From IMG/VR virus record IMGVR_UViG_3300031787_010453, positions 1 to 41,998 of that record: a stretch of DNA of 41,998 bases; one strand, 5' to 3'. Positions within the stretch are counted from its first letter, which is position 1. The number at the start of each line of letters is the position of its first letter. The DNA is from a virus. The notes below the pieces were generated by a model. It was given only the letters and a program-made list of their open reading frames with translations. It did no database searches and was not told the origin of the DNA. The position numbers and the translations under genes were made by a program. This document shows, one piece after another, positions 1 to 41,998 of this stretch.

Positions 1-1842
1 AAGTTGTTGTCTGTAGTTATCTTTATCTTTATCACTGAATTTGATTTGTAATTGTCCTTTTTCTTCAATTATATCTTCAATTCTCCTAATTTCTGAGTTA
101 AGTTTAGATTTAATCATATCTCTTATAGGTAATATACTATCTTCATAGGCAAATTTATCAGTAAATCTTTCTTTATCATTATCCACTTTAACTCCTAAAA
201 GAAGGGCATCTACTTCTGATAAATAATCAATATCTTCCAATTCTTCTGGTTTTTCACCTTCAATCTTATAAGTATTTAATTGGAATTGAATTGGAATAGG
301 TTCATCTTTATAATCTAAATCAAATAGTTCTCTTAGAGCCCAGTCATAATCAACCCAGTTAGACCACTCTTGTGAAAGAACTTTATACCAAGTTTGACCT
401 CTATATTCACTCGCTCTAATTATATCATCATCATCTTTATGATACCAGTTAGAATCGGCTCCTAATGCTTCACCATCAGTATCTATACGCTTAATAACTT
501 CAACAGCATTTGCATCATAAAGTGAATATCCATATGCTTCTGAATATACCGCATCATCTGTGTGAATTGGTTCATCTATCCACTCATCATAAACAATATC
601 ATCACAATCTTCTGGATACCAAGCGTCTCTATTTCTACGAGATCCTGTTTCTACATAAGTTGCATAATCTCTATCTAAATAAGAATCTGCCCAATCTGAC
701 CATACTGCATTATCATGTGGAATTCTTCTATCATGCCATTCCGACCAAACACCAGATGCTATCTGGTCATATCCACCCTGTGTATCATTTAATATATATT
801 GACCTTCATAGCTTTCATCTTCATCATCATCGTTGTAAAGAATTCCTTCATCTGAATCATATCTTCTAAAAGTATCCATATAAGGGTATCTTCTATAATT
901 TTTAGCTTCTACTTTTACTGATAAATTTGCATTTTTTTCTTCACCTTCTATTGTTACATTACTAAACGAATGATGATTATTAGAAGATTTGTAAATCCAA
1001 CCTTTTTCTTTAGCATAGTTTCTAAATTTTTCAACATCAGAATCTTTGATTGTATATTGTCTATCCATAAACCAGCTATCTTGTTTTGGATCTTTTCCGT
1101 AAATTTTAATTGAATTTAGTTTCCATACAAGAGCTCTTCCTATGAGTTCATCATCTTCTACAAGAATAAGCATTTTACAAACATCTGGATTCTCTGTATA
1201 AATTGTGAATAATCCTGATTTTTTTGCCATACAAGAGTTTCCTAATGTTCCAGACATTTCTTTATAATTGTCTGCATTATACCAATGGTTAATATCCTCT
1301 CCAGAAACTTCTTCAAATCTTTCACCTTGTTTTGATAAGGCAGCTTTAAATTTATTTGTAAATTCTTCAATATCTTTTGATGTGTATTTTCCAGGTAAAA
1401 GTGCATTTACTAATCTACCTAATTTGACATCGTTTCTTGATTTCGTTCCTAATTCATATTGATTAAACATATGATTGACATCTGATTGAGAGGTTTCACC
1501 TTTTTCAATCTTATCAATCATTATGTCTAAAATTTGTTTAGTTCTTTCATCACCTAAATTATGGTCTTTAGCCCAATCTTTGAAAGATTTTTCAACATTA
1601 TTTTTTAAGTTTCTTAAAGTAGAACCTGAAATATACCCTTCTCTATCGGAAAGAGATATAAAAGTCATATCATTTTTAACATCTTTATATTCTAAATCAA
1701 TAAGGTCTTTTGCTATCTGAGATTGTGTTGATAATTTATAAAGAGCATCTTTAAAATCTTTTACATAATAAACATAAGTTTCATTGATTAAACTTTCAAA
1801 AAGTAAATCTTCATTAATAAAGGAATTATATCTTAAAATCAT
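1..1842 (-). CDS. Large leader-bearing phage protein, C-terminus beyond window
   Basis: Reverse-strand frame open from the ATG at 1842 to the window edge (614 codons, no stop), so the C-terminus is missing. I do not recognise a named family. It opens MILRYNSFINEDLLFES, which fits the capsid-targeting-like leaders seen from 29057 to 39231 (candidate cut after I-N-E). Around residues 195-226 is a motif GNSCM (201-205) followed by YTENPDVCK, with Cys204 and Cys222. An acidic patch lies at 338-344, then short aromatic/acidic repeats VWSEW (365), VWSDW (380) and AVYS (431). A perfect TTAATATATA motif lies four bases before the start codon. Function unknown; likely late and possibly packaged. Three opposite-strand frames inside it are shadows. 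Confidence 0.8.
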   Translation of the reverse strand, partial: MILRYNSFINEDLLFESLINETYVYYVKDFKDALYKLSTQSQIAKDLIDLEYKDVKNDMTFISLSDREGYISGSTLRNLKNNVEKSFKDWAKDHNLGDERTKQILDIMIDKIEKGETSQSDVNHMFNQYELGTKSRNDVKLGRLVNALLPGKYTSKDIEEFTNKFKAALSKQGERFEEVSGEDINHWYNADNYKEMSGTLGNSCMAKKSGLFTIYTENPDVCKMLILVEDDELIGRALVWKLNSIKIYGKDPKQDSWFMDRQYTIKDSDVEKFRNYAKEKGWIYKSSNNHHSFSNVTIEGEEKNANLSVKVEAKNYRRYPYMDTFRRYDSDEGILYNDDDEDESYEGQYILNDTQGGYDQIASGVWSEWHDRRIPHDNAVWSDWADSYLDRDYATYVETGSRRNRDAWYPEDCDDIVYDEWIDEPIHTDDAVYSEAYGYSLYDANAVEVIKRIDTDGEALGADSNWYHKDDDDIIRASEYRGQTWYKVLSQEWSNWVDYDWALRELFDLDYKDEPIPIQFQLNTYKIEGEKPEELEDIDYLSEVDALLLGVKVDNDKERFTDKFAYEDSILPIRDMIKSKLNSEIRRIEDIIEEKGQLQIKFSDKDKDNYRQQL

Positions 1843-1846
1843 AATT

Positions 1847-1856
1847 TATATATTAA
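1847..1856 (-). promoter_or_regulatory. Putative phage late promoter motif TTAATATATA
   Basis: Exact match on the minus strand, four bases upstream of the ATG at 1842. The same 10-mer precedes other genes at 3106, 4247, 33657, 35444 and 39251. It resembles the T4 late consensus TATAAATA. The role is inferred from recurrence and position. Confidence 0.45.
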
Positions 1857-1882
1857 ATTTCTCTTATTAAAAATATTTTATA

Positions 1883-1890
1883 TATATTTG
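1883..1890 (+). promoter_or_regulatory. Bacteroidetes-type -7 element TATATTTG
   Basis: TAnnTTTG match ending four bases before the ATG at 1895. The -33 region is poor (TTTCT rather than TTTG), so this is a weak candidate. If used, the mRNA for the kinase gene would be leaderless or nearly so. Confidence 0.35.
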
Positions 1891-1894
1891 CATT

Positions 1895-2371
1895 ATGAAT
1901 TTAAAAGAACCATTTGTTATACTTCTTGTTGGTCCAACTTTATCTGGAAAATCTACTTGGATAAGAAATAATTATCCAAATGTTAATGTTATTTCTAGAG
2001 ACGAGATAGTTATGGAGGTTGCAGGAACAAGAGATTATAATAAGGCATTTGACACAGTTGATCATAAATTAGTTGATAAAGTTTTAGCAGAAAGATTAAC
2101 TGAATCAAATTCTACAAAGATTTCGACTATTATTGATATGACTAATATGACTGTAAAAAGAAGAACACAAACATTGAGATATTTTGACGATAGTTTTTAC
2201 AAAGTTGCTGTCATTTTTCCAATACTTTCTGATGATGAATATCAAAAGAGAAACATTGATAGAAATGCTAAAGAGAATAAGTGGATTCCACCAAATGTTA
2301 TCAAATCAATGATTGATTCTTTTCAAGCTCCCACCCCTGCAGAAGGCTTTGATAATATAATTTTCCTATAA
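1895..2371 (+). CDS. P-loop kinase, polynucleotide-kinase-like (AAA_33 type)
   Basis: 158 residues. Walker A GPTLSGKST is at residues 13-21 right after a hydrophobic strand, followed by SRDEI near 34-38, the typical arrangement of the kinase domain of T4 polynucleotide kinase and related AAA_33 proteins. A DMTNMT segment and an Arg-rich stretch (KRRTQ) follow, fitting a substrate/lid region. There is no C-terminal phosphatase domain, so it would be a kinase-only protein of about half the T4 Pnk length. Likely role: phosphorylation of a nucleic-acid 5' end or small substrate; substrate not determinable here. It is transcribed away from the gene at 1842. Confidence 0.7.
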   Translation: MNLKEPFVILLVGPTLSGKSTWIRNNYPNVNVISRDEIVMEVAGTRDYNKAFDTVDHKLVDKVLAERLTESNSTKISTIIDMTNMTVKRRTQTLRYFDDSFYKVAVIFPILSDDEYQKRNIDRNAKENKWIPPNVIKSMIDSFQAPTPAEGFDNIIFL

Positions 2372-2384
2372 AAAATTCTTATTT

Positions 2385-2416
2385 TTTGGTAAATTCTAAT
2401 ATTTATACTATATTTG
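2385..2416 (+). promoter_or_regulatory. Host-type promoter (TTTG-20-TATATTTG)
   Basis: -33 TTTG at 2385-2388 and -7 TATATTTG at 2409-2416, separated by 20 bases, upstream of the ATG at 2437. Same architecture as the promoters at 4794, 4946 and 5094. Confidence 0.75.
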
Positions 2417-2436
2417 TATAAATAATAAGGATATAT

Positions 2437-2793
2437 ATGATTTCTACTGAGCACGTAATTGACTTTGACAACTTAGTTTTAACAGATAAAGATGTTTTTG
2501 ATGATTGGGAATATCTTATTTGTGAAAATGATGGTAGTTATAGTCAAGACTCACAATACCTTTATTTTGATTATAAAGGATTAGAAGTTGTGATTGGTTT
2601 TGAATTGACTATCAGAGGATGGTCTTGGTATAAACCAGCATCATATATGGAGCCAGAAGATGGTGAAACTAAAATCACTGATGTTGATATAGATGTTGAT
2701 TATCTATCAATTGAATGTGAAGAGATAGTTCCTGACAAAGACTTGAAAAAGACTTTGACAGAAGTAGTAAAAAAATATGTAAATTATGAATAA
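2437..2793 (+). CDS. Small acidic protein of unknown function
   Basis: 118 residues, strongly acidic (runs such as DVDIDVDYLSIECEE), no membrane segment and no motif I recognise. It follows a well-formed host-type promoter at 2385-2416, so it is probably transcribed early by the host polymerase. The next gene overlaps its 3' end by eight bases, suggesting translational coupling. Small acidic early phage proteins are often inhibitors or DNA mimics, but nothing in the sequence demonstrates that. Confidence 0.7.
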   Translation: MISTEHVIDFDNLVLTDKDVFDDWEYLICENDGSYSQDSQYLYFDYKGLEVVIGFELTIRGWSWYKPASYMEPEDGETKITDVDIDVDYLSIECEEIVPDKDLKKTLTEVVKKYVNYE

Positions 2794-3103
2794 AGTTTAC
2801 TTTGATACTGAAAATAAACATTGGTATGTTTCTGAACCTGAAGATTTTTACTCTTTCAAAAGTATTAATTATGAAACTAATGAAGAGAACAAAAACATTC
2901 TATCTTGGACAAGAGGTGTTGATTTAAAAGATTATCCTAATCATATCAGAATGTATGATGTTGAGATTGGTGATGTAAAATACTTTTTTCTTATGAAACA
3001 AGAAAAAAATGTATATAAAATAGAACCTGAGAATCCAATTCAGTTAGAAAAATTAGTCAATAATCATAACATCTTATTTGTTGGTGAAACTATGGCATCT
3101 TAG
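2786..3103 (+). CDS. Hypothetical protein
   Basis: 105 residues, starting MNKVYFDTENKHWYVSEP and overlapping the preceding gene by eight bases, so it belongs to the same transcript from the promoter at 2385. Mixed charged/aromatic composition without membrane segments or recognisable motifs. Function unknown. Confidence 0.65.
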   Translation: MNKVYFDTENKHWYVSEPEDFYSFKSINYETNEENKNILSWTRGVDLKDYPNHIRMYDVEIGDVKYFFLMKQEKNVYKIEPENPIQLEKLVNNHNILFVGETMAS

Positions 3104-3105
3104 TT

Positions 3106-3115
3106 TTAATATATA
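3106..3115 (+). promoter_or_regulatory. Putative phage late promoter motif TTAATATATA
   Basis: Exact 10-mer six bases upstream of the ATG at 3122. One of six perfect copies found immediately before phage genes. Confidence 0.4.
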
Positions 3116-3121
3116 CTCCTA

Positions 3122-3991
3122 ATGAAAGTAAGAAAATTAGGAGATTGGAAGCCTCGAGTTTTAATTTTTCAAGGATCACCCAGAGATCCTGATACCTGTG
3201 CGAATATGGAATCAAAAACTCATAAAATAGTTGAGTATATGATTTCTAAGTGGTCTCCTTTTATAAATTTCCAAGTCATTGATCTTGCTGTTAATCATTC
3301 AAAAAAACCAATAATTCAACCTTGTAAAGGTTGTGTTTCTACTGCTGGTGGATTTCATTGTCATTTTGCTTGTTCTTGTTTTTTTAAAGGTGATAAGAAC
3401 AAACCAGATCTTCTTTCTGAATTAGATGTCTATACTAAATTACAGGAATGTGATGCTTTCATCATAGTTTCACCCATACATTGGCACGCGCTTACTGCTC
3501 AAGTAAAAACTTTATTTGACAGACTTGTTTGTGTTAATCAAACTCTGACCATAGACGACGCAAAAAAGTTAATGGGTGATAAAAATATTAAAAATTCAGA
3601 GGTCACTGGTAAATTTGCTCGGTCTGGTAAATATGATGATATGTTAAGGAATCATTTAGAAGGTAAAGTTGCTGCTTTTTATGCACACGGTGATGATGGT
3701 GCAGATGACTATGAAAATAAAGATTTACCCGACTCCTATCAAGATGTTTTAGATGATGGATTTGGAAATAATCCAAAGTCAACAGTCATGCCTTATGTAA
3801 TGCAATTGAAGTATTCCGGTGTATATGTGCCTAATGAGTTAATAGAAGCATTTTATGTAAATAAAGGATTAAACTATAATTTAGCTAATAAAACTTTTGA
3901 CAAAACTAAAGAATTTTTTGATAGGGCTGATAATCTTTTAGAAAATCTACTAAATTATTTAGAAGATAATAATTATAAAAAATCTATATGA
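3122..3991 (+). CDS. NADPH-dependent FMN reductase / flavodoxin-like protein
   Basis: 289 residues. The N-terminal strand VLIFQGSPRD (about 13-22) is the phosphate-binding start of the flavodoxin-like FMN_red fold. A second signature, DAFIIVSPIHWHALTAQ and KTLFDRL, is the mid-domain flavin-contact region typical of multimeric WrbA/iron-sulfur-flavoprotein relatives. Between them lies a Cys-rich segment (CKGC, then C-H-F-A-C-S-C) that could bind a metal or cluster. The C-terminal 100 residues extend beyond a minimal flavodoxin domain. Expected role: flavin-dependent redox chemistry; partner and substrate are not evident. It overlaps the next gene by four bases (ATGA). Confidence 0.7.
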   Translation: MKVRKLGDWKPRVLIFQGSPRDPDTCANMESKTHKIVEYMISKWSPFINFQVIDLAVNHSKKPIIQPCKGCVSTAGGFHCHFACSCFFKGDKNKPDLLSELDVYTKLQECDAFIIVSPIHWHALTAQVKTLFDRLVCVNQTLTIDDAKKLMGDKNIKNSEVTGKFARSGKYDDMLRNHLEGKVAAFYAHGDDGADDYENKDLPDSYQDVLDDGFGNNPKSTVMPYVMQLKYSGVYVPNELIEAFYVNKGLNYNLANKTFDKTKEFFDRADNLLENLLNYLEDNNYKKSI

Positions 3992-4257
3992 AATTCTTAG
4001 AAAACTTTTCTGATAGATATCCTATTGAATCTCAAATAAAAATGTGGGAAAAATATTTAGATGATAATTATAAAAGATTCTATAATACTGAGTTTGGAAA
4101 AAGATTAGCAGTTGGTGACAAGTCTTATTATTTAAAAGATAAAAGTCAATTAGTTGACCAATTAGTGATCGATATTAGAAATTCAGTTAAGGGTAAAATA
4201 CATGAAGGAAGTTTGAGAAAAGCTATAAAAAATTGGATAAATAAAGTTAATATATAA
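3988..4257 (+). CDS. Hypothetical protein
   Basis: 89 residues, basic, mainly predicted helical (MKFLENFSDRYPIESQIKMW). Start overlaps the stop of the flavodoxin-like gene by four bases, so it is translationally coupled. The MKFLENF start faintly resembles the leader motif of the later genes, but there is no clear [LIF]-x-E followed by a body junction. Function unknown. Confidence 0.65.
   Translation: MKFLENFSDRYPIESQIKMWEKYLDDNYKRFYNTEFGKRLAVGDKSYYLKDKSQLVDQLVIDIRNSVKGKIHEGSLRKAIKNWINKVNI
4247..4256 (+). promoter_or_regulatory. Putative phage late promoter motif TTAATATATA
   Basis: Exact match, overlapping the last codons of the preceding gene and ending four bases before the ATG at 4261, a leader-bearing gene. 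Confidence 0.45.
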
Positions 4258-4260
4258 TTT

Positions 4261-4764
4261 ATGAAAATAAAGAAATTTAACGAGGAGGTTGGTTTTGATG
4301 ATGAAGAGACAAGAGACAGATTAGAAATTGCTAATTTGAAAGGAGAATTAGAGCCGTCAAGTCCAACAATGAGAAACTTCTACATTCCAAATAATAAGGT
4401 TAATACTCAAACCGAACTAAAAAAAATATTTTTTAGATATCCAATTTTAGAGCAGTTTATGCAAGATTCAAAGTTGATAGAAGGTTCAAGACTTATTTCT
4501 TTTTACGCAACAAGTAAAGAACCAGTAGATGGTACAGAATATTATAGTCAATTATCCTTTGCTTATCATAATGGTGGATACTATATTGGTTCTATTCTAA
4601 GAGATAGATTTGAAGACAATGAGAGTAAATGGGTTACACACAATTTTACTTTTGATGAAATAGATGATATTTTTAACGTCACTGAATCATTCTTAAAGTG
4701 TTGTGTAAAACTTGGTGTTTTAGATAAAGAAGACTTAGGTCATTATAATTTTCTTTTGAATTAG
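4261..4764 (+). CDS. Leader-bearing protein, candidate head-packaged
   Basis: 167 residues. It begins MKIKKFNEEVGFDD; the basic/aromatic start ending in F-N-E matches the leader of the minus-strand cluster at 29057-39231, where the pattern is M-K-basic-aromatic-[LIF]-x-E. In T4, similar peptides target internal proteins into the prohead and are cut by the gp21 protease after [LI]-x-E. The body has no family I recognise. It has its own exact TTAATATATA motif directly upstream, so it is probably expressed late. It is the last gene before the RNA region. Confidence 0.7.
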   Translation: MKIKKFNEEVGFDDEETRDRLEIANLKGELEPSSPTMRNFYIPNNKVNTQTELKKIFFRYPILEQFMQDSKLIEGSRLISFYATSKEPVDGTEYYSQLSFAYHNGGYYIGSILRDRFEDNESKWVTHNFTFDEIDDIFNVTESFLKCCVKLGVLDKEDLGHYNFLLN

Positions 4765-4793
4765 TAAAAATATATTAAATTTTTTCAAAAAAA

Positions 4794-4825
4794 TTTGGTA
4801 GAATTATATCCTTACCTTATCTTTG
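4794..4825 (+). promoter_or_regulatory. Host-type promoter for tRNA-Tyr-like gene
   Basis: TTTG at 4794-4797, 20-base spacer, TATCTTTG at 4818-4825. The expected transcription start is only a few bases before the tRNA 5' end at 4839. Confidence 0.8.
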
Positions 4826-4838
4826 TATTCACAACGAT

Positions 4839-4926
4839 GGGGAAGTTCCAGAGCGGCAAATGGAGTTACATAGTAATGTGACTGGTCTCAAAAGATCTTC
4901 GGTGGTTCGAGTCCAACCCTTTCCCA
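4839..4926 (+). tRNA. tRNA-Tyr(GTA)-like, long variable arm, 8-base anticodon loop
   Basis: Class II tRNA shape. Acceptor GGGGAAG (4839-4845) pairs with CTTTCCC (4919-4925), discriminator A4926, no encoded CCA. D-arm CCA/TGG with a GG-containing loop; anticodon stem GTTAC/GTGAC; variable arm hairpin (GGTCT/AGATC); T-loop TTCGAGT. The body resembles bacterial tRNA-Tyr and the loop contains GTA, but the loop ATAGTAAT has eight bases instead of seven and the T stem has one mismatch/bulge. It may be functional with a shifted frame, or decayed. Isotype assignment is by resemblance only. Confidence 0.6.
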
Positions 4927-4945
4927 CAAAAAATTAAAAAAAAGA

Positions 4946-4977
4946 TTTGGTAGATTGAAAAAAAATACTTATCTTTG
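4946..4977 (+). promoter_or_regulatory. Host-type promoter for compact structured RNA
   Basis: TTTG at 4946-4949, 20-base spacer, TATCTTTG at 4970-4977. No open reading frame follows; the transcript would begin near 4983 and enter the structured element at 4984-5065. Confidence 0.8.
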
Positions 4978-4983
4978 TAAAAC

Positions 4984-5065
4984 AAATCACGGGTGGTTCC
5001 CTTAATAGTTAAGGCTGACCTTAAGCATCCACCGAGAGGTATACAGGGGCGAAAGTGATTTTTTT
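4984..5065 (+). ncRNA. Compact structured RNA of unknown class
   Basis: About 80 bases with their own promoter. A closing stem AAATCAC (4984-4990) / GTGATTT (5055-5061) runs into a T tract, which would also serve as terminator. Inside, GGTGG (4992-4996) pairs with CCACC (5029-5033). Within that, TTAAGG (5009-5014) can pair with CCTTAA on either side (5000-5005 or 5019-5024), giving two exclusive hairpins. GGGG (5046-5049) could pair with TTCCC (4997-5001) as a pseudoknot. It lacks tRNA features. I do not recognise the class. Confidence 0.6.
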
Positions 5066-5093
5066 AAGTTAAACAAAAATTTTTACAAAAAGA

Positions 5094-5125
5094 TTTGGTC
5101 AGAATAAAAAAAGTTCATATCTTTG
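5094..5125 (+). promoter_or_regulatory. Host-type promoter for initiator tRNA and large RNA
   Basis: TTTG at 5094-5097, 20-base spacer, TATCTTTG at 5118-5125. Transcription from here would run through the tRNA-Met at 5165 and the long non-coding region to the terminator at 6402-6431. Confidence 0.8.
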
Positions 5126-5164
5126 TAAAACAAAATTAGAAAAAAGAAATATAAAAATACACAT

Positions 5165-5237
5165 CGCGGGATAGAGCAGTCGGTAGCTCGCAAGGCTCAT
5201 AACCTTGAGGTCGTTGGTTCGAGTCCAGCTCCCGCTA
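5165..5237 (+). tRNA. tRNA-Met(CAT), initiator-like
   Basis: Acceptor CGCGGGA (5165-5171) pairs with TCCCGC; the first base C is opposite T, so pair 1-72 is unpaired, a hallmark of bacterial initiator tRNA. D-arm GAGC...GCTC matches the initiator form. Anticodon arm CAAGG-CTCATAA-CCTTG gives CAT. T-arm TTGG-TTCGAGT-CCAG. Discriminator A; CCA not encoded. The anticodon stem carries only two of the three G-C pairs typical of initiators (A-T at 29-41), so the initiator role is likely but not certain. Confidence 0.85.
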
Positions 5238-5242
5238 CAAAA

Positions 5243-6250
5243 GAGTTCTCAACGGAGAACAACGTTCTTTGAAATATTGATCTTTAACAGTCGGTTTCGA
5301 CTGACTGAAAAGAAGGGCGGCTTATAGTCCTTAAAATAAACCGTGAAAGCGGGATAAAGTGAACAGAATAGCTAAATCTGTTTGCGTCTTGAGTCTTCGG
5401 ATTTGAGGTCGAGTAAGCAAGTGGGACACCACAAAACCTTATTAGTCGAGGGTAACACTGTAGATGAACTGGATTTGTGACCAGGCAATTGTAGATTGTT
5501 TGGTTGACCTCGGAAGAGGAATAGGATTAACCCATAGGATTGTTGCAAGAAGTATCGACTCACCGGTTGTTATCATTGCGAAGTCCAACTCAAAAGGTGT
5601 CTTAAAGTTGAAAGACAATCAGGTGTACGGGTGGTGCTGTTACTTGACACTCTGTTCTCTACCAGGGGAATAGTGGTGAAGATATCTTGAAGAGTTGTAG
5701 TGGAGGCACTACACGGAGTTGTCCAGTATTCCTGAGTTCAAAAGATTTGGGAGCTGAGAGGTGACCACGACTTCTACAAATCTACAAGGCACTAAATTTC
5801 ACTATTAATGAAACATTTAAAAAGGAAATCGAAAGTGTCGCCTAGTTGCTAATGAAAGGTGACTACATAGTTATGGGATGTCCATAGCCACTGAAGCTCG
5901 AAAGGCCGATGTGATTTTACCGAAAAACTTATAGAGGGTCGAACCTCGAATCAGTCCGGCAGGGTTGAATAAGCAGATTAAGTAGAGAGTAGTTAGTAAC
6001 TCAAGAAGTGATTGGTCTAACCAATCGTCACTGACAGAATACTTCTCAAAAGGAAGTGGATAAGAAGGGAAACCATAATCTGACTAAAGTTCTGTCGTCA
6101 AAGGTGTAATCTCAACCTTTTTTGGTCGGTTCATAGGAACCTCTGAGAGCGAGACTCAGACCGACCTCGAAAGTTTTCGTAGTGGTTAACTTCCCTTTAA
6201 TTTAGGGAGTCTGTCTCAGACAGGGTGGATACTAAACTCCACACTAAAAA
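5243..6250 (+). ncRNA. Long structured non-coding RNA (GOLLD/ROOL-like candidate)
   Basis: About 1 kb between two tRNA genes with no credible coding frame, clearly richer in G and C than its surroundings and full of perfect short hairpins: GTTCTC/GAGAAC (5245-5260), CAGTCG/CGACTG (5288-5303), GTAGTG/CACTAC (5697-5712), GAGG/CCTC near 5935, GTGATTGGT/ACCAATC..TCAC (6008-6031), a three-way junction closed by GGTCGG/CCGACC (6124-6166) around TTC/GAA and TCTGAG/CTCAGA, CGAAA/TTTCG (6168-6179), CTGTC/GACAG near 6210 and GTGGA/TCCAC near 6226-6243. Large ornate phage RNAs such as GOLLD and ROOL are known to lie beside or around phage tRNAs. Membership in either class is inference; it may be a new class. 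Two small frames here (plus strand near 5464, minus near 5563) look spurious. Confidence 0.6.
5264..5289 (+). promoter_or_regulatory. boxA-like antitermination sites
   Basis: Two matches at the head of the long RNA: GTTCTTTGAA at 5264-5273 resembles the boxA in Bacteroidetes rRNA leaders, and TGATCTTTAACA at 5278-5289 matches 11 of 12 bases of the E. coli rrn boxA TGCTCTTTAACA. BoxA recruits NusB/S10 so that untranslated transcripts escape Rho. The placement before a 1-kb untranslated RNA is what one would expect. Confidence 0.6.
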
Positions 6251-6255
6251 ATCTT

Positions 6256-6361
6256 GGCCCGTTCGTCTAGTGGACTCTTAAAAGAGATACAGAAACTTCG
6301 TGAACGTAGAGGACGCCTAACTTTTCATTAGGAGACAGAGGTTCGAATCCTCTACGGGCTG
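6256..6361 (+). tRNA. tRNA-Glu-like gene with 34-base D-loop insertion
   Basis: Acceptor GGCCCGT (6256-6262) pairs with ACGGGCT (6354-6360); T-arm AGAGG-TTCGAAT-CCTCT (6337-6353) is perfect; anticodon arm CCTAA-CTTTTCA-TTAGG (6316-6332); D stem GTC (6265-6267) / GAC (6312-6314). The body (GTTCGTCTAGTGG) is tRNA-Glu-like. The D loop spans 44 bases instead of about 10 and contains its own hairpin CTCTT/AAGAG. By position the anticodon is TTT with C37; TTC is one base further. It is the 3' neighbour of the long RNA and probably co-transcribed with it. Confidence 0.6.
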
Positions 6362-6401
6362 CTAAAACAATGGTTTTTTGCTAAACTTACCATTTGTAGT
6401 C

Positions 6402-6431
6402 AAACCACCGACCTTCAACGGTGGTTTTTTT
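6402..6431 (+). terminator. Intrinsic terminator of the RNA operon
   Basis: Stem AAACCACCG (6402-6410) / CGGTGGTTT (6419-6427) with an 8-base loop, followed by a T tract. It ends three bases before the next tRNA, so that tRNA depends on read-through or processing. Confidence 0.8.
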
Positions 6432-6433
6432 AT

Positions 6434-6507
6434 GGTCTCTTAGCTCAGCAGGTTAGAGCAACTGACTCATAATCAGTAGGTCCACGGTTCGAGCCCGTGA
6501 GGGACCA
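6434..6507 (+). tRNA. tRNA with CAT anticodon (elongator Met or Ile2)
   Basis: Acceptor GGTCTCT (6434-6440) pairs with AGGGACC (6500-6506); D-arm GCTC/GAGC; anticodon arm ACTGA-CTCATAA-TCAGT gives CAT; T-arm CACGG-TTCGAGC-CCGTG. Discriminator A6507, no CCA encoded. A fully regular class I tRNA, unlike the tRNA-Glu-like gene before it. Elongator Met versus lysidine-modified Ile cannot be settled by eye. Confidence 0.9.
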
Positions 6508-6509
6508 CA

Positions 6510-6539
6510 AAATCCACTAAAAATTTTGGTGGATTTTTT
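6510..6539 (+). terminator. Intrinsic terminator after tRNA
   Basis: AAATCCAC (6510-6517) / GTGGATTT (6529-6536) with T tract. The TTTG of the next promoter (6525-6528) lies in its loop, so terminator and promoter overlap. Confidence 0.75.
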
Positions 6540-6555
6540 ATTTTTATTATCTTTG
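6525..6555 (+). promoter_or_regulatory. Host-type promoter (TTTG-19-TATCTTTG)
   Basis: TTTG 6525-6528, 19-base spacer, TATCTTTG 6548-6555, directly before the ATG at 6559. The mRNA would start at or next to the start codon, implying leaderless translation. Confidence 0.7.
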
Positions 6556-6558
6556 TGT

Positions 6559-6894
6559 ATGAAAAAACTAATTTTATTCTTTTCTCTTATTTTCTCTTAT
6601 AGTTTGCATTCACAGAGTTATAATTTAGACCATAATTTTAATTCTAAACCATTTGATAGAACTTGGGAAGTCACTATGAACATTATAGAGAATCAAGTAT
6701 TTTTCAATTGGGAAAAAGATATTGTAACATCGATAGTGATAAAATCAACAGATGATAATATCTTTTTTCCTAAGATAGATGCTTATATGACTTCTCAATT
6801 AACTTTGAATAATTTAAACTCTGGTAACTATAAAATCATTTTTTTAGATGATTGTAATGCAATTATGGATGAAAAACAATTTCAAATAAAATGA
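6559..6894 (+). CDS. Small secreted protein
   Basis: 111 residues. MKKLILFFSLIFSYSLHSQ is a clear signal peptide with Flavobacteria-style cleavage after HSQ, leaving a mature domain of about 92 residues rich in beta-forming residues. A longer frame would start at TTG 6526, but that lies inside the promoter and terminator, so the ATG at 6559 is chosen. Export to the periplasm or cell surface suggests a host-envelope role such as superinfection exclusion; that is inference only. The next gene overlaps by four bases. Confidence 0.7.
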   Translation: MKKLILFFSLIFSYSLHSQSYNLDHNFNSKPFDRTWEVTMNIIENQVFFNWEKDIVTSIVIKSTDDNIFFPKIDAYMTSQLTLNNLNSGNYKIIFLDDCNAIMDEKQFQIK

Positions 6895-7142
6895 CAATTT
6901 TTACAAAAGCTAAAATAATCAAGATTTTACAGAATAAAGTTGATTCTGGAGAAATCAAAAGTTTCTTATATAAAGAATCTTATATTAGATTGATAAAATC
7001 AAAAAGGACAGGTTTTACTTTCAAGTTTGATGAATACTCTGATTCAATTTTAATATCTATTCTTAAAAAGAAAACACCTGAGCCATCAGTTCAAAATATT
7101 GAAGATTTCTATAAAAGAGAGTTAAATAAATTTATAATATAA
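6891..7142 (+). CDS. Hypothetical protein
   Basis: 83 residues, basic N-terminal half (TKAKIIKILQNKVDSGEIKS), no signal peptide. Coupled by an ATGA overlap to the secreted-protein gene and therefore on the same transcript. Function unknown. Confidence 0.65.
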   Translation: MTIFTKAKIIKILQNKVDSGEIKSFLYKESYIRLIKSKRTGFTFKFDEYSDSILISILKKKTPEPSVQNIEDFYKRELNKFII

Positions 7143-7171
7143 TATATACATTTAAGTAAATAGTAGATAGA

Positions 7172-7693
7172 ATGAATATTGAAATTGAAAGAAAGTTTCT
7201 TCTTAAAGCCATACCTAAAGGAGAACCGGTTGAAACCATAGAAATTTTTCAGTGGTATCTTAAAAACTCAGACGGCGTTTGGGAAAGAGCCAGATCCTGC
7301 TATTCCGATGTTAAAGGTTTTTATTTTGTTCACACAATCAAAAAAAATATTGCTCCTGGTATAAATGAAGAAGATGAAAAAATAATCACATCTGAAGAAT
7401 TTAACCAGTTTGTAGAAAAGTGTAAAATATCTCAATCAAAATATATTTCAAAAGAAAGATTAATTTATCCTGATGGTGAATTGAAATGGGAAGTTGATGT
7501 CTTTAATAATGGACATCATCTAATTGTTGCTGAAATTGAAGTTCCATCTATGGAATATGAAGTGAAAATTCCTAAATTCATAAATGATAAATTACTTATG
7601 GAAGTTACCGGCATGAAGCAATTTGGTAACAGAAATTTATCCAATAAATATGTTAACAAAAATCAGACGATTAAAAGTCAAACAAACGATTGA
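7172..7693 (+). CDS. CYTH-domain triphosphatase
   Basis: 173 residues. The start MNIEIERKFL carries the E4-x-E6-x-K8 signature of the CYTH family (class IV adenylate cyclase, thiamine triphosphatase and inorganic triphosphatase). Further acidic/basic strands follow (WERAR near residue 36; KWEVDVFNNGHHLIVAEIEV near 105-125), as expected for the eight-stranded triphosphate tunnel with bound metal. The family hydrolyses or cyclises triphosphates; the substrate here is unknown. A near-match to the late motif (ATAATATATA, 7139-7148) lies upstream. Confidence 0.8.
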   Translation: MNIEIERKFLLKAIPKGEPVETIEIFQWYLKNSDGVWERARSCYSDVKGFYFVHTIKKNIAPGINEEDEKIITSEEFNQFVEKCKISQSKYISKERLIYPDGELKWEVDVFNNGHHLIVAEIEVPSMEYEVKIPKFINDKLLMEVTGMKQFGNRNLSNKYVNKNQTIKSQTND

Positions 7694-7892
7694 TGGTTTG
7701 TTTGATGTGGATGAAATACTTTATGAGTATTTTGATTATCCAGACCATTTTTATTCAGAGAATAAAGAACATGATGATATGTTCAACTTAAAAACTATGC
7801 AAGAATATGGCGGCTTTGATATGTGGTTTATCGAACTAAAACCGATAAAAAAAGAAAAGTCTCCACAATATAAACTTCTCTTAGCTAAGTAA
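7650..7892 (+). CDS. Hypothetical protein overlapping CYTH gene
   Basis: 80 residues from the ATG at 7650 (a further ATG at 7623 would lengthen the overlap). It overlaps the CYTH gene by 44 bases in another frame. Acidic and aromatic-rich (DEILYEYFDYPDHFY, GGFDMWFIEL) with a basic tail. The long overlap makes the exact start uncertain. Function unknown. Confidence 0.55.
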   Translation: MLTKIRRLKVKQTIDGLFDVDEILYEYFDYPDHFYSENKEHDDMFNLKTMQEYGGFDMWFIELKPIKKEKSPQYKLLLAK

Positions 7893-7902
7893 TATAATTT
7901 TT

Positions 7903-8493
7903 ATGACAGAAAAATTAGAACTTAGAATGTATGGATTAGTTCCATATAATATCAGTCCTATTCAACAGGCTATTCAGTTTGGACATGCGGTTGTTGAGTA
8001 TGGACAAATGGTAAAATTACCCCAGTCTATGTCTAAAATGAGTATAAATGCTAATTGTATTTATGATGATTGGGCTGATAACTGGAAAACATTTATAATT
8101 TTAAATGGCGGGACAACTAATGATAGAAATACTATCGATGGATTTCCTTTCGGAACTCTCAATAATCATGTTTTATTATTAGATGAGAATAAGATTGATT
8201 TTGCTACTTTTAATGAACCGGATTTAGGAGACCAACTGACAGCAGTTGTTTTTATTGTTGATGAAAGAGTCTTCAATAAAAAGAAGTATCCTGACTTTGA
8301 AGATTGGGTTATTCTGAATTATGGTGATTTAGTAAGAACGGATTATTATACATCATCATTTATGTTGGCTCAAAAAATAAAAAACTCAGGTAGTAAGGCT
8401 GATAAAAAAGTTTATGAAGAATGGGTTAAATTAGTTGGTGGTGAAAAGAATGTATTTTTAAGAGATTTTCTAAAAAACTTTAAATTAGCATGA
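7903..8493 (+). CDS. Pth2-like protein (type II peptidyl-tRNA hydrolase fold)
   Basis: 196 residues. The N-terminal part, KLELRMYGLV, then a proline-containing turn and IQQAIQFGHAVVEYGQ, parallels the Pth2 core in which a first strand is followed by a helix carrying Q-x-x-H-A-A/V. Next comes a strand WKTFIILNGGT, again like Pth2. The protein is longer than typical Pth2 (about 120) with a C-terminal helical extension. If correct it would release peptides from peptidyl-tRNA; the nearby phage tRNA genes make a translation role plausible. Assignment is from pattern only. Overlaps the next gene by four bases. Confidence 0.45.
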   Translation: MTEKLELRMYGLVPYNISPIQQAIQFGHAVVEYGQMVKLPQSMSKMSINANCIYDDWADNWKTFIILNGGTTNDRNTIDGFPFGTLNNHVLLLDENKIDFATFNEPDLGDQLTAVVFIVDERVFNKKKYPDFEDWVILNYGDLVRTDYYTSSFMLAQKIKNSGSKADKKVYEEWVKLVGGEKNVFLRDFLKNFKLA

Positions 8494-8915
8494 GTAAATG
8501 GTTTAAAATAGGAGATGATAATTTTACAGCAAGAGACATATCAATTCAATTTTCTATTGATACCGCTAATAATAACTTTGGATATGCTAAAATTGTCCAT
8601 TCAGGACATCAAACTATTGATATAACTATATCAGTAGATTATAATCAAACTAATAGTAATTATTTTTTCAATCTTTTTGATATATCAAGACAACCAGGCA
8701 ACTACGCTTCTGATTATAAGTTTGATATATCTTCTGCTGAATTTATGGCTAATGGTTGTATAATCAAATCAATCACTTCTGATCCAACTACAAATTTAAT
8801 TGTTATGGATATAATAAGTGATTATTCAAAAGTAAAACCAATTGATGAAAGAAGAGATGAAATAATTGATGAGATATTAAATGAAACTTCTCAGAATAAA
8901 AATAATATAAACTGA
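8490..8915 (+). CDS. Hypothetical protein
   Basis: 141 residues, coupled to the preceding gene by an ATGA overlap. Alternating hydrophobic strands in the first 120 residues (FGYAKIVHSGHQTIDITISV) suggest a small beta domain, with a charged tail (KPIDERRDEIIDEILNE). No recognised family. Confidence 0.6.
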   Translation: MSKWFKIGDDNFTARDISIQFSIDTANNNFGYAKIVHSGHQTIDITISVDYNQTNSNYFFNLFDISRQPGNYASDYKFDISSAEFMANGCIIKSITSDPTTNLIVMDIISDYSKVKPIDERRDEIIDEILNETSQNKNNIN

Positions 8916-8934
8916 TAACAAAATAAAAATAACT

Positions 8935-11049
8935 ATGATGACAGATAAACACAATTTAGAAGGTAATGATTACACATCACCAGACATCAAAATGGCTTTA
9001 GAAGACGATGAAGATGATAGAGAATTTTCATCTAATAAGAAATCTGATAACAAGTCAAAGACACCTGTTTTAGATACTTATAGTAGAGATTTGACTAAGA
9101 TGGCGGAAGATGGTAGATTAGATCCAATAGTGGGTAGGGAAAAAGAAATTGAGAGAGTTTCTCAAATTCTATCTAGAAGAAAAAAAAATAATCCTATACT
9201 AATTGGTGAACCAGGCGTTGGTAAATCTTCAATTGCTGAGGGTTTGGCTTTAAGAATAGTTCAAAGAAAAGTTTCTCGTATTCTTTTTAACAAAAGAGTG
9301 GTGATGCTTGATTTAGCATCAATGGTTGCAGGAACTAAATATAGAGGTCAATTTGAAGAGAGAATTAAAGCACTTATGGCTGAGTTAGAAAAAGAGCCAG
9401 ATGTGATTCTTTTCATAGATGAGATTCACACCATGATTGGAGCAGGTGGTGCTTCTGGTTCACTTGATGCTTCTAATATGTTTAAGCCTGCTTTAGCCAG
9501 AGGTGAGATACAAATCATCGGTGCTACAACTTTAGATGAGTATAGAAAACACATTGAAAAAGATGGTGCTTTAGAAAGAAGATTTCAAAAAGTTATGGTA
9601 GAACCAGCAACCGCTGAAGAAACACTACAGATAATATCTAACATTAGAGAAAGGTATGAAGACCATCATAACGTTAAATATACAGAAGATGCTATCAAAG
9701 CTTGTGTCGAGTTAACAAATCGTTATATAACGGACAGATTTCTACCAGACAAAGCTATTGATGCGTTGGATGAAGCTGGTGCAAGAGTTCACATTTCTAA
9801 TATTGTAGTTCCAAAAGAAATTACTGATATTGAAAAAAAGATTTTTGAAATAAAAGAAAAAAAGAATGATGTAATTCGTTCTCAACGATATGAAGAAGCT
9901 GCTAAATTAAGAGACGTTGAAAGACAATTAAATGAGAGCTTAGAAAAGGCTAGAAAACAATGGGAAGAAGAATCTTCAAAAAATAGACAACTTGTTTCTG
10001 AAGATAATGTTGCAGAAGTTGTGGCGATGATGACTGGTATTCCAGTACAAAAAGTTTCTCAAAATGAGAATACTAAGCTATCAAAAATGTATGATATGAT
10101 TGCTGGTAGGGTGATTGGTCAAGACGATGCCGTTAAAAAAGTAGTAAAAGCTATTCAAAGAGGTAGAGTAGGTATGAAAGACCCTAACAAACCTGTATTT
10201 TCTGGAATTCTAATTGGAAATTCAGGTGTTGGAAAAACTGAATTAGCAAAGCAAATTGCAAAATATCTTTTTGATTCAGAAGATGCTCTTATTAGATTAG
10301 ATATGTCTGAATACATGGAAAAGATTTCTTTGACAAGAATTCAAGGTTCTGCTCCTGGTTACGTTGGATATGATGATTCGAATGTGTTAGATAAAATTAG
10401 AAGAAAGCCTTATTCAGTAGTTCTTTTTGATGAGATTGAAAAAGCTCACTCTGATATCTTCAACTTATTCCTACAGATGTTGGATGATGGTCATATGACT
10501 GACTCACATGGTAGAAAAGTTTCTTTTAAAAATTGTATAATTTTGATGACATCTAATGTTGGAACAAGAATTGTTAAGGATTTCGGTTCTGGTGTTGGAT
10601 TCTCAACTAAAGCAAAGAAAGAAAATAACACAGATGAAGTAAAATCTATTTTAGAAAAAGAGTTAAAAAAGAAATTTGCTCCTGAATTTATAAATAGAAT
10701 TGACGAAATTATTTATTTCAAAGATTTAGGTAAAGATGAAATTTTAAAAATCATTGATTTAGAATTAGCTAAAACAATTTCAAGAGCAAACGATTTAGGT
10801 TTTAAAATCACAATAACTGAAGAAATGAAAAGTCACCTTGTCGAGGTTGGTTATGATCCTCAATTTGGTGCTAGACCATTAAAAAGAGCTATTCAAAAAT
10901 GGATTGATGATCCTGTAACGGAATATATTATTGATAATAATCCAAAAGAAGGTTCAGAGTTGAATATTGATTATGATTCAGAAAAAGAAGATACAATAGT
11001 AACTGGTCCAAAAAAGAAATCTTCAAAAAAGAAAAAAACTGAAGAGTAA
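8935..11049 (+). CDS. clpC: ClpC-type AAA+ unfoldase lacking the N-domain
   Basis: 704 residues with two AAA+ modules. D1: Walker [10 protein letters not shown] (91-99), Walker B LFIDEIH (159-165). A UVR-like helical pair ([15 protein letters not shown], about 318-332) marks it as ClpC rather than ClpA. D2: Walker [10 protein letters not shown] (428-436), Walker [12 protein letters not shown] (495-505), sensor region TSNVG (539). The loop GVGF (553-556) corresponds to the hydrophobic-Gly-Phe loop that docks on ClpP, so it could use host ClpP. The usual N-terminal Clp repeat domain (about 150 residues) is replaced by a 45-residue acidic segment, so adaptor and substrate choice should differ from the host enzyme. 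Lys-rich tail. Followed by a terminator. Confidence 0.9.
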
Positions 11050-11053
11050 AATT

Positions 11054-11083
11054 AAAGAGAGAGTAACTTCTCTCTTTTTTTTT
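11054..11083 (+). terminator. Intrinsic terminator after clpC
   Basis: AAAGAGAGA (11054-11062) / TCTCTCTTT (11069-11077), 6-base loop, followed by a long T run. Confidence 0.8.
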
Positions 11084-11095
11084 ATATAATATTTT

Positions 11096-11491
11096 GTGGG
11101 AAACTGGAAAAGCGAAAAAAATATAAATCATTTCTTAGAAAATAGTTTTGAAGCTTTAGCTAAAGATTTTTTAGAAAGAGGTTATGACTTTTATGTTGAT
11201 GCTTTCACACCTCAACCAATTTTTGGTATCAATGTAATTAAAAAAGATGAAGATATAAATTGGATGTTAGAAACAAAATCTTTACAATGTCAAACAATTG
11301 AATTTGAAAACTATAAAGAAATGATTTCTATTTTAGAGGAAATGGGTAAAGAAAATTATGTTTTTATGTATGCTATAAAACCATTTCAAATGAGAGTAGC
11401 AACTATAAATTGTAGATATGATATAGCAGGTGTTGAACATAGAAAGAAAAGATTAAGAGAACAAAAATTAAATGAATTATTAAATGAATAA
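11096..11491 (+). CDS. Hypothetical protein, GTG start
   Basis: 131 residues starting at GTG 11096, the only in-frame start before the conserved-looking body. A TATATAATATTT stretch lies just upstream, a loose match to the late motif. Contains ETKSLQCQTIEFENYKEM and MRVATINCRYDI; charged and probably soluble. The tail overlaps fcl by eight bases. A restriction-endonuclease-like fold was considered because of a D-x(n)-E-x-K pattern (DEDINWMLETKS), but this is too weak to call. Confidence 0.6.
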   Translation: MGNWKSEKNINHFLENSFEALAKDFLERGYDFYVDAFTPQPIFGINVIKKDEDINWMLETKSLQCQTIEFENYKEMISILEEMGKENYVFMYAIKPFQMRVATINCRYDIAGVEHRKKRLREQKLNELLNE

Positions 11492-12404
11492 AGATTCAAA
11501 AATTTATGTAGCCGGTCACAACGGTATGGTTGGTTCTGCCATTGTTAGAAAACTTAAAGAATTAGGTTATACTAAGATTATAACCAAGAGTAGAAAAGAA
11601 TTGGATTTAACTAATCAATTTCAAGTAAATCATTTTTTTCATTTTGAAAAACCTGAATATGTATTTTTAGCAGCAGCTAAAGTTGGTGGTATTAAATCAA
11701 ACGATGATTTTAGAGCTGATTTTATATATGAAAATATAATGATTCAATCTAATATTATTAAAGCTTCTTTTGATAATAAAGTAAAAAAACTACTTTTTTT
11801 AGGTTCATCTTGTATTTATCCAAAGTTATGTCCTCAGCCAATTAAAGAAGAATACCTTCTTACTGCTCCGCTTGAAACTTCAAATGATGCTTATGCAATT
11901 GCAAAAATTGCTGGTATAAAAATGTGTCAGGATTTTAATAAACAATATGGAACAAATTATATTTCTGTTATGCCGACTAATCTTTATGGTCCAAATGATA
12001 ATTATGATTTGAATAACTCTCATGTTTTACCTGCATTAATTAGAAAATTTCACGAGGCTAAAATAGAAAATAAAGATAAAGTTGAAATCTGGGGAACTGG
12101 TTCTCCAATGAGAGAGTTTCTTTATGTTGATGATTTAGCACAAGCTTGTCATTATCTAATGTTGAACCATAATGGCTCGGAAATTATAAACGTTGGAACT
12201 GGAAAAGATATTTCAATAAAAGATTTAGCTTATATAGTCAAAGATGTATTAGAATATGAAGGTGATATATATTTTAATACAGATATGCCAGATGGAACTC
12301 CAAGAAAACTTTTAGATATTTCTAAGATATTAGAATTAGGATGGGAGCCAAAAACTGGTTTAAGAACCGGAATAAAAAAAACTTATTTAGATTATGTCAA
12401 ATAA
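11484..12404 (+). CDS. fcl: GDP-L-fucose synthase
   Basis: 306 residues, the usual length. NAD(P)-binding GHNGMVGS (11-18), catalytic Ser in GSSCIYP (107-113), Tyr137 and Lys141 in the Y-x3-K motif (YAIAK), and FLYVDDLA near 214. Converts GDP-4-keto-6-deoxymannose to GDP-L-fucose by epimerisation and NADPH-dependent reduction. The next gene, gmd, supplies its substrate and overlaps it by 11 bases, so the pair makes GDP-fucose for the fucosyltransferases at 14851 and 22087. Confidence 0.95.
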   Translation: MNKDSKIYVAGHNGMVGSAIVRKLKELGYTKIITKSRKELDLTNQFQVNHFFHFEKPEYVFLAAAKVGGIKSNDDFRADFIYENIMIQSNIIKASFDNKVKKLLFLGSSCIYPKLCPQPIKEEYLLTAPLETSNDAYAIAKIAGIKMCQDFNKQYGTNYISVMPTNLYGPNDNYDLNNSHVLPALIRKFHEAKIENKDKVEIWGTGSPMREFLYVDDLAQACHYLMLNHNGSEIINVGTGKDISIKDLAYIVKDVLEYEGDIYFNTDMPDGTPRKLLDISKILELGWEPKTGLRTGIKKTYLDYVK

Positions 12405-13440
12405 AATAGCACTAATTTCAGGAATAACAGGAATGGATGGCTCTCACTTAGCTGAGTTACTTTTAGAAAAAGGATATGAAGTACACGGCATTATTAGAAG
12501 AACATCAACTTTTAATACTGACAGAATTGATCACATTTTTGATAAATTAAAATTACACTACGGTGATGTCACTGATCCACTTGTTATATCAAACTTAATA
12601 TCACAGATACAACCAGATGAAATATACAATTTGGCAGCGCAATCTCATGTAAAGGTAAGTTTTGAAATACCTTACTATACAGCTCAAGTTGATGGTTTAG
12701 GAACTTTAGCAATACTTGAAGCCGTTAAAAATCATTGTCCTAAAGCAAGAATATATCAAGCCTCTACTTCAGAATTGTATGGTGGTATGGGCTATAATAT
12801 GCCCGATACTGGATATACAGAAGAATCATTTATGCACCCTAGAAGCCCATATGGTGTTGCAAAATTATATGGTCTTTGGATTACAAAAAACTATAGAGAG
12901 TCTTATGGTATGTACATTAGTAATGGAATTCTTTTCAATCACGAAGGCGAGCGAAGAGGTGAAACTTTTGTAACTCGTAAAATAACAAAAGCACTTGGTG
13001 TGATAAAGAATCATCTAGACCATCATCATACAGATTTTCCAATTCTAAAGTTAGGTAATCTTTACTCTAAAAGAGATTGGGGATATGCAAAAGATTATGT
13101 AGAAGGAATGTGGATGATGTTACAACAGGATGAACCTGGAGATTACGTTTTAGCTACTAATGAAACACACACTATAAAAGAATTTGTTGAAATAGCTTGT
13201 AAAGAATGTGGTTGGAATATAAATTGGATAGGAGAGGGTATTAATGAGAAAGGAATTTTAGATAATGGGTTAACAATAATTGAAATTGATGAGAGATATT
13301 ACAGACCGGCTGAAGTTGATGTTCTATTAGGTGATTATACAAAAGCTAAAGAAAAACTCGGTTGGAATCCAAAAACAAAGTTCAACGACTTAGTAAGAAT
13401 TATGATTCAACATGATATAAAAAATGAACAAACTCCATGA
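12394..13440 (+). CDS. gmd: GDP-mannose 4,6-dehydratase
   Basis: 348 residues, typical length. GITGMDGS (10-17) is the GMD form of the Rossmann glycine motif; STSELYG (124-130) and Y153-G-V-A-K157 hold the catalytic residues. Dehydrates GDP-mannose to GDP-4-keto-6-deoxy-D-mannose, the first committed step to GDP-fucose. It overlaps fcl at its 5' end and the next glycosyltransferase by four bases at its 3' end, so the genes form one operon. GDP-mannose itself must come from the host. Confidence 0.96.
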   Translation: MSNKIALISGITGMDGSHLAELLLEKGYEVHGIIRRTSTFNTDRIDHIFDKLKLHYGDVTDPLVISNLISQIQPDEIYNLAAQSHVKVSFEIPYYTAQVDGLGTLAILEAVKNHCPKARIYQASTSELYGGMGYNMPDTGYTEESFMHPRSPYGVAKLYGLWITKNYRESYGMYISNGILFNHEGERRGETFVTRKITKALGVIKNHLDHHHTDFPILKLGNLYSKRDWGYAKDYVEGMWMMLQQDEPGDYVLATNETHTIKEFVEIACKECGWNINWIGEGINEKGILDNGLTIIEIDERYYRPAEVDVLLGDYTKAKEKLGWNPKTKFNDLVRIMIQHDIKNEQTP

Positions 13441-14144
13441 TACATATACTTTGGTGTACTTTAAGACCACAGCAATTTAAAGAAATGCACGCTGAGTGGA
13501 TTAAAAGAGCTGATAAGCCAGAAAACATTCAGACATACGTTGCTGTAAATTGGGAACAACATTCAAATGAGTTAAAAGAATACTTATCTAAAAACTACTT
13601 AGTAACATTAAATACAAATAAGATAGGTGTTTGTTATCCATCTTATCAATTATCATCAGCACTTGGTATAAAAATGGGTAAATGTGAAAACCAAGATATA
13701 GTTATTTTTGCAAGTGATGATTTTATGGCACCTCAAAGCTGGGATGCTTATCTTATTTCAAAATTTGAAAATAAAGGTGATATTGGTTTAATGGTGAGAG
13801 ATGGTTATCAACTACCAGACTCATCAAATATGCTTCACCCAGCGATTACAATTCCAATTATGACATATGGTTGTTTACTTAAATTAAATAGAACTATTTA
13901 TCACCCGGCTTATAATCACATGTTTTCTGATTGTGAGTTGTATAACAATTTGAAAGATTTAAATTTACTATTTGATGATAGAATAAATGATGATACTACA
14001 TTTGAGCATTTACACTATGCTGCTGGTAAAAGACAAGCAGATGGTGCTGACCAAGCATATAATGGAAAGTGGCAGGAAGATGAACAAACTTGGAATATAA
14101 GAAAATTAATGCCAGTTGAAGAAAGGTTACTTACTAATAGATGA
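13437..14144 (+). CDS. Glycosyltransferase, GT-A type
   Basis: 235 residues. N-terminal strand ILWCTLRPQQF, a nucleotide-sugar-binding half, then IVIFASDDFMAP with an acidic pair (Asp94-Asp95) where GT-A enzymes carry the metal-binding DxD-like motif, followed by a His-containing acceptor half (FEHLHY). Four-base overlaps on both sides tie it to gmd and the next transferase. Donor and acceptor unknown. Confidence 0.65.
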   Translation: MIHILWCTLRPQQFKEMHAEWIKRADKPENIQTYVAVNWEQHSNELKEYLSKNYLVTLNTNKIGVCYPSYQLSSALGIKMGKCENQDIVIFASDDFMAPQSWDAYLISKFENKGDIGLMVRDGYQLPDSSNMLHPAITIPIMTYGCLLKLNRTIYHPAYNHMFSDCELYNNLKDLNLLFDDRINDDTTFEHLHYAAGKRQADGADQAYNGKWQEDEQTWNIRKLMPVEERLLTNR

Positions 14145-14854
14145 AAATTTTCACAACTATAAATCCATCAGAAAGCAGTATTCAAACTCAAACTGAAGCA
14201 CTAAGCTCTTGGAAAAGATATGATATTTATTCAATTAATACTAAAGATGAAATTGATAAAATATCATTAATTTATCCTTTTGTGAATTTTATAGAATCAG
14301 ATTCCACATACGAATATAATGGAAAAAAATTAATTAAGTTAAATGGAATACTTGATTCAATATCAAAAGTGTGTGATGGTAGTTGTAATGTTGCAATAGT
14401 AAATTCAGACATTATATTAAATAATAAAATTAAAAATTCAATATTTAATAAAAAATATGAAGATAGCTTAGTAATATCCACAAGATGGGAACTAAGTGAT
14501 GGTGAAACTTATCCTTTTAATTATGGTTATGATTTATTTATATTCAATACTAAATTTATAAATTTATTTAAAAATGATAAATATGTAATTGGTCTACCTT
14601 GGTGGGATTTTTGGCTACCTTGTATATCAATTAAAGCTGGACTAAAACTATATCACATAAAAAATCAATTAATTTATCATAGAACACATGAAACAAATTA
14701 CGATAAAGACATCTGGATTAAATTTGGTGAATACTTATATGATGATGTGATGTTAAAAATTTTACAAAATCCAATAAACGAAAATGTTTATTCTTTTTGC
14801 ATTGCAATGAAATCATTTATTGAAAAAAAACAAATTGATATAAAAATTAAATGA
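14141..14854 (+). CDS. Glycosyltransferase-like protein
   Basis: 237 residues with a GT-A-like first half: MKIFTTINP, then AIVNSDIIL (NSD at 88-90) in the DxD position, and PWWDFWLP (about 163-170) as in nucleotide-diphospho-sugar transferases of the same general fold. No transmembrane helix. Lies between a GT-A gene and a fucosyltransferase with 4-base overlaps at both ends. Probably adds one sugar of the same glycan. Confidence 0.55.
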   Translation: MKIFTTINPSESSIQTQTEALSSWKRYDIYSINTKDEIDKISLIYPFVNFIESDSTYEYNGKKLIKLNGILDSISKVCDGSCNVAIVNSDIILNNKIKNSIFNKKYEDSLVISTRWELSDGETYPFNYGYDLFIFNTKFINLFKNDKYVIGLPWWDFWLPCISIKAGLKLYHIKNQLIYHRTHETNYDKDIWIKFGEYLYDDVMLKILQNPINENVYSFCIAMKSFIEKKQIDIKIK

Positions 14855-15678
14855 AACAGAAAATAAAAATAAACTTCTCAGATTTTTGGGGTGGTTTTGA
14901 CAAAACAAATAACTACTTTTTTAATCTTTTGAAAGATGAATTCGATATTGAGATTTCAAATAACCCTGATTTTTTATTTTTTTCAGTTTTTGGAAATCAA
15001 CATCAATACTTTAATTGTAAAAAAATATTTTATACAGGTGAAAATGTTGCGCCACCTCTTGGTTATTGTGACTGGTCCTTTTCATTTGACTATTTAGATG
15101 ATTTTAGAAATTACAGACTACCCCACTATTTACTTTATGATGGTTATTATGAATTATCAAGACCAAAAATAATTGATGAGTCTATGGCAAATAGAAAGTT
15201 TTGTAACTTTGTAGCCTCCAATGGTGCTTGTGAAAAAAGAAATAGTTTTGTAACAAAATTATCTAAATATAAAAAAGTTGATTCTGGTGGTCGTTGGATG
15301 AATAATATCGGATATGCTGTTTCGGATAAAAGAAAATTTCAATCAGAATATAAATTTTCTATAGCTTTTGAAAATAATGCATATAGACCGGAATTTCCTG
15401 GTTATACAACAGAAAAAATTATGGAACCAATGACTGTCAACTCTATTCCTATTTACTGGGGAAATCCTTTAATACACCAGGAGTTTAATGTCAAATCATT
15501 TGTAAATTATTATGATTTTAGTGATGATGATGAAATGATAGAATTTATAATTGATTTAGATAATAATAATAGTAAATATTTAGACATGTTAAACCAACCA
15601 TGGTTTGATGACTATAATATACCAGAAAATAATAAGATTGAAAATATAAAATCTTTCTTATATAAAATCTTTAGCTAA
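14851..15678 (+). CDS. Alpha-1,3/4-fucosyltransferase (GT10 family)
   Basis: 275 residues. The C-terminal half has the GT10 donor-binding signature: YKFSIAFEN (about 167-175), then GYTTEKIMEP (184-193) and IPIYWG (199-204). An upstream VASNGACEKRNSF (121-133) matches the R-x-x-F segment of the family. It would transfer L-fucose from GDP-fucose, exactly the donor made by fcl and gmd in the same operon. No signal peptide or membrane anchor, so it should act in the cytoplasm. Confidence 0.85.
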   Translation: MKQKIKINFSDFWGGFDKTNNYFFNLLKDEFDIEISNNPDFLFFSVFGNQHQYFNCKKIFYTGENVAPPLGYCDWSFSFDYLDDFRNYRLPHYLLYDGYYELSRPKIIDESMANRKFCNFVASNGACEKRNSFVTKLSKYKKVDSGGRWMNNIGYAVSDKRKFQSEYKFSIAFENNAYRPEFPGYTTEKIMEPMTVNSIPIYWGNPLIHQEFNVKSFVNYYDFSDDDEMIEFIIDLDNNNSKYLDMLNQPWFDDYNIPENNKIENIKSFLYKIFS

Positions 15679-15727
15679 AAAAATCAGCATTTTTAAGAAG
15701 AAATAACTCAAAAAAAAAATTAAAAAA

Positions 15728-16288
15728 ATGAAATCTTTACAAGAAATTTATGAAAATTATTCTACTCCTGTCGGAGACGGTGATAAAGGAACACTACATA
15801 GCTATATACCCATTTACTCAGAACTTTTAGAAAAATATAGAAAAAATTCTAATTTTTTAGAAATTGGTGTTTCACTTGGTTATTCTATGAAAATGTGGAT
15901 CGATTATTTTATTGAATCTGAAATTATTGGTATAGAATTAAATCCTCAATATAGTAATCCAAATTGCATGATAAAAGAACTTATGGAAGATTCAAGATGT
16001 GAAATTTGGATAGCGGATGCTACTAGTGATGAAATCATAGATAAAATTGATAATAGACTATTTGATGTTATTATAGACGACGGTAGTCATATGCTTCAAG
16101 ACCAGATAAAATCCTTTCTACTATTGAAATCAAAAATGAAAGAAGGTGGTATCTATATAATAGAAGACATAGAAAATATTTCAAATAGTTCAGATGTTTT
16201 TTATAGCCTACACAATAATTGTGAAATAATTGATAACAGACATATTAAAGGTAGACATGATGACGTACTTGTTATTTATAGATTCTAA
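15728..16288 (+). CDS. SAM-dependent methyltransferase (class I)
   Basis: 186 residues. SAM-binding motif FLEIGVSLGYS (43-53), acidic ribose-binding residue in IIGIELNP (about 66-73), and FDVIIDDGSHM (112-122) as in Methyltransf_24 and cephalosporin-hydroxylase-like enzymes that modify sugars. Separated from the previous gene by a 50-base A-rich gap and followed by a typical A-rich leader before the epimerase. Expected to methylate a sugar of the glycan. Confidence 0.7.
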   Translation: MKSLQEIYENYSTPVGDGDKGTLHSYIPIYSELLEKYRKNSNFLEIGVSLGYSMKMWIDYFIESEIIGIELNPQYSNPNCMIKELMEDSRCEIWIADATSDEIIDKIDNRLFDVIIDDGSHMLQDQIKSFLLLKSKMKEGGIYIIEDIENISNSSDVFYSLHNNCEIIDNRHIKGRHDDVLVIYRF

Positions 16289-16303
16289 AAAATAAAAATA
16301 ATT

Positions 16304-17311
16304 ATGAAAAAAGTTTTGATTACGGGAATAGCTGGACTACTTGGAAGTAGATTAGCAGACTGGATTATTGAAAATAAACCAGAATATGAAATAGTTGGTA
16401 TAGATGATTTAAGTGGTGGATACTTAGAAAATGTCAATAGTAAAGTTAATTTCAAAAAAATTAATTTAGTAAATCAACAAACAGAAGTTAATTCATGTTT
16501 TGAAGAACACAAATTTGATTATGTTTTTCATTTTGCCGCTTATGCTGCTGAGGGTTTATCGCCTTTTATAAGAATGTATAATTACGACAATAATTTAAAA
16601 GCAACTGCTGGTATAGTAAATCAGTGTATAAAACATAATATTAAACGATTAGTATTTACATCTACCTTAGCGGTTTATGGTCACGGCTACGGTGGAATAT
16701 TTGATGAAGAGCAAATACCTAAACCAATCGATCCATATGGTGTGGCAAAGTATGCATGTGAAATGGACATTCAAATTGCGGGAGAACAACATGGTTTAGA
16801 TTGGTGTATCATAAGACCACATAATGTTTATGGGTTAAAACAAAATATCTGGGATAAATATAGAAATGTTTTAGGTATTTGGATGTTTCAGTATTTAAAT
16901 AATGAACCAATGTCAATTTTTGGAACAGGTGAACAAACAAGAGCTTTCAGTTTTATTGACGATAGTTTAGAACCGCTGTGGAATTCCGCAGTAAAAGAAG
17001 AGGCATCTAAACAAATCATAAACTTAGGCGGTATAGAAGAATATTCAATCAATGAAGCTAACACGATTCTAAGAAAGGTAATTGGAGGTGATATAGATAT
17101 ACAATATAAAGAAGCTAGACATGAAGTCAAACATTCGATTCCTACTTTTCAAAAGTCTATAGATATATTAGGATTTGAACATAAAACATCACTAGAGGAT
17201 GGTCTAAATAGAATGTGGAACTGGGCAAAAAATCAACCAATAAGAAGTAGATTTGTTTGGGATGAATATGAAATTGAAAAAGGTATTTACTCCTTCTGGA
17301 AAAATAAATAA
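16304..17311 (+). CDS. NAD-dependent sugar epimerase/dehydratase (extended SDR)
   Basis: 335 residues. Glycine motif GIAGLLGS (8-15), HFAAYAAEG (76-84), Ser120/Thr121 in TSTLAVYG, and Tyr145-x3-Lys149 (YGVAK). The architecture is that of UDP-glucose 4-epimerase-like enzymes; the C-terminal substrate-binding half (GTGEQTRAFSFIDD) fits too. Specific substrate not assignable from sequence. Adds a second nucleotide-sugar route beside GDP-fucose. Confidence 0.8.
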   Translation: MKKVLITGIAGLLGSRLADWIIENKPEYEIVGIDDLSGGYLENVNSKVNFKKINLVNQQTEVNSCFEEHKFDYVFHFAAYAAEGLSPFIRMYNYDNNLKATAGIVNQCIKHNIKRLVFTSTLAVYGHGYGGIFDEEQIPKPIDPYGVAKYACEMDIQIAGEQHGLDWCIIRPHNVYGLKQNIWDKYRNVLGIWMFQYLNNEPMSIFGTGEQTRAFSFIDDSLEPLWNSAVKEEASKQIINLGGIEEYSINEANTILRKVIGGDIDIQYKEARHEVKHSIPTFQKSIDILGFEHKTSLEDGLNRMWNWAKNQPIRSRFVWDEYEIEKGIYSFWKNK

Positions 17312-17317
17312 TACATT

Positions 17318-17998
17318 ATGTTAGATTTAAGAATGATAGACATAATAGCAGTTTCATCAGATAAACCAATTGAAACTATAAGATCGTTACGATATTCAAC
17401 AAAAAATGTAAAGTTTGGAAATATTAAATTTTTGACACATTGTGAAAAAGAAGAAATTAAAGTTGATACGGAAGGAATTGAAATTGTAAAAATTGATGAA
17501 ATAAAATCACATAGAGAATACAATGATTTTTGTTTGAGATTAAATGATTATACACAAAATGATTTTATTTTAATAGTTCAGAATGATAGTTTCATAACAA
17601 ATCCAGAAAAATGGACAAATGAATTTTTAAAATATGATTATATAGGAGCACCTTGGACCGTTCAACAATCTTTAGATTGGGGTATTCCAAATAGAGTTGG
17701 TAACGGTGGATTTTCTCTTAGAAGTAAAAAATTTTTAGAATACTCTTCTATTTTTAAAAGTTGTAATGGTGCTAATGAAGACGGATTTCTAACTAATTTC
17801 ACTCTCAACTATGCCAAAAAATATGGTATAAATTACGCACCAGTTGAATTAGCGCAATTATTCTCTATTGAAAAAATAGAAGAAGGTAAAAATTATGACC
17901 CAAGTCAACATTTTGGTTTTCATGGCAATCATATTTATAAAATAGCAGAAGAATATTTTAAAGAATATAGTAGTCACATAAAACGTACTAAATCATAA
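17318..17998 (+). CDS. DUF5672-like glycosyltransferase
   Basis: 226 residues. FILIVQNDSF (83-92), YIGAPW (108-113) and GNGGFSLRS (128-136) are the typical DUF5672 landmarks, a GT-A related group found in glycan clusters. The start is ATG 17318; a second ATG at 17333 (MIDIIAV) is equally plausible because the strand IDIIAV is normally close to the N-terminus. Last plus-strand gene of the island; it overlaps the convergent minus-strand gene by 11 bases. Confidence 0.65.
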   Translation: MLDLRMIDIIAVSSDKPIETIRSLRYSTKNVKFGNIKFLTHCEKEEIKVDTEGIEIVKIDEIKSHREYNDFCLRLNDYTQNDFILIVQNDSFITNPEKWTNEFLKYDYIGAPWTVQQSLDWGIPNRVGNGGFSLRSKKFLEYSSIFKSCNGANEDGFLTNFTLNYAKKYGINYAPVELAQLFSIEKIEEGKNYDPSQHFGFHGNHIYKIAEEYFKEYSSHIKRTKS

Positions 17999-18602
17999 CA
18001 TTTTTGGCACTTTCATAAAATTCACTTTTAATATTTATAAATACATCATGGTGATTATTAATTGATTTTATTTTTTCAAAGCCATATTTATTTAAATAAT
18101 CAAAATTTGTGGGAGTGCCATTAAAATTATGTATTTCAACAATTATAAGATGTATGAATGTATTTTTAAAATTTATACCTTCAATTACTTCATTTTCATA
18201 ACCTTCAACATCTAAACTTAAAAAGTGAACCTCATTAATATCATTTTTTGATAGTAATGAATCAAGTGTTTTGCATTTATATTTTGTTGGGTTCCAATGA
18301 GTTGATAAATTATTATTTATAATTCCTCCTATCATATAGTGTGAAAAATCACCTTCAATTTCATCGTAAATATAGTTACTACTGACTAGAACATAATTTT
18401 CTAGTATAGTTTTTGGTCTATCTGAAGAATAAATTGAGTTAAAATCCGTTTTAGGCTCTACGACTAATCCTGACCATCCATTTTTTTCAAGTAAAAAGGT
18501 ATTGTTTTGATCGACAGGATGTGATCCACCAGCCTCAACAAATATTTTATTATTTCCAAAAATATTCAAAACGATACTATCTAAATTATTTTGTGCTGCC
18601 AT
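17988..18602 (-). CDS. FkbM-family methyltransferase
   Basis: 204 residues. IFVEAGGSHPVDQNNTFLLE (20-39) is the SAM-binding start, VVEPK the second acidic strand, and FLSLDVEGYENEVIEGI the FkbM signature. FkbM enzymes O-methylate sugars and polyketides. It ends the minus-strand glycan operon that starts at 23603 and meets the plus-strand operon tail to tail with an 11-base overlap and no visible terminator. Confidence 0.8.
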   Translation of the reverse strand: MAAQNNLDSIVLNIFGNNKIFVEAGGSHPVDQNNTFLLEKNGWSGLVVEPKTDFNSIYSSDRPKTILENYVLVSSNYIYDEIEGDFSHYMIGGIINNNLSTHWNPTKYKCKTLDSLLSKNDINEVHFLSLDVEGYENEVIEGINFKNTFIHLIIVEIHNFNGTPTNFDYLNKYGFEKIKSINNHHDVFINIKSEFYESAKNVMI

Positions 18603-18628
18603 TATTAATTATTTTTTTTATTTTTTTT

Positions 18629-19402
18629 TTATTTGAACCAGTAAATTCCACATCTGTCTACATTCTTAATTTCTGATGTAATTTTTTTTGATTCTCTAAA
18701 ATCATGAACACATTTTTTACAACCATCAAGACAATAGTCGTCAATAATTATTGGCGCGCCATCAACAACTTTATCATACAAACTATAAAAAACATCATGA
18801 GTAGACTCATACATGTCACCATCCATTCTTAGAAGTGATATTTTATTGATATTATGATTATCTGGTAAAGTTTCTCCGAAAAATCCTTCAATAAAAATAA
18901 CGTTCTCATCGAGGCAATCAAAAAGACTAAAATTTGATTTTACATCTTGTAAAGAAACAGAAAGTGATTTATAGGTATGATGTAAATCACCATAATCTGC
19001 TTCAAATTTTCCGCTAGGTGGTGGTAATCCTTTGAAAGAATCACAAACAAAAACCTTTTTATCTAAGTTGTATAATTTACAATAGTATTTCATAAAAATA
19101 GTCGCGCCACCTCTCCAAACTCCAGTTTCTATTAAATCTCCTTCAATTTGATTAATTCTAACAAAATCTAACAACTGATGTAGATTTTCTAATCTTTTTA
19201 AACCAATCATAGTAAAGCCATTAACAGGTTCATCCATACCCTCAATTCTATTAGTCGGAACTTCAATAATTTTTTCTAAAATATTTTTATCAGGTATTAT
19301 ACCTTCATTAAAAAAAAGATTTAAATGATTTTTATCAACAACACAACCTAAAAGTATGTATTTCAAAAAATCTAATTTTTCTTTTATAATAATTTCATTC
19401 AT
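18629..19402 (-). CDS. TylF/macrocin-type O-methyltransferase
   Basis: 257 residues. GDLIETGVWRGGATIFM is the SAM motif; VFVCDSFKGLPPP, VIFIEGFFGETLP, LRMDGDMYESTHD and APIIIDDY follow in the order of the TylF family, including the metal-binding acidic residues. It would O-methylate a sugar hydroxyl. The preceding and following genes are also methyltransferases, so three lie in a row. Confidence 0.85.
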   Translation of the reverse strand: MNEIIIKEKLDFLKYILLGCVVDKNHLNLFFNEGIIPDKNILEKIIEVPTNRIEGMDEPVNGFTMIGLKRLENLHQLLDFVRINQIEGDLIETGVWRGGATIFMKYYCKLYNLDKKVFVCDSFKGLPPPSGKFEADYGDLHHTYKSLSVSLQDVKSNFSLFDCLDENVIFIEGFFGETLPDNHNINKISLLRMDGDMYESTHDVFYSLYDKVVDGAPIIIDDYCLDGCKKCVHDFRESKKITSEIKNVDRCGIYWFK

Positions 19403-19408
19403 CTTCTG

Positions 19409-19990
19409 TTATTTTTTTTTAAGTATTGTTAAGCCATTGTTATTAGTAAATCTTTCATGAATTTTCCAATTTTTACCCTTTTCAGTATCTAAAAAATCTA
19501 CAATTGCATTCCATAAACCTTGATTTTTTTGTTCTTTATTTTTTATCTCATTACTAGCATGTTGATATATTGCTTCGTCTATATATTCAAAAGACGTTGT
19601 ATCGTGTAAAATTATATATTTAGAACATTTATCAGAGTGAAGTTGTAGTTCATAGAAAAGTTGATTATATGTATGTAAAGTATCAATAAAAAGTAAATCA
19701 GTTTCTTCAATTTCAATTTTTAATACATCTGCTGTAATGAATTGATACTCTATTTTATATTCGTTTGCTAATTGAATGACATTATTAATTTTTGGATCTC
19801 TTAAAATATCATAACTTATCATTTTTTTTGGATTTGAAAGTAATAATGGCCATGTTGAAGATACCCATCTCACACCCATCTCAGTTATATGTTCACATTC
19901 ACATGCGTATTTTAATAGAGTTGGTAAATGCTCATTTATATCAGAAATATTCCTACACTCGTTTTCATAAATTACTTTAATTTTTTCCAT
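19409..19990 (-). CDS. SAM-dependent methyltransferase-like protein
   Basis: 193 residues. HITEMGVRWVSSTW (about 34-47) in the SAM-motif position, MISYDILRD as second strand, ADVLKIE, and LLFIDTLHTYNQL with the D-x-x-H pattern of Methyltransf_24-like enzymes. The glycine motif is degenerate (EMGVRWVSS), so activity is less certain. Overlaps the next upstream gene by 14 bases. Confidence 0.65.
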   Translation of the reverse strand: MEKIKVIYENECRNISDINEHLPTLLKYACECEHITEMGVRWVSSTWPLLLSNPKKMISYDILRDPKINNVIQLANEYKIEYQFITADVLKIEIEETDLLFIDTLHTYNQLFYELQLHSDKCSKYIILHDTTSFEYIDEAIYQHASNEIKNKEQKNQGLWNAIVDFLDTEKGKNWKIHERFTNNNGLTILKKK

Positions 19991-20645
19991 CGTTTTTATA
20001 ATTTTTATATAATTCTTTCATTATAGATATATCTATATCTCTATTATTGTCATTTTTACATCTGTAATGATAACACTTTGTATGTATTAAGCTTAAATCA
20101 ATTCCTTTTGTGATACTAACTCTATCACCTTCAATTAGAGAAATATTATTTTTTACCAATATCTTACCAATAGATACATCTTCAATAAGTGAATGGTCCC
20201 AATTATTTTTGTTTTTTACTATTGTTTTAACAACATCTCTTGATAAAATACTTCCACCACCAGAACAAAATTTAATACCATTATGAACTCCGATTACACC
20301 ACAACAAAATTTTTCTCTTGGTTTATCAATTAAAAAGTCCTTTAACATATTTTTATTTAAATAAGATGAGCAATTCATTTTAAAAACATAATCAAATTCA
20401 AAATTAGCTAAAACATATTCTAATGATTGTATCACCTTATGACCTAGGTGAGACATACCGTCTGGTGAAGTTGTAAACAACTCATCTCCAATCAAAACTA
20501 TATCTTCATTATCGCCTTTACCATAGTAATATATAGTTTGAAAACCATCAACTATTTCACTATCCCAAGTCTCTCTTACGGTTCTTACAAGTCTTTCGTA
20601 AATTGAATTATCTTTAACAGATAAAACCATTATTAGTATTTTCAT
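19977..20645 (-). CDS. GT31/Fringe-like glycosyltransferase
   Basis: 222 residues. TVRETWDS near 23-30 and FCSGGGSILSRDVV (127-140) match the galactosyltransferase/Fringe pattern (R-x-T-W and F-x-S-G-G-G). The position expected to carry DDD reads KMNCSSY (89-95), so the metal-binding acidic motif is missing. It may be inactive, use another metal site, or be a related family. Overlaps neighbours on both sides. Confidence 0.55.
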   Translation of the reverse strand: MKILIMVLSVKDNSIYERLVRTVRETWDSEIVDGFQTIYYYGKGDNEDIVLIGDELFTTSPDGMSHLGHKVIQSLEYVLANFEFDYVFKMNCSSYLNKNMLKDFLIDKPREKFCCGVIGVHNGIKFCSGGGSILSRDVVKTIVKNKNNWDHSLIEDVSIGKILVKNNISLIEGDRVSITKGIDLSLIHTKCYHYRCKNDNNRDIDISIMKELYKNYKNDGKN

Positions 20646-21387
20646 AACTATTAATTATTTTGTGATAAAGTTCTTCAGTCAAGTTAAGTTCTTTAAATTG
20701 ATTCCAGTCATCTATTACTATAAATGGAAATTTATTTTCATAGAAGCTCATATTTATACTTCTTGTAACAATTGGAATACTTTTCAAGTAAAAAGACTCC
20801 CATGTTTTATGACAATCTATTCCGTTACCGTTAGGCGATATCACAAAAAAACTTTTAGAAATATTTCTGAGATATGTTTCAAAATCCACTCTATTAGAAT
20901 TTAGTATAGGATAAACGCAAGATAAACATTTACTTCTCTCGATGATATTGGTATTAATGTCTAAATTACAATAGATTAAATTTTCTTTTTTATTATTTTC
21001 AGAGATTATTTTTTTTATTATATCTACATTTCCATGTGGCCACCTTTTATTTGCTATACCAATTGGTATTGATTCTAATTTATCATGATAGGTGTTAATA
21101 TTTTGGCCAAACCATCTTAATAAAAATTTATTATCAATAATACTATTATATTTAGAATCTATGCACAAATCACTATTATGTGTATAGAGAATAAAATTTT
21201 TATTAATTTTTTGTAGTATATGTGATTCAAATTCAAATAAAAGATCAGTTTTGACAAAAATTTTCATACCATCAAACTGATTTATATTATCTATAGTAAA
21301 TTTACTAAACTCATCATATATATAATCACAATTTTTTCTATAACCCATTCCAGTTATAAAAGGAGTTGAGTCATCCGTTACTAACAT
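20614..21387 (-). CDS. Exostosin-like glycosyltransferase (GT-B type)
   Basis: 257 residues. The C-terminal donor-site signature FVISPNGNGIDCHKTWES (181-198) followed by LKSIPIV (201-207) is typical of exostosin/GT47-like and related bacterial transferases. N-terminal half has the less conserved acceptor domain (SIPIGIANKRW, about 106-116). 32-base overlap with the gene downstream and 7 bases with the one upstream show compact operon packing. Confidence 0.65.
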   Translation of the reverse strand: MLVTDDSTPFITGMGYRKNCDYIYDEFSKFTIDNINQFDGMKIFVKTDLLFEFESHILQKINKNFILYTHNSDLCIDSKYNSIIDNKFLLRWFGQNINTYHDKLESIPIGIANKRWPHGNVDIIKKIISENNKKENLIYCNLDINTNIIERSKCLSCVYPILNSNRVDFETYLRNISKSFFVISPNGNGIDCHKTWESFYLKSIPIVTRSINMSFYENKFPFIVIDDWNQFKELNLTEELYHKIINSYENTNNGFIC

Positions 21388-22097
21388 ACAATATTTATTA
21401 ATTTTTCTATTTCCGATTTATAAGTTGTATACGGTCTAAGTGAGTGACAATCTATGTAATGTCCTTTTTTTAATGACTCTTCATCATATACCCAATAAAC
21501 TCTATCGATTCTATTTAAAGCCATCCCAAATTTCCAACCTCTATTTATAAGTATTATTTTATTCTTTTTTTCAAATTCATTTACACATTTACCAAAATAA
21601 AGCTCATCAGTGTCCCAACCTTGTTCAAATTTTGACAACCTATCACAATATTCATTAAATTCACAATTCAAATCCAAAATATCATAAAATATTTTACCCT
21701 TACCAACGTTATAACAAAGTGGATATCTGTCTTTAGAATAAGCATCAGAACTAAGTATAGCTAAGGCATCATCATCTACTTTATTTACAATGTTATTAAA
21801 ATAATAATGACTAAGTGGTAGCATATCTATATCAGATGTAATACAAACGTTTTCTAAGTAATACTTTGTGATATACATTCTTACTATCTGTGATTGAAAT
21901 TCTGTAGAGTGACCCTCAACTGATTTTATTTCATGTATTATATGATCACCATTATCAGTAACTAAATTTTTATCGGATATTAAAACTAGTATAGGTTTTA
22001 TTTTAATCAGATTAATCCACAGATCTCTGACTATAGGCCAGAAATCTAAATACATAGGATTACTATCAGAAGACACTATAGCATAATCAATTTTCAT
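21381..22097 (-). CDS. Glycosyltransferase, GT-A with DxD
   Basis: 238 residues. ITSDIDMLPL (87-95) holds the DxD (Asp89, Asp91) metal site. KIDYAIVSSDSN at the N-terminus and WDTDELYFGK downstream complete a GT-A-like layout. A closing GWKFGMALNRIDR and a His-containing C-terminus follow. Donor unknown. Overlaps both neighbours. Confidence 0.65.
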   Translation of the reverse strand: MKIDYAIVSSDSNPMYLDFWPIVRDLWINLIKIKPILVLISDKNLVTDNGDHIIHEIKSVEGHSTEFQSQIVRMYITKYYLENVCITSDIDMLPLSHYYFNNIVNKVDDDALAILSSDAYSKDRYPLCYNVGKGKIFYDILDLNCEFNEYCDRLSKFEQGWDTDELYFGKCVNEFEKKNKIILINRGWKFGMALNRIDRVYWVYDEESLKKGHYIDCHSLRPYTTYKSEIEKLINIVC

Positions 22098-22836
22098 TTA
22101 TACAATCTATTTTTTTAAAATTATTTATACCCATAGTTAATGCCAAATAGCTAACATTTGAATAGCAGTATAAAAAATAATTTGAATTAGATAATAAATA
22201 TGCATCTATCAACATTTCTTTATTGATTTTAGTTCTATTTTCTATAAAATGTATTGGTTTGCCATCTAAACTAATTGTTTTATCATTTCGGTGCCTAACA
22301 ATATTTCCAAATTTTGAAATAATATTATTTAAATAAAAAATATCATCAGTTGCTAAAAAAATATTATCTATAATATTGGTTGATAACATTTTTTCTATTT
22401 TTAGATAAATTGTTTCTAAGTTAGGAGTTGGTATTTCAGAATTTTTATCAGTTCCTCTTATATGTATTGATAGCGTTTTGTCGTTAATATACTTTTTCTT
22501 TTCTAATTCAAAATATTCAATATTTTTTATTTTGAAAAACATATTAAAGATTTTATTTTTTTCTTTAACAAGTTCAACATCACATAAAACGTGCGCATTG
22601 CTTGGATTAGGATATCCAGAAATATCATAAAATTTTTCTAAATCATAGATATACTCAGATACGTCATCTATTTTTTTAGTTTCAAAGATATCAAGAATCT
22701 CATCGTTTTCAATAAGAATATCATCGTTTTTAAAATTCTCGTAATGGTACTTACATACGTTTATTGTATTATTTAGTATTGCACCAAAACCAGCTTTTCT
22801 TTTACTCATACCACTTGCTTTATAAAAACTTTTCAT
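22087..22836 (-). CDS. Fucosyltransferase-like protein (GT23/NodZ superfamily)
   Basis: 249 residues from ATG 22836, which overlaps the upstream stop as ATGA; a slightly longer frame from TTG 22842 is less likely. HIRGTDK (125-131) is the GDP-fucose-binding motif H-x-R-x-T-D of alpha-1,6- and O-fucosyltransferases. NIFLATDD and LSNSNYFLYCYSNVSYLAL match the later donor-site strands of that superfamily. With the GT10 enzyme it gives two candidate users of the GDP-fucose made upstream. Confidence 0.65.
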   Translation of the reverse strand: MKSFYKASGMSKRKAGFGAILNNTINVCKYHYENFKNDDILIENDEILDIFETKKIDDVSEYIYDLEKFYDISGYPNPSNAHVLCDVELVKEKNKIFNMFFKIKNIEYFELEKKKYINDKTLSIHIRGTDKNSEIPTPNLETIYLKIEKMLSTNIIDNIFLATDDIFYLNNIISKFGNIVRHRNDKTISLDGKPIHFIENRTKINKEMLIDAYLLSNSNYFLYCYSNVSYLALTMGINNFKKIDCINEN

Positions 22837-23603
22837 TTGCAATATTTTTTTAAAATTTGCCAGAAATCCGGATGTCTTTTATTATTATCATCAAAAACAT
22901 CACCAACAAATTCATAGTTTTTTCTGACTGACGGAAATGATTTTATTTCGGATCCGTAATTAATATTAAATTCAGAATGTTCTAAAGATATATCTTTAAT
23001 TATTGGATAAATTATTTGACCTAAGAAGTCTTGGTCTTCTGCATGATATTTACCTTTATGAGGCCACTTCTTCCAATGTGACAAATATTCATCTATATTA
23101 CTGATAACTTTATTTCTAGCACCCCACATACCAGATAATATTGGTACTTGATGATATGGATGGTCTCTCATAATATGAAAATCTTTATCAGATTCAATCC
23201 ATTCATTCACTGCATCAACTTCTCTTTGAGATAATCTTGAGTCACAATCACGAGATAATATGATATTAACATCAGTATCTTTTAGAGCTAAAAATCTCCA
23301 GTAAAGACCAGAGTGATTAAATCTCACATCAATATTATTAAAAATATCATTATTATTTTTTTGCATTAAGACAACCTCAACATTATCACCTTTGATAGTC
23401 TCAACTAATTCTTTTTTTGAATCTTTGTCAATATAAAATCTACAAATCCAACCAGGATAATATAAATTAGCTAATTCTATATTTTTGAGAGCACCTGTCC
23501 AATAAATTGGATTATTACCCCATAAAGAAAATGTAATAATGTTATTCAAAATACTAATAAAATTTTTGAAATCAAATATAGTTGATAAATGATTAAATTT
23601 CAT
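22833..23603 (-). CDS. Glycosyltransferase, GT-A with DxD
   Basis: 256 residues, first gene of the minus-strand glycan operon. IILSRDCDSRLS (114-125) carries the DxD (Asp119, Asp121). IMRDHPYHQVPILSGMWG and YHAEDQDFL fit the acceptor/catalytic half, where the E-D-Q acidic cluster would be the base. TATATAATATATG covers the start codon region, an imperfect match to the late motif. Donor unknown. Confidence 0.65.
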   Translation of the reverse strand: MKFNHLSTIFDFKNFISILNNIITFSLWGNNPIYWTGALKNIELANLYYPGWICRFYIDKDSKKELVETIKGDNVEVVLMQKNNNDIFNNIDVRFNHSGLYWRFLALKDTDVNIILSRDCDSRLSQREVDAVNEWIESDKDFHIMRDHPYHQVPILSGMWGARNKVISNIDEYLSHWKKWPHKGKYHAEDQDFLGQIIYPIIKDISLEHSEFNINYGSEIKSFPSVRKNYEFVGDVFDDNNKRHPDFWQILKKYCK

Positions 23604-23660
23604 ATATTATATACATTTTATAATTTAAGTTTATACAATGTTTATAAATTGATAGAAAAT

Positions 23661-24260
23661 TTAAATTTTCTGAATGATTGTAGGAATAACTCCTAATTCT
23701 AAAACTTTACTTCTATTCAATAAGAATTCAATTTCATAGAAATTAAAGTTAAATGACAATGTAAATTCTTTTGCATTTACTTTTTGTTGTGAATAGTTAA
23801 AGGTGTTTTCACTTACACCTTTTAATATAATTTCATAGAATTTTATTACATATATTGCATCTCTGTGAATATCTACACAAGTAATTGTAAATGGTGTTAA
23901 ATATTGGTTTTCGACATCTAAGTAATGTTTTGATAGTATATCAAACATTAACCAGTAATTTAAATCAGAATCTACAGATCTGAATGTAACTGTAAGCTCT
24001 CTAGTACTTATTATATCCTGTATGTTTTTTGCAGGTTTAAAACTTCTTTCTTTACCTCTAATAAGCATTTGCTTAGGCATCTCAAAACTCATACCTGGAA
24101 AATTTACACTTTTAATTGTAGAGTTCAAATAATCAATTATATTTTCATATTGAATCCAGTTTTTTTCCAATATAGGTTGGTAAGTTTCTATAAGTGCCGG
24201 TGGAATAAAATTCACCGGTAAGTTAAAAATAAATTGACTATTTTGACTACTTAATCTCAT
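23661..24260 (-). CDS. Tail-tube-fold structural protein (gp19/gp54-like)
   Basis: 199 residues. VNFPGMSFEMPKQ followed by RTF-like ERSFKPAKN, RELTVTFRSVDSD, a helix WLMFDIL and a final beta segment EFTLSFNFNFYEIEF follow the order of T4 gp19 tail-tube and gp54 tube-initiator proteins (beta-strand pair, long helix, beta pairs). Sequence identity is low, so gp19 versus gp54 versus another baseplate tube protein is open. Overlaps the large structural gene upstream by four bases, so both are part of a virion operon. Confidence 0.5.
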   Translation of the reverse strand: MRLSSQNSQFIFNLPVNFIPPALIETYQPILEKNWIQYENIIDYLNSTIKSVNFPGMSFEMPKQMLIRGKERSFKPAKNIQDIISTRELTVTFRSVDSDLNYWLMFDILSKHYLDVENQYLTPFTITCVDIHRDAIYVIKFYEIILKGVSENTFNYSQQKVNAKEFTLSFNFNFYEIEFLLNRSKVLELGVIPTIIQKI

Positions 24261-26410
24261 TTCTTACCTGTCGGTTTTATATTTAAATTATTTGCTTTAC
24301 CGGGATTAGCAGGGCCTTTGACTTCTGAAATAAATGGATTGTTAAAATTAGACTTTGCATCAACTTTAAAATCTTGTCCAATCTTTATTTTCAAACCAGA
24401 ATCTTTAAAACCATTAATCTTTAAAAATTCATCAAGTTTCATACCTACAATATTTGCCAATTCTTTCACAAAAAATGGCTTTTTAGCTTGATACGTTTTT
24501 GTGCTAGGGTTTGCTGCTTTGCTAGAATCTATATTAGCAACAGAACCTGTTAATTTAGATGAAGCTAAATCTTTTAATTTAGAAGGTTTTAATTTAGGAC
24601 TCATTTCTTTTATAGGCTTTCTAAAGACTAATGCTGTTTCTTTAATAGCTGTTGGATCCAATATAATGTCTGGTTTAGGTTTAGCCTGGTCATTTAAATC
24701 AGCAACTGATTGTGCGTTGTCATATGGTTTAAATAAACCTGTATAAATAACAGATGTTGTATCCTGTGACAATCCAGTTATATAAAAAACATTTACTCCT
24801 CTATTATATATCTTCTTAATTTCAGCATATTTTGATTGAGAAACTTTAAATGAAATATTACCAACACTCAAATCATTTTCAGGTGCTTGAGCATAAAGCG
24901 GAAAGTCGATATTAATATCATCATTTCTAATAACAAATTTAATTTCACTAAAGCTTGTAAGATTAAAATATTGAGGTGCTTCTGGAGTACCAGTTGCTAT
25001 TATGAATTTTAAAACATTATCAAATGGATAAAGATTAACTATGATTTTACCAAAACCATAAAAGTTTTTGTTATCTAACATAGAGTTTTCAGATTTAGCC
25101 ATTATATTAAATCTATCAACAAGAACAGGATAAGGAACTCTAATAACTTCAGTTACTGGTTTAGACATTGAATTTTGAAAAGAACTTCTAGGTGTTGCTG
25201 ATGACTTACCAGCATTATAAACAGAAATGCTTCCCATAGAATTTGAAATACCTACTAAACTCGGATTCACAGCACTCTTGATATTGTAAATTTTTGGTTT
25301 AGCTGATCTTGAAAGATTAATCTTCATTAAATTTGTTGAGTATTTAGATACTTCATCTTGTAACATACCATAAGTAGCTCTTCGAATAATGTATGATTCA
25401 TCTACTTGGTCTATCAATCTCATTTCAACATCTATGATTGCAGTAGTTGTAGAAAATTTTATAATAGGTCTATACTCTATAGTTTCGTTGAAACCATCAG
25501 TCACTGTGTAAGTAGTTGTTTTACCTCTAATGTTTTGCTCATACATAGTTATATTATACTGAACATAATATCTATTACCTTTACTTACTGAATCATTTAT
25601 GAACTTATTGAATCCGGCAATTGTTCCATTATAAGTTCCATATATTTCAAAGAAGTCACCATTTGGTGAGTCTTCAATCATAAGTCCTAGTCTTTCAAAC
25701 TCAGGTGTTTGAGGTATCGAAGTAATTAATGGATTTGAAGATAAATATGTTGTAACGCCATTGATAGTCTGTATTGATGTTATAAAACTAAATTCAATAA
25801 ATATAGGCGATGACATATTAAATCCAGCACCATTAGTTATATTTGCGTTGAGACTATTATTTGTTGGTAGTCCACCAGTCAATTGACTAGATATTTCACT
25901 AAGAGCTGGTATTTCTATTTGAATATTTTTACCCCAAAGTTTTTCTTGAAAGAGTAAAGGAGGACTTGTAAAATTCAACATGTAGGATTGACCTACATCA
26001 GTCATATCAAAATAGTAGTTTGAAATTTCATATTTATTTAAACTCTGTGAATCGAAACCATAAACTTTGATATAAAACCCTAAATATTCACCAAATGTCC
26101 AGTTGATAGGTAAATGAAATCTTAAAGTGTCATGTCTTATAGGAGCTGGTGCTGCGAAATTCTTTATTTCTAAAAAAGAATAAGCTGTTGAATTTATTTT
26201 ACCAAGTCTTCTAGTATTGTTATCTAATATAAATAACTGATTACCTGCTGTATTGTTTGTTGCGCTTGTACTTGTTGAAAGATAGCTTCTTTTTCTATCT
26301 TTTGAATTTACAAGTACGTCATATGCTTCGCTAATTAAATTACCATCATCATAAATATATTCAAGTAGGACATTTTTATCAAGCTTAACAAATTTAGAAA
26401 TCTTAGACAT
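24257..26410 (-). CDS. Large virion structural protein with C-terminal LysM-like domain
   Basis: 717 residues, beta-rich, Asn/Ser/Thr-rich, no signal peptide, as expected for a baseplate or tail component. The C-terminus holds a LysM-like domain (about 646-683: FFVKELANIVGM, then LKIN, then IKIGQDFKV). Such domains occur in T4-like baseplate wedge protein gp53 and help assembly or peptidoglycan contact. A Pro/Lys-rich linker (about 580-640) precedes it. Upstream lies TATATATAAA on the plus strand at 26431-26440, an imperfect late motif. Exact T4 equivalent not assignable. Confidence 0.55.
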   Translation of the reverse strand: MSKISKFVKLDKNVLLEYIYDDGNLISEAYDVLVNSKDRKRSYLSTSTSATNNTAGNQLFILDNNTRRLGKINSTAYSFLEIKNFAAPAPIRHDTLRFHLPINWTFGEYLGFYIKVYGFDSQSLNKYEISNYYFDMTDVGQSYMLNFTSPPLLFQEKLWGKNIQIEIPALSEISSQLTGGLPTNNSLNANITNGAGFNMSSPIFIEFSFITSIQTINGVTTYLSSNPLITSIPQTPEFERLGLMIEDSPNGDFFEIYGTYNGTIAGFNKFINDSVSKGNRYYVQYNITMYEQNIRGKTTTYTVTDGFNETIEYRPIIKFSTTTAIIDVEMRLIDQVDESYIIRRATYGMLQDEVSKYSTNLMKINLSRSAKPKIYNIKSAVNPSLVGISNSMGSISVYNAGKSSATPRSSFQNSMSKPVTEVIRVPYPVLVDRFNIMAKSENSMLDNKNFYGFGKIIVNLYPFDNVLKFIIATGTPEAPQYFNLTSFSEIKFVIRNDDINIDFPLYAQAPENDLSVGNISFKVSQSKYAEIKKIYNRGVNVFYITGLSQDTTSVIYTGLFKPYDNAQSVADLNDQAKPKPDIILDPTAIKETALVFRKPIKEMSPKLKPSKLKDLASSKLTGSVANIDSSKAANPSTKTYQAKKPFFVKELANIVGMKLDEFLKINGFKDSGLKIKIGQDFKVDAKSNFNNPFISEVKGPANPGKANNLNIKPTGKK

Positions 26411-26435
26411 TTTAAGACTAATTTTTATTTTATAT

Positions 26436-26467
26436 ATAAAAAAATAAAGCCTTTCTTTATGAAAGGC
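26436..26467 (-). terminator. Intrinsic terminator, minus strand
   Basis: Stem GCCTTTC (26449-26455) / GAAAGGC (26461-26467) followed on the minus strand by a T-rich run. It overlaps the stop codon of the gene at 26457. Confidence 0.7.
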
Positions 26468-26870
26468 CTTCTAATTCTAATCTATCTTTTACTATTTCTA
26501 TTAGTTTTTCATCAGATAAATCACTATGTTTTTCTTTTATTTGTCTATAAAGCTCTTGTTCTTCCATAGCTAATTTTTCTATTTCAGAATTCATTGGACT
26601 TGCTAATTCATCTAAAGATTTACCCTGATAGTCTAAGTCATTTAAAATTTTCATTGTTTCTTCTAAAGCTGATTCTTTAGTGTGGGTGGGTTGTCCACTT
26701 TTTTTTCCTTTATCTATTTCTTCGATTAATGTATTAACTTTTTCTAAAATTGATTCTAAATTAGAAACAATTTCTTTTGCTCTACGATGATACATTTCTA
26801 AGTTATTATTTACTTTTAGAAAATTTCTTCTAATTCTAACAGCACTTTCTAAAAATCTTTCCTCTATCAT
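26457..26870 (-). CDS. Coiled-coil protein, probably structural/assembly
   Basis: 137 residues, almost entirely charged helix with heptad-like spacing (SNLESILEKVNTLIEEID; LAMEEQELYRQIKEK). No recognised family. Coupled to the upstream gene by an ATGA overlap. Position between virion genes and gp32 suggests a scaffold, chaperone or small assembly factor. Confidence 0.6.
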   Translation of the reverse strand: MIEERFLESAVRIRRNFLKVNNNLEMYHRRAKEIVSNLESILEKVNTLIEEIDKGKKSGQPTHTKESALEETMKILNDLDYQGKSLDELASPMNSEIEKLAMEEQELYRQIKEKHSDLSDEKLIEIVKDRLELEGLS

Positions 26871-27856
26871 TTTTCAGTTGATTCTTTTTTTGTTCTTGGT
26901 TTTCTAGTTGTTTTTTTAGGAAGGTCTTTTGATAAAACCGGTTCTTTCTCAAAAGAAAGTGGTTCATGTTTTTCAAATTGAGTAACAGCATCTGTAATTT
27001 GGTCATTTACTGCTTGAATATTTTTAGAATCTTTCTCTGTCTTTTTCTCCTCCTTATTTGTTTTATTGTTATTTGAGGAAAGTGTGGTAGGGGCGCCATA
27101 AACAAGTTGCTTTATTTTATTTTTAATTGTCTCCTTAATCATTGTTGGATCTTGAAGAATTTTATTTGTAAACTCATCTGCTAAAAAATCAATCATAGAA
27201 ATCTCATATGAATCTTCCATCATTTCTATAAAATCTAATCTTGGAATTTTATTTGAAACCTCTATATTTATTTTAAATTCTACGTTTCTTTTTGTTTTTC
27301 TGAACATAGTAATTATAGGATCCTCAACGACATTTACAACTTGTTTTTGTGGTTCTCTATTTACCTCAAATCTTTGTACTTCTTCAGTTTCTAATCTTGT
27401 AGAAACTGGTATAGGTAATTCTTCTTCATCTAATAATTTGGAAAAAGCTTCATTCTGTCTTTGAATATCATTAGAATTATCTACTACTCCATATTTTTTC
27501 ATGAGTTCAGCTCTTTCATCTTCTTCAGATGACATTACTATTGCACTTTCATTTGTAGTAGGCATTATAGAATCACTAACATAAGAATTAGATAAATTTT
27601 GTGAAATATCTTGTGGATCGTCTTGTATATGGTCAGTTGGCATGCTTTTTATTTTATTGACTAAAGAGTCATAAGCATTTTGATTATTAAAAAAACTTTG
27701 AGGGTCTATTTGTTCAGTGTATTGGTTTGAGTCCATAAGCGTTCTTACATCTATTTTTTGTTTATTTTCAAGGATTGCAATGTTCTCAAAAGAATCAATT
27801 ACTCTAATTGTATCACCTGTTTTGTTGTTTTTGAAAACTCTATTTGCTAGATTCAT
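26867..27856 (-). CDS. Uncharacterised phage protein with disordered tail
   Basis: 329 residues. A small beta-type N-terminal domain (NRVFKNNKTGDTIRVI, NIAILENKQKIDV), a long low-complexity middle rich in Asp/Asn/Ser, a compact helical region (RLDFIEMMEDSYEISMIDFLADEF, about 200-235) and a Lys/Glu-rich basic tail ending in KKTTRKPRTKKESTEK. The basic tail may bind nucleic acid. Gene context is virion structure; identity unknown. Confidence 0.6.
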   Translation of the reverse strand: MNLANRVFKNNKTGDTIRVIDSFENIAILENKQKIDVRTLMDSNQYTEQIDPQSFFNNQNAYDSLVNKIKSMPTDHIQDDPQDISQNLSNSYVSDSIMPTTNESAIVMSSEEDERAELMKKYGVVDNSNDIQRQNEAFSKLLDEEELPIPVSTRLETEEVQRFEVNREPQKQVVNVVEDPIITMFRKTKRNVEFKINIEVSNKIPRLDFIEMMEDSYEISMIDFLADEFTNKILQDPTMIKETIKNKIKQLVYGAPTTLSSNNNKTNKEEKKTEKDSKNIQAVNDQITDAVTQFEKHEPLSFEKEPVLSKDLPKKTTRKPRTKKESTEK

Positions 27857-27930
27857 AATATATTTATATTTTTTATTATTTTTCCTCTTGATTATATGAA
27901 TTATTATCTATTTAGTTTAGGTAAAACAAA

Positions 27931-27958
27931 AAATCCCACAATAAAAATTGTGGGATTT
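27931..27958 (-). terminator. Terminator downstream of gp32 gene
   Basis: Perfect 12-bp stem AAATCCCACAAT / ATTGTGGGATTT around AAAA, with T runs available in both directions. It separates the gp32 gene from the virion gene at 26867-27856. Confidence 0.9.
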
Positions 27959-27975
27959 TTTTTACACTTAAAGTA

Positions 27976-28941
27976 TTAAAGATCACTAAAGAAATCATCT
28001 TCGTCAGTTTCAACACTTGTTGAAGTTTCAGTAGAAAAGTTATCTTCAAAATCAAAATCATCAGAAGATGGTTTTGCTTCAGACTTTGTGTTTGAGTATG
28101 AAGAAGAAGCTTTACCAGTCAAGAAGTTTGTAATTTCTGTGATTTTAGCTTGTTGTTCATCTGTTAATTTTTTAGGTGAAAAATCATCTAAGTCAAACTC
28201 TCTGTCTAACAAAAATTCTCTAATTTTTCCTTGAACCGATGCTTCAATTTTTCCTTCAGAGTTAAGTGGTGCATTTTTAAATGCAGCTTTATCTTTAAAG
28301 TAAATAGGAAGTGATGTAGTTTCTGGTTTAAACATACTCATTTTATAATCTGGATATGTTTCATCACCTGTTTGAATTTCTTTTACTACCAAAACAAAAT
28401 CTTTACCAGCTGAAAGATCAAATACATTACAAGGAACTCCAGAGATTTCTCCATTACGTTCTGCTTGAATTTTATCTTTAATTGTTTTACCATATTGGAA
28501 AATCATAATTTTACCAACATTTTCTGGTTGTTGCTCATCTTCAAGAACTAAAACATAAGAGTAGTATTTTTTAGAATACTTCAATTGTTTTGATTTCTCA
28601 ATAAGAATTGCATTTTTAGAGTTTTGCATTGTGTAGTAAAGATCAGTCAAAGCACACTTCTCATTGAAGTTCTTTGGACTATCAAACCAACCACTTAATT
28701 CTTTTGGATTTTTGATATCAACGTAGTGAGTAATTTTTTCAATTGCTAATTGTCCAACTTTACCATCTTTAGTTAAGTTAGGTAAAAATCTTACTACAGA
28801 TCTCCATCCTCTTTTTTTATCTTTACACTTTGAAAGATCAACTCGGTAAATACCGTCGTTGTTTTTTGTTTGTGAACTTTCATTTAAGAAGTCCATTTTG
28901 CTGTCTAAACTGCCGTTAAATAGGTCATCTAATTCCGCCAT
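27976..28941 (-). CDS. 32: Single-stranded DNA-binding protein, gp32-like
   Basis: 321 residues (T4 gp32 has 301). N-terminal basic segment; core with KCKDKKRGWRSVVRFLPN, HYVDIKNPKELSGWFDSP and KYYSYVLVLEDEQQPENVGKIMIFQYGKTIKDKI, which are the recognisable gp32 OB-fold landmarks. The C-terminus is long and acidic (SSDDFDFEDNF ... DEDDFFSDL), the part that recruits replication and recombination partners. The zinc-binding Cys/His set of T4 gp32 is not evident; only one Cys (KCALTDLYY) is in the region. Followed by a strong terminator; near-match to the late motif (plus strand 28988-28997) upstream. Confidence 0.9.
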   Translation of the reverse strand: MAELDDLFNGSLDSKMDFLNESSQTKNNDGIYRVDLSKCKDKKRGWRSVVRFLPNLTKDGKVGQLAIEKITHYVDIKNPKELSGWFDSPKNFNEKCALTDLYYTMQNSKNAILIEKSKQLKYSKKYYSYVLVLEDEQQPENVGKIMIFQYGKTIKDKIQAERNGEISGVPCNVFDLSAGKDFVLVVKEIQTGDETYPDYKMSMFKPETTSLPIYFKDKAAFKNAPLNSEGKIEASVQGKIREFLLDREFDLDDFSPKKLTDEQQAKITEITNFLTGKASSSYSNTKSEAKPSSDDFDFEDNFSTETSTSVETDEDDFFSDL

Positions 28942-29056
28942 TTGCCTTTAATTTATTTTTAATTCAGTTTTTTTGAAACTGATAGTATTTATATTAAAAT
29001 TTATTTGGAAAGTTTATTTTATTTTATTATATTTCCAAACTTATTTTAACATAATA

Positions 29057-29794
29057 TTATATGAAATGATTTGTTACTTGTTTATCCAGATTATGTTCAT
29101 TGAATATATTAATAAGACTTTTATATTCTTCATCTGAACAATTTACTAAATATAAGTTTGAGTGTATAAAAGTTATCACATCACCGTTATTTTCATCTAC
29201 ATAATCTTCTTTCCAGAAGCCATAAAGTGGTCTAAAATCAGTTGATTCATAAACCATTTTCAGTCTTTCTATTACCTCATCTAAATGTTCGGGTAGAAAT
29301 ATATCAAGTGTCATATAAATAAAAGGATAAGCTTTTACTACTCCTCTTTCAATATTTTCTACAAGTAATTCCTCAAAAGTTTTACCAGTAACTCCAGACT
29401 TTTCAAGGTTAGTCCTTTTTTCTTCTACATCATCTAAATGTAACCACTCAACATTTCTTCTAAGAATTCCTTTATTTAGGTTTTTGACTGGATCCATAAA
29501 AAAATCAGACCATTTGTATCCAAATAAATCATAAGGTTTTTCTTCATACCAATTTCTTTCTTTCCACGACATCTCGTGATAAAGGTCAGATTGAATAGTT
29601 CTATCCCATTTTTGTGGAAAGAAAAGGTATCCACCATCAATAAACTTACTCAAAGCTTCAGCAGAATTATTATAGTTAAATTTAGTTATCTCATCATCTT
29701 CTAACTCTATAAAGAAATCATGTAATTCTGTATATGTTGGAAAGTGTATTTTACCAACAGACTCAAATAGTTTATATGATTTTATATACTTCAT
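29057..29794 (-). CDS. Leader-bearing protein, candidate head-packaged
   Basis: 245 residues from ATG 29794; a GTG three bases earlier is rejected because the ATG overlaps the upstream stop as TGATG. Begins MKYIKSYKLFESVGK, a nearly perfect copy of the leader at 33651 and 39231, with the candidate cut after L-F-E. The body is acidic and aromatic-rich (WKERNWYEEKPYDLFGYKW) with no family I recognise. Last gene of the leader cluster. Confidence 0.75.
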   Translation of the reverse strand: MKYIKSYKLFESVGKIHFPTYTELHDFFIELEDDEITKFNYNNSAEALSKFIDGGYLFFPQKWDRTIQSDLYHEMSWKERNWYEEKPYDLFGYKWSDFFMDPVKNLNKGILRRNVEWLHLDDVEEKRTNLEKSGVTGKTFEELLVENIERGVVKAYPFIYMTLDIFLPEHLDEVIERLKMVYESTDFRPLYGFWKEDYVDENNGDVITFIHSNLYLVNCSDEEYKSLINIFNEHNLDKQVTNHFI

Positions 29795-30630
29795 CACATT
29801 TTCAATAGTATTTTTAAAGTATAGTCATATATTGGACTTGAAGTGTCGAAATATCTTTCTTTTCTTGAAAAAGGCCAAAGAACTTCTTCATAGTCTAATT
29901 CTGCTGTAATCAAGTCAATTCTATCATCTAATTCTTTTTCTAAGTCTAATAAACTCATTTGACCTGTTCTGTGAGAATCTACCGATGACCAACCACCAAT
30001 ATCAATTACAATACCTGGTTGATACATACTAAGAACATTCTCAGGAGAATATAATTTAAGACTTTTCATCTCATAATCCTTAAGTTCAGTAAATTCAGAA
30101 AAGTCAAAATTCTGACACTGCCACTTTTTATCAGTAACATAATAGGCTTCTGGTGTCAATCTGAATTCTATATCATTGCCTGTTATTTTTGAGTAAGATA
30201 TTGTTGGTCTTACAATTTCAAAAATTATATTATGTAAAATATAACTTTTTCTTTTCATATCATCTGATTCAAAAATAGGCATATTTCCATTATACTTAAG
30301 ATCGTTACTATCATTTATCTTTTCGTAATCTCCATATAAAACAGAACAATAAATATTCTTTTCTTTTTCATCAGGCAGAGTATCATAGATTTCGAGCATC
30401 GCATCTTTTATATGATTAAGGTCAACCTCTGAAAGTATTTGAAACATTCTATCAACATGAGACTTTATTTTCTGCCACCAACCAGCACCTACAAAATGGT
30501 CAGTCCATCTTTCTAAAGTTGATATATCAGTATTTGACCAATGATTATTTCTGAGATAATCGTAGAAGTCAAAAATAGAATATTCTTTTTGAGACTCTAA
30601 AAAAGATTTATATGTTTCTAATTTTTTCAT
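29794..30630 (-). CDS. Leader-bearing protein, candidate head-packaged
   Basis: 278 residues, starting MKKLETYKSFLESQKEYS; the leader fits M-K-basic-x-x-aromatic-K-x-F-L-E-S. The body has WTDHFVGAGWWQKI and a C-terminal helix LDLEKELDDRIDLITAELDYEEVLWPF; no family recognised. Four-base overlap with the upstream 2H/exonuclease gene, one-base with the downstream leader gene, so the three are coupled. Confidence 0.72.
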   Translation of the reverse strand: MKKLETYKSFLESQKEYSIFDFYDYLRNNHWSNTDISTLERWTDHFVGAGWWQKIKSHVDRMFQILSEVDLNHIKDAMLEIYDTLPDEKEKNIYCSVLYGDYEKINDSNDLKYNGNMPIFESDDMKRKSYILHNIIFEIVRPTISYSKITGNDIEFRLTPEAYYVTDKKWQCQNFDFSEFTELKDYEMKSLKLYSPENVLSMYQPGIVIDIGGWSSVDSHRTGQMSLLDLEKELDDRIDLITAELDYEEVLWPFSRKERYFDTSSPIYDYTLKILLKM

Positions 30631-32333
30631 CTTAAAGTTTTTATTCTTTCTACTTGATATTTCATTATATCAACATCTTGATTTTGTTTAAGTAAATCAA
30701 TTATCTTTTGATACATTTGTATTGTTATCCTACAGTCTGTAATGGCGTCGTGATAACCCATCATATTAACTCCTAAGACCGGTCCTATTTTAGCCATTGA
30801 TGATGATATAAGTCCGTTATCTCTTGTAGATGTTCCTATAAAATCAATCATTTCTTTATATTTAGTATCTGTTTCAGCTAATGTTTGTAATAGAGGTAAG
30901 AAATATAACTGAATCAACATTTTAGTATCAAATACTTCGCTTTCAATTTTGTGACCGTATCTTCCACTTAGCATTGCCATATCAAAACTCGCATTTTGAG
31001 CAACTAATATATTTGGTGAGTAATTACTAACCCATCTGAAAAAGTCATCTACTATATCTTTTTCATTTTTATATTTATAATCACCTGATCCATAGTGATT
31101 AAACCCCAATACCCACTTAGTTTTATCCTCAGGTTGTAGAAACTTTGATTTAGTTTCATCTGTTAATTTTATCTTTTCATCAAATGTTCCTATTTCACTA
31201 AAATTGTTTGATTTGAAATCATACTGAGTTGCTATTGCAGATACTTGAGTTAATTGTTGTTGTTTTGGACCACCTAACCCAGTCGTTTCGGTGTCGCACC
31301 AGATAAACGGCAGTGTGGATTTAGATTCTAACCACTCTAATATTTCTGGTATAGTTTTATACCACATTTTATTTTCATTCAATCCTTCCTCTACCTTATC
31401 AAAATGTATATAAACTTGCTCAGATATCGTTCCTTCATTAAGTGTTTTAATTTTTGTTGAAAATCCTTCAGATTCTAAATAACTTATAGTTGCCTCAACA
31501 ACAGGACTTATTTCATTCCAAAACTCATCGTGAGTTAGTCTTCTTTGATTTTTAATCCAAACATAAGGACCATGTAACCAATAGTGTTTTTTATCTTTCG
31601 GTCTTATTAAGTCAATAAATGAATTAAGTTTGGAAGGTGACTCTGTGAATCCACTGATATGTGGTCTGTATCCTAAATCTTCTAATTCTAAAAGAATATT
31701 TCTTAAATAAGATTCCAATTCCAATCTAATTGGACTAGTTGGTAGTTTCCACTCAGAGTCATATTCTATACCTTCATGTTTAATTGATTCATTTGTTTTA
31801 TAGTCAAATTTAACTTTTTCACCCGATGGCATTGAGTAAGTAATCTTATCAACATTTTTTACTTCATATTTATAACCAGGATTGACATACTTTTTACCTG
31901 TTCCCTTTTTAACATAAGCAATTGTTATGTGTGGTTTGTAATCAGGATACTGATCTGAATTAGGAAACTTAGAAAGCTCATCGTGTAAGTATTGTAAAGC
32001 ACCATCCGGTTTTACATTAAACTTAACAACATCAAACTTCTCATTCTCAAAGATATCTATACCATCTACTACTATGTTTATATTGTCTGTAAAGTTATCA
32101 AATACAGATTTTACCATATCTGGAGTTACCGTATCATGAAGACCATAGAGTAAAGTAAGGTGTGGGTTATTTTGAATTCCGTATGTTGAATCTCCTTCTT
32201 CTTCATAAATATCTTCCTCATCAATAGATGATGTTATCTCATTCCAGTTACTAACTGGGATTTCGACCATAACACATCCATATTGATAGCCTGATGACTC
32301 CTTAATAAATTGTATGTAGTTTTTGATTTTCAT
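30627..32333 (-). CDS. Leader + 2H phosphoesterase + DEDDh exonuclease fusion
   Basis: 568 residues. Leader MKIKNYIQFIKESSG (cut after I-K-E). Residues 18-180: 2H phosphoesterase with the two catalytic motifs HLT (His58) and HIT (His135), as in LigT, CPDases and the T4 anti-CBASS protein Acb1. Residues 200-315: unassigned linker domain. Residues 325-550: DEDDh 3'-5' exonuclease with WCDTETTG (Asp347, Glu349), NASFD (Asp451) and HDAITD (His528, Asp533). Possible extra processing site L-N-E at 318-320 between the domains. Start overlaps the upstream stop by one base (TAATG). Confidence 0.8.
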   Translation of the reverse strand: MKIKNYIQFIKESSGYQYGCVMVEIPVSNWNEITSSIDEEDIYEEEGDSTYGIQNNPHLTLLYGLHDTVTPDMVKSVFDNFTDNINIVVDGIDIFENEKFDVVKFNVKPDGALQYLHDELSKFPNSDQYPDYKPHITIAYVKKGTGKKYVNPGYKYEVKNVDKITYSMPSGEKVKFDYKTNESIKHEGIEYDSEWKLPTSPIRLELESYLRNILLELEDLGYRPHISGFTESPSKLNSFIDLIRPKDKKHYWLHGPYVWIKNQRRLTHDEFWNEISPVVEATISYLESEGFSTKIKTLNEGTISEQVYIHFDKVEEGLNENKMWYKTIPEILEWLESKSTLPFIWCDTETTGLGGPKQQQLTQVSAIATQYDFKSNNFSEIGTFDEKIKLTDETKSKFLQPEDKTKWVLGFNHYGSGDYKYKNEKDIVDDFFRWVSNYSPNILVAQNASFDMAMLSGRYGHKIESEVFDTKMLIQLYFLPLLQTLAETDTKYKEMIDFIGTSTRDNGLISSSMAKIGPVLGVNMMGYHDAITDCRITIQMYQKIIDLLKQNQDVDIMKYQVERIKTLR

Positions 32334-32755
32334 TAAAATGCTCTTCGTCGTTCTTTTTTATTTTTAAATATTTCGATAAATATATAATCTCTATATTCTG
32401 AAAATTGCAATTTATAATCAGGATATTTATCTGATAATCTTTTTAGACTAACTTTGACTTCTTGTAATAACTCGTTGTTAGTGTTATGATTTTCAATATG
32501 GTTATAAATAGAAGAATTTTGGTCACCAATAAGATTTGCTGTCTTAGCAGTTTTGTGGTCTATATCAACTATCGTTTTTAATGTAATAGTTATATATGGT
32601 TCTGTTTGATCACCCATCAACATGGAGACTGAATCTCTTTCTATTAATTTTATTTCAGCTCTCTCATCATCTAATAATTCGGCAAAACATTGATAAACAT
32701 AATCATAATCTATGTAATCATTTTCACTTTCATTAAATCTTCTTAGCCTTTTCAT
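32333..32755 (-). CDS. Leader-bearing protein, tandem paralogue A
   Basis: 140 residues, MKRLRRFNESENDYID. The leader ends F-N-E-S. The next block DYDYVYQCFAELLDD and a later NELLQEVKVSLKRLSDKYPDYK are shared with the neighbouring gene at 32792-33184, so the two are tandem duplicates. It ends in a basic tail KNKKERRRAF. Fold unknown; alpha/beta with a long central insertion compared with its copy. Confidence 0.7.
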   Translation of the reverse strand: MKRLRRFNESENDYIDYDYVYQCFAELLDDERAEIKLIERDSVSMLMGDQTEPYITITLKTIVDIDHKTAKTANLIGDQNSSIYNHIENHNTNNELLQEVKVSLKRLSDKYPDYKLQFSEYRDYIFIEIFKNKKERRRAF

Positions 32756-32765
32756 TATATTTCTC

Positions 32766-32792
32766 CTATTTTATATAGTTTTTTATTTTCAT
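32766..32792 (-). pseudogene. Nine-codon relic of the 2H/exonuclease gene start
   Basis: Between the two paralogues, the minus strand reads ATG then K-I-K-N-Y-I-K and a TAG. The functional gene at 32333 begins M-K-I-K-N-Y-I-Q-F after the same TAATG junction. The remnant shows that the duplicated unit was one paralogue plus the first bases of the downstream gene. Confidence 0.7.
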
Positions 32793-33184
32793 TAAAATGG
32801 ATATTGTTCTTTTTTCTCTTCACCACCAAATATGTTAATATGAATTGAATAACCAAATATGTCAAAATTAATTTTATAAGTTGGATATTCTTCTGATAAT
32901 CTATTTAAAGCAACTTCAACTTCTTGTAACAATTCGCTATTTGATTTTACGCCGTTTATGTAGTCAAATAATTTAGACTTTTCAATAGTGACAGTTCCTC
33001 CGTTATCTCTTCTTTCTGGATTAGATTGATTAATTTTCAAATCTATGGTAATATACTTTTGATAATCATTTTCAAATTCTCTAATTTGTGCTTTATTATC
33101 ATCTAACAATTCAGCGAAGCACTGATAAACATAATCATAATCTATATCAATTTTACTTTCATTAAATCTTCTTAGTCTTTTCAT
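32792..33184 (-). CDS. Leader-bearing protein, tandem paralogue B
   Basis: 130 residues, MKRLRRFNESKIDID. Shares leader, DYDYVYQCFAELLDD and SELLQEVEVALNRLSEEYPTYKI with the gene at 32333-32755. The central part differs more (ERRDNGGTVTIEKSKLFDYING), and the C-terminus ends FGGEEKKEQYPF. One-base overlap with the upstream leader gene. Function unknown. Confidence 0.7.
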   Translation of the reverse strand: MKRLRRFNESKIDIDYDYVYQCFAELLDDNKAQIREFENDYQKYITIDLKINQSNPERRDNGGTVTIEKSKLFDYINGVKSNSELLQEVEVALNRLSEEYPTYKINFDIFGYSIHINIFGGEEKKEQYPF

Positions 33185-33651
33185 TATATTTCTTCTATTT
33201 TATATTTCATAAATCTCATAAACTTGTTATGTAATTCATTTCTATCCTCTACATTAAATACAAGGTTATTAACTTTCATGTAACTAACCATTCTTGGAAA
33301 ATCATCTATTTTAGATATCTTATAACCTAAGTAGTCTAAACTATCTTCTAAGTGTTGATATTCTTCTGGATAAATCCTACTCAAATCTCCAGTTGTTTGT
33401 TTATAAACAAACATGTCAAATCCACTTTCATCTGGAACTAATTTTATTAAAAATAAAAAAGAACGTTCTTTTTCAGGTACACTATTTAAAAATTCATCTA
33501 TGTCTAAATTAATAAAGAATATATCTTTACTATCATCATTTTTTATAACAGCTATCTTATAGTCGTCTATTTGATTCTCAAAACAAGAAAGAATGACTTC
33601 TTCTAATTCCTGTTTAGACTCAAATAATTTATATGATTTAAGAAACCTCAT
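33184..33651 (-). CDS. Leader-bearing protein, candidate head-packaged
   Basis: 155 residues, MRFLKSYKLFESKQELEE. The leader SYKLFES is identical to that of the gene at 29794. Acidic alpha/beta body, no recognised family. First gene of the run 29057-33651, with an exact TTAATATATA motif five bases before the start. Confidence 0.72.
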   Translation of the reverse strand: MRFLKSYKLFESKQELEEVILSCFENQIDDYKIAVIKNDDSKDIFFINLDIDEFLNSVPEKERSFLFLIKLVPDESGFDMFVYKQTTGDLSRIYPEEYQHLEDSLDYLGYKISKIDDFPRMVSYMKVNNLVFNVEDRNELHNKFMRFMKYKIEEI

Positions 33652-33656
33652 AATTG

Positions 33657-33666
33657 TATATATTAA
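33657..33666 (-). promoter_or_regulatory. Putative phage late promoter motif TTAATATATA
   Basis: Exact match five bases from the ATG at 33651. It directly abuts the TTTG (33667-33670) of a divergent host-type promoter, so the two promoters are back to back. Confidence 0.5.
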
Positions 33667-33697
33667 TTTGTCATCTTAAAAAGGATTATTATCTTTG
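33667..33697 (+). promoter_or_regulatory. Host-type promoter (TTTG-19-TATCTTTG)
   Basis: TTTG 33667-33670 and TATCTTTG 33690-33697, 19-base spacer, upstream of the isolated plus-strand gene at 33714. Confidence 0.75.
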
Positions 33698-33713
33698 TAG
33701 AAATAATTAAAAG

Positions 33714-33905
33714 ATGGCAAGAGAAAAAGATATTATTAGATTAGAGAAAGAGATTAAAAGTAAAATGGCTCAGATTAAAAACAAAAAATTAGCACCATCT
33801 GAGTCTGGTATTGGAAAACTTATCAATCTAATGAAAACTTTTGATGAGCCTCTTTTTGATAAATTGATGTCTGATTATAAACAGATACTCAAAGATATAA
33901 AGTAA
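33714..33905 (+). CDS. Small basic helical protein, isolated plus-strand gene
   Basis: 63 residues (MAREKDIIRLEKEIKSKMAQ...), lysine-rich and helical. The only plus-strand gene in a minus-strand block of more than 20 kb, with its own well-formed host-type promoter. It ends next to the stop of the histidine kinase gene (33906). A separately controlled, probably early gene; function unknown. Confidence 0.65.
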   Translation: MAREKDIIRLEKEIKSKMAQIKNKKLAPSESGIGKLINLMKTFDEPLFDKLMSDYKQILKDIK

Positions 33906-35438
33906 TTATTTAACTTTAATCTTCATCTTAGTTCCGGTTGATATCTTTTCACAACTAAGTTCAAATCCGTGCTCTTTGATAATTGCTAAACAGATATTCA
34001 GACCAAGTCCGGCCTCTTCAATATCTTTGTGTTTAGCTTTAATAATCTTTTCAAATTGTCTTTCTGAAAGACCTCTACCATTGTCTTCTACAACTATGTT
34101 ATCTTCTTCTAAATAAATCTTGACTAATTTATTCTCACTATCATTATATTTGAGACCATTTTTAATTAAGTTGTCAACAGCATTCCAGAAAAGTGTTTCA
34201 TTTGCCTCTAAAGTTGTAAGTTCTCCTAATTCAACTTGCTGATGATAAGAAGTTTTAGAAATTGAATCTTCTAATAATTGTCTGATATCAACTTCTTTCT
34301 TTTCCAAAACAACATTTTGTTTTACTAAGTTTGTAAATTCATAAACACTCTTATAAACTTTTTGAGTGTGATTTAAACCTTCTCTAATCATTTTAACTGA
34401 TCCGTCAATCTTTAGATTTTTTAACTCATCTGGAGTAATTCTTTTTTCCAAAGATGAAATTCCTCTTGGTATATAAGTATTGATTCCTGAATGCATATCG
34501 TGTCTGATTATTCTAGCAGCATGTTCTAAATAAGTATTCTTTTTATTTATGTCTTCTAATTGTCTTTCAATTTCTTTATCTTGAACTTTAATAGTTCTTC
34601 TTTGTAAAAGTGCTAATACAGAAAGTATAAGAACGGTGATTGCTAAAATAGCACCCCATAGCCAATTTTTGATAACTTGTTTCTCTTCCTTTAATGTTTC
34701 TTTGTCAATATTCAAATCAATTACTTGTTTCTCTTTCTTTAAGGATTTGATATTAACATCTTTAGCATCAATTAGGTCTTGACTGCCATTGTTATCTATT
34801 AATTGCTTTTTTTCTTTTTGGATTTTTTCAATTTGATTATCAATTTGTTTAGAAAGATTTTCTAAATCTTCTTTTGATAAACTATTAAATGTTTGTGGAA
34901 GATTTTTAAGAAAATCTGCATCTTTTTTAAGACTTTGTAATTCAGAAATACTCAATTCTGTTTTAGATTCTTCAGTTTTTTTCTCCAATTTATATTCTTT
35001 TTCTAACTCATTTCTAATTTCCTTTCTAATTTGAGAAATATTATTATAGTATGAGCTATCTCTAAAAACGTCTTTTAGTCTAACTCCTTTTTTTTCAGAA
35101 AATCTTTTAATTTTAGAAAGGTAAAAGTCAGCTTCTTGATAAAGGCCTTTATTATAAAACTCTACTCCTAACTCTCTATAAAGTCTTGCTTGTTCAGTAG
35201 TTATTTTATTTACATCTTCTAATGAAGCTGGATTTAATTTATAAATTAATTCCATTATAGTCTCATCTTCCGGCAAGATAGGAACACCTTGGTCATAAAC
35301 TGCCTCATATTCATTTATCTTATTGTAAATAACATTTTCAGACTTATTTTTTAATGTGTCAATATATTGATTAAAATTTATTTGAGAAAATAAATTGCAT
35401 GAGAATAAAGTTATTAAAGTTAAAAGTAGTGGTTTCAT
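33906..35438 (-). CDS. Membrane sensor histidine kinase with TPR-like periplasmic part
   Basis: 510 residues. Signal peptide MKPLLLTLITLFSCNLFSQ; extracytoplasmic region with a TPR-like helix pair (82-112) and long coiled coil (140-255); one transmembrane segment (258-279, NWLWGAILAITVLILSVLAL); H-box RIIRHDMHSG with candidate phospho-acceptor His313; N-box DNLIKNGLKY (Asn423, Asn427); G1 EDNGRG (451-456); G2 GLGL (477-480). This is a complete flavobacterial-style two-component kinase. No response regulator is in the window. An exact late motif lies just upstream. Highly unusual for a phage; probably acquired from a host. Confidence 0.88.
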   Translation of the reverse strand: MKPLLLTLITLFSCNLFSQINFNQYIDTLKNKSENVIYNKINEYEAVYDQGVPILPEDETIMELIYKLNPASLEDVNKITTEQARLYRELGVEFYNKGLYQEADFYLSKIKRFSEKKGVRLKDVFRDSSYYNNISQIRKEIRNELEKEYKLEKKTEESKTELSISELQSLKKDADFLKNLPQTFNSLSKEDLENLSKQIDNQIEKIQKEKKQLIDNNGSQDLIDAKDVNIKSLKKEKQVIDLNIDKETLKEEKQVIKNWLWGAILAITVLILSVLALLQRRTIKVQDKEIERQLEDINKKNTYLEHAARIIRHDMHSGINTYIPRGISSLEKRITPDELKNLKIDGSVKMIREGLNHTQKVYKSVYEFTNLVKQNVVLEKKEVDIRQLLEDSISKTSYHQQVELGELTTLEANETLFWNAVDNLIKNGLKYNDSENKLVKIYLEEDNIVVEDNGRGLSERQFEKIIKAKHKDIEEAGLGLNICLAIIKEHGFELSCEKISTGTKMKIKVK

Positions 35439-35443
35439 AAATC

Positions 35444-35453
35444 TATATATTAA
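35444..35453 (-). promoter_or_regulatory. Putative phage late promoter motif TTAATATATA
   Basis: Exact match five bases before the ATG of the histidine kinase at 35438, implying phage-controlled expression of a host-like gene. Confidence 0.45.
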
Positions 35454-35462
35454 TAAAAAATA

Positions 35463-35738
35463 TTAATAGAAAGTATTTTTCAACTCAAATTCAATGTCAT
35501 CATCATCACTTTTTTCAAAATCAAAATCGAATCCCATATTTACAATATATGATGCGACACAATCAACCATCATTGGATCCGCTCCTCTTTCTTCCATGTA
35601 TTTCATATAGTCTTGAATAGTGAAACTACCTTTCTCATTTTTTAGTTTTTGTAATTTAGGTAAAATGTCTTTAGCGATATCTTCATGAATATCAGAGTCT
35701 AATTTTCCGTAAGATTCAAAAGTTTTTAAATGTCTCAT
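35463..35738 (-). CDS. Small leader-bearing protein
   Basis: 91 residues, MRHLKTFESYGKLDSD; leader ending T-F-E-S. Body helical, with an acidic C-terminus (FEKSDDDDIEFELKNTFY). Lies 13 bases after the ankyrin gene, in the same operon. Function unknown. Confidence 0.68.
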   Translation of the reverse strand: MRHLKTFESYGKLDSDIHEDIAKDILPKLQKLKNEKGSFTIQDYMKYMEERGADPMMVDCVASYIVNMGFDFDFEKSDDDDIEFELKNTFY

Positions 35739-35751
35739 ATCTATATTTTTT

Positions 35752-37818
35752 TTACATTTCTTCTACCCAAGGTTTCTTACCTCTTCTTTCAAGTTTCTCA
35801 CACATATCTTTCCACTCATTAGGCTCAAATTTAAGTGCATTTTCTTTTAAGAATTGTCCTACTTGTTTTTTTAAGTCACCATTTGGAAGTTTTCTTGTAT
35901 GACCCATCCAAGCAAAAGCATCAACAAATCCAGATTTACAACCTTTTGACATTTGGTCATTTATAATATCCATTCTACCATATTCAGCAGCCCATTTAAC
36001 TACAAAGTTTTTACCAGCTTCTTCTGATTTAACTCCATATTTTAATAACATTTGGTATCCAGCAAAATAAGATTCTCCAATCTCTGTAAGACTTTTCCAA
36101 GATCCTTTACAAACTTTTCTGATTGGAAGATTTGAATTAAAGTTAGCATCAGCTCCTGCTTTTAAACAGAATTCTAAAGCATCTTCATCACAAACAATGT
36201 TATTAAATACATCACCTGTAAGAACCGCGTGATTAGAAACTAACAACTTAATCATTTCCATATCTTTAGCTTTAGCAATTGCTGAATCAGCTCCTTTTTG
36301 TAAGTTAGGTGTTCCACCCAACGCAAAAATCATTTTAACTCTTTCTATATCATTATCTTCAACAGCATTGATAAGAGCTTTTCCATTATCTCTATTTATG
36401 TCAGCTCCAAATTCTTTAACATATCCTTGTAAATCAGCCGCTGTAATAGTCCTTTCTCTACCAGTTTCTGGGTCCGGAATAGTTTTCTTAATAATAAATC
36501 TTTCAGCGTCTTTTGCTCTCTTTCTTCTGTCAATTTCTTCTTGACTAAGAGGTTGTAAGATATCAAAAAGACTATCACCAATCTCGTATTCATTCTCCCA
36601 TTGTTTTAAGAGTGATTTAAACTCACCACCTATATAATTATTATTCACTGTTTGACAAGCACCATTATCCCAACTTCTATTCGGTTTCATTGTAATTCCA
36701 ATAGTCCATCTAGTATTTGTAGATGAAAGATTAAAATTATAAATGTAGTATTGAATATTATACTCACCTAAATAACTATTCCAGTGAGACTCGGTATTCA
36801 CAATACAGTGTGAGCAGTGAGAGTTTAGCATTTTGTTAGCCGCGTAAGAATTGACCTCTACTATCATAATACCAGATACATTGTAAATAACTTTACATCC
36901 TTTAACACCAAGTAAGTCATTTACTTTATTAATCTTTTCAATTCTATCAGAGTATCCTTCTGTTCCAGAGGCGTCTAAGTGTTGTTTTGCAGCTCTGATA
37001 AACTCAACAAGTGGATTTTCCTCATTATTAAATCTAGCTAATCTACTTCTCCAAACTAATTTTCCAAAATTTGGATTTGGTTTTCCATCTCTTGTTGTCT
37101 CCCAATTATCAACAAGCATTTCGCCAAAGAAAGTTTTCCAAATAATTTCTTTTTTATCATCTGGAGTGATACTTTCAAAACCAACAGCTATTTCTATTAG
37201 TTGTTCCATTTGAAGTTCAGTTGCTGAGTTAGCAGCTTTTTTCAATTTTGGAGGAAGAGTATCAATAATTTTTTTAACCTTTCTATAGTCTCCTAATTTA
37301 TCTAATTCATCCGAAAGAATCTCAGCATTTGTATGATTGTTAGATGGATTTGGAATTGACTCATCTATAAAGTTAATATCAAATTTCTTTGGAAGTTTAT
37401 CTAACAAGTCTTTATATTCTATAAGAAGACCATAAAGTCTTTCAACTTCTTCATAAGATATTCCTTCAATGAAATACATATAAACAAAATTATAAAGATA
37501 TCCGATGTTTGGTTGAAAAAGGTCTCTTAGCTTAACAAACTCTTCATTGCGTTCAAGATTTCTAACTTGTTCATCTGTTAATCTAACATCTCTCATTTTC
37601 ATTCTGATTTCGTTAAATTGTTCCGGTGTAAAGTCATTTTTAGAAAGACCTTTCTTTTCACCATTTCTTAATTGGTAATCTAACTCAGAATCAACAAATT
37701 TTAAATCAGTAGCCAACTTTTTTATAACAAATTGGTCTTTCAAAAACTTTTTTGATTTATCAAGATTCTCATTAAGAGGATGTAAATTAGTAAATTGGTT
37801 ATATCTAAATAACTTCAT
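35752..37818 (-). CDS. Leader-bearing ankyrin-repeat protein
   Basis: 688 residues from the ATG at 37818, four bases after the upstream stop; a frame starting 11 codons earlier (37851) overlaps the upstream gene and lacks the leader at its N-terminus. Starts MKLFRYNQFTNLHPLNENL, a longer leader with a possible cut after L-N-E. Helical region to about 270, then a domain with SHCSHCIVNTESHWNSYLG and RWTIGITMKP (about 335-385) that also looks like the Cys motif of the gene at 1-1842. The C-terminal third has ankyrin-type repeats (GKALINAVEDNDIERVKMIF, MEMIKLLVSN, DALEFCLKAGAD). Candidate injected effector; function unknown. Confidence 0.72.
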   Translation of the reverse strand: MKLFRYNQFTNLHPLNENLDKSKKFLKDQFVIKKLATDLKFVDSELDYQLRNGEKKGLSKNDFTPEQFNEIRMKMRDVRLTDEQVRNLERNEEFVKLRDLFQPNIGYLYNFVYMYFIEGISYEEVERLYGLLIEYKDLLDKLPKKFDINFIDESIPNPSNNHTNAEILSDELDKLGDYRKVKKIIDTLPPKLKKAANSATELQMEQLIEIAVGFESITPDDKKEIIWKTFFGEMLVDNWETTRDGKPNPNFGKLVWRSRLARFNNEENPLVEFIRAAKQHLDASGTEGYSDRIEKINKVNDLLGVKGCKVIYNVSGIMIVEVNSYAANKMLNSHCSHCIVNTESHWNSYLGEYNIQYYIYNFNLSSTNTRWTIGITMKPNRSWDNGACQTVNNNYIGGEFKSLLKQWENEYEIGDSLFDILQPLSQEEIDRRKRAKDAERFIIKKTIPDPETGRERTITAADLQGYVKEFGADINRDNGKALINAVEDNDIERVKMIFALGGTPNLQKGADSAIAKAKDMEMIKLLVSNHAVLTGDVFNNIVCDEDALEFCLKAGADANFNSNLPIRKVCKGSWKSLTEIGESYFAGYQMLLKYGVKSEEAGKNFVVKWAAEYGRMDIINDQMSKGCKSGFVDAFAWMGHTRKLPNGDLKKQVGQFLKENALKFEPNEWKDMCEKLERRGKKPWVEEM

Positions 37819-37822
37819 AAAT

Positions 37823-38800
37823 TTATTTTTTCTTTTTTGATTCTCCAGCAAACGGACTTAATAAATGTTTTAGATTCCAAGATGGAATAAATTTCTTATT
37901 ATGTTTTTCATAGTCTTCGTATGATTCAATTCCTGAATCTACAACATTTTGATAGTATTGGATATTAGCACCTTGTTTATTTAAGTCGGATATTCTATCT
38001 CCAATGTCAATTCCTTTGGTCATTTTTCTTAACTTATTCCATTGATCGACCGTTTGTTGTCTTGGAAGAGATTCGTTTACATAATCTACAAAGTTTAAAA
38101 TCTTAGACTCAGATAACTGACCTTTAGACATTTCAATCACCTCTTTTGATGTTGTTGTGAAATAAAGACCGTCTTTTATAAACTCATTTCTGTTTGCAAT
38201 TGAAACTCCATTTTTACCAGGAAAAGCCGTTATAACAGAAAGAACTACTTTATCTCCTAATTTACCTAATTTAGCTCCAATAAAACTTAAAAAGGTAGTT
38301 TTTTCACCTTCACCCTGTTTTACTTTAATATTAAATTCATTACCTCTAGAATCTTTGTATGTATAAACATTCATAGATTTAAATTCATCTGAATTAGCAT
38401 CTAACTGATGGACATTTTCAACACCAACATCTGTTTTAGAATCTAAACCTAACCATTTAAACTTTTCAGCTTCATCTGGATTTGTAACTTTTGTTTCACT
38501 TGGACCAAACCCTTTGGTCATTTCAGTTGGTTTATTATTTTTAACTAACTCAACGATTGCTTTCTTTAAATCAACTCCTTTATCAAATTTAGAACCTGGT
38601 ATAGTTTCTTCAACATGTGAATCTGTTATATGAGATAAATCTCCTAATAATAGAATAAAGTCACCGGATTCATAAACTGTATCTTTATTTGCCTCAACTT
38701 TTCCTTTCAGAAATTGATTATTATCAATCATCGATTGAATTTGAGAGTATATTAATTCTTCCCCATCTTCTACATTTTCAAATAATCTTATGTGTTTCAT
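37823..38800 (-). CDS. Leader-bearing protein with internal leader-like site
   Basis: 325 residues, MKHIRLFENVEDGEE; leader ending L-F-E-N. Middle region with MNVYTYKDSRGNEFNIKVKQG and KVVLSVITAFPGK suggests a beta domain. At 233-244, KILNFVDYVNES repeats the leader pattern inside the protein and might be a second processing site. Basic tail SWNLKHLLSPFAGESKKKK. No family recognised. Overlaps the next upstream gene by four bases. Confidence 0.7.
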   Translation of the reverse strand: MKHIRLFENVEDGEELIYSQIQSMIDNNQFLKGKVEANKDTVYESGDFILLLGDLSHITDSHVEETIPGSKFDKGVDLKKAIVELVKNNKPTEMTKGFGPSETKVTNPDEAEKFKWLGLDSKTDVGVENVHQLDANSDEFKSMNVYTYKDSRGNEFNIKVKQGEGEKTTFLSFIGAKLGKLGDKVVLSVITAFPGKNGVSIANRNEFIKDGLYFTTTSKEVIEMSKGQLSESKILNFVDYVNESLPRQQTVDQWNKLRKMTKGIDIGDRISDLNKQGANIQYYQNVVDSGIESYEDYEKHNKKFIPSWNLKHLLSPFAGESKKKK

Positions 38801-39231
38801 TGTTGTAATAATTCTTTTATATCATTCAAAAGTTCAGATACATCATCAAATGAACCAGAGAAAGCATATCCGTCTCCACCACAACTAAATTCAAAAATAA
38901 CTTTTGAGTTGTATTTATTTTTACCTTCAGTTCTTCTTTCATACATATCAAATTCATCTGGAATGCTTTCGTAAGTATTATCCATGTTCATTCTTACAAA
39001 ATCATCAGCAATACTTTCAGATTCTTGTTCTGATTTACCTGCTGATATAAGGCTATTGTAAACTAATGTGTTTATAATATTTTCTAATGTACTTTCAGAA
39101 CCATAACTGTAACGGGCTTCAACCTTTTCGTTTAGATGGTCCTCAAATTGTTCAAGTGTTGTTTCATCAGTCACTACGAATTCTTCATCTTCGTTAGATT
39201 CAAATAACTTAAATGATTTAATATATTTCAT
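38797..39231 (-). CDS. Leader-bearing protein, first gene of its operon
   Basis: 144 residues, MKYIKSFKLFESNEDEE, one of the clearest leaders, cut expected after L-F-E. Very acidic body with CGGDGYAFSG near the C-terminus. An exact late motif lies at 39251-39260, 19 bases before the start. Function unknown. Confidence 0.72.
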   Translation of the reverse strand: MKYIKSFKLFESNEDEEFVVTDETTLEQFEDHLNEKVEARYSYGSESTLENIINTLVYNSLISAGKSEQESESIADDFVRMNMDNTYESIPDEFDMYERRTEGKNKYNSKVIFEFSCGGDGYAFSGSFDDVSELLNDIKELLQQ

Positions 39232-39250
39232 ATTAAAAATTAATTTTTAG

Positions 39251-39260
39251 TATATATTAA
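39251..39260 (-). promoter_or_regulatory. Putative phage late promoter motif TTAATATATA
   Basis: Exact match upstream of the leader-gene run 39231 to 35463, directly after the nrdB terminator. Confidence 0.5.
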
Positions 39261-39262
39261 AA

Positions 39263-39291
39263 GTAAAAAACCCACTTTTTAAAAGTGGGTT
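39263..39291 (-). terminator. Terminator downstream of nrdB
   Basis: Stem AACCCACTTTT / AAAAGTGGGTT with a T run on the minus strand (plus-strand A run 39265-39270). Confidence 0.8.
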
Positions 39292-39319
39292 AAAAACAAA
39301 AAAAGAAAAAAACAAACGA

Positions 39320-40279
39320 TTAGAAATCATCATCTAAGTTATCAAAGTCGATAGCTTTGTCAGATGCCTTTTGATATTCAGAAACCCTCTTCTCAAAAAA
39401 GTTAGACTTGTTTTGAAGTGATAACATTTCCATAAAATCAAATGGATTTTCCACACCGTAAACTTTTGAACAACCAAGTTCAGTTAGCCAAAAGTCAGCA
39501 ACATACTCAATATATTGTTGCATAAGTTTAGAATTCATACCAATCAGTGCCACTGGCAGTGAATCTGTAATAAATTCTTTCTCAATCTCAACTGCTTCAC
39601 ATATAATTTGTTTAATTCTATCTTCAGTGACTTTATTTTGGACATATTTACTGTGTAGCATACAAGCAAACATACAGTGAAGTCCTTCATCTCTTGAGAT
39701 TAACTCATTTGAAAAAGTAAGACCCGGCATAAGACCTCTCTTTTTTAACCAGAAAATTGAACAAAAAGATCCAGAAAAGAAAATACCTTCAACAGCTGCA
39801 AATGCAATAAGTCTTTCAGCAAATGATTCTGATGAAATCCATTTAAGAGCCCAATCAGCCTTCTTTTTAACCGCAGGTACTGTTTGAATAGCATTAAAAA
39901 GATAATCTCTTTCCTGTGAGTTTTTGATGTAAGTGTCAATTAAAAGAGAATAAGTTTCAGAGTGAATATTTTCAATTGCTATTTGAAATCCATAAAAACA
40001 TTTTGCTTCTGGATATTGTACTTCTTTTAAAAAGTTTTCAGCTAAATTCTCATTTACAATTCCGTCAGATGCTGCAAAGAAAGCCAAAACATGTTTAATG
40101 TAATGTCTTTCATCATCATTTAATTTTTCATTCCAATCCGTAAGATCTTGCGCCAAGTCAATTTCTTCAGCAGTCCAGAATGAATGTTCAGCAGTTTTGT
40201 ACAATTCCCAAATATCATTGTATTTCAATGGGAAAAGAACAAATCGATTAGGGTTTTCTGTTAATATGTGTTCGTTCAT
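39320..40279 (-). CDS. nrdB: Ribonucleotide reductase, class I beta subunit
   Basis: 319 residues. Di-iron ligands are visible in ENIHSETY (Glu103, His106), AVEGIFF (Glu164) and RDEGLH (Glu198, His201); Tyr110 in SETY is the expected radical tyrosine. The C-terminus ends NLDDDF, the usual tail that docks on NrdA. Makes deoxynucleotides for phage replication together with an NrdA not present in this window. Single-gene unit with its own terminator and a near-match to the late motif (TATATATTGA on the plus strand, 40301-40310). Confidence 0.95.
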
Positions 40280-40373
40280 AAATTTTATTTTGATTTAGAT
40301 TATATATTGAAAAAAGACACTGTTGTTTATATTAATTTTGTAAATTATGAAAAGAAAAAATATTTAAAAACGA

Positions 40374-40402
40374 AAAGGGGAAGTAGCGAATTTCCCCTTT
40401 TC
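40374..40402 (-). terminator. Strong hairpin terminator
   Basis: AAAGGGGAA / TTTCCCCTTT stem with an 8-base loop and a T-rich run on the minus strand. It ends the transcript of the secreted-protein gene at 40467-41288. Confidence 0.85.
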
Positions 40403-40418
40403 TATTAGCATAACTAAT

Positions 40419-40452
40419 ACCGGTCCTAAAGATGGGACTTTCGTCCTCCGGT
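40419..40452 (-). ncRNA. Structured 3' UTR element
   Basis: Between the stop at 40467 and the terminator. On the minus strand ACCGG...CCGGT (40448-40452 with 40419-40423) encloses GGAC-GAAA-GTCC, a stem with a GNRA tetraloop (40435-40446). The same GTCC can also pair with a second GGAC nearer 40422-40425, so two folds compete. Role unknown; it may only protect the mRNA end. No gene is visible in the 188 bases between 40279 and 40467. Confidence 0.4.
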
Positions 40453-40466
40453 TCATACCTTATATA

Positions 40467-41288
40467 TTATTTTCTCATTTCGGTTGGTAGTGGTAAATCA
40501 GCTCTTAGTCCTAAAGTTATTACTGCTTGATTTCCACTAAATCCTAATATGTTATATTTTTTACCGAAATTTGTTAAATCAATTTGACCATAGAATTTAC
40601 TAACTTCTAATCTTGAAGAAAGTTTTAAACCATTAAATCCAAGAGCATCGGTTCCCAAAAATTCTTTTCTTAATTCGGAATTTTGATTTAAACCATAATC
40701 TCCACCTAATCTTCTAGTAACAAAACCACCAGATATTAATAGTCTAATTTTTTCATTTGATCTATTCAACATATTTACATCTAGTAATCTTAAAACTATA
40801 TCTCCCGAAAAAGATGATATAGTTACTGGTAATTCAATAGATGATTTTTGCCAAGTCGTATTATTCACTCTATAATCAATTTGTATTCCAACTGATCTAA
40901 TTAATTTTTGCCTAATTGTTCTTTTAATATAAATAGAATCTTTTTTATAAAAACTTTCTAGCCCAGCTATGAATTGAAAGTTAGATATATTTGAAGAAGA
41001 GTTTTGAGGAAGCAATAAGTTAGTTCCAAATAATTTAGTCTCTGATAAATTATCAGTTGTTATTTGTTCATTTTGAGAATGCACAGTGAATGTAGAAGAG
41101 CAATAAACTCTATCTACTTCAAATAAAACTCCAAGTGTTCCAACCGCTGATTGAGATTCTTTTCTTGTATCAGAAGCTGATGAAGCATACTTTATATCAG
41201 TGTTTAAATAAACTCTTAAATCGTTTGTATCCTTTTGAGAAAGAGATATAAATGGTAGTAAAAATATAATAACTTTTAAGATTTTCAT
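40467..41288 (-). CDS. Secreted/outer-membrane beta-rich protein
   Basis: 273 residues with signal peptide MKILKVIIFLLPFISLSQ. The mature part is beta-rich, with alternating polar/hydrophobic strands (NTTWQKSSIELPVTISSF, KIRLLISGGFVTRR), and ends in a strand AVITLGLRADLPL, consistent with an outer-membrane barrel or surface protein. Flavobacterial style. A cell-surface phage protein might block adsorption or alter the envelope; that is inference. Upstream TATATATCAA (plus strand 41305-41314) is a 9/10 match to the late motif. Confidence 0.65.
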   Translation of the reverse strand: MKILKVIIFLLPFISLSQKDTNDLRVYLNTDIKYASSASDTRKESQSAVGTLGVLFEVDRVYCSSTFTVHSQNEQITTDNLSETKLFGTNLLLPQNSSSNISNFQFIAGLESFYKKDSIYIKRTIRQKLIRSVGIQIDYRVNNTTWQKSSIELPVTISSFSGDIVLRLLDVNMLNRSNEKIRLLISGGFVTRRLGGDYGLNQNSELRKEFLGTDALGFNGLKLSSRLEVSKFYGQIDLTNFGKKYNILGFSGNQAVITLGLRADLPLPTEMRK

Positions 41289-41386
41289 CTTTAATTTTTA
41301 TTTTTATATATCAAAAATATCATTGTCGTATTTAAACTTTCTGTTTTATTATCATAGAAACTTAGTAATTTGTAATTAAAAATAAA

Positions 41387-41698
41387 ATGGTTAAACACGA
41401 AATTAGAGTGGAATTAGAAAAGTCAAATGAGATTTTATCATTAATTGAAAAGGCTTATTTTGAAGAAGGACTCGGTGGTAAAATTTTAGGTAAAGAACAC
41501 TACCTTACAATTGATAAAGAAGATGAAATCAATTGGACAATATTCAGTGGTCTTCATAATACAACTGTTAAAATATCCAACACAGATGTTATTGATGGAA
41601 CTATGAGATTTGTAATAGATGAAAGTGAGGAAGAAATTAAACTTTATCCAATTTCAATTTATTGCATCAAAGAAGACGATAGATATATCTTTTATTAA
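41387..41698 (+). CDS. Hypothetical protein
   Basis: 103 residues, MVKHEIRVELEKSNEIL..., acidic, alpha/beta, no recognised family. Preceded by an A-rich leader typical of the window and followed after 15 bases by the IMPDH-like gene. No convincing -7 element is seen upstream (TAATTTG lacks one base of TAnnTTTG). Confidence 0.65.
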   Translation: MVKHEIRVELEKSNEILSLIEKAYFEEGLGGKILGKEHYLTIDKEDEINWTIFSGLHNTTVKISNTDVIDGTMRFVIDESEEEIKLYPISIYCIKEDDRYIFY

Positions 41699-41713
41699 AA
41701 AATAAAAATTATT

Positions 41714-41998
41714 ATGAAACTAGATTGGAATGACATTTCTATAATACCAGAATGTTTGAGCTCAATTTCTTCAAGAAAAGAAATTAATTCAAGTTACGTC
41801 GGAAAACTACCATTATTTACCGCACCGATGGACAAAGTAGTTGATGAGACTAATGTTGATGATTTTGTAAATAATAATATTAATGTTTGCTTACCCCGTC
41901 ATGTCAAATATGAAGTGGTAAAAAATGATGATTATTTCTACTCTTATGGATTGGATGAAATAATTGATCTTTTAAATAAAAAATCACAACTCCCTAAA
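41714..41998 (+). CDS. IMP dehydrogenase/GMP reductase-like protein, 3' end beyond window
   Basis: First 95 codons only. LPLFTAPMDKVVDE (about 36-49) is the family's A-P-M-D-x-V motif at the start of the TIM barrel, and NNNINVCLPRH follows where the family has G-G-I-G-V-I-H-R. The family interconverts guanine and inosine/xanthosine monophosphates; IMP dehydrogenase and GMP reductase cannot be told apart without the catalytic Cys loop, which lies outside. A role in nucleotide supply fits the nearby nrdB. Confidence 0.7.
   Translation, partial: MKLDWNDISIIPECLSSISSRKEINSSYVGKLPLFTAPMDKVVDETNVDDFVNNNINVCLPRHVKYEVVKNDDYFYSYGLDEIIDLLNKKSQLPK

What the first reader, a model, noticed from the sequence alone, without database searches (positions are those of the whole stretch)
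5243..6250. One-kilobase structured non-coding RNA between phage tRNAs
A long stretch without coding frames, richer in G/C than its surroundings, holds at least nine perfect hairpins and a three-way junction (6124-6166). It follows a strong promoter and an initiator-like tRNA and ends in a tRNA-Glu-like gene. GOLLD and ROOL, giant ornate RNAs of phages, show the same tRNA association and size range. This may be a divergent member or a new class in a Bacteroidetes phage.
Basis: partly seen in the sequence, partly recalled or inferred. Interest (0 to 1): 0.88.

Follow-up and report, generated by a model that had tools for sequence, protein, structure and literature searches.

The report
Giant phage RNA with rRNA-type leader
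The stretch is a true member of GOLLD, a known family of very large phage RNAs of unknown function, and in its Bacteroidota-type phage relatives it is almost always preceded by the short signal (boxA) that bacteria use to transcribe and fold their own ribosomal RNA, which suggests the phage borrows that machinery to make it.

Summary
With its 5' domain the RNA spans about 5315-6118. It lies in a fragment related to 634- and 642-kb Mahaphage genomes of Bacteroidetes. It is a new member of GOLLD, not a new class; 26 relatives give 192 consensus pairs, 152 with compensatory changes.

New here is the leader. Just 5' of the RNA are a small hairpin (5245-5260) and GTTCTTTGAAATATTGA (5264-5280). That 17-mer is also the leader of Bacteroidota 16S and 23S rRNA genes and contains boxA, the NusB-S10 site. 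boxA precedes GOLLD in 23 of 28 independent window-like clusters, and in 31 of 33 further clusters fetched by an unrelated pattern (shuffles: 0.1). GTTCTTTG is the commonest leader 8-mer. Two non-Bacteroidota-type clusters carry the E. coli-type boxA; Mycobacterium- and Bacillus-type GOLLDs do not.

Best reading: the phage uses the host's rRNA-specific Nus complex to transcribe, and perhaps fold, its giant RNA. Binding and expression are untested. No held paper links GOLLD with boxA.

The parts
5094..5125 (+). Bacteroidota-type promoter, TTTG (5094-5097), 20-nt spacer, TAtcTTTG (5118-5125), for tRNA-Met + GOLLD
   Evidence: Sequence; the same element lies about 21-30 nt upstream of boxA in many relatives
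5165..5238 (+). tRNA-Met(CAU), initiator-like (C1-A72), upstream of the GOLLD leader
   Evidence: ARAGORN, Rfam tRNA 62 bits
5245..5260 (+). boxB-like hairpin GTTCTC-AACG-GAGAAC directly upstream of boxA
   Evidence: Inverted repeat I11; a hairpin at this place in 15 of 29 clusters against 0.6 expected, with differing stem sequences
5264..5280 (+). boxA and extension GTTCTTTGAAATATTGA, identical to Bacteroidota 16S/23S rRNA leaders
5315..5676 (+). GOLLD 5' domain (conserved core AAATAAAC..GAAA..GGATAAAGTG)
   Evidence: Alignment A1 of 26 clusters and its covarying fold
5677..6118 (+). GOLLD 3' domain (Rfam RF02032 match 5714-6118)
   Evidence: cmscan 284 bits; nhmmer
5776..5826 (+). GOLLD linker, short here and without tRNA (approximate limits); inside the cage in the solved env-38 structure
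   Evidence: Unconserved A/U-rich part of the Rfam alignment and of A1; PMC12286853
6124..6166 (+). Three-way junction: probably a shortened tRNA-like remnant (acceptor-like stem GGTCGGT/ACCGACC)
   Evidence: The same place in L002 holds a longer tRNA-like sequence with the same outer stem; kept in L011, L038, L090
6173..6252 (+). Conserved multi-hairpin element of unknown role between GOLLD and tRNA-Glu
   Evidence: Present in the window cluster and in L002
6256..6362 (+). tRNA-Glu-like gene with an insertion of about 40 nt on its D-arm side
   Evidence: ARAGORN intron mode, anticodon TTC, insertion 41 nt at position 26; Rfam tRNA 23.5 bits for the 3' part, below cut-off
6434..6508 (+). tRNA with anticodon CAU
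   Evidence: ARAGORN, Rfam 69 bits

Best explanation
A GOLLD RNA of about 800 nt in a huge Bacteroidota-type phage, transcribed with an upstream initiator-like tRNA-Met from a Bacteroidota promoter. The leader carries a boxB-like hairpin and a host-rRNA-type boxA. The nascent boxA most likely recruits the host NusB-S10(NusE)-NusA-NusG(-SuhB) complex to RNA polymerase. This would keep the long untranslated RNA from being cut short by Rho and help it fold co-transcriptionally, as it does for pre-rRNA. The flanking tRNAs are then cut out by tRNA-processing enzymes, which trims the GOLLD ends, and the RNA probably assembles into a homomultimeric cage as env-38 GOLLD does. Shown here: GOLLD identity, covarying fold, the boxA leader and its conservation, tRNA flanks. 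Inferred: Nus-complex recruitment, antitermination/folding role, end trimming, cage. What the cage is for remains unknown.
For: GOLLD. boxA: the window's exact 17-mer lies 86-217 nt upstream of 16S in Bacteroides, Chitinophaga and other contigs, and 82 nt upstream of 23S in Chryseobacterium. boxA core in 23/28 window-like clusters (shuffles 0.14, antisense 0, control windows 15/1093). A second set of 33 independent clusters, fetched with a 5'-domain pattern that does not contain boxA: 31/33 (shuffles 0.1, controls 10/1170). Without any prior motif, GTTCTTTG, GTTCTTTGA and GTTCTTTGAA are the commonest 8-, 9- and 10-mers of the leaders. The published gamma-proteobacterial consensus is GYTCTTTAANA (PMC5725501); two divergent clusters carry GTTCTTTAACA (L022, L078). 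Promoter and hairpin spacing. boxA-to-core distance varies from 37 to 120 nt, as for a leader signal rather than part of the fold. In these phages boxA also precedes some tRNA genes. A tRNA begins 7-19 nt after GOLLD in 13 of 52 testable clusters.
Against: No expression or binding data. In E. coli the main role of boxA at rRNA has been argued to be maturation rather than antitermination (PMC4807359), so the exact job is open. Five window-like clusters lack a strict match (L003, L008, L041, L056, L079), though L008/L041 (GTTCTTAGA) and L079 (GTTCTTTTA) differ by one base. Mycobacterium phage (L016), Bacillus-like (L064) and other divergent GOLLDs lack boxA nearby, so it is not a universal part of GOLLD. 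RNAalifold pairs boxA CUUU with an invariant AAAG near the 3' end, but AAAG is also invariant in GOLLDs without boxA and that helix shows no covariation.
Confidence: 0.78

Rival explanations
1. An ordinary GOLLD in which the GTTCTTTGA element is a structural 5' strand of the RNA (pairing with the 3' end), and its likeness to rRNA boxA is convergence.
For: RNAalifold pairs CUUU of the element with AAAG at alignment columns 1018-1021.
Against: The pairs show no compensatory change; AAAG is equally invariant in GOLLDs without the element; distance to the core varies 37-120 nt; the window matches rRNA leaders over 17 nt, not 4; the element also precedes tRNA genes.
Confidence: 0.08
2. The boxA leader acts as a decoy: abundant GOLLD transcripts titrate NusB-S10 away from host rRNA and reduce ribosome synthesis during infection.
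For: Overexpressed nut RNA is reported to titrate Nus factors and lower rRNA (PMC4807359); a giant phage ncRNA can be the most abundant phage transcript (ICP1, PMC7567579).
Against: boxA lies in cis in front of the RNA and of some tRNA genes, where a cis role suffices; nothing here shows an effect on the host.
Confidence: 0.1
3. The element is part of a phage promoter or start-site signal rather than an RNA signal.
For: Fairly constant distance of about 21-30 nt from the TAnnTTTG element in many clusters.
Against: In the window and L002 it lies well downstream of the promoter, after a tRNA gene; spacing is wide in others (up to 94 nt); it equals an rRNA leader signal.
Confidence: 0.04

Closest known systems
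GOLLD RNA (Rfam RF02032; env-38, Lactobacillales and Mycobacterium examples)
   Same: Full 3' domain model at 284 bits, 5' domain upstream, phage location beside tRNAs, about 800 nt; like env-38 it follows a tRNA-Met (PMC12286853)
   Different: Bacteroidota-type phage; short linker without tRNA; boxB-boxA leader, which I found in no held paper on GOLLD
Bacterial rRNA operon leaders (boxB-boxA)
   Same: Hairpin then GTTCTTTGAAATATTGA in front of a long untranslated structured RNA, with tRNAs in the same transcript
   Different: The RNA is a phage giant RNA; no boxC or leader-trailer helix was established
Other uses of boxA: lambda nut sites, suhB, CRISPR-array leaders
   Same: boxA outside rRNA
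   Different: lambda nut sites also need phage protein N; suhB is an mRNA (PMC5725501); CRISPR-array use is known to me mainly from memory (the key paper is not held)
ROOL RNA; ICP1 800-nt ncRNA
   Same: Size class, phage location, no known function
   Different: No ROOL match here; the ICP1 region has no boxA at its 5' side and no GOLLD match

Membership tests
GOLLD (RF02032) | Covariance model score over curated cut-off, full model | tested here: met
   284 bits vs 150, model 1-416
GOLLD (RF02032) | Conserved 3' domain with less conserved 5' domain | tested here: met
   Both domains aligned in 26 clusters; 152/192 pairs with compensatory change
GOLLD (RF02032) | Encoded by phage/prophage, near tRNAs | tested here: met
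   IMG/VR record, tRNAs on both sides
GOLLD (RF02032) | Abundant RNA during lysis | not testable with these tools
   No transcript data
GOLLD (RF02032) | 14-mer RNA cage | not testable with these tools
   Known for env-38 (PMC12286853); the intermolecular bridges were not mapped here
ROOL, OLE, HEARO | Covariance model match | tested here: not met
   None up to E = 5 in 4700-6600
boxA (Nus-complex site) | Sequence of host rRNA boxA | tested here: met
   17-mer identical to Bacteroidota 16S/23S leaders
boxA (Nus-complex site) | Conserved position in the leader of the transcript | tested here: met
   23/28 and 31/33 independent clusters
boxA (Nus-complex site) | Binds NusB-S10; antitermination | not testable with these tools
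   Needs binding and reporter assays

The most novel reading that the evidence does not exclude
Huge and other Bacteroidota-type phages run their stable-RNA genes (GOLLD, and at least some tRNA genes) under the host's rRNA-specific Nus/boxA system, so GOLLD is made and folded like a ribosomal RNA. The E. coli-type boxA in two divergent GOLLD clusters suggests the arrangement arose, or was tuned to the host, more than once.
Probability: 0.6. Interest if true: 0.75.

Novelty: new variant of a known kind. Interest (0 to 1): 0.62.

Why it matters
GOLLD forms one of the largest RNA-only assemblies known, yet nothing is known of its purpose and little of how it is made. A near-universal rRNA-type leader in more than 50 independent phage clusters gives a testable link to a host machine (NusB-S10-NusA-NusG-SuhB). 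It explains how an untranslated RNA of this length could escape Rho, offers a folding chaperone for it, and gives a sequence handle for finding and expressing such RNAs. The same signal in front of phage tRNA genes suggests a general rule for stable-RNA operons of these phages.

Tried and rejected
New RNA class: rejected by the Rfam match. Decayed gene: no long frame, conserved RNA fold. boxA as part of the GOLLD fold: unlikely. ICP1's abundant 800-nt ncRNA as a further boxA-led case: no boxA and no GOLLD match. GOLLD in cellular genomes: none in 199 Lactobacillales genomes with RF02032 (control genomes also silent, so uninformative) and none in 396 Bacteroidota genomes with the exact 5'-domain pattern. 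ROOL leaders could not be tested: the genome-search service failed each time. Blasting L006 and L022 GOLLD against named phages found only the two megaphages or nothing. Hosts of L078 and L022 could not be named. Lactobacillales prototype GOLLDs were not available, so their leaders were not examined. MAFFT aligned the short boxB hairpins poorly, so I scored them one by one instead.

Full report
WHAT IS THERE. The window is an IMG/VR virus record of 41,998 bases. Between a tRNA-Met (5165-5238) and a tRNA-Glu-like gene (6256-6362) lies a non-coding stretch richer in G+C than its surroundings that folds better than shuffled sequence (z = -4.3). cmscan matches 5714-6118 to the complete Rfam GOLLD model at 284 bits, cut-off 150, E 3e-80. 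No ROOL, OLE or HEARO match appears even at E <= 5.

RELATIVES. A pattern from the GOLLD 3' domain fetched 110 viral loci; all but two of them match the 3' domain by nhmmer. Grouped at 85% identity, those with enough upstream sequence, with the window, form 36 clusters. The nearest named relatives are the uncultured phages LR745206.1 (634,780 bp) and LR756502.1 (642,428 bp); window genes a few kb further downstream also match the same part of those genomes. The huge-phage paper reports circular genomes of 634 and 642 kb; its genomes above 634 kb fall in the Mahaphage clade and are predicted to replicate in Bacteroidetes (PMC7162821). I take these to be the same genomes from their lengths. In an alignment of 26 clusters, 152 of 192 consensus pairs show compensatory changes. 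This covers the 5' domain too, which the Rfam model does not include.

THE LEADER. Directly 5' of the RNA the window reads GTTCTC-AACG-GAGAAC (5245-5260), then GTTCTTTGAAATATTGA (5264-5280). A scan of bacterial genomes for this exact 17-mer found it 86-217 nt upstream of the 16S start in Bacteroides, Chitinophaga and other contigs, mostly of Bacteroidota, and 82 nt upstream of a 23S start in Chryseobacterium. The 5' part is boxA, the NusB-NusE(S10) site; the published gamma-proteobacterial consensus is GYTCTTTAANA (PMC5725501).

STATISTICS. In window-like clusters the core GTTCTTT[AG]A lies just upstream of GOLLD in 23 of 28 (dinucleotide shuffles mean 0.14, antisense 0, other windows of the same loci 15 of 1093). 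Some of those control hits are themselves boxA copies in front of phage tRNA genes. Because this motif was noticed in the first set, I fetched a second set with a 5'-domain pattern that contains no boxA. Of 33 clusters independent of the first set, 31 have it (shuffles mean 0.1, controls 10 of 1170). Counting all words without any prior motif, GTTCTTTG, GTTCTTTGA and GTTCTTTGAA are the commonest 8-, 9- and 10-mers of 59 leaders. A Bacteroidota-type TAnnTTTG element ends about 21-30 nt upstream of boxA in many clusters. A small hairpin lies just upstream in 15 of 29 (0.6 expected), with differing stem sequences. Among eight divergent clusters two carry the E. coli-type GTTCTTTAACA (L022, L078). 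A relative of L022 (L099) has GTTCTTTTACA at the same place. Mycobacterium phage MrMagoo (L016), Bacillus-like L064 and others have none nearby, most of them within tRNA arrays.

HOW IT PROBABLY WORKS. An untranslated RNA of about 800 nt would be exposed to Rho. In E. coli, boxA recruits NusB-S10, NusA, NusG and SuhB to the polymerase; this can block Rho, and it promotes correct rRNA folding and maturation, which one study considers the main role (PMC4807359). Placing boxA at the head of GOLLD would give the phage RNA the same service. RNAalifold pairs CUUU of boxA with an invariant AAAG near the 3' end. I do not believe this pairing: AAAG is equally invariant in GOLLDs without boxA, and the distance from boxA to the core varies from 37 to 120 nt. 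Downstream, a tRNA starts 7-19 nt after the GOLLD end in 13 of 52 testable clusters, so RNase P cutting at that tRNA would release the 3' end there (inferred). In the window this place holds the three-way junction 6124-6166, probably the remnant of a tRNA-like element still longer in L002. By analogy with env-38 (14-mer cage; PMC12286853) the RNA probably forms a cage; this was not tested.

NOVELTY. As an RNA this is a new member of GOLLD. The rRNA-type leader is, as far as the held literature shows, undescribed: the only papers with both words were unrelated plant papers. Absence from that library is not proof. The survey of Nus targets says it did not consider non-coding RNAs (PMC5725501).

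LIMITS. No transcript, binding or mutant data exist here. Hosts of most loci are unknown and are inferred from promoter type and kinship. Lactobacillales GOLLDs and ROOL leaders were not examined.

Noticed in passing
4839-4926: tRNA-Tyr-like gene missed by default ARAGORN; relaxed mode gives an 8-nt anticodon loop (agta). In the window and L002/L011 the anticodon arm can pair as 6 bp with a 6-nt loop, with an A-T/G-C change in the extra pair.
   Followed up: partly
6256-6362: tRNA-Glu body with a 41-nt insertion on the D-arm side, nearly identical in L011, L038 and L090, and a different shorter insertion in L002; too short for a group I intron.
   Followed up: partly
4986-5062: Structured element after its own promoter (ATCAC...GTGAT ends), neither a recognised tRNA nor an Rfam family; role unknown.
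   Followed up: partly
L004, L006, L009, L062, L068, L079, L080 and others: boxA also stands directly in front of tRNA genes, and in L046, L062 and L080 just before what look like ORF starts (GTTCTTTGACATATAGGAGAAAATAAATTATG), reminiscent of boxA control of suhB.
   Followed up: no
L078, about 108-181 after the start of the GOLLD 3' domain (oriented): A tRNA that ARAGORN calls Pyl (normally a CTA anticodon, so a possible amber suppressor) lies inside the GOLLD linker; L087 has tRNA-Asn there.
   Followed up: no
36 GOLLD clusters: 14 clusters, the window included, have a CAU-anticodon tRNA near GOLLD, as does env-38; not tested against chance.
   Followed up: no
8935-11049 and 12394-17311: ATP-dependent protease gene and nucleotide-sugar epimerase genes related to GDP-mannose dehydratase/fucose synthase of cyanophages.
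   Followed up: no

Follow-up and report, generated by a model that had tools for sequence, protein, structure and literature searches.

In phage T4, the first ten residues of the internal protein IPIII suffice for packaging, and the protease gp21 cleaves after the motif L/I-x-E (PMC9026906). The N-terminus of T4 IPII and IPIII, MKTYQEFIAE/A (a slash after E marks a cleavage or predicted cleavage position), served here as the capsid-targeting sequence (CTS) for comparison. Iyer et al. proposed in 2017 that phages inject multidomain proteins whose 2H domains act against RNA or nucleotide signals; these authors saw no polyvalent 2H domains together with RNA ligases and favoured RNase or signal-degrading roles (PMC5512222). 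Because this proposal came earlier, the concept of an injected 2H enzyme is not new. Acb1 contacts the base through E141, carries W147 in a C-terminal lid and leaves a product with a 3'-phosphate (PMC9117128). Jumbo phages carry RNA-repair sets consisting of a 2H enzyme, a ligase and a CCA-adding enzyme (PMC7824862).

We analysed a 42-kb virus record, the whole of which is called the window. It is most closely related to IMG/VR contigs that reach 476 kb in length and to the uncultured megaphages LR745206 (634,780 bases) and LR756502 (642,428 bases), which rank among the largest megaphages (PMC9723777). In the rightmost 14.4 kb of the window, the sibling contig G001 is 97.7% identical to it at the DNA level. 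From ~11.5 to 26.8 kb, the window has no DNA-level match in this otherwise near-identical sibling; positions 11484-23603 hold ~12 kb of sugar-nucleotide, glycosyltransferase-like and methyltransferase-like genes.

An ORF running from ATG to stop on the minus strand (Table 1) encodes a 568-aa protein that is identical to the product of G001 positions 33638-35344. The protein consists, in this order, of a leader, a 2H phosphoesterase, an orphan middle domain and an RNase T-like DEDDh exonuclease. A sequence-only reading of the window had placed a 2H phosphoesterase and a DEDDh nuclease in this one chain, and the coordinates, the residues it named, the Pfam matches and the invariance of those residues all agree with it. 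Pfam 2_5_RNA_ligase2 matched residues 47-144 (E=2.4e-9) and RNase_T residues 344-541 (E=4.1e-7), both above the curated cut-off. The two HxT motifs, H58-L-T60 and H135-I-T137, are invariant in the sequences of 31 relatives and, together with fold matches in the duplicated beta fold, assign the first domain to the 2H superfamily. The set D347, E349, D451, H528 and D533, all five invariant in 10 relatives, and an RNase H-like fold whose best matches were RNase T assign the last domain to the DEDDh exonucleases (RNase T/DnaQ). A Padloc match named 'DEDDh' was rejected as a defence system, being a generic nuclease model. A PDB sequence search with the single 568-aa protein returned nothing significant.

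The orphan domain, missed by the sequence-only reading, spans ~135 residues, from about residue 183 to about 317. Pfam gave no match to it and PHROG none of significance, and the viral contig scan with an all-ORF search returned the sibling G001 and otherwise chance-level matches; we therefore claim no function for it. At loci L005 and L015, where the 2H and DEDDh genes are separate, a candidate middle domain between them was rejected, since the gap holds an opposite-strand HNH-endonuclease-like gene recognized by eye (L005 8531-9292, L015 8492-9277). The exonuclease gene of L015 is itself interrupted and contains a GIY-YIG-like ORF.

Table 1. Positions in the window of the parts of the 568-aa protein, of neighbouring leader-bearing genes and of a second fusion
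Feature	Position	Strand	Remarks
Whole ORF, 568 aa	30627-32333	(-)	leader, 2H, orphan domain and DEDDh; Pfam
Leader, residues 1-12, MKIKNYIQFIKE	32298-32333	(-)	predicted prohead-protease site IKE12/S13
2H phosphoesterase, residues 13-182	31788-32297	(-)	Pfam; AF2 pLDDT 88; Foldseek LigT/Usb1/Acb1
Junction 1, T180-N181-E182/S183	31785-31796	(-)	possible relic leader end
Orphan middle domain, residues 183-320	31374-31787	(-)	confined to window and sibling G001
Junction 2, L318-N319-E320/N321	31371-31382	(-)	relic of the exonuclease's own leader
RNase T-like DEDDh 3'-5' exonuclease, residues 321-568	30627-31373	(-)	Pfam RNase_T, catalytic residues, RNase T folds
Neighbour, 278 aa, leader MKKLETYKSFLE/S	29794-30630	(-)	
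Neighbour, 245 aa from ATG, leader MKYIKSYKLFE/S	29057-29794	(-)	start set by comparison with G001
Neighbour, leader MKRLRRFNE/S	32333-32755	(-)	paralogue of the 32792-33184 gene
Neighbour, leader MKRLRRFNE/S	32792-33184	(-)	
Neighbour, leader MRFLKSYKLFE/S	33184-33651	(-)	
Second leader-leader fusion, 325 aa	37823-38800	(-)	C-terminal part stands alone as a leader-bearing gene in L006, L007 and L009
Relic leader KILNFVDYVNE/S in second fusion	38069-38104	(-)	aligns with starts of the separate gene, MKILKFNEFDEVNE/A and MKILKYLDFINE/S

Our preferred reading, which we hold at slightly less than even confidence, is that the ORF encodes two (probably three) leader-tagged proteins in one fused chain, which is delivered in the virion, divided by the protease and serves tRNA 3'-end repair. 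The leader would carry the chain into the prohead, where a gp21-type protease would cleave after IKE12, LNE320 and perhaps TNE182. The freed 2H phosphoesterase, orphan domain and RNase T-like exonuclease would all enter the cell with the DNA. The 2H enzyme would then open the 2',3'-cyclic phosphates that host defence RNases leave on tRNA and other RNA. When the RNA end has become a 3'-OH, the exonuclease would trim it, and restoring or sealing the trimmed end would fall to the leader-tagged CCA-adding enzyme and the T4-type RNA ligase of the phage. We infer the packaging, the cutting, the substrate and the order of these steps.

The sequence-only reading had instead favoured an Acb1-like role against CBASS. 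A virion-delivered, Acb1-like 2H enzyme would linearise cyclic di- and trinucleotides from the onset of infection, with the exonuclease as a separate cargo. Consistent with this, Pfam Acb1 matched 30 of the 31 2H family members (best E 2e-9), the 2H profile also matched the Acb1 chains 7t26 and 9q2g, and a YPDYxPHxT-like stretch is common to Acb1 and the window 2H domain. However, the Acb1 match of the window protein itself is borderline (24.9 bits for the whole protein and 27.4 bits for the 2H piece, with a cut-off of 27), whereas 2_5_RNA_ligase2 matched all 31 members and outscored Acb1 on the window protein, and the best PDB profile match was an archaeal LigT-type protein. The comparison of structures with Acb1, suggested earlier, did place Acb1 among the top folds for the 2H model, but Usb1, CPDase and LigT were matched about equally, so that structure gives no choice. 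By sequence alignment, neither the base-contacting Glu141 nor the lid residue Trp147 of Acb1 has an identifiable counterpart in the window 2H domain, and the C-termini do not align. T4 Acb1 itself has no leader. Thus, sequence and fold cannot separate the Acb1 type from the LigT/Usb1 type for this domain.

DEDDh exonucleases require a 3'-OH. The 3'-phosphate left by Acb1 should therefore block the DEDDh enzyme, and a direct hand-over is unlikely without a phosphatase, which makes the earlier suggestion that the exonuclease degrades the linearised signal further chemically awkward. A phosphatase is likewise needed for RNA repair; leader-bearing HAD-like proteins, a weak assignment made by eye, are encoded in the 476-kb relative G003 (86397-87053 and 131077-131559).

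Gene context moderately favours an RNA role for the 2H domain. The same 2H subfamily is fused to a CCA-adding enzyme in L033 (863 aa), L187 (1515 aa), L188 (2031 aa) and L197 (979 aa); these fusions sit in other phage lineages, and the partner in the window is the exonuclease. In L218, the subfamily is fused to the virion domain MuF. A leader-tagged CCA-adding enzyme and a T4 Rnl1-type RNA ligase occur in G001, G003 and G010, with the leaders MKIKRYRQFLE/S (E=4e-30) and MKLFRYMEFIKE/S (E=2e-20), respectively, in G001. The CCA-adding fusions and the tagged repair genes point to RNA or tRNA ends over cyclic nucleotides. RNase T trims tRNA 3' ends in cells. RtcB was absent from the records searched, which, like the lack of RNA ligases alongside the polyvalent 2H domains of Iyer et al., counts against repair. 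We conclude that the anti-CBASS role is not supported over RNA repair; it is a possible second choice and a rather unlikely one, and the case warns against labelling every phage 2H domain anti-CBASS.

Several further arrangements of RNA-related genes were observed. The L188 protein (83-6178) combines a SAM lyase, the 2H subfamily, a CCA-adding enzyme and a second phosphodiesterase, of the fungal tRNA-ligase type. The L033 protein (7968-10559) has, between its 2H domain and its CCA-adding enzyme, a possible RNA 2'-phosphotransferase-like segment; this candidate was rejected, as the match was weak and a PDB search with the segment found nothing. The L033 fusion retains an internal leader-like EIKLKEFFE/S. 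In L037, the 2H and CCA-adding enzymes are separate leader-bearing genes, and an 862-aa protein of L050 (7200-9788) joins a 2H domain to a HExxH metallopeptidase-like motif and a nucleotidyltransferase-like DLD motif, both recognized by eye. About 50 tRNA genes, two with undefined anticodons, lie in G003 132971-386898. The window also encodes a leaderless P-loop kinase (AAA_33, polynucleotide-kinase-like; 1895-2371) and a PHROG 'hydrolase', possibly of the peptidyl-tRNA hydrolase type (7903-8493), which could join the same RNA-repair pathway.

The N-terminal leader, already described as capsid-targeting-like, held up on closer comparison. It is T4-like and ends in an L/I-x-E site, Glu12 varies hardly at all among the 31 2H homologues down to 28% identity, and similar leaders occur in G001 and a relative phage. 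In 56 standalone 2H proteins, drawn from a wider scan than the 31 homologues, 50 N-termini contained [ILVMF]xE (shuffled mean 28, maximum 38 in 500 trials). Leader-like N-termini exceeded the shuffled counts in G001 (43 versus 12) and in G003 (83 versus 34), with the reservation that the motif is short and the patterns of this census loose. The consensus of 92 hand-picked leader N-termini is MKxLKxYxxFxES. Other leader-bearing proteins in G003 (L066-L089) and G001 (L090-L098) include a class I tRNA synthetase, an acyl-CoA dehydrogenase, a guanylate/adenylate cyclase domain, a DeoC-type aldolase and a DnaJ zinc-domain protein, all of which are odd cargo for a capsid tag. Among the leader-bearing genes of the window lies a histidine-kinase-like ATPase with an apparent N-terminal signal sequence (33906-35438).

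The leader might alternatively be a generic N-terminal sorting tag or a shared cassette start, in which case the proteins would be ordinary intracellular enzymes acting, for example, on RNA 3' ends or in replication. A great many genes, some of them metabolic, carry the leader, which would fit, as would the gp32-like gene adjoining the 2H-DEDDh locus. Some homologues have no leader: the CCA-adding enzyme and Rnl1 families each include leaderless members, and some leaderless Rnl1 homologues start immediately past the leader position, so that the leader looks like a removable add-on. Against a generic tag stand the resemblance to the T4 CTS, of which ten residues are enough (PMC9026906), and the agreement of the cut motif with head proteins. 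In G003 and G005, a T4-type capsid protein gene adjoins a gp21-type protease gene (profile match E=1.2e-5 and below cut-off in G003, above cut-off in G005); no such protease was found in the window or the sibling contig, both of which are genome fragments. The predicted site in the capsid proteins of G003 and G005, HSINE/NAYVNA, precedes the mature domain, approximately where T4 gp23 has its FLTE/A site, the N-terminal alignment being gappy. The protease(-scaffold) ORF of ~720 aa contains seven NE[SN] sites, with tandem EYIAE/N repeats in its scaffold-like part, and is the richest in [LI]xE[NSA] among 193 long ORFs (22.2 per 1000 aa; mean 2.7, SD 2.8). The INE/N or LNE/N motif of the exonuclease is the same as the INE/N motif of the capsid protein. 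This recurrence of [LI]xE followed by N or S makes it plausible that the 568-aa protein is targeted to the capsid, packaged in the head and cut into pieces, and we regard a generic tag as unlikely. Outside the fusions and the protease-scaffold, leader proteins are only weakly enriched in internal NE[SN], and we therefore argue for internal cut sites at the joints only.

In relatives, the 2H and DEDDh proteins are encoded by separate genes, each with its own leader. The 2H leader of L009 is MKIKKYIQFVKE/S and, two bases on, the DEDDh gene begins MKILKFEQINE/NKMWYK; separate DEDDh genes generally begin with leaders ending in [LI]NE/NKMWYK. The motif [LIV][NK]E/N is kept at the joint in 6/6 fusions and in 8/8 separate DEDDh proteins, and all six fusions retain [LIV]NE/N. 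The tripeptide L318-N319-E320, which the sequence-only reading had named as a possible cut site, is indeed present there and corresponds to the end of the exonuclease's former leader; the putative site thus now has an evolutionary explanation and is a likely one. The leaderless DEDDh genes of L006 and L008 begin MINEN, so that conservation of NEN is partly plain homology. In 4/6 fusions, a second xE/S or xE/G site lies beside the joint (window VEEG-LNEN, L003 IVES-LNEN, L004 LVES-LNEN, LR745206 ISES-INEN). Both joints fall below pLDDT 50 and are predicted to be disordered (residues 313-322, and a stretch of low confidence that starts at residue 182).

Well-supported branches of the exonuclease tree require at least four switches between the fused and the separate form, and the fusions involve two very different 2H partners. 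The exonucleases of L007 and L011 are fused to 2H domains only ~39% identical to that of the window, and the L011 exonuclease shares 94% identity with its unfused counterpart in L009. At junction 1, the pentamer KTNES has four occurrences in G001 and G003 together, all within three leader-bearing fusions (permuted pentamers: mean 0.23), and in the fusion at G001 56917-57702 it aligns with FNES of the adjacent gene's leader; TNE182 lies outside the [LI]xE pattern, which counts against a cut there. That the fusion stays uncut as a single two-enzyme protein with one substrate would suit the single chain and the direct adjacency of the 2H and DEDDh genes even when separate, as in L009, but a relic leader with a protease motif in a disordered joint and the existence of loci with 2H alone or DEDDh alone make this improbable.

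Beyond the virion-delivered repair fusion itself, we consider it possible, although we lean against it, that megaphage heads are loaded with a leader-tagged tRNA-repair kit whose fused members the prohead protease divides at relic leaders. The leaderless kinase of the window and the non-RNA enzymes in the leader set count against the repair reading. The enzymes of phage RNA repair are usually assumed to be synthesised once infection has begun. If repair enzymes are leader-tagged, repair would come in with the DNA, and translation-poisoning defences would be reversible before any phage gene expression. Relic leaders also point to a simple way in which proteins packaged separately could become multi-enzyme chains that are cut up, and they would make packaged cargo readable from sequence in uncultured megaphages. 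In the literature searched, we found neither this leader-relic route nor the RNase T-like partner nor tagged repair enzymes.

Like the window protein, T4 IPI, IPII and IPIII have a short N-terminal MK...F-x-E leader with a predicted gp21-type site and are likely packaged cargo. Here, by contrast, the cargo consists of recognisable RNA and nucleotide enzymes, the tag is found on dozens of genes, and tagged genes are joined head to tail. Polyvalent proteins are likewise multidomain and 2H-bearing, with disparate enzymatic domains in one chain (by Pfam in the window protein), and are probably injected and processed (PMC5512222); the passages considered here do not mention an RNase T-like partner. 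A built-in peptidase is common, though not universal, among them, whereas the 568-aa protein matched no peptidase in Pfam, PHROG or NCBIfam and would be processed by the prohead protease at relic leaders.

T4 Acb1 (57B) shares the 2H fold, both HxT motifs and the DYxPHxT stretch with the window 2H domain, which is longer, has another C-terminus without an identifiable E141/W147 lid and bears a leader. The LigT/Usb1/CPDase enzymes have the same fold and motifs and give the better family score; the window domain differs from them as a phage subfamily with a leader and fusion partners. RNase T, a DnaQ-type DEDDh enzyme, has the fold and the five catalytic residues of the window exonuclease, to which an N-terminal extension with a leader relic and the fused 2H domain are added. 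As in the jumbo-phage repair sets (PMC7824862), a 2H enzyme, an RNA ligase and a CCA-adding enzyme occur in one phage, but several of these parts here bear capsid-targeting-like leaders, which suggests delivery in the virion.
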